Made by a program: the position numbers and the translations under genes. From an uncultured Coriobacteriia bacterium (lineage in GTDB: Bacteria > Actinomycetota > Coriobacteriia > Anaerosomatales > PALSA-660), in NCBI GenBank assembly GCA_903831865.1, contig CAIKZH010000003.1:1-58150 (forward strand): 58,150 nt of DNA, read 5' to 3'. Shown here in pieces: positions 1-58,150 of this stretch (positions within the stretch are counted from its first letter, which is position 1; every line of letters starts with the position of its first letter). The notes beneath the pieces are model-generated. The model was given only the letters and a program-made list of their open reading frames with translations. It was not told the origin of the DNA and did no database searches.

Positions 1-107
1 AGGGCTTCTACAACCCTCACCGGCGTCACTCTTCGATCGGCGACTTGTCTCCTGCAGAGTTCGAGCGGAGACTGGAGGAGCGGCGGCTTCAGGCCGTCGC
101 GTCATAG
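1..107 (+). mobile_element. 3' end of IS3-family transposase orfB (C-terminus ...GFYNPHRRHSSIGDLSPAEFERRLEERRLQAVAS*)
   Basis: Direct translation of bases 1-107; YNPHRRHSSIG.LSPAEFE is the typical IS3 orfB C-terminus; probable IS right end at about 120-145. Confidence 0.85.
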
Positions 108-1151
108 ACAGCAGGTGTCAACAAGAGCGGGGCAACTCCCTACGGCCTCGTTGCGGCGCACGAGGACGTCGTAGGCGTCGAGTTCCCGCACGACGGGTTC
201 GCCGACGACCTCGTTCCCAATCATGGTGACGACCTCACACCCACCACCGTGGTCGCGACCCCACAGCCAGTAGGAGATCCCACCGCGAATCTTCACGCCC
301 GGAAACACGTCGTACAACTGCGGAAAGTCAACGAGCTTCACGAAACGGTGGTCACGCAGCATCCGCTCACGGAAGTCGTCCAGGCCCTTTCCGCCCGAGA
401 ACCACCGGGACGGCGTGATCATCACGGCATACCGCGGTTCAAGCGACAGCGCTGCCTCAACGAACAGGTTGTAGATGGGTGTCGCTGACGCACCGCCACC
501 ACCGCCGCCATCGCCGAGCTGGTACGGCGGATTGCCGATGACCACGTCGAACTGCATCGCGCCTCCAAACAACTGGGCCAACCGAGCCTTGATGTCGTCA
601 GCGTGGATGAACGCGTACGCGTGAGTTTCGAGGTCTTCGCCCCTGCCAAGGGTCTTCCTGCTCGCGCCACAGTACTCGCATCTGCCGGCGACCCATGTGT
701 GTTCGGTGCGCGCGAACCAGATGTTGCCATCGTCGCTGGTGAAGGAGCCGGCGATGGAGTGCTCACCGCTGGCGTGCTTCGAGCAATACACGCTTCGGCG
801 TGCAAGTAGGCTGGTGAGGTGCGTGATGCCGATGCCGAACACCTGGTTGGTCAGGATGTGATTGACGCGCTGCTCGAGGTCCGGCATCTCGTCAGCAAGA
901 CCCATGGTGAGGCGCCTGGTAATCTCACGGAGGAACACGCCCGACTTCGTGCACGGATCAAGGAACCTCACCGAACGATCCGCCCACATGCTCGAGCCGT
1001 TGTTGTCGGCCGCCCACGCCTCGGCGAGGTTGTCCAGCATCCTGTTGGCGAATTCAGGCGGTGTGAACACCTCATCGTTAGACAGGTTCGCGATGCACGT
1101 CAACACATCCGGGTTGCGACCGCGAAGCGAGAAGGGTTCCTGGCCGTTCAT
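102..1151 (-). pseudogene. Eco57I-like adenine-specific DNA methyltransferase, 3' end truncated by the IS3 element
   Basis: Motif I-like FLDPCTKSGVFL and motif IV NPPY (VIGNPPYQLGD), CxxC insert; last ~13 codons lie in IS terminal sequence. Confidence 0.8.
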
Positions 1152-1804
1152 ACCGCTCCCCTCGTGGCGCCGCCGAAGGCCGCGCTAGCAAGCTCGCTCA
1201 CCCCGGTTGTCGGGTACGTCCTCGTCGGTATGAAGATCTCGTGCTCGTCGAGGTGGGCGAAGAGCGTGCCCTCCTCACGGAACGCTGCCATCTGGGTCAG
1301 GGCGTCCAGGCGGAAGTCGCGACGCTGGAACTTGCCCTTGCCTAGGTAGCCCCACTCCGCAAAGGTGATTGGTTGGCCAGCGCTGGTGCGCATCGTCAAG
1401 GCATCACCGTGGACTAGGTTCTGAGACAGCACGTAGAAGCCGGCTCGGTAGAGATCATCCGACTCCTCGAGATTCAGGTAGTCAGACAAGATCTCCAGCA
1501 TGTTCGAACGACAATCAGCGAGGTTGTCCGCCAGGAGCTCAATCCCATAGCAACACATCAGGGCGAGAAGCGCGTATTGACGTCGCTCGAAGTTGGACTT
1601 CCCGAACTTGAGTTCGACCGCAGCAAGCTTGCGTTGAAGGATGCGGACGAGGAAGTTGCCGTCCCCGCACGCCGGCTCCAAGAAACGAGAGTCGATGCGC
1701 TCGGTCTCGTCCTTCACGAGGTCGAGCATCGCGTCAACCATCCACGCGGGAGTGAATACCTCTCCGTGGTCCGCGATACGTTGTCTTGAATTGAACAGGC
1801 TCAT
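1148..1804 (-). CDS. Class I SAM-dependent DNA methyltransferase-like protein (partner of downstream gene)
   Basis: EVFTPAWMVDAMLDL and FLEPACGDGNFLVRIL motif I; ATGA overlap with downstream MTase; no NPPY motif seen. Confidence 0.7.
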   Translation of the reverse strand: MSLFNSRQRIADHGEVFTPAWMVDAMLDLVKDETERIDSRFLEPACGDGNFLVRILQRKLAAVELKFGKSNFERRQYALLALMCCYGIELLADNLADCRSNMLEILSDYLNLEESDDLYRAGFYVLSQNLVHGDALTMRTSAGQPITFAEWGYLGKGKFQRRDFRLDALTQMAAFREEGTLFAHLDEHEIFIPTRTYPTTGVSELASAAFGGATRGAV

Positions 1805-2034
1805 GGAATGAATCCCGTCCGGGGCGCGATAGCCGAGTTTGGATCCCACGTACGTCCGAGCGAAACCTGTGAGACGTGGTGGCTGGGGACGTTCGTCTGC
1901 ATGGTCGGATGATAGCTGGGTGAGACACTGGCCGACCAGAGTTGCCACTCTGCCGCGTTGCCTGCACCACAATTTGCTGGGTCCGGATACTTGTTCGGCC
2001 GACTCGCGAGAATCACACTCCTACGTGAATCACG

Positions 2035-2988
2035 GTGCCTCGACCCAAGGACGGGAACCCTTTGTCTCTCTTCGAGATCTCCCCCGAGTCCGGGCTTGTG
2101 CCCTTCCGCGAGCTGAAGGGCGACGACATCTACGAGAGTGAGATCGAGGATCTCTTCTGGGAGAACCCCGAGAGCTTCCTCGGCGAGCCAGTCTTCAAGG
2201 TCGCTCGCCAAGCAGTCCTTCCGACCGGGGGACGCGCCGATGCCGTCGTGATCGACAAGGACGCGAGAGTCGTTGTGGTGGAAATCAAGCGCGGCATAGA
2301 CCGTGGTCAGCTGGCACAGTGCCTAGAGTACGCTGGCTGGGCGAGGCGAACGAACCTCGACGAGCTGGCGAGCCTCTACAAGGCAGGCGTCGAGGAGTTC
2401 TTCCAGGACTGGGGAGAGTTCACTGAGAGCGACTCCCCTCGACTGGTTTCCCCAGCCCCTCGGCTTGCTCTTCTCGCTCATGGATTCGAAGGGCGCACCG
2501 AGTCCGCGCTCGAGTACTTGGCCGAGAACGGCGTCCCCATCCTGTGGGTCCCGTTGACCGTCTACTCAGATGCAACGGATCGGCAGTTCATCGACATCCA
2601 GAACGACGTCGAGCCCGCGCTTCCGCTCGCCACCGCCGAAGGCAGTTCGGCAGGAAGCCGCCAGCGCCGCGACGTCCTGCTTGAGGGACACCGGGTGACG
2701 ATAGGTGACCTGCTGGACGCGAGGTTGCTGGGCGTCGGCGAGGAGCTTGCCTGGGACCTGCCCAGGCTCGGCAAGCGCATCACCGCACACGTTGAGGACA
2801 ATGGAGCGCTCTTGCTTGGCGGAGGAGAGTCTTTCGCGTCACCTTCGGCCGCAGCAGGTGCCGCAAGGGGCGGAGCGGGGTCTTTCGACGGCTGGAGGGT
2901 GTGGCGCGCCGACGCGGGCAGGGGCGCACTACTGGATGAGCTTCGCGATCAACTCCTGTTGAGTCACGGCGCCGACAGCGAGACCTGA
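2035..2988 (+). CDS. PD-(D/E)XK nuclease-like protein (NucS/DUF91-like)
   Basis: GRADAVVIDKDARVVVVEIKRG catalytic-type motif; divergent from MTase genes. Confidence 0.6.
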   Translation: MPRPKDGNPLSLFEISPESGLVPFRELKGDDIYESEIEDLFWENPESFLGEPVFKVARQAVLPTGGRADAVVIDKDARVVVVEIKRGIDRGQLAQCLEYAGWARRTNLDELASLYKAGVEEFFQDWGEFTESDSPRLVSPAPRLALLAHGFEGRTESALEYLAENGVPILWVPLTVYSDATDRQFIDIQNDVEPALPLATAEGSSAGSRQRRDVLLEGHRVTIGDLLDARLLGVGEELAWDLPRLGKRITAHVEDNGALLLGGGESFASPSAAAGAARGGAGSFDGWRVWRADAGRGALLDELRDQLLLSHGADSET

Positions 2989-3165
2989 CCACGGGCGAGC
3001 GAGACTTGGGGTGCTTTGGGGCTCCTGCTCGCCGAGTACTCGAAGCACCGCCGAAGAACGGTCGGCGGCCTCATGCCCGAGTCGGCGCAGCCGGACTCCC
3101 TCGGCTTTCCTGCTCGGCAGCGGTCAGGTTTGTTCCGTATCCGAGGCTCGACCCTCCGCGACTCG

Positions 3166-3390
3166 CTAGTGGATGTGCGCCTGGATCAGGTAGCCAACGA
3201 TGCCGAGGAAGGTCGTGGCGATCGCCGCGGCCGCCCAGATCACGATCCTGCGCAGATCGGCGGTCTCGGTCTTGTCAGCCTTGCACGTGAGCGCCTCATC
3301 CAGCTTCGCCTCGATCGAGGCGAGCCTGCGGTCGATGTCTGTCATGTGGGTCTCCAAGGCGGCGAGCCGCTCGATCTCCGGGGCGGTCAC
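3166..3390 (-). CDS. Small membrane protein, holin-like
   Basis: Coiled-coil N-term plus single TM helix (IVIWAAAAIATTFLGIVGYLI), overlaps endolysin gene. Confidence 0.5.
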   Translation of the reverse strand: MTAPEIERLAALETHMTDIDRRLASIEAKLDEALTCKADKTETADLRRIVIWAAAAIATTFLGIVGYLIQAHIH

Positions 3391-4112
3391 TCGGTGGCCA
3401 GCACTTCGCGCATGGTGGCCTCGTCGTGGTGCATCGTGGTCGCCTGGACCTTACACACGATGCCCTTGGTCGCGGCGCAGGCCGAGATCCGCAGGGCGGC
3501 CAGCCGGCCGCTGTAGGCAAGGAACACCTGCGTGCCGTCTGGGCGCGTGTCGGTGATCGCCGTGTCGCCCAGCGTGCGGGCCAGCGCCACGACGAGGCCG
3601 AGGTTGCCGGTCCGTTTCGTGCGGGCCGAGACCCAGTAGCCGATCGGCGCCGGGGCCGGTGCCGCTGCGTAGGGCGGGTAGCCGTAGCCGACCACGTTCA
3701 GGTACGAGCGCGTGCGACGGTAGACGCCGCCTCCGTTGACCTGAGAGCCCGCCACGCCCGAGGACGTGTTGCCCTCGATCGTCTTGATGCCCCAGGCGTA
3801 GACCGCGGTGACGATGCCGGTGTGGTTGATGCCCGCGTGCTCGCCAGAGAAGTGGTAGCCGACAATCGACCAGGGCCGCGGTCTTGTGCCGGCGAGCCTC
3901 TTGGCGGCGAACTGGTCGTGGAGCTGCTGCGCGCTCGCCGACCAGAACTCATGGCCGAATCCGGTCTGCTCGAGCACGATGGAGACGAACGAGGCGCACC
4001 ACGGCTCGCCCTGGGCGCCGAGAGCCGCTCCGAACTTCGTCAAGTTGACCGGCTTCTCGACGTAGCCCACGTAGGCCGAGGCGATGCGATCGACGTCTGC
4101 GATGTTGCGCAT
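3387..4112 (-). CDS. Phage endolysin with CHAP-like domain
   Basis: GEPWCASFVSIVLEQ ... INHTGIVTAV ... IEGNTSS; at end of tail operon. Confidence 0.7.
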   Translation of the reverse strand: MRNIADVDRIASAYVGYVEKPVNLTKFGAALGAQGEPWCASFVSIVLEQTGFGHEFWSASAQQLHDQFAAKRLAGTRPRPWSIVGYHFSGEHAGINHTGIVTAVYAWGIKTIEGNTSSGVAGSQVNGGGVYRRTRSYLNVVGYGYPPYAAAPAPAPIGYWVSARTKRTGNLGLVVALARTLGDTAITDTRPDGTQVFLAYSGRLAALRISACAATKGIVCKVQATTMHHDEATMREVLATE

Positions 4113-4168
4113 GGCGCTCCCTCCCTGGAGCCGAACTTGGCCTTGCAAGCTCAATGGTCGCGGTGCTG

Positions 4169-4372
4169 TCAGGGGCTCGCGTTGCTTGCCGCTTCTTCGG
4201 TCCCTCGCGTCGTCACCCTCGCCAGATGCTCCGTGACGGTGGCGAGGTCGCGCCGCGCATCGTCTCGCTCGGCCTTGGCGACCGCGGACTCAAGGGACAG
4301 CGTCGCGATCTGCTGCTGCAGGTACGCGATCACCTGTCCGGCGTCCACGGTGTGCTGACTCTCTTCCGGCAT
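4169..4372 (-). CDS. Hypothetical phage protein
   Basis: Short ORF in operon, coiled-coil-like. Confidence 0.4.
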   Translation of the reverse strand: MPEESQHTVDAGQVIAYLQQQIATLSLESAVAKAERDDARRDLATVTEHLARVTTRGTEEAASNASP

Positions 4373-4420
4373 CGGAACTCCTTCTGCGTGGACATGGTCC
4401 CGTCGTTGATGGGCGCGTCT

Positions 4421-6577
4421 CTATCCGGTGCTGCCGACCAGTGCCCACGCGCCGCCGTCGATGCTGCGTTGCAGGTGGCCCGTGGCGTTCACGTTGAACT
4501 TCACGATGTTGCCGTTCGAGGACTTGAAGATGAGCGCGTTGCTGGCGCTGGCTGACATGTCGCAGCCTCCGGCGGCGGTGAGGACGCCGGTGACGCCGAG
4601 GGTTCCCGAGACCGTCGCGCTACCTGTGACCGTGAGCGTCCCAGAAACCGTGTGCCCGGCGATCCCGCCGCTGGGGGTGAGGACGCCGGCCACACCAAGG
4701 GCGCCGCCAAGGGTGCAACCTCGCGTGCCGACTTGTGAGATGGCTCCGTTCACCGTGAGGTCAGCATTGACCGTCGCAGTCCCTATCGTCGCTGCGGAAC
4801 GCAGGTCGAGCACCGCCGCGACCTTGCCGGAGATTGCGGACGTCTGCAGGACCGCCTCGTCCAGCGTGCCCTGCGAAAACCAGACGCCGCCCGGGCTCCC
4901 GGAGGGCGGGTAGTAGTAGATGTAGCCGACGGGTACCGAGTTCGACATCTCAAGACGCTCGCCGGATGCCGCCGTTCGGAAGAGGGCGGCTGAGATCGTC
5001 CCGCCGCTGATGGACGGCGAACTCAGTGCGACGCTCGCGGAGACGTAGTCGGCCCTTATCGAGTAGAGCGACCAGTCGCCGGGGTACTGCGCGTACGTGT
5101 AGCTGCCGCCTCTGGTCTGGATGCACCGACGCATGATGCCGGTGCCGTCCCAGTACATGTCGCCGACGTTCCACGGCGTGGTGGGAGCGACGAAGAACAC
5201 CTGCGTCTGCAGGCCGCCGGCCGGGCCCTGCGGCCCCTGGATCCCTTGAATTCCCTGGCTCCCCTGGCTGCCCTGCGCACCCGCGGCACCTTGTATCAGG
5301 CTCCAGGTGTAGTCGCTGGGCGTCACGCTCTCGGTCTGCGTGAGCTTGTTGTAGGCGATCCCCATGTACGACATGCCGGTCGGTGAGTCCGTGATCCCGG
5401 CGCCCGCCGCGCTCGTGCCGTACTTAATCCAGGTGTAGGTCGGAGCGCCGTTGCTACCCGCAGGCCCTTGAATGCCCTGCGAGCCAGTGCTACCCGCCGC
5501 ACCTTGTATCAGGCTCCAGGTGTAGTCGGTTGCCGTCGTACTCTCGGTCGCGGTGAGCTTGTTGTACGCGATGCCCATGTAGGTCATGCCGACGGGCGAG
5601 TCCTGAAGCCCGGCGCCTGTCGAGCTTGTTCCGTACTTGATCCAGGTGTAGGTCGTGGCGCCGTTTGCACCGGCGGGACCCTGTATGCCCTGCGTGCCCT
5701 GCGACCCGGCTGGACCCTGTATGCCCTGCGATCCCGTGGCGCCCGTGCTGCCAGGCGCACCCGTCACGCCGACGATGCGCATGGCGCTGGACCAACCGCC
5801 CGACCCGATCTGGACCTCCATGTAGAGATCCGCGGCGGGATTGAACGCGGGGTGCCAGTTCGTCGCGCCATTGGCGCTGTACTGCGTGGACAGGCTCGCT
5901 GCCGCTCCCGGCGAGCCAGCCGGGCCCTGTGCGCCCTGCTCGCCGACGATCCGCATGGCTGCCGACCACGAGCCCGAGCCGACTTTCAGGTGCATGTAGA
6001 TGTCCGCCGAGGCGTTGAAGATCGAGTGCCACGAGGTCGACCCGTCGACGCTGTACTCGACAGACACACTCGCGCCGTCGGCCCCAGGGGCGCCGGGAGA
6101 TCCGGCCGAACCCTCGATCTGCACCGGGGTCGACCACGTCCCGACGAGCGTGCCATCAAGCGCGATGGTCGCGAGCGACATCCACAGTGGGTTGCCGTCC
6201 TCGGCGGGTGGAGAGTCCGACCACGTCGTGGGGTCGGGCCCGGTCGGCGCGGCGGGCTGGCTCGCGGAGCGGATGAAGATGTAGCTCGTGTACTGACCGA
6301 CTCCCGTGGGCAGCTTGCTCGCGGGCACGATGCCGGTGCCCGGACCGCCCTCCATCATGCCGAGCACGAGCATGTCCATGCCGCTCACGATCACGGCGAC
6401 CGTGTCTCCGACCACGGGGTAATAGGCCCCGACTCGTGGCACGCTGGGCACGACCGTGGCGGATCCCGCGATAGTGATGTCCACCGTGCGGTCGCCGACG
6501 GCACTCACCGTCGCCCATCGCAGCCGGGCACCGGCCGGGGCCGTCTTGAACGCGGAGGCCATCTCGTGAAGCTGCAT
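4421..6577 (-). CDS. Tail fiber protein with collagen-like Gly-X-Y repeats and duplicated modules
   Basis: GPAGSQGTQGIQGPAG repeats; twice-repeated TYTWIKYGTS...YTWSLIQGAAG module. Confidence 0.75.
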   Translation of the reverse strand: MQLHEMASAFKTAPAGARLRWATVSAVGDRTVDITIAGSATVVPSVPRVGAYYPVVGDTVAVIVSGMDMLVLGMMEGGPGTGIVPASKLPTGVGQYTSYIFIRSASQPAAPTGPDPTTWSDSPPAEDGNPLWMSLATIALDGTLVGTWSTPVQIEGSAGSPGAPGADGASVSVEYSVDGSTSWHSIFNASADIYMHLKVGSGSWSAAMRIVGEQGAQGPAGSPGAAASLSTQYSANGATNWHPAFNPAADLYMEVQIGSGGWSSAMRIVGVTGAPGSTGATGSQGIQGPAGSQGTQGIQGPAGANGATTYTWIKYGTSSTGAGLQDSPVGMTYMGIAYNKLTATESTTATDYTWSLIQGAAGSTGSQGIQGPAGSNGAPTYTWIKYGTSAAGAGITDSPTGMSYMGIAYNKLTQTESVTPSDYTWSLIQGAAGAQGSQGSQGIQGIQGPQGPAGGLQTQVFFVAPTTPWNVGDMYWDGTGIMRRCIQTRGGSYTYAQYPGDWSLYSIRADYVSASVALSSPSISGGTISAALFRTAASGERLEMSNSVPVGYIYYYPPSGSPGGVWFSQGTLDEAVLQTSAISGKVAAVLDLRSAATIGTATVNADLTVNGAISQVGTRGCTLGGALGVAGVLTPSGGIAGHTVSGTLTVTGSATVSGTLGVTGVLTAAGGCDMSASASNALIFKSSNGNIVKFNVNATGHLQRSIDGGAWALVGSTG
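5284..5690. repeat. Tandem duplicated ~190 bp coding module in tail fiber gene
   Basis: Two near-identical translated units TYTWIKYGTSxxGAGxxDSPxGMxYMGIAYNKLTxTESxTxxDYTWSLIQGAAG. Confidence 0.8.
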
Positions 6578-6581
6578 GGCT

Positions 6582-7667
6582 CTACACCACCTGTGTCTCT
6601 CGGGCCGTCGCTGACATTGGGTCTGCCGCGGAGAGCGGCATGGTGATCTGGTCGAGCAGATAGCGGTGCACGCTGCCGTCAGGGTGCGTGATGTCCACCA
6701 CGTCCCAGGCGTCGTGCATGGGGTTGACGACCTGCGTCCAGGCGACCTGCTCGCTCTTGCCTGTGACGCTCGCCAGCAGCGTGGCCGCGGCTGCGTCACA
6801 GGCGGCTTGCGTGGTCAGAAGTGGCGAGGAGTAGAAGTAGGGCACCATTCCGGCGGGGCCGAGGTAGTACGTCGGAGACGACGGGTCGGTGTCCCATGCC
6901 ACGCTGCGCAGCGGTGTCGCCACGCCGGTGCCCTCGCCGCTGGCCACGACCCCGGTGTAGGTCTTGTCGTAGCTGAGATGGACCGTGGAGGCGATCACGA
7001 CGGCGGCCTCGCCTCCTGAATAGGTGTAGTCGGCCTGGGTCCGCGCGAGATCCGGCGGGATCCGCAGTCGCGCGAGGCCGTTGGTGTCGAAGTAGAGGTT
7101 GAAGCCCGCGGCCTGCGCGAGGGCCTGCGCACCGGCCCACGGATCCGAACTCTCGCCGGCGTCGAGCACCACCTGCGCGGGGACCGTGGCTGCCCCGGTG
7201 TCCGTCGCGGTGAAGGCGACCGGGCAGGCACCCCAGCGGTCGTGCAGCAGGTCCGTGAGCGCCTGGGCGAGGTCGGTGCCCGCGGCGATCGTGTATGGGT
7301 CCACCAGCCGGGCGCGTGAGATGCGCAAAGAGCGGTCGGAGCCATTGAGGGTGAGACTCATCCCGGCCTCGTCGTAGTCGAGGTCGGTGACCAGGAACAC
7401 GCCGAGTGGGATGAGCGTGCCCGGGACCCCGCGAAACAGCCTGACCTCCACGCCGTAGCTGGACAGCAGGCCGTAGAACTCGGAGAGCAGCCGAGACGAG
7501 TCCGGCGAGACAGTGAGCGCGCACGTGCGCAGGACAGCCCTGGTCGCGTCGATACTCACGGATCCCGTGGAGATCGGGAGCTCGCCCAGATCGGTGTCCC
7601 CGAACCACATCTCGGCCGAGGCGATGGCAAGGTGGGAGGAGCTGATCGCGGAGACGAGATCATCCAT
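6582..7667 (-). CDS. Phage minor tail protein
   Basis: Position between tape measure and fiber genes; DUF5047-like appearance. Confidence 0.5.
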   Translation of the reverse strand: MDDLVSAISSSHLAIASAEMWFGDTDLGELPISTGSVSIDATRAVLRTCALTVSPDSSRLLSEFYGLLSSYGVEVRLFRGVPGTLIPLGVFLVTDLDYDEAGMSLTLNGSDRSLRISRARLVDPYTIAAGTDLAQALTDLLHDRWGACPVAFTATDTGAATVPAQVVLDAGESSDPWAGAQALAQAAGFNLYFDTNGLARLRIPPDLARTQADYTYSGGEAAVVIASTVHLSYDKTYTGVVASGEGTGVATPLRSVAWDTDPSSPTYYLGPAGMVPYFYSSPLLTTQAACDAAAATLLASVTGKSEQVAWTQVVNPMHDAWDVVDITHPDGSVHRYLLDQITMPLSAADPMSATARETQVV

Positions 7668-7679
7668 CGCGTTGCCCGC

Positions 7680-9329
7680 TCACGCCGGTGGGTCGATCTC
7701 GAGGTAGTTCAGCGTCCAGGTGCCGCGCGGCGCCGCAGCCGTGCCCTGCAGGACCTTCGAGCGCGAGGTGAGGCGGATCCACTTGCTGTTGCCGAACCCG
7801 TCGAGGACGTAGACCGGCCCCTGCGAGGCCACGATGGCGTCCATGTTCGCCAGGTCGGTCGCGTTGGCACACAGGACGTCGTAGCTGCCGTCGAGGCCGT
7901 GCATGTCGCCGGCGACGACGACGGGCTTCGTGCGCCCGCGAGGATAGAAGGCGCCCTGGTCCTCGATACGCTGTATCGCTGGGCCCGTGAGGACCTTCTG
8001 GTCCGGGTTGGACCACACGCCTCCCGCCTGTGCGTAGAAGAACCAGCCCGTGACGTTGCTGGTGATCGTGTGGCCCAGCGTGTCGAGCGAGCACGCCGGA
8101 GACCACGCGGAGCTCACCTGCTGGCCGCCGACCAGACAGTTCACGCGGGAGCGGTACTGCACGCCGGCGCCACGCGGGCAGGTCAGGTCCGTGCAGCCGC
8201 GAGAGGTCGACGTGCCGTCGAACTGCAGATTGGTGTCATAGACGTCGGCCCATGTCGTGCCGCCGTCGAGGCTGCGCTGGAAGTCGAACGTCGGCGACGT
8301 CAGGCCGGACGCGTAGCCGCAGTAGATCACCGGCACCGTCCCGGCCGCATTGTTGCAGGTGGTCGTCGGGGTGGCCGGCGGAGTGATGGCGATGGAGAAC
8401 GACGAGTAGCTCCAGGCGCCCCAGAAGATGTCGCCTCCGGGAACGTCCCGTGACGCGCGAGCGTAGCAGCGATAGGCCGCGCCGTTGACGAGCGAGGTGC
8501 CACACGTGGCGGTGAGCGCGACGGAGGTGGGAGTCGACCCGTCCCCGTAGGCGTCGTTGTTGTAGAGCAGGCTCGCCTTCACGCCGCCGTTGACGACCGT
8601 CGCCCACACCGGCGTCGAGACGGCCGGATCGAAGCCCGTGGCCCCGTAGGCCACCGCGTCGAAGATGCAGATCTGGACCTGGCCCCCGGTCAGGTAGTCG
8701 CCGAGGGCCGGCGCGTTGGTCTGCCACAGCTCGACCACGGTCGAGACCGAGAGCGCGATGGCAGGGAACGACGTGCCGGCGACCGCCCCGGAAGGCGCGC
8801 TGACCGTCACCGTCGCGGGCTTGAGGGTGAAGACGTCGGCATAGAGCTCGTAGATGTAGGCGCGGCTGGCGTAGGTGGCCAGGTGCTGGTCCCACACGCT
8901 GTGCACGAGGTTGTCGATGTGGGCCTGCGCCCACTGTGTGCCGTCCTGGGCCAGCGGCCGCCCCGTCGATGGGTGGCCGATGACGTCGGTGGCGCTCGTG
9001 GCCTTCGGGTAGGTCGCGTAGGGCCCGGTGTAGAGCGTCTTGGCGTTTCGGTCCTTGACGGTGGCGACCGCGACCGAGCACGGCTTGCCGTCGGTCGCCG
9101 CGAGCAGGTAGCGCATGCCCGGAACGACCGTGATGATGCGTTCCCCGGATCCGGGAGTGAACGTGCCGAGCTCGACCTGTGCGAGGACGTTGCTGGTCGC
9201 GCCCGCGCTTCGGCGTATGTAGGTGGCGTCGGACTGGTCGGAGAGAACGCCGTTGATGGACGAGCCGCCCGTGCGCGCCGCGTAGGGCACCCACCAGTCC
9301 GCGTTCGGCCGCAGTCGAGTGGTGGGCAC
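7680..9329 (-). CDS. Phage tail protein
   Basis: Large ORF abutting tape measure gene; beta-rich sequence. Confidence 0.5.
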   Translation of the reverse strand: MPTTRLRPNADWWVPYAARTGGSSINGVLSDQSDATYIRRSAGATSNVLAQVELGTFTPGSGERIITVVPGMRYLLAATDGKPCSVAVATVKDRNAKTLYTGPYATYPKATSATDVIGHPSTGRPLAQDGTQWAQAHIDNLVHSVWDQHLATYASRAYIYELYADVFTLKPATVTVSAPSGAVAGTSFPAIALSVSTVVELWQTNAPALGDYLTGGQVQICIFDAVAYGATGFDPAVSTPVWATVVNGGVKASLLYNNDAYGDGSTPTSVALTATCGTSLVNGAAYRCYARASRDVPGGDIFWGAWSYSSFSIAITPPATPTTTCNNAAGTVPVIYCGYASGLTSPTFDFQRSLDGGTTWADVYDTNLQFDGTSTSRGCTDLTCPRGAGVQYRSRVNCLVGGQQVSSAWSPACSLDTLGHTITSNVTGWFFYAQAGGVWSNPDQKVLTGPAIQRIEDQGAFYPRGRTKPVVVAGDMHGLDGSYDVLCANATDLANMDAIVASQGPVYVLDGFGNSKWIRLTSRSKVLQGTAAAPRGTWTLNYLEIDPPA

Positions 9330-11887
9330 TAGAGGGCCCTCTTCTCGCGGATCAGGCGCTCCATGAACGCCTTGGCCGCCGTGTCGCCGGCGCGCTGGGC
9401 CTCAGCCACGGTGCAGCCGGGAGCCGCGGTGACGCTCACCTGCACCGCTCCCGACGCGACGTGGATGGACGTGCCGCCCGCGAGTGCAAGCTGCGGCCCG
9501 GCCGAGCCCACGCCCAGCGAGTCGAGCACCTGCGGGATCAGCGCGATGGCCTGGCTGCGGAACCGGCGCGCGAGCGGGATGATCGCCTCGGTGCCGTGCA
9601 GGACGGCCGCATAGCCGGATCCAGGCCCGGACGAGATTCCGCCGCGCATGAACCCCTTTGGGTGGTACCACTCTGGCCACGAGGTCCGCGCGCCGGTGTC
9701 CGGGCCGAGGATGCCCCACTTCTTGCCTTTGGCCTCGAACGCGAGCTTGTTGAAGAACTCGATGCCGGTGTGGTGTCCAGGCACGAGTCCGACGCTGACC
9801 TCCTTGCCTCGGCCCTTCTCCAGAGCGCCGGGGATGGTCGCGGTCGTCAGCCGGCCGTAGCCGAGTCCCATCGACTGGAGGACGAGCGACACGAGCCCGG
9901 AACAGTCCGCGGCTGCCTGCGACATCGCCCCCCAGACGTAGGGCTTGCCGACCATGGACATGGCCTCGACCAGCCCACGGGCGACGGAGCCGAAGCCTCC
10001 GGTCAGTCCCCTCACGTTCTTGAGCGCACTCGCGATCACCCCGGTGTCGCCCGAGTCGAAGATTGAGGACAGGAGCGACGGCACGTTGGAGGCCAGCCCC
10101 CAGATCCCTCCGAACGCACTCTTCACGATCTGTAGGGCGTTGGAGAAGTTCAGGCCGTTGACGAAGCCTCCGACGACGTGGCCGCCCAGCGCCTGGAACA
10201 CGGTGGAGGGCGAGTGGATGCCAAGGAAGCTCTTCACGGCGTCGATCAGCTTGCCGGCGAGCGTCCGTCCCGCGTCCTCGATGGCCTTCAGCCCGCCGGT
10301 CAGTCCCGAGACCATGCCGGAGATCACGCCGGATCCCCACGAGGCGGCCTGCGAGATCATGGCCTTGATGGGCGCGGTGACCTTGGCCACGACCGTCGTC
10401 ACCACGGACACGATGGAGTTCCAGATCCCGGAGAGCGTCGTCGTGACCGCCGTCCAAGCGGTGGTGGTCGCCTTGCGGATGGTCGTCCACGCCCCGGTCA
10501 CCGCGTCGACTATGTGCTGGAAGAGGTAGCAGTGCTTGTAGGCGGTCGTGAACGCGCCGACCACGGCATTGACGATGAGTGGCCCCAGCTTCTGCAGCCA
10601 CGCTCCGAGTGCGACGCCCTCCTTGATGACCCAGGTGAATCCCTGGACCAGCTTGGCGAGGACGACCACCCCAGCGACCACGGCCGCGATGACGACGGCG
10701 ATCGGCGCCGCGATGGATATGAGCAGGATGGTGCCGAGCACCTTCAGGATCGGCATCAGCGGCTTGAGCATCGGGGCGAGCTGGGCCCACGCCTGCTTCA
10801 GGTTGTCGAACGCCTTCGCGAGCGAGTCCTTCACGATGGCCGCGACCTTGGAGAAGATCGGCGCGAGCACCGTCCACACCTGCTTGCCGGCGGTGATGAT
10901 GGGCTGCAGCCTGAGCATGACCTGGGTGAAGATGCCCCGGACCTTGTCCCAGTTCTTGTAGATGAACAGCCCCGCCGCGCCCACGAGCACGGCGACGAGC
11001 CCGATGGGCCCGAAGGCGGCGTTGGCGGCCAGTGCCGCGCCGGCGACTGCGGCGATGCCGATGACCAGGCCCTTGGTCGCCTTGGGCGCCGCATCGAACT
11101 TCGCGATGAGGCCGGAGAGGAAGCCCATGAACTGCGCGAGGTACGGCAGGATCTGCGTGCCGACCGTCACCTGCAGGGCCTGCAGGCTCGCGTTGAACTT
11201 CGCCTGGGCGCCGGCGGCGGTGTTGCCGTAGGCCGCAGCCTGTCCCGATGCCTTGGCTTGGATGTCCTTCAGGTAGTTCAGGCGGATGGCGGTGAGCTGG
11301 GCGGCCTTCTGCTGCGCGTCCAGACCCTTTGTGTTCGGCTTGACCGCCTCGATCCCGAACTGCTTCAGGATGCGCGTGTTGCCAGCCAGCACGAGGCCGA
11401 TCTGCGAGGCGGCCGATGTGACGTCCTCGCCTTTCGCGCGGGCGACGTCCATCGCGAGGCCCATCAGGTTCTGGGCCTTCGTGACCGATCCGGTGCGCTG
11501 CACGAGGTCCGCGAGCGCCGAGGACAGCGACTCCTTGGAGAAGCCCGAGAAGCGCATCATCGCGCTCAGGTTCTTCTCGACCGAGGGCGCGAGCTTGTCC
11601 CACGACCCTCCTGCCGCCTTGACGGACGTGGCGAGCCGGGCCTGCACCACCTGGGCGTCTGTGGCCGCCTTGACTGAGTCCTTGAGCCACAGGACGATCC
11701 CGGAGGACGCCAGCGCGCTGCCGAGGCGCCCCACCACGGATCCGAGGGCGGAGCCCATCTTCTGAAACGCGCTGCCGATAGCGCTCGTGTGGCCCGAGAC
11801 CTGTGTCTTGAGCTTCGTCAGCTGGTTCATGGCGCGGTCGATCTGCGCGCCGTTGTACTCGCCTACGACGGAGACGGTGACAGACAC
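9329..11887 (-). CDS. Tape measure protein with C-terminal NlpC/P60-like domain
   Basis: 852 aa, hydrophobic central region; C-term GKPYVWGAMSQAAADCSGLVSLVL. Confidence 0.8.
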   Translation of the reverse strand: MSVTVSVVGEYNGAQIDRAMNQLTKLKTQVSGHTSAIGSAFQKMGSALGSVVGRLGSALASSGIVLWLKDSVKAATDAQVVQARLATSVKAAGGSWDKLAPSVEKNLSAMMRFSGFSKESLSSALADLVQRTGSVTKAQNLMGLAMDVARAKGEDVTSAASQIGLVLAGNTRILKQFGIEAVKPNTKGLDAQQKAAQLTAIRLNYLKDIQAKASGQAAAYGNTAAGAQAKFNASLQALQVTVGTQILPYLAQFMGFLSGLIAKFDAAPKATKGLVIGIAAVAGAALAANAAFGPIGLVAVLVGAAGLFIYKNWDKVRGIFTQVMLRLQPIITAGKQVWTVLAPIFSKVAAIVKDSLAKAFDNLKQAWAQLAPMLKPLMPILKVLGTILLISIAAPIAVVIAAVVAGVVVLAKLVQGFTWVIKEGVALGAWLQKLGPLIVNAVVGAFTTAYKHCYLFQHIVDAVTGAWTTIRKATTTAWTAVTTTLSGIWNSIVSVVTTVVAKVTAPIKAMISQAASWGSGVISGMVSGLTGGLKAIEDAGRTLAGKLIDAVKSFLGIHSPSTVFQALGGHVVGGFVNGLNFSNALQIVKSAFGGIWGLASNVPSLLSSIFDSGDTGVIASALKNVRGLTGGFGSVARGLVEAMSMVGKPYVWGAMSQAAADCSGLVSLVLQSMGLGYGRLTTATIPGALEKGRGKEVSVGLVPGHHTGIEFFNKLAFEAKGKKWGILGPDTGARTSWPEWYHPKGFMRGGISSGPGSGYAAVLHGTEAIIPLARRFRSQAIALIPQVLDSLGVGSAGPQLALAGGTSIHVASGAVQVSVTAAPGCTVAEAQRAGDTAAKAFMERLIREKRAL

Positions 11888-11888
11888 C

Positions 11889-12401
11889 TCAGGTCACCTG
11901 TCCTCGGCCCTGGCCGGCGTCGAGGCGAGCCTGTAGCTCCGCCTCGGCCGCGCGCACGTCGGCGAGCATCGCGGCCTGCACCTCGCCGCCGATCTCGTCC
12001 CACGCGTGCCACAGGAACCGGCCTGGCTTCGCCGTGCCGTCGAGCCAGCGGATCATGGCGGCGCCTTGGGGGGTCTTGCCGCCGGCGTTGACCTTGCCGG
12101 CGAACTCGAAGATGGCCGCATCCCTCTTCGCGGCGTAGACCGAGACCTGGAACTTCCCGCGCTTGGTGCGCTCGCGCACCTTATAGGCGCCGGACACGTC
12201 GTCGCCGTGCACGCCTGGCAGGGAGGACAGGGAGGCGTCGGCGAACATGGCGATGCGGTTGCCCGCCACGCGCAGCTGCGATCGCAGGCACTTGGAGAGG
12301 TCCGGAGCGAGGTTGCGAAGGGCACGGACGGTGTTGGTCACGCCGTCGATCTGCAGGCGGACCTCCCAGGCGCCGTTCGCCTGCGCGCTCACCGACGCCA
12401 C
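11889..12401 (-). CDS. HK97 gp10-like / tail-associated protein
   Basis: Operon position; VRALRNLAPDLSKCLRSQLRVAGNRIA. Confidence 0.45.
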   Translation of the reverse strand: MASVSAQANGAWEVRLQIDGVTNTVRALRNLAPDLSKCLRSQLRVAGNRIAMFADASLSSLPGVHGDDVSGAYKVRERTKRGKFQVSVYAAKRDAAIFEFAGKVNAGGKTPQGAAMIRWLDGTAKPGRFLWHAWDEIGGEVQAAMLADVRAAEAELQARLDAGQGRGQVT

Positions 12402-12411
12402 CTCGCACCTC

Positions 12412-12896
12412 CTAGACCTTCCCGAGACGCTTGAGCGCCTCTTGGTGCTTTCGCTCCCTCTCCGCTTCCTCGCCGGCCTCGGCTGCCTCCTCGACCATCG
12501 CGTCGAACAGCTCCGGCCACGGCCCCCTGGGGATGCCGAGGAGCTCTAGAAGGTCGCCGACGGGCTGGCCGGAGAGGGCGACGCGGGCGATGAGGCGCAT
12601 GGCGCCATCGGTTCCCCCGGCTCGTCCCCCTCGGGCTGCTCGTCTTCGTCCATCGCCATGCCGGCGACCACGTCCTCGAACTGCTCCTGCGTGGTGTCAG
12701 CCGGAAGGTCGCCGCTCTTGATGAGGGCGAGGCGGGTCATGAAGGTCAGCGCGACCACGCCCTCCATCGCCTTGCTGCCGAGAGCCCGCTCCGCCTTGGC
12801 CTGCTCCGAGAATCCGATGGTGATGCGCACCGGCTCCCGCTTCTCGTCGACCCACTCCACCCAGCCGCGGGTGACCGTCGAGTTCTTGAATCGCAT
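12412..12896 (-). CDS. Tail assembly chaperone pair (12546-12896 and -1 frame extension 12412-12600)
   Basis: Overlapping ORFs between tail tube and tape measure; second ORF is in -1 frame relative to the first. Confidence 0.6.
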
Positions 12897-12911
12897 GGGC
12901 TTCTGCGCCTC

Positions 12912-13886
12912 CTAGTAGGTCGCGACGGAGTTGACGACAGTGGCGGTGAGGATGGTCGAGCCGCCCGATGCGATGGTCGGCTGGGCCGTGAGCGTGATCT
13001 CGCGGTTGGCGTTCTTGGCGTCGACGGCGGGGAAGTCCACGACAAACGGGCAGTTCGTGCACGCGAGGGTGAGGGTGTTGGTGCCGTTGACGAACTGCAC
13101 CGAGAAGCTGCCGTAGGCCACGACGCTGGTGGGCGCGGTCCCGGTCGGCGTGCCCGTGAGCGCCTCTTTCCACATGCCGAGGTCGCTCACGAGCGCGGAG
13201 AGCGAGATCGTGACCTGCTGCTTGTCCTCGAGGATGTCCGCCGGCGTGATGGATCCCGAACACAGGGGCGTATCGACGTTGTTGTTGATCTTGATGTCGC
13301 CCTGCGTGAGCAGGACGGCCGCGAGCGTCGAGCCGACCACGTCGATCTGGAACGTGCCGCCCACCGGCGTCCAGCGGCTGTCGCCCGACTCCGCGGTCCC
13401 CGGCACGTAGGTGGCGGGCATCGTGAGCGCGCCGCCCTTCCACGTCGGCTTGAAGTGGAGCGGCTCGTTGGCCTTCCAGGTCAGCTCGAGCTGGTCGAGC
13501 TTGCAGTCCTGGAGGGACTGGATGATGCCGGACAGCGAGCCCCACAGCGTGAAGTACGGCCGGGGGAGCGCCAGGGTGATCACGTGGGTGTAGGTCGGGC
13601 CCGCGCCTGTCACGGCGTCGGCGCCGAGGGCTGCGAGCAGGTAGAGGCCCGCGCTGCCGAAGTAGGCGGGGCACTCGTAGTCGGATGCCCCGATGATCGA
13701 GGCGAGGAAGGCGGAGGTGTCGCCGGCCGCGCCGCTCGTCACCTCGTCGATCTGCACGTCACGCTCGACGTGCGGAAGGGTGCCGCTGTACAGGCCATGG
13801 CCGAAGGTGGGAGACGCGGCGGGCGTGCCCTTCGCCGTCTGCTTGCCGATCCCGACCAGTCCGAGTCCGGGGTTGAGCTGTGCCAT
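12912..13886 (-). CDS. Major tail tube protein
   Basis: 324 aa, position, GLGLVGIGKQTAKGTPAASPTFG start typical of siphovirus tail tube proteins. Confidence 0.65.
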   Translation of the reverse strand: MAQLNPGLGLVGIGKQTAKGTPAASPTFGHGLYSGTLPHVERDVQIDEVTSGAAGDTSAFLASIIGASDYECPAYFGSAGLYLLAALGADAVTGAGPTYTHVITLALPRPYFTLWGSLSGIIQSLQDCKLDQLELTWKANEPLHFKPTWKGGALTMPATYVPGTAESGDSRWTPVGGTFQIDVVGSTLAAVLLTQGDIKINNNVDTPLCSGSITPADILEDKQQVTISLSALVSDLGMWKEALTGTPTGTAPTSVVAYGSFSVQFVNGTNTLTLACTNCPFVVDFPAVDAKNANREITLTAQPTIASGGSTILTATVVNSVATY

Positions 13887-13893
13887 CGTCTAC

Positions 13894-14097
13894 TCACTCC
13901 TTCTTCTCGGACGGCTTGCCGGCCGCCTTGGGCTTGACCTCGCTCGCCAGCCCGATGGACACGAGGTGCGCGACCACGCGCTCGTCGGCCGCGTCGAGGT
14001 CCCCGGCGGGGAGGTCGAACGCGATCCGCTCGCTTCCGTCGCCCGTCTCGCCGTGGACCGGCCGCTTGATCTCGTAGCGCGTCTTCATGGGTCTCAT
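13894..14097 (-). CDS. Hypothetical phage protein
   Basis: Operon position. Confidence 0.4.
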   Translation of the reverse strand: MRPMKTRYEIKRPVHGETGDGSERIAFDLPAGDLDAADERVVAHLVSIGLASEVKPKAAGKPSEKKE

Positions 14098-14110
14098 CCT
14101 GCTTTCGCTG

Positions 14111-14548
14111 TCAGCCGACGACGGTCGTGCACTGGATGGTCAGTTCGATGCCGCACGCGCGGTGCTTCTCGTCCGGCCACCACCCGACGATGTCGAGCCC
14201 GGCGACGGCGGCGAGCTGGCAAAGTCCTCCCAGCGTCGGGTCGGCGGTGATGGCCACCTCGATGGCCCCCGCGTCCGTCTTCGCGGCGTCCCGCACCTCC
14301 GCGTAGGTCCTCACGGCGAGTCGGCGAAAGACGCGCACCTTGACGAGGAACTGCTCTTGCATCTCGGCGAGGCCCGAGACCTCGTAGGTCTGGGTCACGT
14401 CGTGGTCCTCGTCGATCCACACGTGCCGGTCGGTCCTGCGCGCCGGGGTGCCCAGTTCGACGGTCGCGCCAGCGAGGTCGTCTAGACCTGAGATGAGAGC
14501 GAGCAGGGCGTCCTCGACTTCGAACGCCTTTGTCCTGAGTCCGGCCAT
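14111..14548 (-). CDS. Phage neck / tail terminator-like protein
   Basis: Operon position between connector and tail tube genes. Confidence 0.45.
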   Translation of the reverse strand: MAGLRTKAFEVEDALLALISGLDDLAGATVELGTPARRTDRHVWIDEDHDVTQTYEVSGLAEMQEQFLVKVRVFRRLAVRTYAEVRDAAKTDAGAIEVAITADPTLGGLCQLAAVAGLDIVGWWPDEKHRACGIELTIQCTTVVG

Positions 14549-14549
14549 G

Positions 14550-15152
14550 TCAGCCCACCATCGGGATGCGCCGGTCGTAGTCGGCGAGGATCGCGTCCAC
14601 TTCCGGGATGCCGCTGGGGCGATCCGGGGAGGCGACGACGATGCGGAAGGTGTTGTCGCCCTGGGACTGCATCGTGGCCCGCGCCGGGAGCGATGAGGGC
14701 AGCAGGACGTCCACGGCCCACTTCAGCGCGGCGTACTTGATCGGTGCCGGCGGGACCGCGTAGCCGTGCGTGTACTCCACGTCGACCGTCGAGCCGCGGG
14801 GCCAGGCGACGGGACGCCCCAGAGGACCGATGCGGGTGACCACGCCGCGGCGCGCGATCCTCACGAGCGCGAGCTCGGTATTCGTGAGGTCCACTCCGTC
14901 GACTGCGATCGACGAGACGCCGGTCACCTCGACGTCGGGCAGGATGATCGTGGAGGACCCGTCCCCCCGCACAGAGCAGGTCGACGTCCTGGGAAGGAAC
15001 GCGACCCCGCACAGATGCTCGATGCGCTCCTCGACCATGGCGATGCGATCAGCGAGCATCGCGTCCGGGTAGGAGTCGGCGCTCTCCAGCGTCTCGTCCT
15101 CGGCGCGGAGCTCGTCGATCGTGAAGTAGGCCGTCGCGGGAGCCTCGGGCAC
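14550..15152 (-). CDS. Head-tail connector protein
   Basis: FTIDELRAEDETLESADSYPDAMLADRIAMVEERIEHLCGVAF; follows capsid gene; GTG start inferred. Confidence 0.6.
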   Translation of the reverse strand: MPEAPATAYFTIDELRAEDETLESADSYPDAMLADRIAMVEERIEHLCGVAFLPRTSTCSVRGDGSSTIILPDVEVTGVSSIAVDGVDLTNTELALVRIARRGVVTRIGPLGRPVAWPRGSTVDVEYTHGYAVPPAPIKYAALKWAVDVLLPSSLPARATMQSQGDNTFRIVVASPDRPSGIPEVDAILADYDRRIPMVG

Positions 15153-15166
15153 GAGAGCTACTCCGT

Positions 15167-15466
15167 CTACCCGGCCGCGGTCAGAGCCGCGATGATCTGG
15201 GCCTTGGTGGCCTCCTCGTCGTGCTGCACGCCCTTGGAGGCCGCCAGCGCGATGAGCTCCGCCCGGTTCATCTTCTCGACCGGCTTGGCAGGCGCGTCCG
15301 CCGTCTCGGGCACCGCGTCGTCCTTGACCGGCTTGGCCTTCTGGCCGGTCAGGCGCTCGTACTCCGGCTTCGGCACCGAGGCGCCCGCCGGATAGCGCAG
15401 GAAGCCGATGCCACGCGCGTAGGACTCGTAGAGCGGCTTGCGGGTGATGACCCTCTCGACCGCCAT
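15167..15466 (-). CDS. Phage protein with C-terminal HeH/SAP/LEM-like motif
   Basis: MNRAELIALAASKGVQHDEEATKAQIIAAL. Confidence 0.5.
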   Translation of the reverse strand: MAVERVITRKPLYESYARGIGFLRYPAGASVPKPEYERLTGQKAKPVKDDAVPETADAPAKPVEKMNRAELIALAASKGVQHDEEATKAQIIAALTAAG

Positions 15467-15549
15467 GTCTTCCTCTCCTCATCTGGGAAGGCCCGGCGCC
15501 CGTTGCCAGGCGCCGGGCCCTCGATCGCTCGTCCGTGTAGGACCTGCGC

Positions 15550-16872
15550 CTAGTGACCGGCGTGCGAGCCGTGGGCATCGACGGTGCAGAACGCGTAGGA
15601 GCGCTCTGTGCCCGCCGCGGCGCGCAGGCGCGCCTTGTAGGTCACGAGGTCCTTCGTGAAGTTGTCGCCGGTCTGGTCGCTCATCGTGAGGTTGACGCCC
15701 TCGCGGACCGCGACCTCCCACTGCGAGAAGTCGGCGACCATCGGCTGGCCCTGCGTGAACGACGCGTGCCGGACCACGTTCAAGCCCCACATCGTGCGCG
15801 GCAGCGGGGCGAGCGGGCCGCCGTAGAGGTAGAGCCCGCTGGTCGCGACGCGCTGGATGATCTCGTCTTGGTAGTCGAGCGAGTTCAGGCCGACGGCGGT
15901 CGCCACGATCGAGCCGCACGATGCGATCTCGATGGCGATCGCGGCCTTGAGGATCCCGTCGGACAGCGACTCGTCCGTCCCGCGCTCGTAGTAGAGGCGG
16001 TCGGCCCAGTTGTACATGCCGAGCAGGTTCTCCCCGTCGCCGTCACCGGCGATGATCTGGCGCTGCAGCTCTGCCATGGCGCCGTAGACCATGCGCCCGT
16101 CGATCCACGCGACCAGACGCGGCGCGTCCTGGGTCTTCTCCCAGGTGGTGGTCGCGATGTGCCCGATCTTGTGGACCTTCATGTCCACGTCGTCGAACTT
16201 GATGTCCGTCAGCGGGTAGTCGCCCTGTGCGGCGATCGACGCGGCGGAGTTGGTGAAGAGCTTCTCCACGTGGAACCGCACGAGGTCCGACGTGGTGGCC
16301 GTGACGCTCACCAGCTGCAGGATGTTGAGCGGCAGCTGGGGCAGGCCCACGATGTCCGGACGGATGTCCGGCAGCACCAGGACCTCGGCGTCGCCGTCGA
16401 TCGGGCCGGGGGTGTCGTCGCCGGCCATGGCGCGCACGACCTCGTCGCGGCCCAGGATCTCGAACAACGGCGTCTCGCCGCCGATCGAGCCGTTGGCGAG
16501 ACGACCGCTGTCGGCCAGCGCCTGGTAGACGTCGCCGTCCACGAAGCGCGATCCTGCGGTCACCTTGCGGCGCACGGGGTGCGAGGCTCCGGCCGCGCGC
16601 AGGCCGCCCGTGGAAGCGCCGGACGCCTCGGCGTCGGAGCAGGCGTCCGCGAACATCTGCTCGAGCGAGTCGACGCTGTCCTTCGCGTCTCCGAGAGCCT
16701 TGCGCGCCTCGAAGTACTTCGCCTTGAAGTCCTCCGTGGTCAGCGTCTCCTCGGAGACGGCGGTGTCCATCATCGCCTTGGTGTTGCGCTCGAGCTCGGC
16801 AGCGTGGTCGCGCGCCTTGCTGAGCTCGGCGCCGATCTTCCGCGCCGTCTCGGTCGTGGCCTTGGGTGCCAT
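15550..16872 (-). CDS. HK97-type major capsid protein
   Basis: 440 aa with N-terminal delta-domain-like coiled coil, downstream of prohead protease. Confidence 0.8.
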   Translation of the reverse strand: MAPKATTETARKIGAELSKARDHAAELERNTKAMMDTAVSEETLTTEDFKAKYFEARKALGDAKDSVDSLEQMFADACSDAEASGASTGGLRAAGASHPVRRKVTAGSRFVDGDVYQALADSGRLANGSIGGETPLFEILGRDEVVRAMAGDDTPGPIDGDAEVLVLPDIRPDIVGLPQLPLNILQLVSVTATTSDLVRFHVEKLFTNSAASIAAQGDYPLTDIKFDDVDMKVHKIGHIATTTWEKTQDAPRLVAWIDGRMVYGAMAELQRQIIAGDGDGENLLGMYNWADRLYYERGTDESLSDGILKAAIAIEIASCGSIVATAVGLNSLDYQDEIIQRVATSGLYLYGGPLAPLPRTMWGLNVVRHASFTQGQPMVADFSQWEVAVREGVNLTMSDQTGDNFTKDLVTYKARLRAAAGTERSYAFCTVDAHGSHAGH

Positions 16873-16890
16873 CGCCAGATCCCTCCTAAG

Positions 16891-17790
16891 TCAGTCGAAT
16901 GCGCTGCGCAGCATCGCCGCGACTTCCGCCCTGTCCACGGTGCGCCCGCTGTCAGCGGTCGGATCTCTGACCGAATCGCTGGTCGCGCCGTCGCCCCCGT
17001 CCCCGCCGCCGTCGTCTCCTCCGCCGTCCACGCTGCTCAGGACCTGGTTGATCAGGTCGCGAGCGTCGGTGAGCTTGCCTTCGTTCTCCGTCGAGAGCGT
17101 CCGGCCGACCGCGACCGGCTCCGCGGCGTCGGCGGGAGTGGCGGAGGCAGCTGCCACAGCCGGTGCGTGACGGAATCCCAGCGCCGCGAAGTCGAACCGG
17201 GAGAGGGCGGCCGCTTGGAGGGACTCGGTGACCTCGTCCGCGAATCCCCACTCGGCCGCGTCGGCCGCGGTGAGCCACGTCTCGGCGTCCATCGCGGCCA
17301 GCAGCTCGGCCTCGTCCTTGGTCGACCGGCTCAAATAGGTCGAGACCATTGCCTCGCGGATCTTGTCGAGCGAGTCGGCGACCGAGCGCATCTCGTTCGC
17401 GTCCCCGATGGCCAAAGACCACGGGTTGTGGATCATCAGCATCGTGTTGGCCGGCATGACGATGCGGTCGCCTGCCAGCGCCACGATCGACGCGATGGAA
17501 GCCGCGTAGCCGTCCACGTAGGTGGTGACGCTGGCGGGGTTGGCGCGCAGCGTGTTGTAGATCGCCACGCCGTCGAAGACAGAGCCGCCGGGCGAGTTGA
17601 TGTGCAGGTTGATCTGCGCCACCGGCCCCAGCGCCTTCAGTTGATCGACGAAGTCCTTGGCGGAGGTGGAATCCCCCCACCACGAGTCGCCGATCTCGTC
17701 GTAGATGTAGATATCGGCCTCGCCATCGGCGACAGCCTTCACGCGGAACCAGGGCCGACCGCTGGCAGGGTTGAGCTTCGGCCTGGGCAT
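16891..17790 (-). CDS. ClpP-like prohead protease (S14)
   Basis: INSPGGSVFDGVAIYNTL ... DGYAASIASIVALAGD ... MIHNPW. Confidence 0.9.
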   Translation of the reverse strand: MPRPKLNPASGRPWFRVKAVADGEADIYIYDEIGDSWWGDSTSAKDFVDQLKALGPVAQINLHINSPGGSVFDGVAIYNTLRANPASVTTYVDGYAASIASIVALAGDRIVMPANTMLMIHNPWSLAIGDANEMRSVADSLDKIREAMVSTYLSRSTKDEAELLAAMDAETWLTAADAAEWGFADEVTESLQAAALSRFDFAALGFRHAPAVAAASATPADAAEPVAVGRTLSTENEGKLTDARDLINQVLSSVDGGGDDGGGDGGDGATSDSVRDPTADSGRTVDRAEVAAMLRSAFD

Positions 17791-17796
17791 GGCTGA

Positions 17797-19140
17797 TCAG
17801 TCCTCCTCGTCGAGATGCAGGGGTGCAGGCGCGCCGCGCAGCGCTTCGGTCACGAGCGGATCCGTGGCGGGGACGGGCGCCGGATCCGGAGCCGCGGCGG
17901 CGGGAGTCTGGCCGGGGACCTGCATGTTGACCGGCGCGAGCGGCAGGTCGTAGGGGTTGTCCGTGGTCGTGGGGTCGGCCGGGGGCAGCTCCTCGTATCT
18001 GCGGCGCTCGTTGGCGGCGTTGGTCCCGGACTGCTGCATCATCAGATGCATGCGGGCGCGCGCCTCTGGATCCGGCCGCAGGATCTCGTCCACGTTGAAC
18101 TTCAGGTACAGGCCGTCCCACGCGGGTTCGGGAGCCACGAGCTGCGCCTGCAGCTCGTCCTCGACGAGCTCCACCGCGCCGCCGACGGCGTCGACGTAGA
18201 AGGCGCGGCGGGCCTCGAGCATTGAGGCGTAGGCGGCCTTCTCGGACAGCCCCATCTGCATGAGCGTCAGTCCGTAGGCGCCGATGACCTCCTCGCGCGA
18301 GAGCTTGCGCTGGTCGATCAGGGCGACGTCGGCCGCCGATACCCCGAGCGTGTCGACGCTCCACTCGCCCCCGAGAAGGGCGAACCGTCCGCCGTTCGCG
18401 GGACCGGAGTAGAGTTTCTCGAGCTCGTTGCGCAGCTTGGTCTCGTCGTCTGGGTTGCGCGTGAGCTTGGCGGCGGTGAACACGGCCCTCGGGGTGACGC
18501 CGTTGGCCATCGTCGCGTTCTGGAGGTCCATCGAGGCGTCCTCGAGCGCGAGCGTGCGGGCCAGTGCCTCGAGGGGAGAGACGCGCCCGGGCAGCCAGAC
18601 GTGGACGACCTGCTCGGGCGCGAGGGTCGCCATCACACCGCCGGCCATCACCCGGTAGCCGATGATGCCCGACGCGTCCTGGATCGTCGTGACGTACTTC
18701 CACGGGATGGGCCACAGCTCTGTGGGCGGAGATCCGAGGCTGGGGCGGTACGGCACGATCAGCCCCTCGCCCTGGACGAACAGGTCGAGCAGGAACTGCA
18801 CCTTCAGCCGCGTCTGGGATGCTCGCGGGAACGGGGAGGTGAGAAGCGCCGGAAGCCCGTTGCCTTCTGCTCCCCGCACCTGAGTGCGGGTCTCGGCATC
18901 CACGCCGTCGTAGACGTTGATCGACAGGCGGGCGATGCCCATGACGAGCTTGTTGACCACGGCGAACACCCACGGCTGGCGCCGGTACATCTGCTCGTAG
19001 GTGACCGCCCGGAACTCTCCCGGCTGGGAGATCAGGCGCACGAAGTTGTTGCCGGCGGAGTGCCATATCTTCGGGCCGGGGTCCACGGGGAACGAGGCGC
19101 GCACCTGACGCGCGTGGCCGCCGGAGATCACGAGACTCAC
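17797..19140 (-). CDS. Phage portal protein (HK97 family)
   Basis: Position and sequence character; GTG start inferred. Confidence 0.8.
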   Translation of the reverse strand: MSLVISGGHARQVRASFPVDPGPKIWHSAGNNFVRLISQPGEFRAVTYEQMYRRQPWVFAVVNKLVMGIARLSINVYDGVDAETRTQVRGAEGNGLPALLTSPFPRASQTRLKVQFLLDLFVQGEGLIVPYRPSLGSPPTELWPIPWKYVTTIQDASGIIGYRVMAGGVMATLAPEQVVHVWLPGRVSPLEALARTLALEDASMDLQNATMANGVTPRAVFTAAKLTRNPDDETKLRNELEKLYSGPANGGRFALLGGEWSVDTLGVSAADVALIDQRKLSREEVIGAYGLTLMQMGLSEKAAYASMLEARRAFYVDAVGGAVELVEDELQAQLVAPEPAWDGLYLKFNVDEILRPDPEARARMHLMMQQSGTNAANERRRYEELPPADPTTTDNPYDLPLAPVNMQVPGQTPAAAAPDPAPVPATDPLVTEALRGAPAPLHLDEED

Positions 19141-19361
19141 GGCGCCACCTCGATCTCCTGCAGCCACAGCCGATCGGAGCGCGGGATCACCGCGCGGCCA
19201 TCGATCTGCGTGGGACCGTCAACGCCGAGGGCCTCGGCGCACTCGAGCACGATGCAGTCGCGGTAGACGCCGACCAGGACGCCACGGACGCTCACGTCGT
19301 CGGGGCGATGGACGACCACCGTCGAGCGCTTCATGCGATCGATGTAGCGGCGCAGACTCAT
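19137..19361 (-). CDS. Hypothetical phage protein
   Basis: Overlaps portal start. Confidence 0.4.
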   Translation of the reverse strand: MSLRRYIDRMKRSTVVVHRPDDVSVRGVLVGVYRDCIVLECAEALGVDGPTQIDGRAVIPRSDRLWLQEIEVAP

Positions 19362-19382
19362 GAGGCGAGCCTGCGCGCGCTG

Positions 19383-20885
19383 TCAGCCGCCGATGACGAA
19401 CGCCCCTCCGCCCGCGTTCGCGTCCTGCTCAGCCGCGCGTGCCGCCATCGCGAGCGCGACGGCGGCGTCGATGCGCTCCTCCTCGTGGAGCTTGGTGAGC
19501 CTCCAGCCACGCCCGGGCTTGTCGTGCACGCCGCAGTTGAGGATCGCCGTGGTGAGTTCGTCGGCCCCGGTCCCACCCGCGCGAGTCGTCTTGCCCGCGC
19601 GGATGAGGTGGCGACGGATGAGCTCGTGCAGGTTGTCCGCGGCCGGGATCATGTATGCGTCGGACTGCGGCAGGTCGACCATCGGCAGGCCCTCGGAGGC
19701 GAGGATCGAACTGGAGCGGGTCATGAAGTACGGATCCACCAGCACCTGCTCGACGTAGTTCTCTGCGCACAGGTCTCGCAGAAGCTGCTCGATCGCCTCG
19801 AAATCCATCTGGCCTGTGATGTCGCTCGCGCGAAAGACCCACGTGCGCAGGTTGTGATGGCCGTCCGTGCTGCGCTGATCGAGCACGACCGCCGACGTGT
19901 CGCGCTTCGAGGCGGCGTCCACGCCCACGAAGCACGGCGTGCAGTCGTCGAAGAGCGGCAGCGTGAGGCACTTCTGCCAGTCCTGCCACCGAAACGCCCG
20001 CGCGGCGCCCTTGGAGACAGGGAAGCGGTTGAGGTGGTAGCGCTCGAACTCCCACAGCGGCAGCGTGTCGTGGGCGGTCTTGAGTGCGGGGACCGTGATC
20101 CACGGCATCGGGTTGGCGTCCTTCCACACCTTCGAGTCGTGTGGATCGTCCTCGTCGTCGGCACCGCACCAGTAAACGTAGCCGTGCGAATCCCGCCGCA
20201 GGTTCGGGATGAGCTCCCACAGAGGACCCTTGCGCTCCGGACCAGCGGTGGAGAGCACGATCAGCAGACCCTCGGTCTCCCAGTTGCCGATCATGCCGGA
20301 CGACATTGCGTCGTAGACGCCGGTGTCCTTGTGCACGTGGTACTCGTCGATCACGCACACGTCGGCGTGTCGGCCCTGCACGGACTTCTCGTCGCCGGGA
20401 AGGACCTGAAAGACGGCGCCGGTGGCCGCTATCTGTATCGAGCTCTTGAACACCTGGCACGAACGGCTCAGGTCGGCATCATGCAGGACCATCGCCCGGG
20501 CCTTGTCGAACAGGATGTGGGCCTGCTCCCGGTCACGCGCCACGACGTAGTACTGCCCCTGGTAGCGATGCTCGAGGAACATGCACGCGAGCACGAGGGC
20601 GGCGCCGAGTTCGGTCTTGGCGCCGTCACGCGGAAGGCTGATGAGCGCCTTGCGGACGCGGCGACGGCCCTTGCGATCGAGGTCGGCGAAGATCGGCAGG
20701 ATGATGTTGTCGAGCTGGAACCTGACCGGCTCAAGCGGCGTGAACGCGACCTTCCCGCCGCCCAGATGGACGAGATGCTCGGCGCAGAAGACCCGGATCA
20801 TCTCGGCGCGCAGCATCCCCGCCTCGCCGTAGCGCTCGGGCAGCTTCGAGGAGTACCCGTTGCCGCGGGCGCGGCGCGCACTCAC
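19383..20885 (-). CDS. Terminase large subunit
   Basis: 500 aa; VCVIDEYHVH Walker B-like; C-terminal nuclease DAASKRDTSAVV. Confidence 0.85.
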   Translation of the reverse strand: MSARRARGNGYSSKLPERYGEAGMLRAEMIRVFCAEHLVHLGGGKVAFTPLEPVRFQLDNIILPIFADLDRKGRRRVRKALISLPRDGAKTELGAALVLACMFLEHRYQGQYYVVARDREQAHILFDKARAMVLHDADLSRSCQVFKSSIQIAATGAVFQVLPGDEKSVQGRHADVCVIDEYHVHKDTGVYDAMSSGMIGNWETEGLLIVLSTAGPERKGPLWELIPNLRRDSHGYVYWCGADDEDDPHDSKVWKDANPMPWITVPALKTAHDTLPLWEFERYHLNRFPVSKGAARAFRWQDWQKCLTLPLFDDCTPCFVGVDAASKRDTSAVVLDQRSTDGHHNLRTWVFRASDITGQMDFEAIEQLLRDLCAENYVEQVLVDPYFMTRSSSILASEGLPMVDLPQSDAYMIPAADNLHELIRRHLIRAGKTTRAGGTGADELTTAILNCGVHDKPGRGWRLTKLHEEERIDAAVALAMAARAAEQDANAGGGAFVIGG

Positions 20886-21442
20886 CCCTCGTCCTTGCCG
20901 GCGAGCCTCGCGCGATTGGCGATCGCCTTCTTCTCGACGTGCTCCGCGACCGCGAAGGCGACCGCGGCGGTGGCGGTCTCCATGAAGTTACCGCGGACAC
21001 GGGCGATCGGGTTGAGTGCGAGCTCGTTGGAGAGCATCCGCAGCCGGTCGAGCGCCTCGCCGTGCATCTTGACCGCCGGGTTCTGCTTCATGCGATGGCC
21101 GACGATGACCGCCTCGCCGTCGCCGTTCTTGGCCAGGATCGGCTCGCGCATCATCTCGCCGTACTCGTCGATCAGCTTCTCGGCGGCGATCATGATGCCG
21201 GCCTGGGCGCAGTAGCCGCGTACCAGCACGAGGTCGGGTTCACGCAGGTGCCCGAGCGTCGCCATGTCCGCGACGATCATGTCCCAGATCTGCTGTGCGA
21301 TCGGAGACAGCGCGCTGGGCGCTTCGGCGCTCGCGACCCTCTGCTCGACCCGAGTAACCTCCGCAGGCTTGGCGCGGCCCGGTCCCTTGCGATGCCCCGC
21401 GCGGCTGCCGTCAGGCTTCGGGACACGCCCCTGTCCGCTCAT
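20882..21442 (-). CDS. Terminase small subunit (P27-like)
   Basis: Upstream of TerL with ATGA-type overlap. Confidence 0.7.
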   Translation of the reverse strand: MSGQGRVPKPDGSRAGHRKGPGRAKPAEVTRVEQRVASAEAPSALSPIAQQIWDMIVADMATLGHLREPDLVLVRGYCAQAGIMIAAEKLIDEYGEMMREPILAKNGDGEAVIVGHRMKQNPAVKMHGEALDRLRMLSNELALNPIARVRGNFMETATAAVAFAVAEHVEKKAIANRARLAGKDEG

Positions 21443-21807
21443 CGCAGCGCCCCAGGGAAACGCTCGTCGAGCAGAGCGCGGATGCCATTGCATACGTGCT
21501 CGCACCGGGCGGCGAGCCCGGGACGTGCCTCGGAGGCCAGTCGGGCGAACATCGAGGCCACCACGGCGGCTTCGATGATCGTCCGGGCGACCTGCGTGTC
21601 TGTGTCCGGCGCCGGTGGCAGCTTGAGCTCGGCGTGGTCGATGGCGGGTCGCCACTGCGCTGACATCGCGCGTTGGCGGCAGGCGGCCGTGCGGCAGGCC
21701 GTGGAGCAGTACATCCGCGCCGGCCCGCGTCTTGCGCGAGGGGGCAGCTCGTTCTCGCATCCGATGCGCGCGCAGACGCGGCGGGGGTCTTTGGACGATG
21801 TTTCCAT
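21439..21807 (-). CDS. Small zinc-finger protein, paralogue of 50561-50941
   Basis: RVCARIGCENELPPRARRGPARMYCSTACRTAACRQR; aligns along its length with the 50561-50941 product. Confidence 0.7.
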   Translation of the reverse strand: METSSKDPRRVCARIGCENELPPRARRGPARMYCSTACRTAACRQRAMSAQWRPAIDHAELKLPPAPDTDTQVARTIIEAAVVASMFARLASEARPGLAARCEHVCNGIRALLDERFPGALR

Positions 21808-21860
21808 GTGCCCAGCGTGGCCGGGCTGTCAGGAAACTCGTTACATCGTCCGAACCATTG

Positions 21861-21954
21861 CGTTACCGCGAAACGCCCAGATTCGGGCGCAAAGAAGGGC
21901 GCCTGGCAGGCAGGGTCGGGGTGTCAGGAGGCTGGAGATTCGACCCCCCTTACC
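21861..21954 (-). repeat. ~94 bp repeat copy A (inverted relative to copies B and C)
   Basis: Reverse complement nearly matches 49975-50068, including core CCTGCCTGCCAGGCGCCCTTCTTTGCGCCCGAATCTGGGCGTTTCGCGGTAACG. Confidence 0.9.
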
Positions 21955-22275
21955 CTAATGGGCCCAGCAAACGCTAGGCACGCAGTTACCTCGAGTGTGT
22001 GCTGCGTCCCTGCGGTGCGACGGGCAGTTCATTTGGGCGCTGCCGCCCGTTGCGGGAGTCGCCGATGGCTGCCCCATCGTGTCCAACGGCATAAGACGGC
22101 AGGGATGTTGCATGGAGGTTACGTATGCGGCGAGCTGGCGCGGTCACTCTCAGCCAGTTCCGTACTGTCGGCTGTCGGGCGCACGAATCCAAGGCCCACT
22201 GGAGTAGTCTGAATCCCGGAGTCGCATCAGCTCCCCGTCATCGGCGCAAGCCGTCCAGCGCAGTCGAGAACCGAC

Positions 22276-23433
22276 TTGGAGGTCGCCCTCTTGGGTGCAT
22301 TCGTCATAGGAATGGGCAAGACAAGGTTCGGTCCGACGTCCAAGCCCATGTTCGAACTTGCGCAGGAAGCTGCGCTCGACGCCCTCCGCGACGCCAGCCT
22401 GCAACCCGACGAGGTCGACGCAATCATCGTCGCGAACTTCCTCGGAGGCCCAAACGAGGGTCAACTTCATCTGAACTCCGTGCTCGCAGGCATCTTCCCA
22501 GGGGTCCACGTGCCAAGTTGGAGAACTGAGGCCGCCTGTGCTTCCGGAGGCGTCGCAGTCCACCAAGCGGTCCTCGCTCTTGCGAGGTACAGACGCGTCC
22601 TCGTCATTGGCGTTGAGCGTCTGAGCGGGGTAGTCGGAACCCAGCTCGCGCGAAACATCGGAATGGCAGGGGACGCGATCCTCGACGTCGCTGAGGGGGT
22701 GAGCTTTCCTGCGGCGTACGCGCTCGTGGCGCAGTCACACATGATGCGCTTTGGCACGACAACCCGCGACCTTGAGTTGGTGAGTTTGAAGAATCACGCG
22801 AACGCGAACCTCAACCCGAAGGCTCACTTCTATCTCAAGAAGGTCACGCAAGGGGACATCGACCAAGGACCCATGGTCGCCTCTCCCTTGAGGCTCTTCG
22901 ACTGCTGCCCTATCTCCGATGGAGCGGCTGCACTCGTCGTGTCTAGTGAGCGGTCACGCGACGACGACATTGAGATTAGGGGTTCCGCCTTGGCCAGTGA
23001 TGTCATTTCACTTTCGCAGAGGGAGGACACGACCAGTTTCGCGGCGACGAAGGAAGCTGCAGGCCGTGCGTATGCGGAAGCGGGAATCACCCCGGGAGAG
23101 GTGGATCTAGCCGAAGTCCATGACTGCTTTACGATTGCTGAGATCGTCGCGATGGAGGATCTCGGTCTATGTCGCCCAGGAGAGGCCGTCGACGCGATTC
23201 GTGCGGGAGACAGCGGAATCAATGGCCGCCTCCCTGTGAACCCCAGCGGCGGATTGAAGGCGGGCGGTCATGCAATCGGCGCCACCGGAGTGAGCCAGAT
23301 TTGCGAGATTGTGCTGCAGCTTCGAGGAGCCGCCGGCCTGAGGCAGGTGCCTGGAGCGCGAGTGGGAGTCGCGCACAGCGTCGGCGGAGTCGGCGGCACG
23401 AGTGCCGTCCATGTGCTGGGGGCCGTGCGATGA
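22276..23433 (+). CDS. SCP-x/archaeal-type acyl-CoA thiolase
   Basis: TEAACASGGVAVHQA, VHDCFTIAEI, NPSGGLKAGGHAIGATGVSQICE motifs; TTG start in ORF track. Confidence 0.85.
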   Translation: MEVALLGAFVIGMGKTRFGPTSKPMFELAQEAALDALRDASLQPDEVDAIIVANFLGGPNEGQLHLNSVLAGIFPGVHVPSWRTEAACASGGVAVHQAVLALARYRRVLVIGVERLSGVVGTQLARNIGMAGDAILDVAEGVSFPAAYALVAQSHMMRFGTTTRDLELVSLKNHANANLNPKAHFYLKKVTQGDIDQGPMVASPLRLFDCCPISDGAAALVVSSERSRDDDIEIRGSALASDVISLSQREDTTSFAATKEAAGRAYAEAGITPGEVDLAEVHDCFTIAEIVAMEDLGLCRPGEAVDAIRAGDSGINGRLPVNPSGGLKAGGHAIGATGVSQICEIVLQLRGAAGLRQVPGARVGVAHSVGGVGGTSAVHVLGAVR

Positions 23434-24533
23434 GTCTCTACAAGTGCCCGGAGTGTGGCCGTTCTTACCGCTACTCAGTGAGCGTGTGCAGCTGGTGCCA
23501 CATCCCGCTCGTCGAAGAGGCATGGGAAGGGGCGACCGCAGTCGCAGTCTCCGAAGTCTTGGTGCCGATGTTGGGACACGAGGACGTGCCTTACTGGTGT
23601 GTCTTGGCCCGAACGCACGAGGGCTACAACTTGATTCTGAAGAGCGACGTGGCGGTTTCCGTGGGCGACGCGATGTCCGCCGTCTCAGATGACACGATGC
23701 TGTCAGAGGTAGGAGTCATCGGCAGCGGCGTGATGGGCTCGTCAATCGTGGAGCTGCTTCTGACTCGAGGACATCGCGTTGTATGGCTCGGCCGGACCTC
23801 GGCGGGCTTGACCCGAGCCAAGGTGCGGGTTCTTGACCGCTTGGGACGAACCCAGGACGAGGTCGAACTCCAGTCCTCGGCGCAACGTCTCACAATCTCC
23901 AATGACGACGCCGCCCTAGCGGCGTGCGATGTAGTCATCGAAGTTGTTGTCGAGCAATTGCAGGCAAAGAAGGACGCCTTGCGCAACGCTGAAGCCGCGA
24001 TGCGCAGCGATGCCATCCTCGCAACCAATACATCTGGCCTGTCTCTGGACGACCTGGCGGCCGGCCTCGCGAGGCCAGAGAAGTTCGGCGCGCTCCACTT
24101 CTTCAACCCGGCAACACGCATGCGCCTGGTCGAGACTGCGGTATGCTCGCGAACCAGCCAGCAAACGTCACTCGAACTGGATCGATTCGCGCGCTCACTC
24201 GGCAAGATTCCTGTCCGGGTCGCCGCTACCCCGGCCTTCGCGGTCAACCGCGCGCTGATGCCACTCTTGAACGAGGCGGTTCGCGAGCTGGAGGAGAATG
24301 TGGCGGACGCGGCGTCGATCGATGAAGCCGTGAGGCTCGGACTGAACCATCCAATGGGACCGCTCGCGCTTGCCGACCTTATCGGCTTGGACGTCCTTGT
24401 TGAGATCATGGACAACCTCGCGGACCGCCTCAGTGACGAGACATACAGACCGCGCCCGTTGATTCTTCGCATGGTCGCCGCCGGTGAGCTTGGACGCAAG
24501 TCCGGCAAGGGCTTCTACGAATACGCGAAATAG
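23430..24533 (+). CDS. DUF35-like zinc ribbon fused to 3-hydroxyacyl-CoA dehydrogenase
   Basis: N-term CPECGRSYRYSVSVCSWC; then VGVIGSGVMGSSIVELLL, HFFNPATRMRLVE, NHPMGPLALADLIGLDV, GRKSGKGFYEY; ATGA overlap with thiolase. Confidence 0.85.
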   Translation: MSLYKCPECGRSYRYSVSVCSWCHIPLVEEAWEGATAVAVSEVLVPMLGHEDVPYWCVLARTHEGYNLILKSDVAVSVGDAMSAVSDDTMLSEVGVIGSGVMGSSIVELLLTRGHRVVWLGRTSAGLTRAKVRVLDRLGRTQDEVELQSSAQRLTISNDDAALAACDVVIEVVVEQLQAKKDALRNAEAAMRSDAILATNTSGLSLDDLAAGLARPEKFGALHFFNPATRMRLVETAVCSRTSQQTSLELDRFARSLGKIPVRVAATPAFAVNRALMPLLNEAVRELEENVADAASIDEAVRLGLNHPMGPLALADLIGLDVLVEIMDNLADRLSDETYRPRPLILRMVAAGELGRKSGKGFYEYAK

Positions 24534-24547
24534 AGCTCTCCGGGCTG

Positions 24548-25831
24548 CTAGAACTTGAAGAAGAGCTTTCGGCGGTAGAGGAACTCAGCCAGCAGCAGGA
24601 ATCCTCCGAGTTCAAGCGCGGAGAACAGGAGCGTCGCCGCAGTTGGTGACATGACCTTAGTCATCGCCCTCGCAATGAGCGCGGCCAGAGTCGTAACGTG
24701 TCCATGCCAGTCCAAGCGAATCAACCCGGTTGTCGCGGCGAACGCATTTTCGCCGATGAACATAAGAAGCGCGTTCCGGCCCAGAGGCACAAGCCAACGC
24801 CACCCCTTGGTTTTGCCCTTCATGTCGAGCCACCAATAGAGAAGGCCGAAAGCAAGGGTGGCAATTCCCGAGCTAACGAGCACGAAGGAAGCCGTCCAGA
24901 TGTACTTGTTGACGGGGAGGCCGATCTGGCCGAGCACGACTCCAGCGATGATGCCGACGATGCCCAGGGCAATCGTGGGGCGGACGATCTTGCCGGACCC
25001 GTGGTCCCCAACCACGAACTTGCCAAGCGTGAGACCGAGTAGGATCTGGGCGCTGACGGAGAGCAGACCGAGTGTGCCGTCGGGATCGAAGCCCGAAGCC
25101 TCATAAGTGTGATGAAGCCCCCAAAGCGTCTTGTCCACCCAGCCGGCGAGTGACGTGTGCTCGAGGACGGCCACTGACCCTGGGCCAGCCGGATTTGCTG
25201 TCCACGCGCCAGGTATTACGCCCGGCGCGTGGACATATAGAATCAGTACAGTGTGGATTGCGAGGAGGATGGCTGCGGCGCTGAGGGTCCACTTCCAGTC
25301 TTTGCGTATGAAGAACCATGCGACCCACGAGCCGATCGCGATTCGTTGTAGGACGCCCATCACCCGCAACATGCGGAAGGGCTCCACAAGGCTGATCCTG
25401 AAGTACGACACATCGTACTTGTAGAATCCCAGCGCCACCCCGATGGCGAAAAGGATCAGGACTCTCTTGACGAACTGCTTCGTGACCTGATCGTAGTTCT
25501 CATCGGTCAGCTTCCTCGCTGAGAATGCGAGGGACATGCCGACCGCAAACATGAACGCGGGCGCGATTGTGTCGGCTAGGTGGAATCCGTTCCACGCAGG
25601 GTGCAGAAGCCACCAAGGCGTCGCAGCTGCGATCAGCGGATGGTCCATGTAGATCATCAGACCAACGACGATTGCACGAAGGATGTCCAGCGACATGATC
25701 CGCGGCCGCGTTGCTTGAACGAGCGGGAGAACGTCAGTCGGAGGAGCGGTCACGGGATTTGCCGCGGCTTTGGGCACGGGGATGCTCCCAGGATCGGTGG
25801 CGAGCGGACGGCAGCAAGGGACAGACGGCAT
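24548..25831 (-). CDS. HGSNAT/DUF5009-like multi-TM protein (heparan-alpha-glucosaminide N-acetyltransferase family)
   Basis: RIMSLDILRAIVVGLMIYMDHPL...WNGFHLADTIAPAFMFAVGMSLAFS; many TM helices. Confidence 0.75.
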   Translation of the reverse strand: MPSVPCCRPLATDPGSIPVPKAAANPVTAPPTDVLPLVQATRPRIMSLDILRAIVVGLMIYMDHPLIAAATPWWLLHPAWNGFHLADTIAPAFMFAVGMSLAFSARKLTDENYDQVTKQFVKRVLILFAIGVALGFYKYDVSYFRISLVEPFRMLRVMGVLQRIAIGSWVAWFFIRKDWKWTLSAAAILLAIHTVLILYVHAPGVIPGAWTANPAGPGSVAVLEHTSLAGWVDKTLWGLHHTYEASGFDPDGTLGLLSVSAQILLGLTLGKFVVGDHGSGKIVRPTIALGIVGIIAGVVLGQIGLPVNKYIWTASFVLVSSGIATLAFGLLYWWLDMKGKTKGWRWLVPLGRNALLMFIGENAFAATTGLIRLDWHGHVTTLAALIARAMTKVMSPTAATLLFSALELGGFLLLAEFLYRRKLFFKF

Positions 25832-25893
25832 GATAGTATACGTCCGCTTTCGGGGCACGGCCTTCGGTGCCGCGAACCGATAGGAGGGCTCAC

Positions 25894-27396
25894 ATGTCTC
25901 CATATGCTCAGGATGTCGCGACTGATCGCACCGCGGCACCTTCGGATGACGAGCGTTGGAAGCGGTTGTTCAGTCGCCCGGCGTTCTGGTTGACCGCGGT
26001 TGCTGCCCTCACCGTCGTCTCGGGCACTCTTGGGGTCTATCTGTCAGGTCGGCCGACGATCGTCTCGGTGACCAACGGCACCACCTCCATGCAGGCCGCC
26101 GGCGGCGACCGCCGGATCGTGGTGACATCCGTTGCGACGTCCAAGATCCCCCTGGCCGGCGTCGATGGATTCTCCTACGTCATCGATCACAACCCCGGAA
26201 CCGTTCCCAAGCCAGTGATCAATGCGACGACGATTCCCGATAGTTCGGCCCTCGCGATCCCAACGTACGACGGGTCGGGACAAGCGAACCATCCTGGAGT
26301 GATCGACTTTCTGACCGAATTCGGCATGCGGTCTTGGGCTGGATACCGCTACTGGATGTCGATGACTCCCTATCCGCAAGACAACGATGGATACGAGAAC
26401 CCGTCTATTCTTGTCTCGAACGACGGGGTGCGCTGGACCCGCCCGAAGGGACTTCGAGCTCCGCTAGCGACTCCAAGCGGCGGGTTCGTGCACCTCAAGA
26501 ACCATCTGAGCGATCCCGACCTCGTCTATGACGCGAAAGCGAATCGACTCGTGCTGTTCTACAGGGAGAACGAAGGTAGCCAGGCTGATTCCCGGGAAGT
26601 GATCAATCGGCTAGACATATCCTTCTCCGGCGCGTCGTTCCATCTTCAGCACTACCCCGCGGTGGTCTCACGATTCACGCGAGACGTTGAAATCCTGTCC
26701 CCGGGGGTGGTGATAGACCGGCAAGGAATGTGGCACATGTGGTTCACGTCGTTCTACCCGGAGGGCGGAGCTTACCGAAAGGCAGGCATTCTCAAGTTGT
26801 TCACGTGCTCGAGTTCGGATGGCGTGCGTTGGGGAGATCCTGTTCTGTGCACGCCGAGTCTCGACGCGCGCTTCTATGGCACCAACCCGCGACCGAATCT
26901 CCCATTCGGAGGCGGTGACCACCTCTACCCCTGGCACCTCGAGGCGAAGCTAGACGGCGACAAGATACAGCTACTGATCTGTACCTCGACGCGTGCCTCT
27001 GACGCATCCCTTGACGAAGGCAGCGCGCTCTACCTAGTTGTCACAACGCCGTCGCATCCCGCTTCGCTGACGTTCCCTGTCGACGGGCCCCTCGTCGCTG
27101 GAAATCCGGACGAAGCTATCTATCGTGCCGGGTTCGTCCCCGGACCGACAGACCGCATCTGGTATAGCGCGCGCGACGACTCGCACTGGTTCAGTGCTGC
27201 CGACCCAGGCCACTGGAAGATTGCGTTTCTTGAGGGACGCGTCAGCGACGGTATCTGGAGTGCGGCGTCCTCGGCGGCGATCGAGTTGCCCATCCTGACA
27301 CCCGGCCACTGGTACTTCCACGTTCGCGCTGTTAGCGGTCTAGGAGCTTGGTCCGGTACGTCCACCAAGAAGGTGGACGTGCTATCTGCGCGTTGA
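25894..27396 (+). CDS. Exported protein with beta-propeller glycosidase-like domain
   Basis: N-terminal TM/signal anchor, WSMTPYP-type strands with SNDGVRW, LSDPDLVYD. Confidence 0.5.
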   Translation: MSPYAQDVATDRTAAPSDDERWKRLFSRPAFWLTAVAALTVVSGTLGVYLSGRPTIVSVTNGTTSMQAAGGDRRIVVTSVATSKIPLAGVDGFSYVIDHNPGTVPKPVINATTIPDSSALAIPTYDGSGQANHPGVIDFLTEFGMRSWAGYRYWMSMTPYPQDNDGYENPSILVSNDGVRWTRPKGLRAPLATPSGGFVHLKNHLSDPDLVYDAKANRLVLFYRENEGSQADSREVINRLDISFSGASFHLQHYPAVVSRFTRDVEILSPGVVIDRQGMWHMWFTSFYPEGGAYRKAGILKLFTCSSSDGVRWGDPVLCTPSLDARFYGTNPRPNLPFGGGDHLYPWHLEAKLDGDKIQLLICTSTRASDASLDEGSALYLVVTTPSHPASLTFPVDGPLVAGNPDEAIYRAGFVPGPTDRIWYSARDDSHWFSAADPGHWKIAFLEGRVSDGIWSAASSAAIELPILTPGHWYFHVRAVSGLGAWSGTSTKKVDVLSAR

Positions 27397-27458
27397 CAGC
27401 GACCATCGCACTCCGCTTGCGCCCGAATCCGCCCATCCCCACTACCCGCGCTGCGAGG

Positions 27459-28262
27459 TCAGCGGATGGGCGCCGCAAGGACGCCCACCGTGGTCATGAG
27501 GTTGAGACAGACGCGGCGAAGCGAGTCGCCCTCTGGCAAGGGGATTACGAGACCAGGCTGTTGAGGCAGTGAGACCTCGTCTGGCCAGATTTGAAACCTC
27601 CCGTCCATGAGGACAAGATAGGCGCGGCGTGCCCGTTCCAGTTCACTGTCGCTGATCCGGTGCGCAGCCGGGTCCGAATCGTCGCTTCTCGGCAACCGCG
27701 CCAGCGCCGAGTAGCGTGCTGCGAGAAGGTCCAGACGTGCCCTCGCGTTCTCGGCGCGTCGCACGAGACCGCGGGGACGAGCCTCGCCTGACAGGGCACG
27801 GGAGAGGTCTCCTCGGTCGACCTGCTCCCCAGCTAGGAGACGGGCAACGCGATTCGTCAGCTCCAAACTGGCGGCGAAAGCTGACACGTTGTGAACGGAT
27901 GCGTCGACCAGAGCGCTGGCCGCATCACATGGCTTCACGCTGTACCTGTCGCGCCATGTCTGGAGATCCCTTCGGATCTGACGCATCGTCACGTAGCGGT
28001 CTCCGTACCAGAGCCAAACGAACACTGGAACGTTGGCCAGGTCCTCGATGTACCTCATGCCCGCTCGCCGTCTGTCGAGCAGTGTCAACAGCAATCGAAG
28101 CTGTGCTTGGGGCCATTTCGCGCAGCGTTCGCCGTCCCGGCCATCAACGGGTCTCGACGCGCACTCGAGTAGCCCCAGATCAGACCATTCGCGAATCAGG
28201 CGGGGAGTAACGGGCGTCCCCGCAGCGTGCGCCGCAACGACAAGATCGTCAGCTGTGTACAT
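27459..28262 (-). CDS. MerR-like HTH protein
   Basis: TPRLIREWSDLGLLECASRP near N-terminus. Confidence 0.5.
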   Translation of the reverse strand: MYTADDLVVAAHAAGTPVTPRLIREWSDLGLLECASRPVDGRDGERCAKWPQAQLRLLLTLLDRRRAGMRYIEDLANVPVFVWLWYGDRYVTMRQIRRDLQTWRDRYSVKPCDAASALVDASVHNVSAFAASLELTNRVARLLAGEQVDRGDLSRALSGEARPRGLVRRAENARARLDLLAARYSALARLPRSDDSDPAAHRISDSELERARRAYLVLMDGRFQIWPDEVSLPQQPGLVIPLPEGDSLRRVCLNLMTTVGVLAAPIR

Positions 28263-28548
28263 CGCCGCTCTCAAGATCGCCGAATACACCTACCGCTCTA
28301 GCGCTCTTCCTGGCGTTCACCTCGTACGGGAACGAATCATAACGCTCGGCTCAAAGCGACGCGGCGTGGACGCGCAGTTCGCATGAGAGCGAGTGGCGCC
28401 TCTTCTGGGGCCAGTTCGAACTGCTGCCGCTCCGCTAATCCGTGGTTCGAGTTCTGCGGTGATGAACTGTCTTCGGGTAGCGGCGGCAAGGTAACCGCGG
28501 CGCAGGTTCTCCTCTACGATCGATCCGCCGTCGGACAGCGGCCCGTGA

Positions 28549-29330
28549 CTACTTTCGACCGACCCTCTCCTCACCCAGCGCCTTCAGGTCCGCGAGCAGC
28601 TGCGCGGTGTTGAATCCCTCGGGGCTCCTGCCCCCGCTCAGCACCTCGTCCGAGACGTAGGCGATCGCCTCGTCGCAGCACGCGGCCAGGAAGGAGCTCG
28701 CCATCTTCTGCACGCGTCCCACGTCACGCAGACGAGGTCGCGTCTGTGCGTCACGATCGGCACGTGGTGGCCGCCGAGGGTCGCGGTGTTGGTGCGCTTC
28801 ACCGTTCAGGCGCGTCCCGCGTTGAACTCGTCCATCGCGTAGGCAGGCAGCTGCAGGCCGATGCCCACGGCGCCGAACAGCCAGCATGCGGTCAGGATCT
28901 CGCTCACGTTGCCGCCCTCGATGGCGAGGTAGGCGGCGATCTTGTGCACGTGACCGTCCGCGTCGGTGATGCCGCTCTTGCGCCGCCACGACGCTGCCTT
29001 GGCCATGTCCGTGCCACGGTCGGTGGAAGGTTTGCCGGGGACATAGCCGGTCAGCGCCGAGTACGCGGAGATGACGCTCGCGGTGTCGAATCGGCAGGCC
29101 AGCGTCGGCACCGATTCGTCACACCACACCATGTGCTCGTGCGCCGCGCCGGCAAGCACGCAGTCGCCGACCGAGTCGTTGCCGAGCATGCCCCACGATA
29201 CGACCGTCTTCTCATGGCCGAAAGTCGCAGGCGGATGCGGCAGGACCGTCTTGTCCACGTAGTCGGCCAGGCGGAAGGTCGGCGGCATGGCTGAGAGTGT
29301 GCGGCCGGGGTGGAACTCGATCATCTTCAT
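28549..29330 (-). pseudogene. Degraded papain-like cysteine peptidase-fold protein
   Basis: In-frame TGA after ...FNAGRA then continuing ...LGGHHVPIV, then frameshift into ...MASSFLAACCDEAIAYVSDEVLSGGRSPEGFNTAQLLADLKALGEE. Confidence 0.7.
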
Positions 29331-29361
29331 GCTCTTCCTCGTCCTCTCTTGCTGCCGGTTC

Positions 29362-29664
29362 TCACACGAACGTGGGCGGCTCGCCGTCGCATTCACCATC
29401 CACGCGGACGAGGCCGGCAGGAGGGTCCGGTCGCGAATGGCGCCTGCGAAGCCGCTCCTCGCGCACCCGCAACTCGCCCGCGACCTTGGCCTCACCCGAC
29501 CAGAACCGCGCGTGCAGCAGGGCAGCCTCGAGCAACTCCATCCAGTCGGTCTCGGTCAGATGTGCCGCGTACTCGCTGCGTCCCCACGCCGCCCACCACT
29601 CGCGGGTTATCTGCGGCCACTTCACGTGGCTCGGAAGCTCGGGCTGAGGCGCGCCCTGGCTCAT
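29362..29664 (-). CDS. Phage protein (terminase small subunit-like appearance)
   Basis: VKWPQITREWWAAWGRSEYAAHLTETDWMELLEAALLHARFW; overlaps upstream MTase. Confidence 0.5.
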   Translation of the reverse strand: MSQGAPQPELPSHVKWPQITREWWAAWGRSEYAAHLTETDWMELLEAALLHARFWSGEAKVAGELRVREERLRRRHSRPDPPAGLVRVDGECDGEPPTFV

Positions 29665-30874
29665 GACCGGGTCGCCTCCTTGCCGGTGAAGGTCTCCCAG
29701 CGCTTCACGATCACGTCGCAGTAGGCGGGGTCGAGTTCGAGGCCGTAGCAGACGCGCCCGAGTTGCTCGGCGGCGATGAGCGTGGTGCCGGATCCGAGGA
29801 ACAGGTCGAGCACGCAGTCCCCGGTCTTCGACGAGTGATCGAGCGCTCTGGCCACGAGCGCGACCGGCTTCATCGTCGGGTGCTCCTCGCTGCGTCTCGG
29901 CCGAGGTATCTCCCACACGTCGTCGAGATCCCGGCGGTCGCAGAAGGTCGACGCACCCTTCTTCGGCCAGCCGTACCAGATCGGCTCATAGCGCCTGTGG
30001 TACTTCGAGCGGCCCAGCACGAAAGTGTCCTTGACCCAGATCACCGTCGCTGACCAGTGAAGGCCGGCGCCGCGGAGCGCGAAGTCGAGAGATGGCCACT
30101 CCGATGCTCCCAGCACGCAGTAGACGTCGCCTTTGGCGAAGGCGGCGATCTGCAGCGCGACCATGCCGAGGAAGTCGTGGAAGTCTTGCGGCGAGAGGTT
30201 GTCGTTCTTGAGGCCAGGACGCTGACGGTGCCGCGGGTTGGAGTCCAGGCCGATGGCCACGTTCCAAGGCGGGTCCGTAAACACCATGTCCGCGTCTCGG
30301 TCCGCCATCAGGCCCTTCACGTCATCGGAACTGGTCGCATCGCCGCACAGCAGCCGGTGATTCCCGAGCATCCACAGGTCGCCCGCCTTCGTGACCGGAT
30401 CCTCTGGCGGCTCGGGCGCCTCGTCCTCGATCACCTCTGGCCCGGCGGACGGGGCCGCAGTGAACAGCAACTCGAGCTCGGAGTGCTCGAAGCCGGTCAG
30501 GTCCATGTCGAACTCGCCCGTGTCGAGGTCGCTCAGCAGGTCCTTCAGCATCGGCAGGTCAGGCGCGGCCAGCTCCGCGATGCGGTTGTCGGCGATGAGG
30601 TCGGCCCACTCCGCGGCCTCGCTCTCGTAGTCCTGCCAGTCGACAGGCACCTGCTCGAGCTTGAGGACGCGTGCGGCTTCCAGCCGGCCGTGGCCTCTCA
30701 CCACGAACCCGGAGCGCGTCGAGACCGTGATCGGGGCGCGCCAGCCCTGGGCGGAGATGATCTTGGCGAGCAGCTCGATCTGGGAAGCGGGGTGCGTGTT
30801 GGGGTTGCGAGGGTTGCCGGTGACTCGCTCGATGGGCACGAGCTCGTCGTGGGCGCACAAGACGTCGGGGCTCA
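29661..30874 (-). CDS. ParB-like N-domain fused to N4/N6-type DNA methyltransferase
   Basis: IERVTGNPRNPNTHPASQ... VVRGHGRLEAAR; then FTDPPWNV and DLFLGSGTTLIAAEQ. Confidence 0.85.
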
Positions 30875-31324
30875 CGCGTCTCTCCTTGCTCGTCGGCTTA
30901 CTCGGGTCTTGGCGTGGTGGCAGGGCAGGCATCGGCAGTAGAGGTTGGCCACGTCGTTAGTCCCGCCATCGGACAGCGGATCGACGTGATCGCACTCCCA
31001 CGGCTGCCCCTCGGGGAACAGGCGCCCCTTGAGCTTGGTCCCGCAGTCCTCGCACTTGCCGCCGGCGAGCTCGTAGCGCTTCGCTCGATTGCGCGCGTAG
31101 TCCGGATCCCGATAACCCTCCCGCCACTTCTGCGATTCGCGTCGGCGCTTCTCCTCGGTAAACGTGTGCTCCGGGCAGTAGGTCGACCCGCCAGTGAGCC
31201 GTCCGCACTTCGCGCACAAGGTCGACTTGGCGCCTCCGCGCTTGTGCTTGGCGCATCTCGCGGTGCCGTCCTCGGTGATGCGCCCGCACACGAGGCAGGT
31301 GCGACTGGGTACCGGAGTCCTCAC
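30872..31324 (-). CDS. HNH endonuclease with zinc-finger N-terminus
   Basis: CEDCGTKLKGRLFPEGQPWECDHVDPLSDGGTNDVANLYCRCLPCHHAKT. Confidence 0.8.
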   Translation of the reverse strand: MRTPVPSRTCLVCGRITEDGTARCAKHKRGGAKSTLCAKCGRLTGGSTYCPEHTFTEEKRRRESQKWREGYRDPDYARNRAKRYELAGGKCEDCGTKLKGRLFPEGQPWECDHVDPLSDGGTNDVANLYCRCLPCHHAKTRVSRRARRDA

Positions 31325-31893
31325 GACCGCCTCGCGCGGCTGCCGTACCGCTCGCGAGCGTCGGCGACCAGCGCAGGAAGATGGCGCCTTATGGTCTCCG
31401 GGCAGAGACCCGATTCCGCAGATGCCGCGCGCAGCGTAGAGCCTCCCCGCAGCAGGCGCTCGGCAACGACGAGCGCCGGAGCGACGCGACCCTCGAAGTG
31501 CCTTCGGTGAGCCTCCGCTGACGCCTTCTGGTGGACTTCGGATGAGATCCCCAGGGCCTTGCGGCGTTGGGACTCCCGCCCTGCGGTCGACAGCGTGCGG
31601 GGGTGTCGGCACCCGTCACTCCCGCGAAGCGCGTCCGGATTCGCCTTCCCGCGAGCAACCATCCGCAGGTGATGGTCCTCGTCGCAGATCACCGCGGACT
31701 TCGTGAGATGTCCCATCTCACGCAACACATGGCAGTCCACGTCGTGGACCCGGTGCGCATGGCCTGCGACGACGCGGTAGGGACCGCAGCCGCATATCGG
31801 ACAGATGCCGTCCTCAAGTAGGCGCCTGATCTCCTCCGGCTCGGCGGCCTTGGATACGTCGACAATCGGCCGGTTGTACTTTCGACGGCTCAC
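31321..31893 (-). CDS. Zinc-finger (Ros/MucR-like) + HTH protein
   Basis: CPICGCGPYRVVAGHAHRVHDVDCHVLREMGHL; C-term HTH. Confidence 0.6.
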   Translation of the reverse strand: MSRRKYNRPIVDVSKAAEPEEIRRLLEDGICPICGCGPYRVVAGHAHRVHDVDCHVLREMGHLTKSAVICDEDHHLRMVARGKANPDALRGSDGCRHPRTLSTAGRESQRRKALGISSEVHQKASAEAHRRHFEGRVAPALVVAERLLRGGSTLRAASAESGLCPETIRRHLPALVADARERYGSRARRS

Positions 31894-32507
31894 GTCCGCT
31901 CCCGCTTCCGTGCCACGCGGGTGTGGGTCCAGCAGAGGCCGCCGGTGCCGTTGGCGTCGTTTCTACATCCGGGCACCGAGCACTCGGCCGCACGCTCGGC
32001 TTGCTTTGCCGCGGCCTGGATCTCACGCTGGGCCCGGCGCTGTTGTTCGATCTCGTGGTACTGGCGCACACGCTCCTCGGCGTAGCAGGTGAAGCACAGG
32101 CCGCTGGCCGTGTGTCTCGCCGGCCACCTGCCGCATGCCGGGCACAGGGCCGGAGGGTTGGCGGCGTCCTCCGCGATCCTGCGCTCGATCAGCGAGAGCG
32201 ACAGCGCTCCGGACAACGCCTGAGTTCGGAAGATGGCGTTCTCGCCGGAGGTCCACGACTCGCCTCGCGTCTGGCTGAGCATGATGCCGCGCCTGGATCC
32301 AGGCTTGCGCAGTTCGACGCGCATCCGATGCGCCTTGCGCTCCACCGCAGCGACGGTGCGACCGAGGGCCTCAGCGATGGCTCTTGATCCTTCCTTCGCG
32401 TGTCCGCGCAGGTAGCGGATCTCGCCCGACGACCACGGGCCTGAAATCATCCGCGCGGAATCATCCACCCTCCGCTCGGCGGCACTCCCTTCGCGACGAA
32501 TGGTCAC
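31890..32507 (-). CDS. SANT/Myb-like and zinc-finger phage protein
   Basis: WSSGEIRYLRGHAKEGSRAIAEALGRTVAAVERKA; CPACGRWPARHTASGLCFTCY; CSVPGCRN. Confidence 0.55.
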   Translation of the reverse strand: MTIRREGSAAERRVDDSARMISGPWSSGEIRYLRGHAKEGSRAIAEALGRTVAAVERKAHRMRVELRKPGSRRGIMLSQTRGESWTSGENAIFRTQALSGALSLSLIERRIAEDAANPPALCPACGRWPARHTASGLCFTCYAEERVRQYHEIEQQRRAQREIQAAAKQAERAAECSVPGCRNDANGTGGLCWTHTRVARKRERT

Positions 32508-33253
32508 GCGGCCCCCTTGAAGTCTGACGCGTACCACTTTTCGGACGCCTCGGAGTCCTTCCGTCTTGCCACCATCCGGTGGATCGCTGATTGTGAGACG
32601 CCCATGGCGCGCGCTATCGATGCCTGAGACGCCCCCGCCTCCAGCATCTCCAGCGCCCGGAGTTCATCGGCGTCCCTCAAGGCGCGGGGATGGCCTATCC
32701 TCGGCTCTCGCATCGCCCATCTGGCCATCTGGCGGGACAGGGCGTCGCAAGACACGCCGACCGCTTCGGCTGCATCCTGCAGCCGCATGCCGCTCTCGTA
32801 CATGGCGGCCGCCCGACGGTATTTCGGCTCGTACTCTCTCGCGACCGCCTCACGCTGGCGGCGGGACGCCGATCTACGCTGATCGTCGGTGAAGTTGGCC
32901 CTGGCACGGGCTGCGCACGCAGCGCGCTCTTCTTCAGTGAGCCTGCGAGTCTGCCGAGGAGCGGGGCTCGTTCTATGACGTTCCGCTTTCGCTCCTTGAC
33001 CCTGTGGAAGGTGCGACGTGTTGTCTCGGAGCCGCATTTCGTCCGACAACTCCGACGAGCAGAGTGGCGTCGTGTACGGCAGGTGGGCCGCTTCCCGCAA
33101 GTCGTCGGCGCTGATCCCGTGGGCGAGGTGCGCATGCACGGCGAGAGACCTCCACCCCGCGCGCCCACAGATCGGGCACTCCTGAGCTTCGATACACGCC
33201 CGCACCTGTTCGGGACTCCCGAGGTTGTGGTGAGCGGTTCGCTCTGCGTCCAT
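32504..33253 (-). CDS. Zinc-finger (Ros/MucR-like) + multiple HTH protein
   Basis: CPICGRAGWRSLAVHAHLAHGISADDLREAAHLP; two HTH segments. Confidence 0.6.
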   Translation of the reverse strand: MDAERTAHHNLGSPEQVRACIEAQECPICGRAGWRSLAVHAHLAHGISADDLREAAHLPYTTPLCSSELSDEMRLRDNTSHLPQGQGAKAERHRTSPAPRQTRRLTEEERAACAARARANFTDDQRRSASRRQREAVAREYEPKYRRAAAMYESGMRLQDAAEAVGVSCDALSRQMARWAMREPRIGHPRALRDADELRALEMLEAGASQASIARAMGVSQSAIHRMVARRKDSEASEKWYASDFKGAA

Positions 33254-33383
33254 CTTCGTTAGATCACACCGCGCATCGTGCTTCGAACGTCGGTTCTTGG
33301 CGCATTGGCTCGGCCCGTGCAGGGGATTAAGCGTCACGACTCCTCCTCCGCTCCTTCGGACGCGTGCGCTTTCCCGAAGCCCC

Positions 33384-33605
33384 TCACCTGGTCACACTGC
33401 CTTGCTCACGCCACTTGCGGAGCATCCCGGAGACGTAGCGGGTGTTCATGTCTTTGCCACGCTTGGCTGCCTCGTCGATCGCCTGCTCGGTGTTGCCCAT
33501 GCCGTAGACGCGCAACCATCGCGCGACCCACGACCACTCGCCATCGGTCAGGTCTCGCCCGACGAATCCGTCCCAGTACGACCGCTCCAGCTTCCCGTCG
33601 CTCAC
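33384..33605 (-). CDS. Hypothetical phage protein
   Basis: Operon position. Confidence 0.4.
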   Translation of the reverse strand: MSDGKLERSYWDGFVGRDLTDGEWSWVARWLRVYGMGNTEQAIDEAAKRGKDMNTRYVSGMLRKWREQGSVTR

Positions 33606-34266
33606 GCTCGCGCCTCCTGTTGCGTCTCGGCCTTGAGGATGTGGGCGATGAGCCGCATGTTGCCCGGCTCGCCCTGAACGGCCGCCTGCCCGATCGCCTG
33701 CTTGGTCGCCTCTTCACCGAACGCCCTGCACCACTTCACGATCGAGCGGATCTCGTCGGGCTTGGCATCGCGGCGAAGTTTCTCCTCGAAGTACGAGCGC
33801 ACCGGGTGAGGGGCTTCTGTCTCGCGTGCTATCGACAAGACCTTGTCTCTTGAAGGTGAAGGCGTAGGAGAAGGTGAAAGAGAAAGAGAAGCGGCGTTGT
33901 CCGCTGCTTCCCGCTGTTCTTCGCTGTTGAGCGGCGGGCGCCGCTTGTCGGCGTGGATGTTGGACTGATAGCTGTAGAAGGACGCGGGTGGAAGGTAGAT
34001 GACCTCAGCTCCGCGATCCCACAGTTCCAGCAGTCCGGCGTCCTCGATGATCGCGAGCGCCTCTTCGACGTCCTTCGGCGTCTTGTCTCGGCGGTACGGG
34101 CATACCAGGGCGAGCAGGCGCTTCGGGCAGCCCGTGATGGTGGCGTCCTCTTCGACGTGCGGGATCATCCACGTGTAGAGCAACGCCGCGAAGTCGCTGC
34201 GCTGCGCGACGGCGTCGACCTTCTCGTCCAGGGAGATGTCGGTCGAGATGTTCCGGCGCCGGCTCA
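33602..34266 (-). CDS. Phage replisome-organizer-like protein
   Basis: N-terminal wHTH region RRNISTDISLDEKVDAVAQRSDFAALLYTWMIPHVEEDATI. Confidence 0.55.
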
Positions 34267-34404
34267 CGACTCGCTCCCGCAGCGGGCGATGAGCGTCTCG
34301 GCGTCCGGATAGCAGACCATCGGAGCCGTGAGCCGATCGCCCTCGACGTCCCAAGGCTTGTCGAGGACGCTCAGGTCGTCGATCTGCAGGACGCGTTCAG
34401 GCAC
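34264..34404 (-). CDS. Hypothetical small phage protein
   Basis: Short ORF between overlapping genes; GTG start. Confidence 0.35.
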   Translation of the reverse strand: MPERVLQIDDLSVLDKPWDVEGDRLTAPMVCYPDAETLIARCGSES

Positions 34405-34406
34405 GA

Positions 34407-34625
34407 CTACGGCTTGGACTTGATGGCGCTGACGATGCCCTCGGCCACGTGCAAGACCGTGCGATAGGCGCCGTAGACGACGGGGATGACGCCGGCGAGC
34501 GTCATGGCGTCGGCCTGGACGGGCACGCTCGCGGGGATGATCTTGAGCGCGACGGCGGCCGACAGCACCGCGAAGAGCAGCATGAACCAGAACGACGTGC
34601 TTTGAGTGCCGGGACCGACTTGCAT
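34407..34625 (-). CDS. Small membrane protein
   Basis: Two hydrophobic segments. Confidence 0.4.
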   Translation of the reverse strand: MQVGPGTQSTSFWFMLLFAVLSAAVALKIIPASVPVQADAMTLAGVIPVVYGAYRTVLHVAEGIVSAIKSKP

Positions 34626-34750
34626 GGGGACCTCCAGATGCGGTGAGCCGATGGGTCGCTAAATGGCCGCGGCACCGCCTCCTCGCGGACTCCGCCGCAC
34701 GAACGCGCCGCAGAAATCTGCGAGCCTGCATTCGCGCGACATCGCAGTGC

Positions 34751-35104
34751 TCACAGCAGCCGCCCGACTACCCACGCTGCGGCGATCTCAGGCGGCAGAT
34801 CGTCGTGGGGCCTCGAGCTCGGCGGGTCGAACTTCGACAAACGCATCGGAACCTTCCCGGCAAGGTCGGGATAGCGGCCGACGAGGATGCGCGCGAGCGG
34901 ACCGCTGTAGCTGTTGTCGACCGCGTACGGGCTGCCATCGCGGTCGAGGTGACACTCGTCCCTGAGCCGCTCGATCCCCTTCTTGACGCGCGGAGTCTTG
35001 TGGTCAGCGATGGCCTCACGCAGCCACTTCACCAAGAGCGCTTCTGCGTCCGGGTTTGCATCCAGCCACGAGTGCGCGCGAATCATGGCGTCGGGGCGAC
35101 TCAC
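34751..35104 (-). CDS. Hypothetical phage protein
   Basis: Overlaps RuvC-like gene stop; GTG start. Confidence 0.4.
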   Translation of the reverse strand: MSRPDAMIRAHSWLDANPDAEALLVKWLREAIADHKTPRVKKGIERLRDECHLDRDGSPYAVDNSYSGPLARILVGRYPDLAGKVPMRLSKFDPPSSRPHDDLPPEIAAAWVVGRLL

Positions 35105-35595
35105 CGGCGTGTCTTCTGCATCGCGAGGTAGTGGAGACCGTGCGCGGCCGCGCTCCGCAGGTGTTCGTTGCGCAGCACCTCGTCTCCCGGACAGATGCCG
35201 TGCTGTCCCAGGGCCCAGAGCCGCATCGCCTGCGCGTAGGCGGTCATGACCGTCTCCGGGTCCTGCCACACGATCTCGCCGGAGTCCGTGAGCGAGCGCA
35301 GGACGGGCACGAGCAGCCCGACCGTGAGCGGAGTCGTCCAGCGGTTCTTCGCCGCGCGCAGATGACCGGGGATGTCCTTGTACGACTCGCAGGCGAGCAC
35401 ATCGGCACGCGGCCACTCCGCGGTAGCCTCGGCAATCTCGGCGGCCATGTGCTCGACTCGCGTCACGCAGGGACCGAACTGGGGACAGGTCGCTCCGGCC
35501 TTGGAGCGGACGGTGAGGGCGCGCGCGACACGGCGGCCCTCGAACAGCACGAGGCCGGTGTTGGCGAGACCGGGGTCGATGGCGAGAAGGTTCAT
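35101..35595 (-). CDS. RuvC-like Holliday junction resolvase/nuclease fold protein
   Basis: MNLLAIDPGLANTGLVLFEG ... ACESYKD. Confidence 0.65.
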   Translation of the reverse strand: MNLLAIDPGLANTGLVLFEGRRVARALTVRSKAGATCPQFGPCVTRVEHMAAEIAEATAEWPRADVLACESYKDIPGHLRAAKNRWTTPLTVGLLVPVLRSLTDSGEIVWQDPETVMTAYAQAMRLWALGQHGICPGDEVLRNEHLRSAAAHGLHYLAMQKTRR

Positions 35596-35747
35596 CGGCC
35601 CCTCACATCGAGCGCCTCGGCGATGCCAAGAATCGCGGACTCGCCTGAGAGCCCGATGCCCGCGGTGTCGTCGAGCACGCAGGTGACCTGGGACCGGCAG
35701 GACCGGCCGCCGAAACCGATTCCAAACCCGACGCGAGAGGCGGTCAT
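35592..35747 (-). CDS. Hypothetical small phage protein
   Basis: Overlaps both neighbours. Confidence 0.35.
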   Translation of the reverse strand: MTASRVGFGIGFGGRSCRSQVTCVLDDTAGIGLSGESAILGIAEALDVRGR

Positions 35748-36643
35748 GACCGCGACCCCTCACCGGGCCACGTCACTTCCGGATCCGCGTCGGTGGCGAC
35801 GCGCTCATCCTTCGGCGCGATTCCGTCCAGGACCGTGGCAGCCTGCTCGGCGGTAAGGTCCTTGGCGGCGCGCACATGGAAGCGCGTATTGAGCGCGCTG
35901 CGCAAAGCAGGGACGCTCCTGCCCGACGCCTTCCAAATCCGCTCGATGGCGGCGATCTGGTCTGATGATGCGAGCTGGACCGCGGTGAGCGGGACGTCGC
36001 TCAGGTCCTCGATGTCCTGCGTGAAGATGTCTGAGGCGGCGGTGGCCGAGAGAATGGCCGCGATGAAGGCGCGCTTCTGCGCCATCTTCAGCACCGTGTT
36101 GTAGTTGTCGGCCGGATTGTCGTGCTCGACCTTCTCGCCGGCGACGACGATCTCCCATGTGCCGGTGTCCGGGTTCTTCTTGGTGGAGTGGCCCCGGCCT
36201 CCCAGGAGCGCGATCGCCTCAGCCTGCTTGTCCTTGCGCAGATCCCAGTAGGCGGGCGGGACCGGCTCGCCGGTGAAGGTGACCTCGCCGGTGCGGAATC
36301 GGTACTTGCCCTCCTTGGTGGAGCAGGATCCCATCGCGTCGCCGACGACCTGTCCGGTGACCAGCGACGTGAGCGTGCAGGTCAGGACGTAATCGCGGTG
36401 GTCGTTATCGAGCTTCTCGACGTCGCGGTGATAGCTCGGCGCGAGGCGGAAGGTCATGGCGAGCTTCTCGGCGCCGGGCTTGAGCAGGCTGGGCTTGTCG
36501 CCGCACCCGGGGATCTTGCCGTAGTGCTCACCCTCGTGCATGACGCCCGCCATGACCTGCTGGATGAGCGCGACTTGCGCGATGATGTCGGCGGGAGTCA
36601 GCACCTCGTGCTGACAGATCGCGAGAGCGGTGTCCTCGCTCAT
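35744..36643 (-). CDS. Conserved phage early protein
   Basis: 299 aa, MHEGEHYGKIPGCGDKPSLLKPGAEKLAMTFRLAP. Confidence 0.55.
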   Translation of the reverse strand: MSEDTALAICQHEVLTPADIIAQVALIQQVMAGVMHEGEHYGKIPGCGDKPSLLKPGAEKLAMTFRLAPSYHRDVEKLDNDHRDYVLTCTLTSLVTGQVVGDAMGSCSTKEGKYRFRTGEVTFTGEPVPPAYWDLRKDKQAEAIALLGGRGHSTKKNPDTGTWEIVVAGEKVEHDNPADNYNTVLKMAQKRAFIAAILSATAASDIFTQDIEDLSDVPLTAVQLASSDQIAAIERIWKASGRSVPALRSALNTRFHVRAAKDLTAEQAATVLDGIAPKDERVATDADPEVTWPGEGSRS

Positions 36644-36894
36644 CGCGCGCAGCCCGGACCAGCGGCTTTGGCTGCGGAAACCGGACTGCTGAGCGAGATG
36701 AGCAGTTCCGATGGCGGCACGCCGAAGGCTTCGGCGACGCGCCGGATCGTTGTCCGAGAGACTCTGCGGCCGGCGAGAAGCTGTGCCAGCGTGACACGGT
36801 TCACGCCTGACGCCGTGACGAGGTCCGCCAGGTTCCAGCAGCGCTCGTCGATGAGCGCCCTAACGCGCGCCACTGAGATTTCGGGGGCCTTCAC
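36640..36894 (-). CDS. Cro/C1-type HTH regulator
   Basis: NLADLVTASGVNRVTLAQLLAGRRVSRTTIRRVAEAFGVPPSELL. Confidence 0.75.
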   Translation of the reverse strand: MKAPEISVARVRALIDERCWNLADLVTASGVNRVTLAQLLAGRRVSRTTIRRVAEAFGVPPSELLISLSSPVSAAKAAGPGCAR

Positions 36895-37086
36895 AGATCT
36901 GCCTCCCACTCCATGTGCTCGTCGGCAGTCGTGTCGAGCCACCGAACGAACCCGCTCTTGGGGATGCGGATGGTCCGACCAAATCTGTGATAGGGGACGT
37001 TCTTTGACCTGATGAGCCCGTACAGGTAGTTCTTGGAGACGCCGATTGCCTTCGCCGCCTCACCGACCGAGTACTCGAGTTCCATG
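36891..37086 (-). CDS. Excisionase/MerR-type HTH protein
   Basis: YSVGEAAKAIGVSKNYLYGLIRSKNVPYHRFGRTIRIPKSGFVRWL. Confidence 0.75.
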
Positions 37087-37188
37087 GTATGGCGCTTTCT
37101 CTCACTCGGTAGCACTTCCGGCCGCTATGTAACCACTCCGGGTTGCACCACACAAGGGTTCGGTTCAGATTAGGTCATGCAAATGTCA

Positions 37189-37221
37189 GTCACCGGGTGT
37201 ACCTTATTTGCACCGGGTGAC
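37189..37221. promoter_or_regulatory. Candidate operator: GTCACCGGGTG-N11-CACCGGGTGAC
   Basis: Near-perfect inverted repeat in divergent intergenic region between excisionase and repressor-like genes. Confidence 0.5.
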
Positions 37222-37254
37222 CTATAGAGCTAGAATCCGCATCGAGGGAGACGA

Positions 37255-37641
37255 ATGGAGCCAGAAGCGCGGGTTGTCCTGTCCATCGACGAAGAGGCGT
37301 ACATGGCGGATCAGAAAGGGCTTCGGGCGGCATCGAGGCTGAAAGCGACGACGGTCTACATGCTCGACCTGCCCGAACTCGGATATCGAATCCAGAAGGC
37401 GCGTATCAACCGGCGGTACCCCACCGCGGCGGCCATGAAGAGAGCACTCGACGATTGGTGCTCGGCGCACGGGATGCCGTCGCTATCGATCGGGATGGTC
37501 CACCGACTCGAGACAGGTAAGCGCCCCCTGTCGGCCGACGAGATCCTGATGTTTGAAGAGGTGCTCAAGCCGGAGGGCGGGCCGGCGTACTTCCTGCCGA
37601 AGATCGGCGAGAGCGAACCGGACTGTCAGCCGGGCGACTGA
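37255..37641 (+). CDS. HTH repressor-like protein
   Basis: Divergent from excisionase, upstream of integrase; GMVHRLETGKRPLSADEILMFEEVL. Confidence 0.5.
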   Translation: MEPEARVVLSIDEEAYMADQKGLRAASRLKATTVYMLDLPELGYRIQKARINRRYPTAAAMKRALDDWCSAHGMPSLSIGMVHRLETGKRPLSADEILMFEEVLKPEGGPAYFLPKIGESEPDCQPGD

Positions 37642-37642
37642 G

Positions 37643-38803
37643 GTGACCCGCCGCGCTCTCGGATCCCGCGTGGAGGTTTCACCGGGGCTCCATCGTCTCC
37701 GCGTTCCATGTGAGCCCGACCCGGAAACGGGGCGGCGCCGGGAGATTGATCGGCACTTTAGAGGCAGCGCGCGCGAGGCGGACCAGGAGCTCGCGCGCAT
37801 GCTGTCCGCCGAGGGTCACGCAGGCCCGCCCTCGGCCATCGCCTTGAAGGAGTACCTGGAGCAGCGGTATCTGCCCTGGGCCGAGGGACGGCTCCGGCGG
37901 ACCACGATGGCCGGCTACCGAAGCGTTGTCAGGATCCACGTCGTTCCTCGACTCGGGTCCCTAAGGCTCTCGAAGGTCACGCCGCATGTCATCGACATGT
38001 GGGTCGCGCGCATGCTCCGGGAAAAGGTGAAGGATCAGACTCGCAACCACGCCTACGTGGTGCTCCGCACGGCCCTCAGGCAGGCCGTCGCCTGGGGGAT
38101 GCTGCCCTCCGATCCGACCGTTGGGACGCGTGCGCCGAACGTGCCCGAACGCGACTTGGTGACGCTGGACATCGACCAAGCGAACAGGTACCTCGACGCC
38201 TTCGCGGGGACTGCGTGCGAACTCGCGGTCGTGATCGCTTTGGGAGTGGGGCTGCGTCGGAGCGAGGCGTGCGCTCTGCAGTGGAGCGACCTGAAGCTCG
38301 TGGCGCCGACGGGCGACGCCCCCGCATCAGGAGCGGTCACGATTACCAAGGCTCGCCACCAGTATGGCCGGGAGGTCTGGACGACCGAGCCGAAGTCGAA
38401 GAGCAGCCGCCGGGCGCTCTTGCTCGCCCCTTGGGTGGTCGAGGCGCTGCTGCCGCACCGCGGACTCGGGCCTGTGGTCTCCATGGCGCCGGACGAACTC
38501 ACCCGCGCCTACCGCAAGACGATCAAGACATTCAACGCGGAGCACACCAAGACGCCCCTGCCCTACGTTCCGTTCCGCGATCTGCGCAATGCGCATGGCA
38601 GCATCATGGTCGACCTCGGAGAGGGCACGAAGGCGATTGCCGACTACTACGGACATGAGACGTCGGAGGTAACCGAGCGAAGGTACATCCGTCCGCACCT
38701 GGCGGTCCAGGAGCGCTACGTCGCGACCGTCCAGAGGATGCGACACTCCCCGCAAAGTCCCGCAACCGAGGGGGACGAGAGGGTATCGGCGGGGACGGAA
38801 TAG
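37643..38803 (+). CDS. int: Tyrosine recombinase/integrase
   Basis: ALGVGLRRSEACALQWSDL, PFRDLRNAHGSIM, YYGHETSEVTERRYI. Confidence 0.85.
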   Translation: MTRRALGSRVEVSPGLHRLRVPCEPDPETGRRREIDRHFRGSAREADQELARMLSAEGHAGPPSAIALKEYLEQRYLPWAEGRLRRTTMAGYRSVVRIHVVPRLGSLRLSKVTPHVIDMWVARMLREKVKDQTRNHAYVVLRTALRQAVAWGMLPSDPTVGTRAPNVPERDLVTLDIDQANRYLDAFAGTACELAVVIALGVGLRRSEACALQWSDLKLVAPTGDAPASGAVTITKARHQYGREVWTTEPKSKSSRRALLLAPWVVEALLPHRGLGPVVSMAPDELTRAYRKTIKTFNAEHTKTPLPYVPFRDLRNAHGSIMVDLGEGTKAIADYYGHETSEVTERRYIRPHLAVQERYVATVQRMRHSPQSPATEGDERVSAGTE

Positions 38804-38865
38804 CTGCCGTGAGCCCCTTTGACCTGCGGTTTCGTCTCCCCTCGTCCCCCGCTGTCACCCCCACG

Positions 38866-38915
38866 GCGGTTTCCTAAACCATGTGCCGCAGGTTCGAATC
38901 CTGCCGGGGGCACCA
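38866..38915 (+). other. 3' half of tRNA-Arg(CCT): probable att junction (attL/attR)
   Basis: GGTTTCCTAAACC...GCCGCAGGTTCGAATCCTGCCGGGGGCACCA: T-arm, acceptor 3' strand and CCA present; no D-arm or matching 5' acceptor strand upstream. Confidence 0.85.
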
Positions 38916-39067
38916 CGCCTGACCTGCTGTTTCTCCGGAATCAGGCTCCGGATTCGAGGCCCGAGATGCCCCTTTGGGCACACTCCGGGCACACAACACG
39001 GTGCATCCAGACGACGCTGGACGCCTCTTTGCGCAGTTCAGCGCCTGCATCGGCACAAGCAGCCGCA

Positions 39068-39514
39068 CTACCCGCGTCGGTGTCCCTGCGACCGGGAGTC
39101 TGTGCTCTGCAGGTGCTGCAGGACGCACGATCGACAGATGTCGGGCACACGGTCGCTGCCGTGGTGCCTCCTCAAAGCGTTGCCATACGCCTCCCGCATG
39201 GAGTCGGCGTTCCGGTAGGGGTGCAAGCCGTGACCGGCGTTCCAATCGTGCTGGAGTGCGGCCCATGACGCGTCCGGGTCGGCGGCGCGCCTCTGCTCAA
39301 CAAACTGCACCATCTCAGCGACGAACGGGCGCGGCCGACGATGACGCACGGTTCGGGCGCGGCACTGAGGACTGCGGTTGTCGAAGTGACCCTGACCATC
39401 GAGCGCTCGATCGGGAGCGAAGGGACACGGGCTGACCGATGCGAGCACAGCCGCGGCCTCTTCCAGAGTGCGCTTGAGGCGGTGGGCCTGATCTCGATGC
39501 GTCTCTTCCCTCAT
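39068..39514 (-). CDS. Hypothetical protein
   Basis: VAEMVQFVEQRRAADPDASWAALQHDWNAGHGLHPYRNADSMREAYGNAL looks protein-like. Confidence 0.4.
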   Translation of the reverse strand: MREETHRDQAHRLKRTLEEAAAVLASVSPCPFAPDRALDGQGHFDNRSPQCRARTVRHRRPRPFVAEMVQFVEQRRAADPDASWAALQHDWNAGHGLHPYRNADSMREAYGNALRRHHGSDRVPDICRSCVLQHLQSTDSRSQGHRRG

Positions 39515-39582
39515 TGCTCCCCAGCCGTTCGTCTGCCAACCGTGTCTGCGAAGCCTAGCACCGCGAGAGGGCGCGGCAGGAG

Positions 39583-40770
39583 CTAGGCGCCGCTCGCCGC
39601 CTCTTTGCGCAGCTCAGCGCGTGCAACGGCGCGAGCCTCGGCCAGCTTCGCGACTGCATCCGCCTGCATGCCGGGCAGCAGGTGTCCATACACACTCAGG
39701 GTGAACCCCGCCGATGAGTGACCGAGCCTCTCCTGCACGACCTTCGCCGGCGCCCCCGTCCTGATGAGCTGGCTGGCGTGTGAGTGCCGCAGATCGTGGA
39801 AGCGCACATGCACGCCGACGTGGCGACAGAAGACGTGGTACGCCTGCGAGAACTTCGAGGGAGGCCAGGGATCGCCGGTGTCTCCGGCGCACACAAGGTG
39901 GTTCTCGTGCCATGCCTCCCCCAGCGCCAACCGGCGCTCCTTCTGCCGACGTCGATGCGCTGCCAGCTCTTTGAGCGTGTCGGCATCCAGCGGCAAGGCC
40001 CTCCTGCTCGCGGCCGACTTCGGCTGCCTAAACACGAGCCCGGTGCTGGGCTCCTGAAGCGTCCGACTCACGGTGAGCACGCCGGCCTTGGTGTCGAGAT
40101 CCGACCACCGAAGACCCAGGACCTCTCCACGCCGCAGTCCCGCGTTGGCAGCGAGCAGCACTGCCGCATAGAGGCTCAGGTGCCCGTCTTCCTTGGCCGA
40201 GGCGAGGAGGCGCTCGGTGGCCACCTCATCGATCGCCTTCATCTCGATATGCCGCGCTCTCGGAGCGTCCAGGCGATCACAGGGGTTGACCACGAGGATG
40301 CCGACGCGCACCGCGCGGCCCAGAGCCGCCCGCAACACACGGTGATGAGAGAGCACGGTGCGAGCCGATAGTCCTCCCTCACCCTTGGCCCGGCCACTGG
40401 TGAGCTCCTCGGTGTAGTAGCGCTGGATCCGGGTGGGCGTGAGCTGGTTCAGGCGCACGGAACCGAGCGCCGGGACGAGCCGCTTGTCCACGATCTGCCG
40501 GTAGCCGTCCAGGGTGTAGGGCGCCACGCTGGGTGCGGCGTAGTCCTTCATCCATGTGGCGAGCCACTCGCCCACCGTCATCCGCGACGGCTCGGCGTAG
40601 GAGCCGGTGTCGAGCCCGTGCAGCAGCGCGGTGAGCGCGGACTGCGCCTCACGCTTGGTGACCGCGTGCACCGTGTGGTAGTCGAAGAGCTGCCGCCCCG
40701 CCTCGTCGCGACCCCGAAAGATCCGGGCCTGCCAGGTGTCGGGCGACTTGCGGCGCAGCAGCCCTCTCAT
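39583..40770 (-). CDS. int: Second tyrosine recombinase/integrase
   Basis: LAANAGLRRGEVLGLRWSDL, FHDLRHSHASQLI, RLGHSSAGFTLSVYGHLL. Confidence 0.9.
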   Translation of the reverse strand: MRGLLRRKSPDTWQARIFRGRDEAGRQLFDYHTVHAVTKREAQSALTALLHGLDTGSYAEPSRMTVGEWLATWMKDYAAPSVAPYTLDGYRQIVDKRLVPALGSVRLNQLTPTRIQRYYTEELTSGRAKGEGGLSARTVLSHHRVLRAALGRAVRVGILVVNPCDRLDAPRARHIEMKAIDEVATERLLASAKEDGHLSLYAAVLLAANAGLRRGEVLGLRWSDLDTKAGVLTVSRTLQEPSTGLVFRQPKSAASRRALPLDADTLKELAAHRRRQKERRLALGEAWHENHLVCAGDTGDPWPPSKFSQAYHVFCRHVGVHVRFHDLRHSHASQLIRTGAPAKVVQERLGHSSAGFTLSVYGHLLPGMQADAVAKLAEARAVARAELRKEAASGA

Positions 40771-41663
40771 GACGTGGCGCCCGCTCCCTCCGAGTTGCCC
40801 GCGTCCTTCTGGCCCCTGCGGTAGATGCGCTGACGACATCTCTCGCTGCACCAGTCCCGACTCGCTCTCGCCCCCGTCGCGTCCCAGGGAAGCCCGCAGC
40901 CCTCGCAGGTGCGGTAGTCGCGGTTGCCGTCGATCGCGAGCGCGAGCTGCAACCACATCGCACCCAGAAGCGAACCGACCCGATAGGTCAGGCGCAGCCC
41001 CGCGCCGTAGGACTTGTTCGTGGCAGCGAGAGCGGGCGTGACATCCGCGTGCTTGAGGCCCTGGTTCACCTCGCTTGCCAGCATCGCCTGCACGATCTCG
41101 CGGTCGCTGCTGCTGGCGTCCACGATCAGTAGGCAGGAGTCCATGAGCTCGCCCTTCCAGCACTGCGGCGGGCCATTGGGATAGATGCCGAGCTCATCTC
41201 CCACGCGACGTGTCTCCCACATGCGTTCGATCAGCTCTGAGGGATTGCCGCCTCGCAGCTCGTCCCACATCTCGATGGCGAGCGCCACGCTCTCGCGCGC
41301 CTCGCCCCAGTCATCCTCGTCTCCCGCGTAGCCCTCAGGCAGGCCGCGCGCGGTCTTTGAGATCCTGTCGGGCAGAGGGTCGAGACTCCCATAGGCGCGC
41401 GCGAAGTCCGCGAACGCCTCGGGGGTGTCCTCGATCGCCGCGAAGATCCGGAACAGCGCCGGCTCATCTTTGAGCGGCGCGTAGGACTCGCCCTCGACGC
41501 CCACGAGCGCGACGGAGTCGCCGGCCGGAACAGCAACCTTGCCGTGCTGCGAGGCCCCGTGGTGAAGCGTCTTCCACTCCGCTTCCTGCAGCCGATGCCA
41601 CCGGAATGAGACCAGCTCCGCGATCGCCGGTTCCTGTCGCGCAAGTGTCACAGTATTGCTCAC
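40767..41663 (-). CDS. Integrase-associated protein with C-terminal zinc finger
   Basis: CEGCGLPWDATGARASRDWCSERCRQRIYRR. Confidence 0.55.
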   Translation of the reverse strand: MSNTVTLARQEPAIAELVSFRWHRLQEAEWKTLHHGASQHGKVAVPAGDSVALVGVEGESYAPLKDEPALFRIFAAIEDTPEAFADFARAYGSLDPLPDRISKTARGLPEGYAGDEDDWGEARESVALAIEMWDELRGGNPSELIERMWETRRVGDELGIYPNGPPQCWKGELMDSCLLIVDASSSDREIVQAMLASEVNQGLKHADVTPALAATNKSYGAGLRLTYRVGSLLGAMWLQLALAIDGNRDYRTCEGCGLPWDATGARASRDWCSERCRQRIYRRGQKDAGNSEGAGATS

Positions 41664-41673
41664 CTCATACTGT
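41650..41673. promoter_or_regulatory. Candidate operator ACAGTAT-N10-ATACTGT
   Basis: Perfect 7-bp inverted repeat overlapping the GTG start of 40767-41663, facing the Xre gene. Confidence 0.55.
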
Positions 41674-41746
41674 TGTTGTGTCCGTCGAGCGCATCATACA
41701 CTGGACGTGGCCTAGGCGAGAAGTCAAATGAGGAAAGGAAGTCGCG

Positions 41747-41962
41747 ATGCTCCGGCTCGAAAGGGAAAGGGTGCGTGCGGGACTGAGCCGCTCGGCACTC
41801 GCGCGTCTCGCTCTGATGCACTCGGCCACGGTCGGACAGATCGAGAACGGCTACATCGGGCGCCCCTACCCCGTGCAGCTCGCCAAGCTCGCGAGTGCGC
41901 TCATGTTCGAAGGTGAGCCGGCAGATCTGCTGGACCAGGTGCGCGCAGATGACGACGAGTAG
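41747..41962 (+). CDS. Xre-family HTH protein
   Basis: RERVRAGLSRSALARLALMHSATVGQIENG. Confidence 0.75.
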   Translation: MLRLERERVRAGLSRSALARLALMHSATVGQIENGYIGRPYPVQLAKLASALMFEGEPADLLDQVRADDDE

Positions 41963-42179
41963 CGCACCGAAGCTCGAGGATCTGCCTGACGTGATCCCCG
42001 TAAAGACGGTAGCCGCCTTCCTCGGGTGCGCGGAGAACACCTGCTACGCCGCGATACGGGCCGGCGCGCTGCCGGCCGTGAGACTCGGCCGTCGGCTGCT
42101 CGTGCCGAAGGCGAGCCTGATGCGCTTCCTTCACGGCACAACGCACACCGAGTCCACGATCGACACACAAGGCCGATGA
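41947..42179 (+). CDS. Excisionase-like HTH protein
   Basis: VIPVKTVAAFLGCAENTCYAAIRAGALPAVRLGRRLLVPKASLMRFL. Confidence 0.7.
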
Positions 42180-42186
42180 CGCGGCC

Positions 42187-43020
42187 ATGAAGCTCTCGGA
42201 CCGCATGCTTCGAGCCGACGTGTTCACCGACGGTCGCCTGATCCGCGTCTCGCCGGGTGCGCGGCTGCTGGCCATGGTGCTCGATCCGGTTGCTGAGGCC
42301 ACGGGAGTGGTTCGCCGGGACCCCGACGAGATCCGCAGCAGCGCGGCGCTGTTCCTGGCTGACGAGGAGGGCATGCCCCCAACCGCGGAGCAGATCGAGA
42401 AGTGGGTCGAGGAGCTCGTGGCCCGTGGCTGGGCGCTGGCCTATGAAGTCGGGTCCATGCGACTGCTCTACCTGCGGGGATTCGGCGCCCGTCAGAAGGG
42501 CGCCAACGTCTGCATAGGAGTGAGCCAGACCACCGGGGAGATCGAGCAACATCTGCCGACGCCGCCGTGCGTGACACTCGTCCCCCACCATGAGAAGACG
42601 AGGGACAAAGCGGGACACGAGGTGGAGCTGCGGCTTCGCAAGATGCTGCCCCGCCACTGCCAGGACGCGGGTGCCTGCCCGTGTGAGAGGTTCACCAACC
42701 CTTCGCCTACCCACCCCGAACAAGTAAGTAGAGGTAATGGGATTGAACTTGACCTGAGGGCATTTGAAATCCAACCAGATGAAGATGTGGATGGTCATCT
42801 CAGTGAAGGGGAGCGCGAGGGGGAGCTCGACGCGGAGCTTGCGAGACTCTCGGCCGAGTTCGGTCCCGAGATCGCGACGCAGGCGCTCTTCAAGGAACAG
42901 CTCACCTCGAGGAAGTGCGACCCTCCCAGAGCTGTGAGCGCAGCCATGGTTCGAGTGCGATGTGAGGCGCTGGTGCAGCAGGACATAGAAGCAAGGGCGC
43001 ACGGAGAAGGCTTCGGGTGA
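42187..43020 (+). CDS. Replication-associated (replisome-organizer-like) protein
   Basis: Position after excisionase, N-terminal wHTH-like sequence. Confidence 0.45.
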   Translation: MKLSDRMLRADVFTDGRLIRVSPGARLLAMVLDPVAEATGVVRRDPDEIRSSAALFLADEEGMPPTAEQIEKWVEELVARGWALAYEVGSMRLLYLRGFGARQKGANVCIGVSQTTGEIEQHLPTPPCVTLVPHHEKTRDKAGHEVELRLRKMLPRHCQDAGACPCERFTNPSPTHPEQVSRGNGIELDLRAFEIQPDEDVDGHLSEGEREGELDAELARLSAEFGPEIATQALFKEQLTSRKCDPPRAVSAAMVRVRCEALVQQDIEARAHGEGFG

Positions 43021-43208
43021 GCGCGTCGGGCTGCGGTCGCCGGCTCAAGGGGCACCTCTTCCCCGACGGGGCGCGGCGGGAGTGCGATCACGTCGTCGCG
43101 CTCTCGGATGGCGGGTCGAACGCCGGGGAGAACCTGCGCTGCCGTTGCCTGGCCTGCCACTATCCCAAAACCGCGAAGGATCGCGGGGTCCGGGGGCAGG
43201 ACAGGTGA
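43017..43208 (+). CDS. Short HNH endonuclease domain protein, related to 30872-31324
   Basis: GRRLKGHLFPDGARRECDHVVALSDGGSNAGENLRCRCLACHYPKT. Confidence 0.6.
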   Translation: MSASGCGRRLKGHLFPDGARRECDHVVALSDGGSNAGENLRCRCLACHYPKTAKDRGVRGQDR

Positions 43209-43439
43209 GACTCGTTGACGGCGGAGACTGTGAGGCCCATGGTCCGGACATCACCGGCCCCCTGGGGCCGCCGACCTTCTCGTCCGCCGCACGCCGCCGC
43301 GGGCACGCAGGCGCCTCACGAAGCGAGCAGTCGTATCATTTGCTTGCACCGAGTGCTTGTGACCTGCCTCGCGCAGGTCCGCGCGATCCTTGCTAGGCGT
43401 CGTGGGCCGACTTCCTTTCCGGATGCCTGGGGGTATCGG

Positions 43440-44936
43440 ATGGACATGAGATCTGAGCGTCGGGCGCTCGACAAGCTGTACAAGCGCCGAGACCGGTATG
43501 ACATTCCCGATTGGCAGCGCGACGAAGTCTGGTCGGTCGACAAGAAGCGTCGACTCATAGACAGCATCCTTCGCGGCTGGAAGCTGCCGAAGTTCTACTT
43601 CCAGAAGACCCACGACAACCCCGATGAGTTCGACGTCGTTGACGGCCAGCAACGCCTGACAGCGATTTGGGAGTTCCTTGATGGGGAGTTCTCGCTGTCG
43701 GCGGAATCGGCCACTGAGTTCGGCGGCGAGCGTTATGAAGACCTCCAGGAGGACGTCTCGGACGCGTTCGACGACTACGAGATCGAGTACGACGAGATTA
43801 CCAACGCGACGGACGAAGACGTCAAGGAGTTCTTCCAGAGACTCCAGGAGGGTCTGCCCCTGACGAGCAGCGAGAAGCTCAACTCGGTCCACAGCAAACT
43901 CCGCGACTTCTGCGCCAAGGCCGCGAAGGATCCGTTCTTCTCGAAGACGACCGTGATTGCGGACAAGCGCTATGCACACTTTGACATCGTCGCCAAAGTC
44001 ACCGCCCTCGAGATCGAGGGGCTGGACGCGGGTCTTCGCTATGAGGACGTCCGAAAGGTCTTCATCGACAACGCGTCGTTCTCGTCGCAGTCTGCGGCTG
44101 CCAAGCGAGTCAGCGGAGCGATCAAGTTCCTGCGGGAGAACTTCCCTGAATCGTTCAAGCCCTTCCGCAATCGCACGATTGTCCAATCGGTCATCACACT
44201 TGTCTGCCACCTCCGTGAGGCGGGGCTCACGGCAGAGCAAGGCGAGATGCTGAGGGACTTCATCGTGTTCTTCCTGGGTGAGCTCAACAGGCAGGTGGAA
44301 CTCGGACAGAAGGCGACCGATTCGGACTTCTTGGACTTCCAGCGCACGGTCAATGCGAACGTGAAGACTGGTGCCAGAACCCGGCAGACGATCCTGCTGC
44401 GCAAGCTCTTCCAGAGGCATCCTCAGTTCTTCAGCGCCCTGAGCCAGTCGGCAGATCTTGCGGCGGGAGTCAATGACAGCATCGGGAAGCTTGCGACCTC
44501 TGTGCGAGAGTTGGTCGCCGCAAGCAACGACCGATATGCAGCGCGAAATGGCGGCGACCTATTCAAGCCTACGAACAAGACGGCGAGCTCCCTAGCTGGC
44601 CTTGGGGTGCCGGTCACGTCGGTCGAGGAGTACAAGGCATTCATCGACAACCTGTACTTCGTCTTCTGGGAGGGGCCCGGCCAGCGCCTCGATGGCCAGG
44701 TCCCATCTTCGTTCGTCGATGTGAACGACCTGAGGACGATGCTCCAGCACGACGTCGATCACGGCAAGGGCGCCAAGGCTGCCGCAAAGCGCAGACATCT
44801 GGGATCCGTCTTCGCACGGTATGCAGGCGTGTCGTCGCCTGATGCGATAGACCCTGCGGCCTTTCCCGTCGTGCAGGCGAATGTACTTGGCGCCCTCGAG
44901 TCGGACTTGAGCGCGCTTGCCAAGTCGCTCATTTAG
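43440..44936 (+). CDS. DUF262 (GmrSD/ParB-like nuclease fold) protein with C-terminal helical domain
   Basis: IPDWQRDEVWSVDKKRRLIDSILRGWKLP, DVVDGQQRLTAI; C-term LRTMLQHDVDHGKGAKAAAKRRHLGSVFARYAG. Confidence 0.8.
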   Translation: MDMRSERRALDKLYKRRDRYDIPDWQRDEVWSVDKKRRLIDSILRGWKLPKFYFQKTHDNPDEFDVVDGQQRLTAIWEFLDGEFSLSAESATEFGGERYEDLQEDVSDAFDDYEIEYDEITNATDEDVKEFFQRLQEGLPLTSSEKLNSVHSKLRDFCAKAAKDPFFSKTTVIADKRYAHFDIVAKVTALEIEGLDAGLRYEDVRKVFIDNASFSSQSAAAKRVSGAIKFLRENFPESFKPFRNRTIVQSVITLVCHLREAGLTAEQGEMLRDFIVFFLGELNRQVELGQKATDSDFLDFQRTVNANVKTGARTRQTILLRKLFQRHPQFFSALSQSADLAAGVNDSIGKLATSVRELVAASNDRYAARNGGDLFKPTNKTASSLAGLGVPVTSVEEYKAFIDNLYFVFWEGPGQRLDGQVPSSFVDVNDLRTMLQHDVDHGKGAKAAAKRRHLGSVFARYAGVSSPDAIDPAAFPVVQANVLGALESDLSALAKSLI

Positions 44937-45011
44937 CAGTGTGCGACCACAGGTAGATCTCAGGACGCTCGACGCCTAGCGCATACTGGTGGCCACGGGC
45001 ACGAGGCTTGA

Positions 45012-45941
45012 GTGCAACACACAGGGAGACAGGGGGGCGAAGACTTGGCGAGCACCGCGGGCCTACTGCGGCAGGCGCTCGATGCCGTCACGGACGGACT
45101 TGATAGTCTCATTCGGACCCTGCCCATAAAGGACAATCGCTGGCATGAGCCGGGCATCGTCTATGTCGCCCCGGACTACGCCTGGGGAGACATCGCAGCC
45201 GGCGAGCGCGCCCAACAGCTATCACTCAAGCGCTCCTACGACCTTGTGTCCGAGCGTCTGCGGCTGCTAGTGGCTGGAGCGCCTGAGGAACTAACCCGCC
45301 AGCTTGCGGATGCGGACGTCGCCTTTCGAGTGTGGGTTGAGCTCGACTACTCGAACTGGCACTTGTCGCCCAGCTCTGATTCAAATGTAGAAGCGCTCCG
45401 AGCGGATGCGGCCGCAATCTCAAGAATTCTGGACATCGTTGAACGCCTCGGTGCCGGAGAGACGTTCGCGATTCCGGACACGAATAGCCTGCTGAGGGCG
45501 CCTGACCCTGTCGCCTACCGTGACGTACTTGGGCAGAACGAGTTCACCTTCACTCTCCTGCCGACGGTGCTCGGCGAACTTGATCGGTTGAAGATCGAAC
45601 ACAGGAATCCCGACGTGCGCGACAAGGCCAAAGCCGTGATTGGCCGCATCAAGGGATGGCGCAATCAGGGGACGCTGTCTGCTGGCGTGAAGGTGGATCA
45701 GTCGATTACCGTCCGCGCCCTGCACGCGGAGCCGGACATGAACGACACGCTGTCGTGGCTCGACCCGGCCGTCGACGATGATCGGATCATCGCGGGCGTT
45801 CTCGCAATCCAGGCGGAGCATCCCGGGGCGCGAGCCGTCCTCATAACCGGCGACATCAACCTGATGAACAAGTCGGATGCCGCGCTAGTGGAGACCGCAG
45901 AGGCTCCCCAACGGGCGCGTCCAGCGGACGGCGCAGGCTAG
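45012..45941 (+). CDS. PIN-domain nuclease-like protein (start may be TTG at ~45045)
   Basis: FAIPDTNSLLRAP, LGELDRLK, DDDRIIAGVLAIQ, AVLITGDINLMNKSDAA. Confidence 0.75.
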   Translation: MQHTGRQGGEDLASTAGLLRQALDAVTDGLDSLIRTLPIKDNRWHEPGIVYVAPDYAWGDIAAGERAQQLSLKRSYDLVSERLRLLVAGAPEELTRQLADADVAFRVWVELDYSNWHLSPSSDSNVEALRADAAAISRILDIVERLGAGETFAIPDTNSLLRAPDPVAYRDVLGQNEFTFTLLPTVLGELDRLKIEHRNPDVRDKAKAVIGRIKGWRNQGTLSAGVKVDQSITVRALHAEPDMNDTLSWLDPAVDDDRIIAGVLAIQAEHPGARAVLITGDINLMNKSDAALVETAEAPQRARPADGAG

Positions 45942-45995
45942 GCGAGCGACGAAGAGAAGCGTCGCGGCCCGCCGCAGACGCGCTGACCGTTGGGC
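45906..45995 (+). other. attC: Integron attC-like site 1
   Basis: CCCCAAC ... GCGGACGGCG ... CCGCCGCAGACGCG...GTTGGGC; complementary outer and inner arms; PIN ORF stops inside it. Confidence 0.75.
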
Positions 45996-46056
45996 GGAAT
46001 CGCTGGCCCGTCGTCGGCGTTTCGCAACGGGTCGTTGCAGAAGGAGGTGCGCGGTC

Positions 46057-46518
46057 TTGCAGGCGGCCAGGCGACTGATCGTTCGCGCACTCAACGGGCT
46101 CTGCGGCTTGGTCGACGCGGTCGCTTACCGGCCGGTCGTGGTTCGCTTCGGCAGGCCACTCCCGCACCGCTGGAACTGCAACTTGGCGCGACTCTCGATG
46201 CGGCTGGATGAGCGCTGGGGTACCGGATACTGGAACGGAGACGGTCCGCAGCCGGGGGAGCCGTGCGAGGCGTGCGGCCGGAGGCCGGCGCTGTTCTTCA
46301 TCGGCGGCTACGCGGACGATCCCGACTTGGAAGAGCCCGTTGAGGTGGGCGACGACGACTACTTCTTCGCTCACCGGGAGGTCGCCCTCTGCGGCTGGTG
46401 CAAGCTCCCCCCACACGACGCCCCCTTCGGAAGTGAGGCGGAGTTGCAGCAGGCGCTTCGGGCGGCGGCTGAGAGGTCGACGCGTTGGGGATGGCGCTGG
46501 AGGCCGACTTGGGAGTAG
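46057..46518 (+). CDS. Hypothetical cassette protein with CxxC pairs
   Basis: CEACGRRPALFFIGGY ... ALCGWCKLP; lies exactly between attC-like sites. Confidence 0.65.
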   Translation: MQAARRLIVRALNGLCGLVDAVAYRPVVVRFGRPLPHRWNCNLARLSMRLDERWGTGYWNGDGPQPGEPCEACGRRPALFFIGGYADDPDLEEPVEVGDDDYFFAHREVALCGWCKLPPHDAPFGSEAELQQALRAAAERSTRWGWRWRPTWE

Positions 46519-46547
46519 CTGGGCTCGGCACAGTCTGCGGGAGATCC

Positions 46548-46634
46548 GCCCAACAACCGCATCCTTAGCGGACGGCGTAAGCTGGAGCAAGAAGGAAGTG
46601 CTGTGGTCCGCCGCAGATGCAGACCACGTTGGGC
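46548..46634 (+). other. attC: Integron attC-like site 2
   Basis: GCCCAAC (R'') AACC GCATC (L'') ... AGCGGACGGCG ... GTCCGCCGC A GATGC (L') AGACCAC GTTGGGC (R'); shares internal sequence with site 1. Confidence 0.8.
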
Positions 46635-46653
46635 GTGCCAAAGGGGGGAGCTG

Positions 46654-46929
46654 GTGGACGATTCCAAGTATGAGCGTCGCGTGACGCTGCTCTGCCCGAC
46701 CTGCGGATCAGACCAGTTCGCTTTCGACGATGACGATGAATCCGCTCCAGTGACATGCTCGAACTGCGGTCGTCAGACCACGCGTGAGGCCCTCATCGAG
46801 GAGAACTCCGAAAACATCGAGTCTCACGTTGCCGAGATCGGCGAAGAGGTCGTCGCAGACGCAGCCAAGGACCTGAACAAGTCGCTTCGCGATGCCTTTC
46901 GCGGCAGCAAGAACATCCGGCTTGAGTGA
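46654..46929 (+). CDS. Small zinc-ribbon protein
   Basis: LLCPTCGSDQFAFDDDDESAPVTCSNCGRQ; start 20 nt after attC-like R'. Confidence 0.7.
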   Translation: MDDSKYERRVTLLCPTCGSDQFAFDDDDESAPVTCSNCGRQTTREALIEENSENIESHVAEIGEEVVADAAKDLNKSLRDAFRGSKNIRLE

Positions 46930-47402
46930 TGGCTCTCTCCTTCACCATCAGCGACGTGCTTGCCGCCCTCGCACTGGTTCTCTCATTGGTTGCGACCGTT
47001 GCGACCGCCCGCTTCAACGCGCGGCAGAAGTCCCTAATCGAGAGTCAGGAGCTGCTGAACCGGCGGCTATTGGCTCGTGAGCAAAGCGAGGCTGCAGCGA
47101 GCGAGCAGGCTGACTTGTCGGCCAGCCTTGTGAAAGTCGGGCAGAGCAACTGGCGCTTGAAGATCTACAACCGGGGCAAGGCGGCGGCGCGCAACGTTAC
47201 GATCACCACGGCGGAAGATGACGACTTGCTGATCCAGGAGGATGTGGTTTCGAAGTTTCCGCTGGAGCTTCTGGAGCCGGCGCACGGGGTGGACCTGATC
47301 TCACTCATCCATTTGGGCTCCAAGAGCAAGCACGAGGTCACCCTTGGCTGGAGCGACGACTTCAGGGACTCCAACACAAAGACCGTGTACGTGACGATCT
47401 AG
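46926..47402 (+). CDS. Membrane-anchored protein paired with zinc-ribbon gene
   Basis: N-terminal TM helix; overlaps upstream stop. Confidence 0.55.
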   Translation: MMALSFTISDVLAALALVLSLVATVATARFNARQKSLIESQELLNRRLLAREQSEAAASEQADLSASLVKVGQSNWRLKIYNRGKAAARNVTITTAEDDDLLIQEDVVSKFPLELLEPAHGVDLISLIHLGSKSKHEVTLGWSDDFRDSNTKTVYVTI

Positions 47403-47487
47403 CGTAGCAGTGAACCTCTGGTTCAAGCTCGAAGAGCAACACGTGGGACCTGCCTCGTCACGACTCCAATCCAGAGAGCGGCACAGG

Positions 47488-47545
47488 GGTACGGGGGGTG
47501 GAATCTCTAGCGCCCTCTTGCGCCGACCCTGCCTGGCCGCTCTTG
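47488..47545 (+). repeat. 94-bp repeat, partial copy B
   Basis: GGTACGGGGGGTGGAATCTCTAGCGCCCTCTTGCGCCGACCCTGCCTGGCC aligns with start of copy C. Confidence 0.8.
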
Positions 47546-47624
47546 TGGCTAGCGCCCATGTGCAGGCTCTGGCAATGAATCGCGCGGACGCCGTTACGCA
47601 AGCCGGTGACAGAGCCTCGGGCGA

Positions 47625-47897
47625 CTAGTAGTCGAGCGCGTGCCTGCCGGTCGGACTGTTCGAGCAGTTGCCACCTACCTGGCTGGCGTCGGCCCCACAA
47701 AAGACACATCGGCCCGGATTGCCCCCGATGATGTGCCTCTGGGTTGGACTACTGGGGCACGTGCCGCCTACCTGACTGGCGTCAACCCCGCAGAAGCGGC
47801 ACTTTGACGGGTCGCTAATCACATGCCTCCCGGTCGGACTGTTCGAGCAGTTGCCGCCCACCTGACTGTCATCGATGCCGCAATAGACGCATGCCAT
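47625..47897 (-). CDS. Three-fold tandem zinc-knuckle-like small protein
   Basis: Three copies of CxxCGxDxSQVGGxCxxSPTxRH. Confidence 0.75.
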   Translation of the reverse strand: MACVYCGIDDSQVGGNCSNSPTGRHVISDPSKCRFCGVDASQVGGTCPSSPTQRHIIGGNPGRCVFCGADASQVGGNCSNSPTGRHALDY

Positions 47898-47977
47898 GAT
47901 TGCCCTCCTTGCTTGCCGTTGCTGACGAATGCTCGCGTACCAGGATTACCTTGAGCAGTGCCAACGGACTCGACCAG

Positions 47978-49627
47978 TCACTTTGAGAGCAGGAATGCAT
48001 CGAGCTCCTTGACCGTGAGTTCGAGTCCGTTTGCGCGAGCGGATTCGTCCGCGGAGGCGAACGCGAGGCAGTGCTCCCAGTAGGACTTGTAAGCGCGCGC
48101 CTTGTCGTACTTGAACAAGGGGGCCGCCAGCGCCTTGGACCGGAAGACCTTCAGCACCGCTTCTGAGTAGGAGTCGTAGATCGGCACGACGGGCTTGTGG
48201 AAGTGCAGGTACTTGGAGACGAACGACTTGGGCGCGTCGCCGGTCTGGCCTTTGGCCAGCGAGTCGCGAATGAGCGTGGTCAGCTGGCCATGGACCGCGA
48301 CGAGAGTCTCGAGATCCGCCACCCGGAGATCGTCCCCGTCCGGCAGACTGGCGATGAGTCCGTCGACCATCGCATGGTTGTGGGCAAGAATCCGCGCGAC
48401 CTCGCGTATCGCGGAACCGGGTCCTGATCGATCCTCCGCAGGGACCAGCGCGTCTATTCGCGTAGCGTAGCCGCGGCCGATGATGGCCACCTTGGCCACC
48501 ACGCCGGCCGTGTCATCGTGCTTGGGATGTCGGCTGCACAACCCGTAGAGTTCATCGTCAAGCACTCCCCAGATCGCCTTCTGCTCGGCAATCACCTCCT
48601 GGCAACCGGTCCAGAACTCCGAATCAGGCATGTTCGTGCTCCTTGTGTCGTTGGCGCGGGTCATCGCGAGCTTGAGATGCGCTGGTGCGGGAGTCGTCGG
48701 CGTCTCGGCGGATGCGACTGCGGTCGGCGTGCTGCGCTCTGCCGCGTCCGACCGCCTGGCCACACTCTCCAGGCATGCGACCCGAGCAGACAGCCGAGGA
48801 ACGGTCTTCGGACCAAGAGGTGTTGCGCCCGTGAAGAAGCCGGAGACCTCACCCCAGATCTCGACCACATCCTCCTCGTAGAACGAGACCTCGTTCGGGA
48901 AGTCGGCAATCACGTCGTCGAAGCCGCCACCTTGCACGATTGTGTTGAGTTGGACCCACGTGCTCCCGTCATCCTCCTCGTGGATGCCGGTCACCTTCCC
49001 GACGACATGGATCCGTGTGCCGGCCAGCCGCTTCGCGTCCTTCTTCAGAACGCGGTACTCGATGTCGCGACAACTCGCGACGAACTCGTCGTCGGTCTCG
49101 ACTCGCTCGACAACGCGGGTATACGAGAGCGACTTGCCGATCGGGTCCGTCACCTCGACTAGCAGGTCATTGGCGCCGATGGCGAGGGGCGCCTCAATGG
49201 AGAAGCCGCCGTCGGAGCCGACGGTCACGGCCTGCTCGCCGATCGTCACACTGGAGGCAGGAGGCGCCTTGCCCACCAGCATCACATCGGCCGCGCTGAC
49301 CTTCTCGAAGGGATCGGGGGCGGTGATCTGCACACTGGGCCGGATCCCGAACAACCGTGCTGCGTCCGCTGCCGGCGCGGCGAACGGACAGAGGAGCTGT
49401 CGGTCGGCGGACTCCATCGGGCACTCCGCCCGCTCGTGCCAGGCGTACCGGATGATGTTCTTGTCACTCACGGCGGATGGCGAGTCGATGTGGCCTAGAG
49501 CCCACTCATGCGTCGGCCACAACTCAAGATCCGCTAGCCACGCCCTCTCAGGGCAGAAGCACTTGTCGGCCGAGCGATACAGGCAGCCCGTCTGGGTCTG
49601 GTTGGGCCATGCGTCCTCGAAGCCCAT
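47978..49627 (-). CDS. Composite protein: Ig-like and OB-like regions followed by a C-terminal conserved helical domain
   Basis: 549 aa from ATG at 49627; Pro/Ala/Thr-rich linker before MPDSEFWTGCQEVIAEQ. Confidence 0.5.
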   Translation of the reverse strand: MGFEDAWPNQTQTGCLYRSADKCFCPERAWLADLELWPTHEWALGHIDSPSAVSDKNIIRYAWHERAECPMESADRQLLCPFAAPAADAARLFGIRPSVQITAPDPFEKVSAADVMLVGKAPPASSVTIGEQAVTVGSDGGFSIEAPLAIGANDLLVEVTDPIGKSLSYTRVVERVETDDEFVASCRDIEYRVLKKDAKRLAGTRIHVVGKVTGIHEEDDGSTWVQLNTIVQGGGFDDVIADFPNEVSFYEEDVVEIWGEVSGFFTGATPLGPKTVPRLSARVACLESVARRSDAAERSTPTAVASAETPTTPAPAHLKLAMTRANDTRSTNMPDSEFWTGCQEVIAEQKAIWGVLDDELYGLCSRHPKHDDTAGVVAKVAIIGRGYATRIDALVPAEDRSGPGSAIREVARILAHNHAMVDGLIASLPDGDDLRVADLETLVAVHGQLTTLIRDSLAKGQTGDAPKSFVSKYLHFHKPVVPIYDSYSEAVLKVFRSKALAAPLFKYDKARAYKSYWEHCLAFASADESARANGLELTVKELDAFLLSK

Positions 49628-49914
49628 CAGGCGTCCCGGCTCGGCCTGGCGAACGGGCACGCCTCTTGGGTCGCCCACTTCACGTAGTGCGGGCACTCCC
49701 CGCGATCCCAGTAATACAGAGACGAGTACTCCGTGTCGTGCTGCTCCGATGACGCCGGTACGCCGGGCGGACGGCGCGATCCGAGCGGACTCCACTGCGG
49801 ATGATGACACCGCCGGTCCTCGAGATAGGCGCAGTAGTGGTAGCGCGAGCCTTGACCGCTGTCGCGGTCAAGGAGACCGAGCACTCCGTCAACCGCCGTC
49901 TTCTTCGCGACCAT
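49627..49914 (-). CDS. Hypothetical Cys/His-rich small protein
   Basis: ATGA-type overlap with downstream gene; YCAYLEDRRCHH ... RGECPHYVKWATQEACPF. Confidence 0.5.
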   Translation of the reverse strand: MVAKKTAVDGVLGLLDRDSGQGSRYHYCAYLEDRRCHHPQWSPLGSRRPPGVPASSEQHDTEYSSLYYWDRGECPHYVKWATQEACPFARPSRDA

Positions 49915-49974
49915 TGATCCCCCCGGCACGCCGGCCTCGCGTCTTGGCGACAGTATCCGCCAACCCGAGGAGAA

Positions 49975-50068
49975 GGTAAGGGGGCTGCAATCTCTAGCGG
50001 CCTGCCGCGCCGACCCTGCCTGCCAGGCGCCCTTCTCTGCGCCCGAATCTGGGCGTTTCGCGGCAACG
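49975..50068 (+). repeat. 94-bp repeat copy C
   Basis: GGTAAGGGGGCTGCAATCTCTAGCGG...GCGCCCGAATCTGGGCGTTTCGCGGCAACG; inverted match at 21861-21954. Confidence 0.9.
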
Positions 50069-50182
50069 ATAACTTCTGGCGCGTGTTACGAAACTCGAGA
50101 CTCAGCGCAATCAGATGTGACGAGCCGCAACGACATGGGACGAAGCCGGGGGTCCGGGGTTGCCTGATGCGCCTGTCTCTGA

Positions 50183-50209
50183 CTATCGTGTATCGTCGAT
50201 ATGCGATAG
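50183..50209. promoter_or_regulatory. Candidate ArsR-type operator CTATCGTGTATCG-T-CGATATGCGATAG
   Basis: 13-nt arms, 11 matched, immediately upstream of ArsR gene. Confidence 0.65.
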
Positions 50210-50222
50210 GAGGTCGGAGGCC

Positions 50223-50525
50223 GTGACATACGACGAGATGGCGTGTTTCGCGCGGGCGCTCGCCCACCCCGCGCGGATGAGGATCATCGGGCTGCTCTCC
50301 TACGAGAAGGAGTGCCTGGGCCCGCAGGTCTTCGGCGAGCTGGAGCTTGCGCAGTCCACCGTCTCGGAGCACCTCAGAGTGCTGAAGGAGGCGGGAGTCA
50401 TCGACTCCCGTCCGGTCGGCGCGACCACCGCCTACCGCCTTCTCCCCTGCGTGCTCGAGCGCTACGCCGTGGCCGTCGCCGACATCGTCGAGAGCGCGGA
50501 CACCCACGGCCCGGGCAGGGCGTAG
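50223..50525 (+). CDS. ArsR-family transcriptional regulator
   Basis: ALAHPARMRIIGLLSYEKECLGPQVFGELELAQSTVSEHLRVLKEAGVI. Confidence 0.85.
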   Translation: MTYDEMACFARALAHPARMRIIGLLSYEKECLGPQVFGELELAQSTVSEHLRVLKEAGVIDSRPVGATTAYRLLPCVLERYAVAVADIVESADTHGPGRA

Positions 50526-50560
50526 GGCGCCGTGTCACACAGGGCTGCTAGTCTCGGATC

Positions 50561-50941
50561 ATGAGCGGAATCCCACAAGCACCTCGCTGCGCCTGGATCG
50601 GCTGCGACAACCCACTTCCACCGCCGGCCAGGCGCGGTCGGGCCCGCATCTACTGCTCGGACTCCTGCAGGATGGCGGCCGCGCGGCATCGAAGGATCTC
50701 CGCGCCATACAGGCCGGACATCGCATGGAGCCCGGACGTCGATCCCGCCGAGCTCACGCTGCCCCCGGAGGCCGATTACGATACGCAGGTCGCCCGCGCG
50801 GTGCTCGAGGCCGCGATGATCTCATCGGCCTTCGCGCGCCTGGCCGCCTACGCGCGCCCCGAGCTCGCCGCACCCTCCGAGCGGATGTGCCGCGTCATCC
50901 GCAAGGCGCTCGACAAGGAGTTCCCCGGATGGAACAGATGA
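50561..50941 (+). CDS. Small zinc-finger protein, paralogue of 21439-21807
   Basis: RCAWIGCDNPLPPPARRGRARIYCSDSCRMAAARHRRISA...YDTQVARAVLEAAMISSAFARLAAYARPELAA. Confidence 0.75.
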   Translation: MSGIPQAPRCAWIGCDNPLPPPARRGRARIYCSDSCRMAAARHRRISAPYRPDIAWSPDVDPAELTLPPEADYDTQVARAVLEAAMISSAFARLAAYARPELAAPSERMCRVIRKALDKEFPGWNR

Positions 50942-51465
50942 GCGCCGCCGAGCACGTGTCACGCGACGCGACCCGGCAGAATGGCCTTCAGGCCGGTGCA
51001 TTCAGCGCATGGACGCGCTGGACGGACCGGGCCTCTCTGCCGGGCTTGCGGTTCCCCGGCGTCTACGTGATCGCAGCCCCCGAAGTCGACATCACGGCTG
51101 AGCCGTTCTCGTGGCGGGCGGACATCGTCTACGTGGGCATGTCGAACTCGAGGGGCGGAGTCGGCTCGCGGCTCGGGCAGTTCGAGAGCACTCTGCAGGG
51201 CCGCATGGGTCATGGCGGTGCCCAGAGGCTCTACCGCAAGCACGGCGACTGCTCCGGTCTGCCCGCGGGGCTCTTCGTCGCAGTCCGCACCTTCGAGTGC
51301 AGCGTCACATCCGACGACCCGGACGATCTCCGCGCCATGGGGTGCGTCGCGAAGTGCGAGTACGACTGCTTCGCGGAGTTCGCGGAGGCATTCGGCCGAC
51401 TGCCGGAGTTCAACGACAAGGCGCGATCGCCCAAGTACCTGCCCTGGCCACCACCGAAGTCGTGA
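50938..51465 (+). CDS. GIY-YIG-like protein
   Basis: PGVYVIAAP ... DIVYVGMSNSRGGVGSRLGQF; ATGA overlap with upstream gene. Confidence 0.55.
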   Translation: MSAAEHVSRDATRQNGLQAGAFSAWTRWTDRASLPGLRFPGVYVIAAPEVDITAEPFSWRADIVYVGMSNSRGGVGSRLGQFESTLQGRMGHGGAQRLYRKHGDCSGLPAGLFVAVRTFECSVTSDDPDDLRAMGCVAKCEYDCFAEFAEAFGRLPEFNDKARSPKYLPWPPPKS

Positions 51466-51590
51466 GCGAGCTGTCGCTTCGCCTCCGGCTCCGTGGGCGC
51501 GCATGCGGCGCCCTTGTCACTCCGGTCGGCTAGACTCGGCATACGAACGATGCTCGCGCCTGAGACTCAGGCTCGAGGAGGTCGGGCACT

Positions 51591-52211
51591 GTGACACTCC
51601 GAGACCGCATCTTGGCTGCTACTGCTGAGGCTCCCGGCCTGACGGACCGTGAGTTGGCCGACAGACTGCTCGGGCCGTCATCTGCTCCTCAGGGAGTGAA
51701 TCAGGCGGCTCGTGCGCTCGCAGCGGGCGGCGCCTTGAGTCGCTTCCCTCGCGCTGATGGCAAGATCGGCAACTTCCTTCCGGGCGTCCAACCGCAGGCT
51801 CGAAGCAGTGCCTCGGGCACGACCGGCGCAGCCCGCAGCTCCTCGGGCATGAGCGAAGACGAGGTGAAGCGAGCGGTCGCAGATTGGCTGGAAGCCGCCG
51901 GATGGTCGGTCGTGGTCCGCTGGGGGCGTGAGCGCGGCATCGACATCGAGGCCAGGCGTGGCGGCGAGCGCTGGGTCATCGAGGCGAAGGGCTGCGGCTC
52001 GCTGGGCGCGATGCGCGTGAACTACTTCCTGTCCATGCTCGGCGAGACGCTGCAGCGGATGGATGATCCCGGGGCTCACCACAGCATCGCCCTTCCCGAC
52101 ATGCCTCAGTTCCGGGGCCTGTGGTCCCGCTTGCCGCAGCTGGCGAAGACACGCACAGGGATCTCCGCCATCTTCGTCGGAGAAGGTGGCGCGGTTGTCC
52201 ACCTCGACTAG
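51591..52211 (+). CDS. Winged-helix + PD-(D/E)XK-like nuclease
   Basis: GIDIEARRGGERWVIEAKGCGS. Confidence 0.55.
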   Translation: MTLRDRILAATAEAPGLTDRELADRLLGPSSAPQGVNQAARALAAGGALSRFPRADGKIGNFLPGVQPQARSSASGTTGAARSSSGMSEDEVKRAVADWLEAAGWSVVVRWGRERGIDIEARRGGERWVIEAKGCGSLGAMRVNYFLSMLGETLQRMDDPGAHHSIALPDMPQFRGLWSRLPQLAKTRTGISAIFVGEGGAVVHLD

Positions 52212-52265
52212 GGTCGGGTCTGCGATCCCGACTTGGGCGTCTGTTCACAATCCGCGAGGCTGAGG

Positions 52266-52532
52266 ATGTTCTCGAACACGGAAGCGTTCGCGCTGCTGGC
52301 CGTCATGGGCGCGATTGACGAGCAGAGCCGCCGCGTGCACGCCCAGGCGGTCGTGCACGACCTCGGGCTAGACCCTCGCCTCGAACCGTTCATCCCCTTG
52401 CCGCCATCTCGGAAGCGGAAGCTTCGTGTCTACGAGTCGGTGCTCGGTTCGTACCGTGGGTGGTCCGCGCTCCCAGAACCGGCACGGACGCGCACTATCG
52501 AACAACTCGCCCGGGCGCTCAGAGGAGGATGA
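52266..52532 (+). CDS. Hypothetical protein
   Basis: In-frame ORF with protein-like composition. Confidence 0.4.
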   Translation: MFSNTEAFALLAVMGAIDEQSRRVHAQAVVHDLGLDPRLEPFIPLPPSRKRKLRVYESVLGSYRGWSALPEPARTRTIEQLARALRGG

Positions 52533-53052
52533 GGTAGAGCAGTCGCCGACGACGCTGCGATCAGCCCTTCTACCGGGTCGGGGGGCGCACGAGCGAGTAC
52601 GATCGGATTCCGCAAGCGAGGCGAACCGGAAGCGAGCGCCTCCGCGATGGCGACCGCGAACTCCCCCTCGACCTTCTCGGCTTCTGGCGCTGGAGCGCCT
52701 CAGCAGACTACGGCGGCTTCGACGGGGAGCTGGCTCCCATCAACCGCCAACTTGCGGGCTTGAAGCGCAGGCACGAGGAACTTGACACTGTCCTCACGGG
52801 CAAGCTGTGACACCAGCGGGGCGACTCCTCGGCCGTTCTGATCAGCGGCCTTGTCGGGGCAGCCGAACAAGCGCGTCCTGACGCGTCCTGCGAGGCGCAC
52901 AATGGTGGGGGATCCGCGCAGATCACGCGCAACCCGTTCGGCGGAACCGGCGGTCCCGACCGGCGCCAAGTACCGAGGACTCTCCGAAGGGGCAGACTCC
53001 ACCGTTTCGGGCGTTCCCGACCAAGACCCTTTGCGAGACGCGGAGGCCACCA

Positions 53053-54027
53053 GTGGAATCCATGTTGTTTGTGCGCGCCGGCAACGGCAACGAGCTCGTC
53101 GATGACTTCGTCCGGTCCGGGCTCGTCGCGGTCGGCTGGTCGAAGTTCGGAGACCTATCGTCCGTCAAGTCGGCTGCAGACCTGGAGCGCATGCTCCTTC
53201 GGACCTATCCCGATGGCGTGAACGCATCCGGCCGCCCGGCGAAGCTCTACGCCGAGATAGTCCACTTCGCCCTCGAGGCGAAGCCAGGCGACCTTGTCGT
53301 CACCGCCGATGGCAGGCGTCGCCGGCTGATCGTTGGCATGATCGACGGCCCGTACGAGTTCCGGCCCGAGCAGCCGCTGAGTTCCGGCGGGGAGCCGTAT
53401 CGGCACACCCTGCCGGTCTCCTGGACGTTCGCTGTCGCGAGAGACAAGGAAGGCCCGCAATCGTTCCCCGAGACTCGCCAGAGGAGGAAGACGGCCTTCT
53501 GGTTGGGAAGCGACACCGCATCCGCGATCATGAGCGCGCCGAGGATGTCTCTCGCTGCGCATCCGGAGGCGCCCCCGCGCAAGTCCGCTGCTCCCTACCC
53601 GCAGCCCATGGCGGAAGCGCCAGTTGCCAACGGAGCCGATGCTCTGCAAGCGTGGCTGGACCAGAACGAGCGGCTCGCCGAAGTTCTGCCTTCGGAAGAG
53701 CTGGCGGCAAGGGCCGCGGCAGCGAATCCAAATCCGCGAAGGGTCGAGTCAAACGGCGCCACCTTCGTGCGCGATTCGTTCGTGGCGGCGTTCGCGAAAC
53801 AACTTGCCCGCGGCGTGTGCGACCTGTGCGCACAGCCGGCTCCATTCCACTCGATGAACAGGCGACCCTATCTCGAGTCCCATCACGTGCAGTGGCTGTC
53901 TCGTGACGGCCGCGACGCGCTCGACAACGCCGTGGCTCTCTGCCCCAACTGCCACCGCAGGATGCACGTTCGCGACGAGCAGGCGGACATCGAGAAGCTG
54001 CAGAGGAAGATCGCCGCTCGTCCATGA
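53053..54027 (+). CDS. EVE-like N-domain + HNH endonuclease (candidate modification-dependent restriction enzyme)
   Basis: LFVRAGNGNELVDDFVRSGLVAVGW; C-term CDLCAQPAPF...PYLESHHVQWLSRDGRDALDNAVALCPNCHRRMH. Confidence 0.75.
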   Translation: MESMLFVRAGNGNELVDDFVRSGLVAVGWSKFGDLSSVKSAADLERMLLRTYPDGVNASGRPAKLYAEIVHFALEAKPGDLVVTADGRRRRLIVGMIDGPYEFRPEQPLSSGGEPYRHTLPVSWTFAVARDKEGPQSFPETRQRRKTAFWLGSDTASAIMSAPRMSLAAHPEAPPRKSAAPYPQPMAEAPVANGADALQAWLDQNERLAEVLPSEELAARAAAANPNPRRVESNGATFVRDSFVAAFAKQLARGVCDLCAQPAPFHSMNRRPYLESHHVQWLSRDGRDALDNAVALCPNCHRRMHVRDEQADIEKLQRKIAARP

Positions 54028-54030
54028 GCG

Positions 54031-54110
54031 GAGGTGCTCGGGAGAGGCACGTGCCCAGAATGATTCAGCGCCGCGCAGCTGCTCGCGGACCTGAAGGCGC
54101 CGGGGTGAGG
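54031..54110 (+). pseudogene. ~80-bp remnant of the 3' end of the papain-like gene also seen at 28549-29330
   Basis: GATTCAGCGCCGCGCAGCTGCTCGCGGACCTGAAGGCGC matches reverse complement of 28569-28616. Confidence 0.75.
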
Positions 54111-54270
54111 CGTGGACAGGCTGGGCGACGTCACAAGCTCGCTCGACCCCTGGATCACCTGGGGTGGCAAGTGACCAGCGTAGACTGCCTGTGACAACAA
54201 GCCGCGGAGAGCCTGGGAGCACGGTCAGACAGGGCAGCGTTCGGCAAGTACGAACCGACGGGAGGCTCTC

Positions 54271-55818
54271 GTGGTCGTCAAGCTTGGCCTCTTCAACTTC
54301 AAGTCCATCGCAGATCTCGGGGAGCTAGAGCTACGGCCACTCACAGTGCTGTGCGGTCCAAACGCCTCCGGAAAGAGCTCGGTGCTGCAGAGCCTTCTTA
54401 TGCTGAGCCAGACCTTCGAAGGCCCTGCGGTGGATCGAGCGCCCGTTCTGCTCAACGGGCCGCTGGTTCGCCTCGGTAGCTTCAGAGAAGTGGTGCGCGG
54501 CTACGATCTCCAGCTTCCGGTCACGCTGAAGCTCGAGTTCGATGTCGCGGGGCATAACGTGGAGCACGCTCGCCCTGCTCTGTGGGCGGTGGCGGCGGGG
54601 ACGGCGCTCGAAGATGAGGGCGTGGCGTCCATGTGGGACGTTACTAGCCTTGCGTTTGAGGTCACTCTGGCCGCAGCGGAGCACTCTGGCCCGGCCTGGC
54701 AGCGTTTCCCCTTCGTCAGCAGGCTCGCCACTAGAGCGGCCGGCAGCGACGAAGTCTACTTCGAGATGAGCATCGAGCGCCCGGCGCCGGATCAGGTGGC
54801 AACCATACGCTACACGCTGTCTGGCGACGACGGTCCCCGTCGCAACGAGTTCTCAGCTGACGTGACGCTGCACCGGCTGAAGCCAGACGAGGTCGTCCTA
54901 GCCGAAGACCTCGGGGCGTCCTATGCCTCCCGACGTCTTCGGTTCACATCCCCGTTCATGGTGCGAGGTTCATTCGCGTTCAACTTGCGAGGTTCTGACT
55001 TCGGACAGCGAGACATGGATGCTCGGGCGCTGCGTCTGTCCTGCGCCCTCATCGATGTGATTGCTACGGCGCTCGGTCCAACCCTCAAGTACGTGGGCCC
55101 ACTTCGAGCAGAACCGCAAAGCGACTACCCGGTGACGAGCGATGCTGCCGACATCGGGCCTCGCGGCGAGAACGCCGCTCAGGTACTGGCGCAGGAGTAC
55201 AACAGACCGTGCGACCGGCCCCGGCTGGATTCGGACTCGGACGACGTCGAGCAGAACAACTCCACCGTCCTGGAGGAGTTGCAGCACTGGTTTGACGTGA
55301 TGGAACTGGGCAGGCTGCAGGCCGTCGCGTCGGAGACAGGAGTCGAGCTCACGCTGACGTCGAGCGCGACTGGATCTGTGCCCGTCTCTTTGGCAGGGAC
55401 AGGATTCGGCGTGAGCCAGCTGCTTCCCATCTTGCTGCAGGGGCTCAGGATGCAGCCACAGGACACGCTGCTGCTGGAACAGCCGGAGATACACCTGCAC
55501 CCGAAGCTGCAGATGCAGGTCGCCGACTTCCTGATCAGTCTCGCCAAGATCGATCGCTCAGTCGTCGTCGAGACTCACAGCGACCACGTTGTCAGTCGCG
55601 TCGTCCGTCGGATAGTCGAAGGACAGCTGTCTCCCGAGGATGCCGCTATCTACTTCGCACACAACGACGAGCACGGGACCCGCTTTGAGCGTGTCGAAGT
55701 CGACGACGTGTTCGGCATCGTCAACTGGCCGGAAGGGTTCTTCGACCAGGACGCAGATGAGCAAGAGGCCATTCTCCGTGCCTCGCTCAGGCGCCGAGCC
55801 GACACTGGCCGGAACTGA
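54271..55818 (+). CDS. AAA (SMC/OLD-like, DUF3696-type) ATPase
   Basis: Walker A GPNASGKSS; DTLLLEQPEIHLHPKLQMQVADFL; VVETHSDHVVSRV. Confidence 0.85.
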   Translation: MVVKLGLFNFKSIADLGELELRPLTVLCGPNASGKSSVLQSLLMLSQTFEGPAVDRAPVLLNGPLVRLGSFREVVRGYDLQLPVTLKLEFDVAGHNVEHARPALWAVAAGTALEDEGVASMWDVTSLAFEVTLAAAEHSGPAWQRFPFVSRLATRAAGSDEVYFEMSIERPAPDQVATIRYTLSGDDGPRRNEFSADVTLHRLKPDEVVLAEDLGASYASRRLRFTSPFMVRGSFAFNLRGSDFGQRDMDARALRLSCALIDVIATALGPTLKYVGPLRAEPQSDYPVTSDAADIGPRGENAAQVLAQEYNRPCDRPRLDSDSDDVEQNNSTVLEELQHWFDVMELGRLQAVASETGVELTLTSSATGSVPVSLAGTGFGVSQLLPILLQGLRMQPQDTLLLEQPEIHLHPKLQMQVADFLISLAKIDRSVVVETHSDHVVSRVVRRIVEGQLSPEDAAIYFAHNDEHGTRFERVEVDDVFGIVNWPEGFFDQDADEQEAILRASLRRRADTGRN

Positions 55819-55821
55819 CTC

Positions 55822-56739
55822 ATGTCGACAATTCGTGCCGTTCCCGAGCCGTCCGTCTACCACATCACAGCCGAGGACTGGCGCGTTGATGAGAAGCGGG
55901 ACGCCTTCGAGGCGCGGTTCCTCGACATACTCGGCGGTTTGCGCGTTGGGTCAGGTCGCCTTGCATGGTCCGACCGGATTGAAGCGCTCCTTTGGGGAGT
56001 TGACTCGGGGCCAGCCTGGTTCAGGGACAAGGCCGCCTGGAACCAGTTCTACAGCAAGCGGGTCGCGAAGCAGCTGCGCCCGCTTCTGGACAGCGTGCCT
56101 ACGGACGACACGGAAGGGCTTGCGGAGATCGCACCCGACCCGACGGGCCGCCCGGACGAAGAGCCCTACAAGGAGGAGTTCCTGCGGATCTGTGCCAGCT
56201 ACTGCCTGTTGGACGAGGACTTCGTTCTGGCTCTCGGCTTCGACGCGGAGCGCCCGACAAGCGTCCTTGTGCGCCAGCCTGGCTGCGCGGACCGCCAGGT
56301 GCAGACGGTGTCAGAGTACGACGACATTCTCGCGCTGGTGGAAGTGACTGACGATCTGTGGCCCCAGTCGGCCGACGATGGGGAGACGCTGCGGCGCGCG
56401 CTGGGGATCTGGCATCGGCGGCACGCATTCTCGGCCGACGGCTTCATCTACGAGTTCAGCTTCGCTGGGGACTTTCTGCGAGCTCTTTCAAAGGAACGCG
56501 ATGACCGCGCGGGCGTGCTGGATTCCATGGTGCGGCGGTTGACGCAGACGCGACGAGCTGCAGAGGGAGACCGCGCCATCCAAGACGAGGACGCTTCGTG
56601 GGCCGGCCAGACGGTTCGACGCTTCCGTGCCCGAGGGCCGCGCCGCATCCACTACGAGTGCCCGAGTGCCAGAGCGATACGCTTCATCGACTACTACCCG
56701 GAGGGCAAGCACGACGTCGGCCTTCGTGCCAAGGACTGA
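55822..56739 (+). CDS. Hypothetical partner of ATPase (3 bp downstream)
   Basis: 305 aa ORF tightly coupled to ATPase. Confidence 0.6.
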   Translation: MSTIRAVPEPSVYHITAEDWRVDEKRDAFEARFLDILGGLRVGSGRLAWSDRIEALLWGVDSGPAWFRDKAAWNQFYSKRVAKQLRPLLDSVPTDDTEGLAEIAPDPTGRPDEEPYKEEFLRICASYCLLDEDFVLALGFDAERPTSVLVRQPGCADRQVQTVSEYDDILALVEVTDDLWPQSADDGETLRRALGIWHRRHAFSADGFIYEFSFAGDFLRALSKERDDRAGVLDSMVRRLTQTRRAAEGDRAIQDEDASWAGQTVRRFRARGPRRIHYECPSARAIRFIDYYPEGKHDVGLRAKD

Positions 56740-56813
56740 CACACGACGGCCCTGCTGAGCGACTCAAGGCAGCAGCGTAGAGGAGAGTGTGAAGCTCGCC
56801 CGAGAAGAGGGTT

Positions 56814-56844
56814 GGTCCCGCAGGGGGTTGACCCTGCTTGGACC
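56814..56844. terminator. Hairpin GGTCCCGCAGGG/CCCTGCTTGGACC
   Basis: ~11-bp stem, no T-tract. Confidence 0.3.
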
Positions 56845-56966
56845 CCCACGCATGTCTCGCGACAACGCTCTGGGCAGGCGTATCTTGGCGTATGTGCTCC
56901 AGAGACGCGGTCCGAAGTGGCTTCAGGCGAATCCGCTAGTCATTGTTCGACAGAACCGGGGGAACC

Positions 56967-57152
56967 GTGACGCGGATTGACGAGCTCAACGATCAGGCGC
57001 GCAAGACTCTCGACAAGATCGAGACGAACTTGGAGGCGCACTCAACGTCGATGGCTGCGACAGCGAACGTGGGAATCACTCTCGGGACCGCGCTCGCCGC
57101 TGGGTTGGCCATACTGGCCAAAGACGTCATCCCTGAAACGCCCCGGGTTTGA
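56967..57152 (+). pseudogene. Small protein with C-terminal TM, apparently truncated by IS3 insertion
   Basis: Reading frame enters candidate IS3 left terminus TGAAACGCCCCGGG at ~57134. Confidence 0.5.
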
Positions 57153-57203
57153 CGGAGGCTCCGTTTCCAGGATTACTTGATCCCGGAGAAAGGAGTCGGA
57201 CCT

Positions 57204-57506
57204 GTGGCACGACCTTCGAAGTACCCGCCCGAGTTCCGTGAGCGCTGTGTCAGGATCGCCCGGGAGTCCGAGCGCCCGATCGCCGCGGTGGCGCGTGATC
57301 TGGGCATGCACCACGAGACCTTGCGGCTGTGGGTGCGCCAGGACGAGGCCGACGACGGCACGCGCTCGGATCGCCTCACCACCGCCGAGCGCGAGGAGCT
57401 CACGGCTCTGCGGCGCGAGAACCGCGACCTGAAGAGGTCCAACGAGATCCTGAAGGCGGCGAGCGTGTTTTTCGCCCGCGAACTCGACCAGCCCCGTCCG
57501 AGGTGA
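57204..57506 (+). CDS. IS3 transposase orfA
   Basis: PSKYPPEFRERCVRIARES...HETLRLWVRQDE...LRRENRDLKRSNEILKAASVFFARELD. Confidence 0.95.
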   Translation: MARPSKYPPEFRERCVRIARESERPIAAVARDLGMHHETLRLWVRQDEADDGTRSDRLTTAEREELTALRRENRDLKRSNEILKAASVFFARELDQPRPR

Positions 57507-58093
57507 GCGCGTTCGTCGACGCGAATCGCGAGCACTTCGGGGTCGAGCCGATCTGCCGGGAGATAGAGGCTTCCGCGAGTGCGTATAGGGCGAGGCGGAC
57601 CAGACCACCGTCTGCTCGCTCGCTGCGAGACATCCGGTTGCTGGCCGAGATCCGCCGCGTGCACGCTGACTCTGACGGCATCTATGGCCAGTTCAAGATC
57701 TGGGACGAGCTCAACGCCCGGGGCACGACAGTCGCCCGCTGCACCGTCGAGAGGCTGATGCGCGCCCACGGCATCGCGGGAGTCTCCAACGGCCCTGTCT
57801 GCCGCACGACCATCCCCGGCCCGTCTCCCAGCGCCGCTCCCGATCTCGTGCGCCGTGACTTCTCCGCCGATCGCCCCGATCAGGTGTGGCTCTCGGACTT
57901 CACCTACATCCGCACCTGGGAGGGCTGGAGCTACCTGGCCATCGTGCTCGACGTGCACACGAGGCGCATCGTCGGCTGGCAGCTCGCGAGCCACATGCGC
58001 CAGTCGCTCGTCACCGACGCCTTCGACATGGCGCTGTCAGCACGACAGGAGCACGACGGCGGACTCATCGCCCACTCCGACAACGGGAGCCAG
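57503..58093 (+). CDS. IS3 transposase orfB (rve integrase), interrupted after HSDNGSQ
   Basis: WLSDFTYIRTWEGWSYLAIVLDVHTRRIVGWQLA ... HSDNGSQ then non-canonical GEIKRSSQHLE. Confidence 0.9.
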
Positions 58094-58150
58094 GGTGAAA
58101 TCAAGCGGTCGTCGCAACACCTCGAGAGCGAGGAGTTGCGATGGATCGAG
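58094..58150 (+). mobile_element. Probable left end of a second IS (IS30-like appearance)
   Basis: Break in orfB at HSDNGSQ; hairpin CAACACCTCG-AGAG-CGAGGAGTTG followed by ATG at 58141. Confidence 0.45.

Follow-up and report, generated by a model that had tools for sequence, protein, structure and literature searches.

A small CALIN in an uncultured Coriobacteriia bacterium and the integrons of the order Anaerosomatales

The 58,150-nt stretch of DNA analysed here (the window) is the complete contig C3 of a 2.16-Mb genome in 192 contigs from an uncultured Coriobacteriia bacterium. We find that it very probably carries a small CALIN, consisting of two canonical attC sites around one complete gene cassette and a solitary attC, and that the cognate type of integron is resident in the genus. 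The attC site, the CALIN and the integron with inverted intI are already known kinds of element; what is new is their order-wide residence, here in the Anaerosomatales (OPB41).

Results

Predicted attC sites enclose one gene cassette in the window

The features around the sites are given below, with bit scores of the attC covariance model R3.

43017–43208, + strand: HNH gene; a 181-bp stretch has 85% identity with the HNH gene found immediately 5' of intI on contig C89
43215–44936, + strand: GmrSD_N/DUF262-type ORF, 5' of the PIN gene
45012–45941, + strand: gene of a PIN_4-domain protein (PF13638, E=9e-13), stop codon within attC1
45902–45998, + strand: predicted attC1; R'' CCCCAAC at 45906–45912, R' GTTGGGC at 45989–45995; bottom-strand T-N6-G; 59.0 bits, E=1.9e-12
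45990–46628, + strand: one complete gene cassette of 639 bp, from the cleavage point (G^TT) in the attC1 R' box to that in the attC2 R' box
46057–46518, + strand: cassette ORF, 153 aa, no known family, between attC1 and attC2
46544–46637, + strand: predicted attC2; R'' GCCCAAC at 46548–46554, R' GTTGGGC at 46628–46634; T-N8-G; 62.6 bits, E=2.3e-13
46654–46929, + strand: zinc-ribbon protein gene after attC2 (PF08271, weak match), GTG start at 46654
52858–52945, + strand: predicted attC3, solitary and more degenerate; R'' GCCGAAC at 52862–52868, R' GTTCGGC at 52936–52942; 39.9 bits, E=1.6e-7

The outer boxes, the inner arms of attC2 (GCATC/GATGC and GCGG-A-CGG/CCG-CCGC) and the core common to attC1 and attC2 (AGCGGACGGCG...CCGCCGCAGAyGC) all lie where the preliminary description of the window had placed them. 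Its account of the gene layout was equally accurate: the PIN ORF ends inside attC1, an ORF lies exactly between the two sites, and the next gene begins 20 nt after attC2. It had missed attC3, about 6 kb beyond the pair. The attC2 boxes fit RYYYAAC and GTTRRRY exactly, in inverse orientation; the R' box of attC1 fits GTTRRRY, its R'' box deviates from RYYYAAC at base 1, and attC3 has one base of each box off consensus. A search of Rfam at gathering thresholds gave no match.

The cassette limits follow from the established cleavage point of IntI, which sits in the R' box. The PIN_4 gene is probably the gene of the preceding cassette, and the GmrSD_N/DUF262-type ORF may belong to the first cassette; searches for the left end of the PIN cassette, for an attI and for an empty site all found nothing. 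No closing attC was found after the zinc-ribbon gene, which is the last gene of the array. Neither the other 68 genomes of the order nor the plasmid collection yielded a homologue of the 153-aa ORF, which was rejected on these grounds as a candidate shuttling gene. Between the array and attC3, the minus strand (47625–47897) encodes a 90-aa protein with three near-identical repeats of CxxCGxDxSQVGGxCxxSPTxRH, a zinc-ribbon-like tandem repeat.

The pair fits the definition of a CALIN (at least two attC within 4 kb, no intI nearby), with sites about 0.55 kb apart on a contig that lacks intI, and the preliminary description had chosen the right label for C3. One difference from known CALINs is that an intI and an attI are present elsewhere in the same genome.

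The window sites match attC sites of other genomes in sequence and fold

When the genome was searched with the shared core, three further copies were found, on contigs C59, C89 and C172, and the core is near-identical on these contigs and C3. A first covariance model built from five sites (R1) revealed whole arrays (C172 with eight attC, C86 with four) as well as the third site in the window, which brings the genome to at least 17 attC on five contigs. Model R3 was then built from 91 attC sites, all from other genomes so that training on the target was excluded; because the model used to collect these sites had itself been shown those of the window, independence holds for the training rows but not for the search path. 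In the 190 kb searched, R3, which is our own model rather than the published one of IntegronFinder, ranked attC2 first, followed by attC1 and attC3.

The predicted fold is borne out by covariation. Among 62 sites, both sides vary in 20 of 26 pairs, which none of 500 shuffles matched in any measure. Paired cells made up 85.9% of the 62-site alignment, which was fitted to the model and so favours the structure, versus 28–40% when partners were slid by one to three columns. In helix 2 (the L''/L' arms), 97% of the cells are paired, with two-sided changes in five of seven pairs. The usual attC site reads YCTAAC-AA-GCGCATCCAGC...GCTGATGCGC-NNNNN-CGTTAGGC, and its bottom strand has two extrahelical bases on one side, six bases apart. 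This T-N6-G signature is present in 67 of the 91 foreign sites and also in attC1; such an arrangement is described as typical of attC sites that IntI1 excises most readily (PMC3053210). The T-N8-G spacing of attC2, as read from its sequence, results from a TT insertion in L''. The preliminary description had held that the lack of both a covariance-model match and a conserved extrahelical asymmetry would count against attC identity; both were found, and both favour attC.

Ordinary inverted repeats, such as terminators, REP-like elements or IS ends, might mimic attC, given that both strands of the sites fold and that GC-rich sequence commonly holds GC-rich hairpins. We consider this reading highly improbable: it is refuted by the matches to a foreign-trained model at E of about 1e-12, by the near-absence of R3 matches outside the order and by the one-strand arrangement 3' of intI (both described below), and it is also at odds with the covariation and the extrahelical asymmetry. 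As judged from their sequence, 45902–45998 and 46544–46637 are genuine integron attC sites. They have nevertheless drifted somewhat and may be partly decayed, because the left spacer of attC1 is an atypical GG (usually AA) and both sites have A instead of the family's T beside the second extrahelical base, which creates an A.A mismatch. Computed folding of attC2 also gave competing folds, with a mean pairing probability of 0.61 for the R and L stems.

Two integron integrases and attI-like sites lie on other contigs

The preliminary description saw no integron integrase, which holds for contig C3, where the best match to TIGR02249 in the genome search reached 28.4 bits against a cut-off of 265, but not for the genome: two full-length integron integrases scored above this cut-off, with 487.9 bits on C172 and 461 bits on C89. 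The genome-wide search for IntI and further attC that it had proposed thus found both. It had also correctly taken both tyrosine recombinases of the window for phage-type, as both belong to PHROG 1; the one at 39583–41163 scored 30.6 bits with TIGR02249, and no match to that family was listed for the one at 37553–38803. The closest solved chain to the C172 IntI is IntI4 (PDB 2a3v), and the alignment spans nearly the whole length.

Downstream (3') of intI we found a conserved attI-like core, GWCTGTAGAATCATT^GTTAGRC (GTTNG with the upstream consensus GWCTGTAGAATCATT), which was identified by sequence only. It was derived from 35 of 42 loci; as the matrix used had been seeded by eye, the counts lean towards the motif. 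Independently of this seeding, the 5' flanks of intI scored far below the 3' flanks in nearly all loci. A variant form of the core lies 113 nt 3' of intI on C89 and 712 nt on C172. The array on C172 comprises eight attC within about 6.6 kb of intI, and on C89 a single attC follows before the contig ends. Both contigs thus hold the parts of a complete integron, namely intI, an adjacent attI (by sequence) and an adjoining array. The integron on C172 does not fall among the mobile class 1–5 integrons: its IntI scored 390.7 bits against the integron integrase equivalog PRK15417, below the cut-off of 435, the locus is leuCD, and no resistance gene was recognised among the window cassettes. From these sequences, the window cassettes are not orphaned in the cell, as integrases are encoded on other contigs, whose membership in this 192-contig assembly rests on binning and on the common attC core.

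In the C172 array, the final attC has an R' box that reads GTTG before unrelated sequence begins; an IS110-family transposase ORF (L022, C172:1–1430, ORF 1–1194, + strand; NF033542, 239.6 bits) adjoins it. IS1111/IS110-type elements are known to insert into attC, and such an element has probably inserted here. In addition, C59 and C89 share about 86 identical bases near their contig ends (L024:15333–15418 and L023:12040–12126), a run that enters an attC directly in C59 and different sequence in C89; either a rearrangement linked to cassettes or an artefact of assembly would explain it.

Possible origins of the window CALIN

The integron on C172 lies 3' of leuC-leuD-type genes (gene names read from the sequence rather than by family search), and the same position is occupied in two relatives, G002 from its genus and G007 from its family, and in four genomes that belong to another family. 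This shared position makes it likely that the C172 integron occupies a resident chromosomal locus. In the IntI tree, which has many weak forks, the order is not monophyletic and several exchanges are required; the C89 IntI clusters with those of three genomes from the window's family, of which one is in its genus. In G004, a genus-mate, attC of the window type follow a C89-like IntI. On C89 (L023, C89:1–9565), an integrase, RusA, a DnaB helicase and HNH are encoded, and intact intI, attI and attC follow directly 3' of the HNH gene; the contig looks like a phage or phage-derived element.

The surroundings of the CALIN were described earlier as a phage/IS island, which is partly supported. Phage-type integrases, a replication initiator and the HNH gene do lie 5' of the attC sites, and there is an IS3-like transposase (HTH_21, rve; 57329–58150, cut off where the contig ends), but the proteins scanned included no phage structural gene. 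The interval 28000–43210 holds two phage-type integrase modules in opposite orientation (37553–38803, + strand; 39583–41163, – strand), and related HNH stretches occur at 28469, 30905 and 43030. Directly 3' of attC3 (53053–55818) lie defence-type genes, an HNH/type IV restriction-like gene and an NsnB/AriA/OLD-type AAA ATPase.

In integrons, the established substrate of IntI is the folded bottom strand of attC, which it cuts at G^TTRRRY, and the window sites would be recognised in the same way. Excised cassettes would be integrated again at attI, at a different attC or at attG, the secondary sites in the genome; departure of cassettes from the resident array, or loss of intI from an integron, would yield the CALIN observed, and IntI supplied in trans could still mobilise the window cassette. 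Activity of attC1 and attC2, and the route of the cassettes into the island, are inferred.

One candidate route, which is plausible but falls a little short of probable, is that cassettes left the resident array and inserted at an attG, a secondary genomic site with the consensus GWT, which would produce dispersed CALINs and SALINs. Such insertion has been published for integron cassettes (Loot et al. 2024, as cited in PMC12444791), and attC are scattered over many contigs in several relatives (for example C1, C3, C7, C12, C20 and C24 of genome G052). Against it, no empty site was found for comparison, since copies of the HNH flank occurred only within the same genome, and the left junction is undefined. 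Alternatively, the CALIN could be a decayed mobile integron on a phage-like element, arranged as on C89 (HNH, then intI, attI and attC), from which intI was deleted. The related HNH genes 5' of both the C89 intI and the window cassettes point this way, as does a weak attI-like match (GTCCGCGCGATCCTTGCTAGGCG, 43377–43399) between the HNH gene and the first gene. However, the relatedness extends over those 181 bp only, no intI remnant is reported near the sites, and the attI search of the window gave noise-level matches, an equally good one occurring in about 3% of equal-sized segments; we regard this origin as unlikely.

A broader scheme, put forward tentatively and with considerable doubt, is that in this lineage an integron (intI-attI-attC) also travels as cargo of a phage-like integrative element such as C89, and that such elements trade cassettes, including defence-type genes, both with the integron resident at the leuCD locus and with sister elements like that of the window. 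Searches for phage-borne integrons turned up nothing. IMG/VR viral contigs contained 45 IntI relatives, and attC of the window type were absent from them except for one weak match on the opposite strand. In the closest of these relatives (L226, 65%), the intI ORF lies between a host-like gene and phage structural-type ORFs. IMG/VR therefore gave no support for carriage of the integron by phages.

Integrons are widespread in the order Anaerosomatales

An integron was thought at first to be unusual for an actinobacterial-type genome. This does not hold for the order Anaerosomatales, where integrons are nearly universal: attC sites were found in 62 of 69 genomes with model R2 and in 63 with R3. 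At E<=1e-4, R3 matched these 63 of 69 versus 2 of 181 other genomes of the class. Both of the latter belong to one family, and one of them (G061, family f17, of another order) has ten R3 matches and no IntI listed at E<=1e-60, an apparent CALIN that may be a real array. At E<=1e-60, IntI was found in 47 of at most 69 sampled genomes of the order, in none of at least 281 other class members, and in 13 further genomes outside the class in a 397-genome sample of the phylum. Actinomycetota integrases outside the order include L051, L070 and L092, and L051 (palsa_647) has seven attC 3' of intI.

The layout is uniform. At 42 intI loci, 87 of 91 attC lie on the 3' side of intI on the same strand, four lie upstream and none is on the opposite strand. 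The IntI proteins share about 60–75% identity with homologues from Chlorobiota, Desulfobacterota and further phyla. This layout also recurs with IntI relatives in other phyla. Genome G044 has an IntI and 27 attC matches. In many contigs the 3' end of intI lies less than 1 kb from the contig end, which would be expected if assemblies break at variable cassette arrays. Misbinning is no general explanation, because intI also sits within long contigs, among them a 1.84-Mb single-contig genome and contigs of 0.8–1.2 Mb.

A survey of complete genomes with IntegronFinder 2.0 found no complete integrons in Actinobacteria and left the cause of this scarcity unclear; CALINs were likewise reported to be rare in the phylum (PMC9024848). 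Our literature search, in which subscription papers were little covered, returned no report of integrons in OPB41 or Coriobacteriia, and the description of the order OPB41 makes no mention of them. Here is an actinobacterial order in which some nine out of every ten species genomes carry parts of an integron, including cognate attC, a recognisable attI and, for several lineages, a chromosomal locus in common. The question thus shifts from why Actinobacteria cannot host integrons to why only some lineages kept them, and it is testable because the order has cultured type strains.

Comparison with known integrons

The arrangement recalls that in Xanthomonas, where a sedentary integron at the ilvD locus is accompanied by dispersed CALINs (PMC12444791). 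Both have a resident integron beside conserved metabolic genes (in two families here, on the 3' side of leuC-leuD) and CALINs elsewhere; they differ in phylum, and several alternative loci are used across the order. The Xanthomonas-type orientation of intI is also opposite to that in the order studied here.

An atypical intI orientation has been described for the chromosomal integron of Treponema (PMC3607928), and the integrons of this order are like it in having the array on the 3' side of intI and in the same strand. Unlike the Treponema integron, they reside in Actinomycetota, and several members have a toxin-antitoxin-like gene pair between intI and attI. This pair, assigned by eye, is BrnT-like in L022, L143, L145, L149 and L154 and PHD-like in L144 and L150; from its position it would be a fixed part of the integron platform rather than a cassette.
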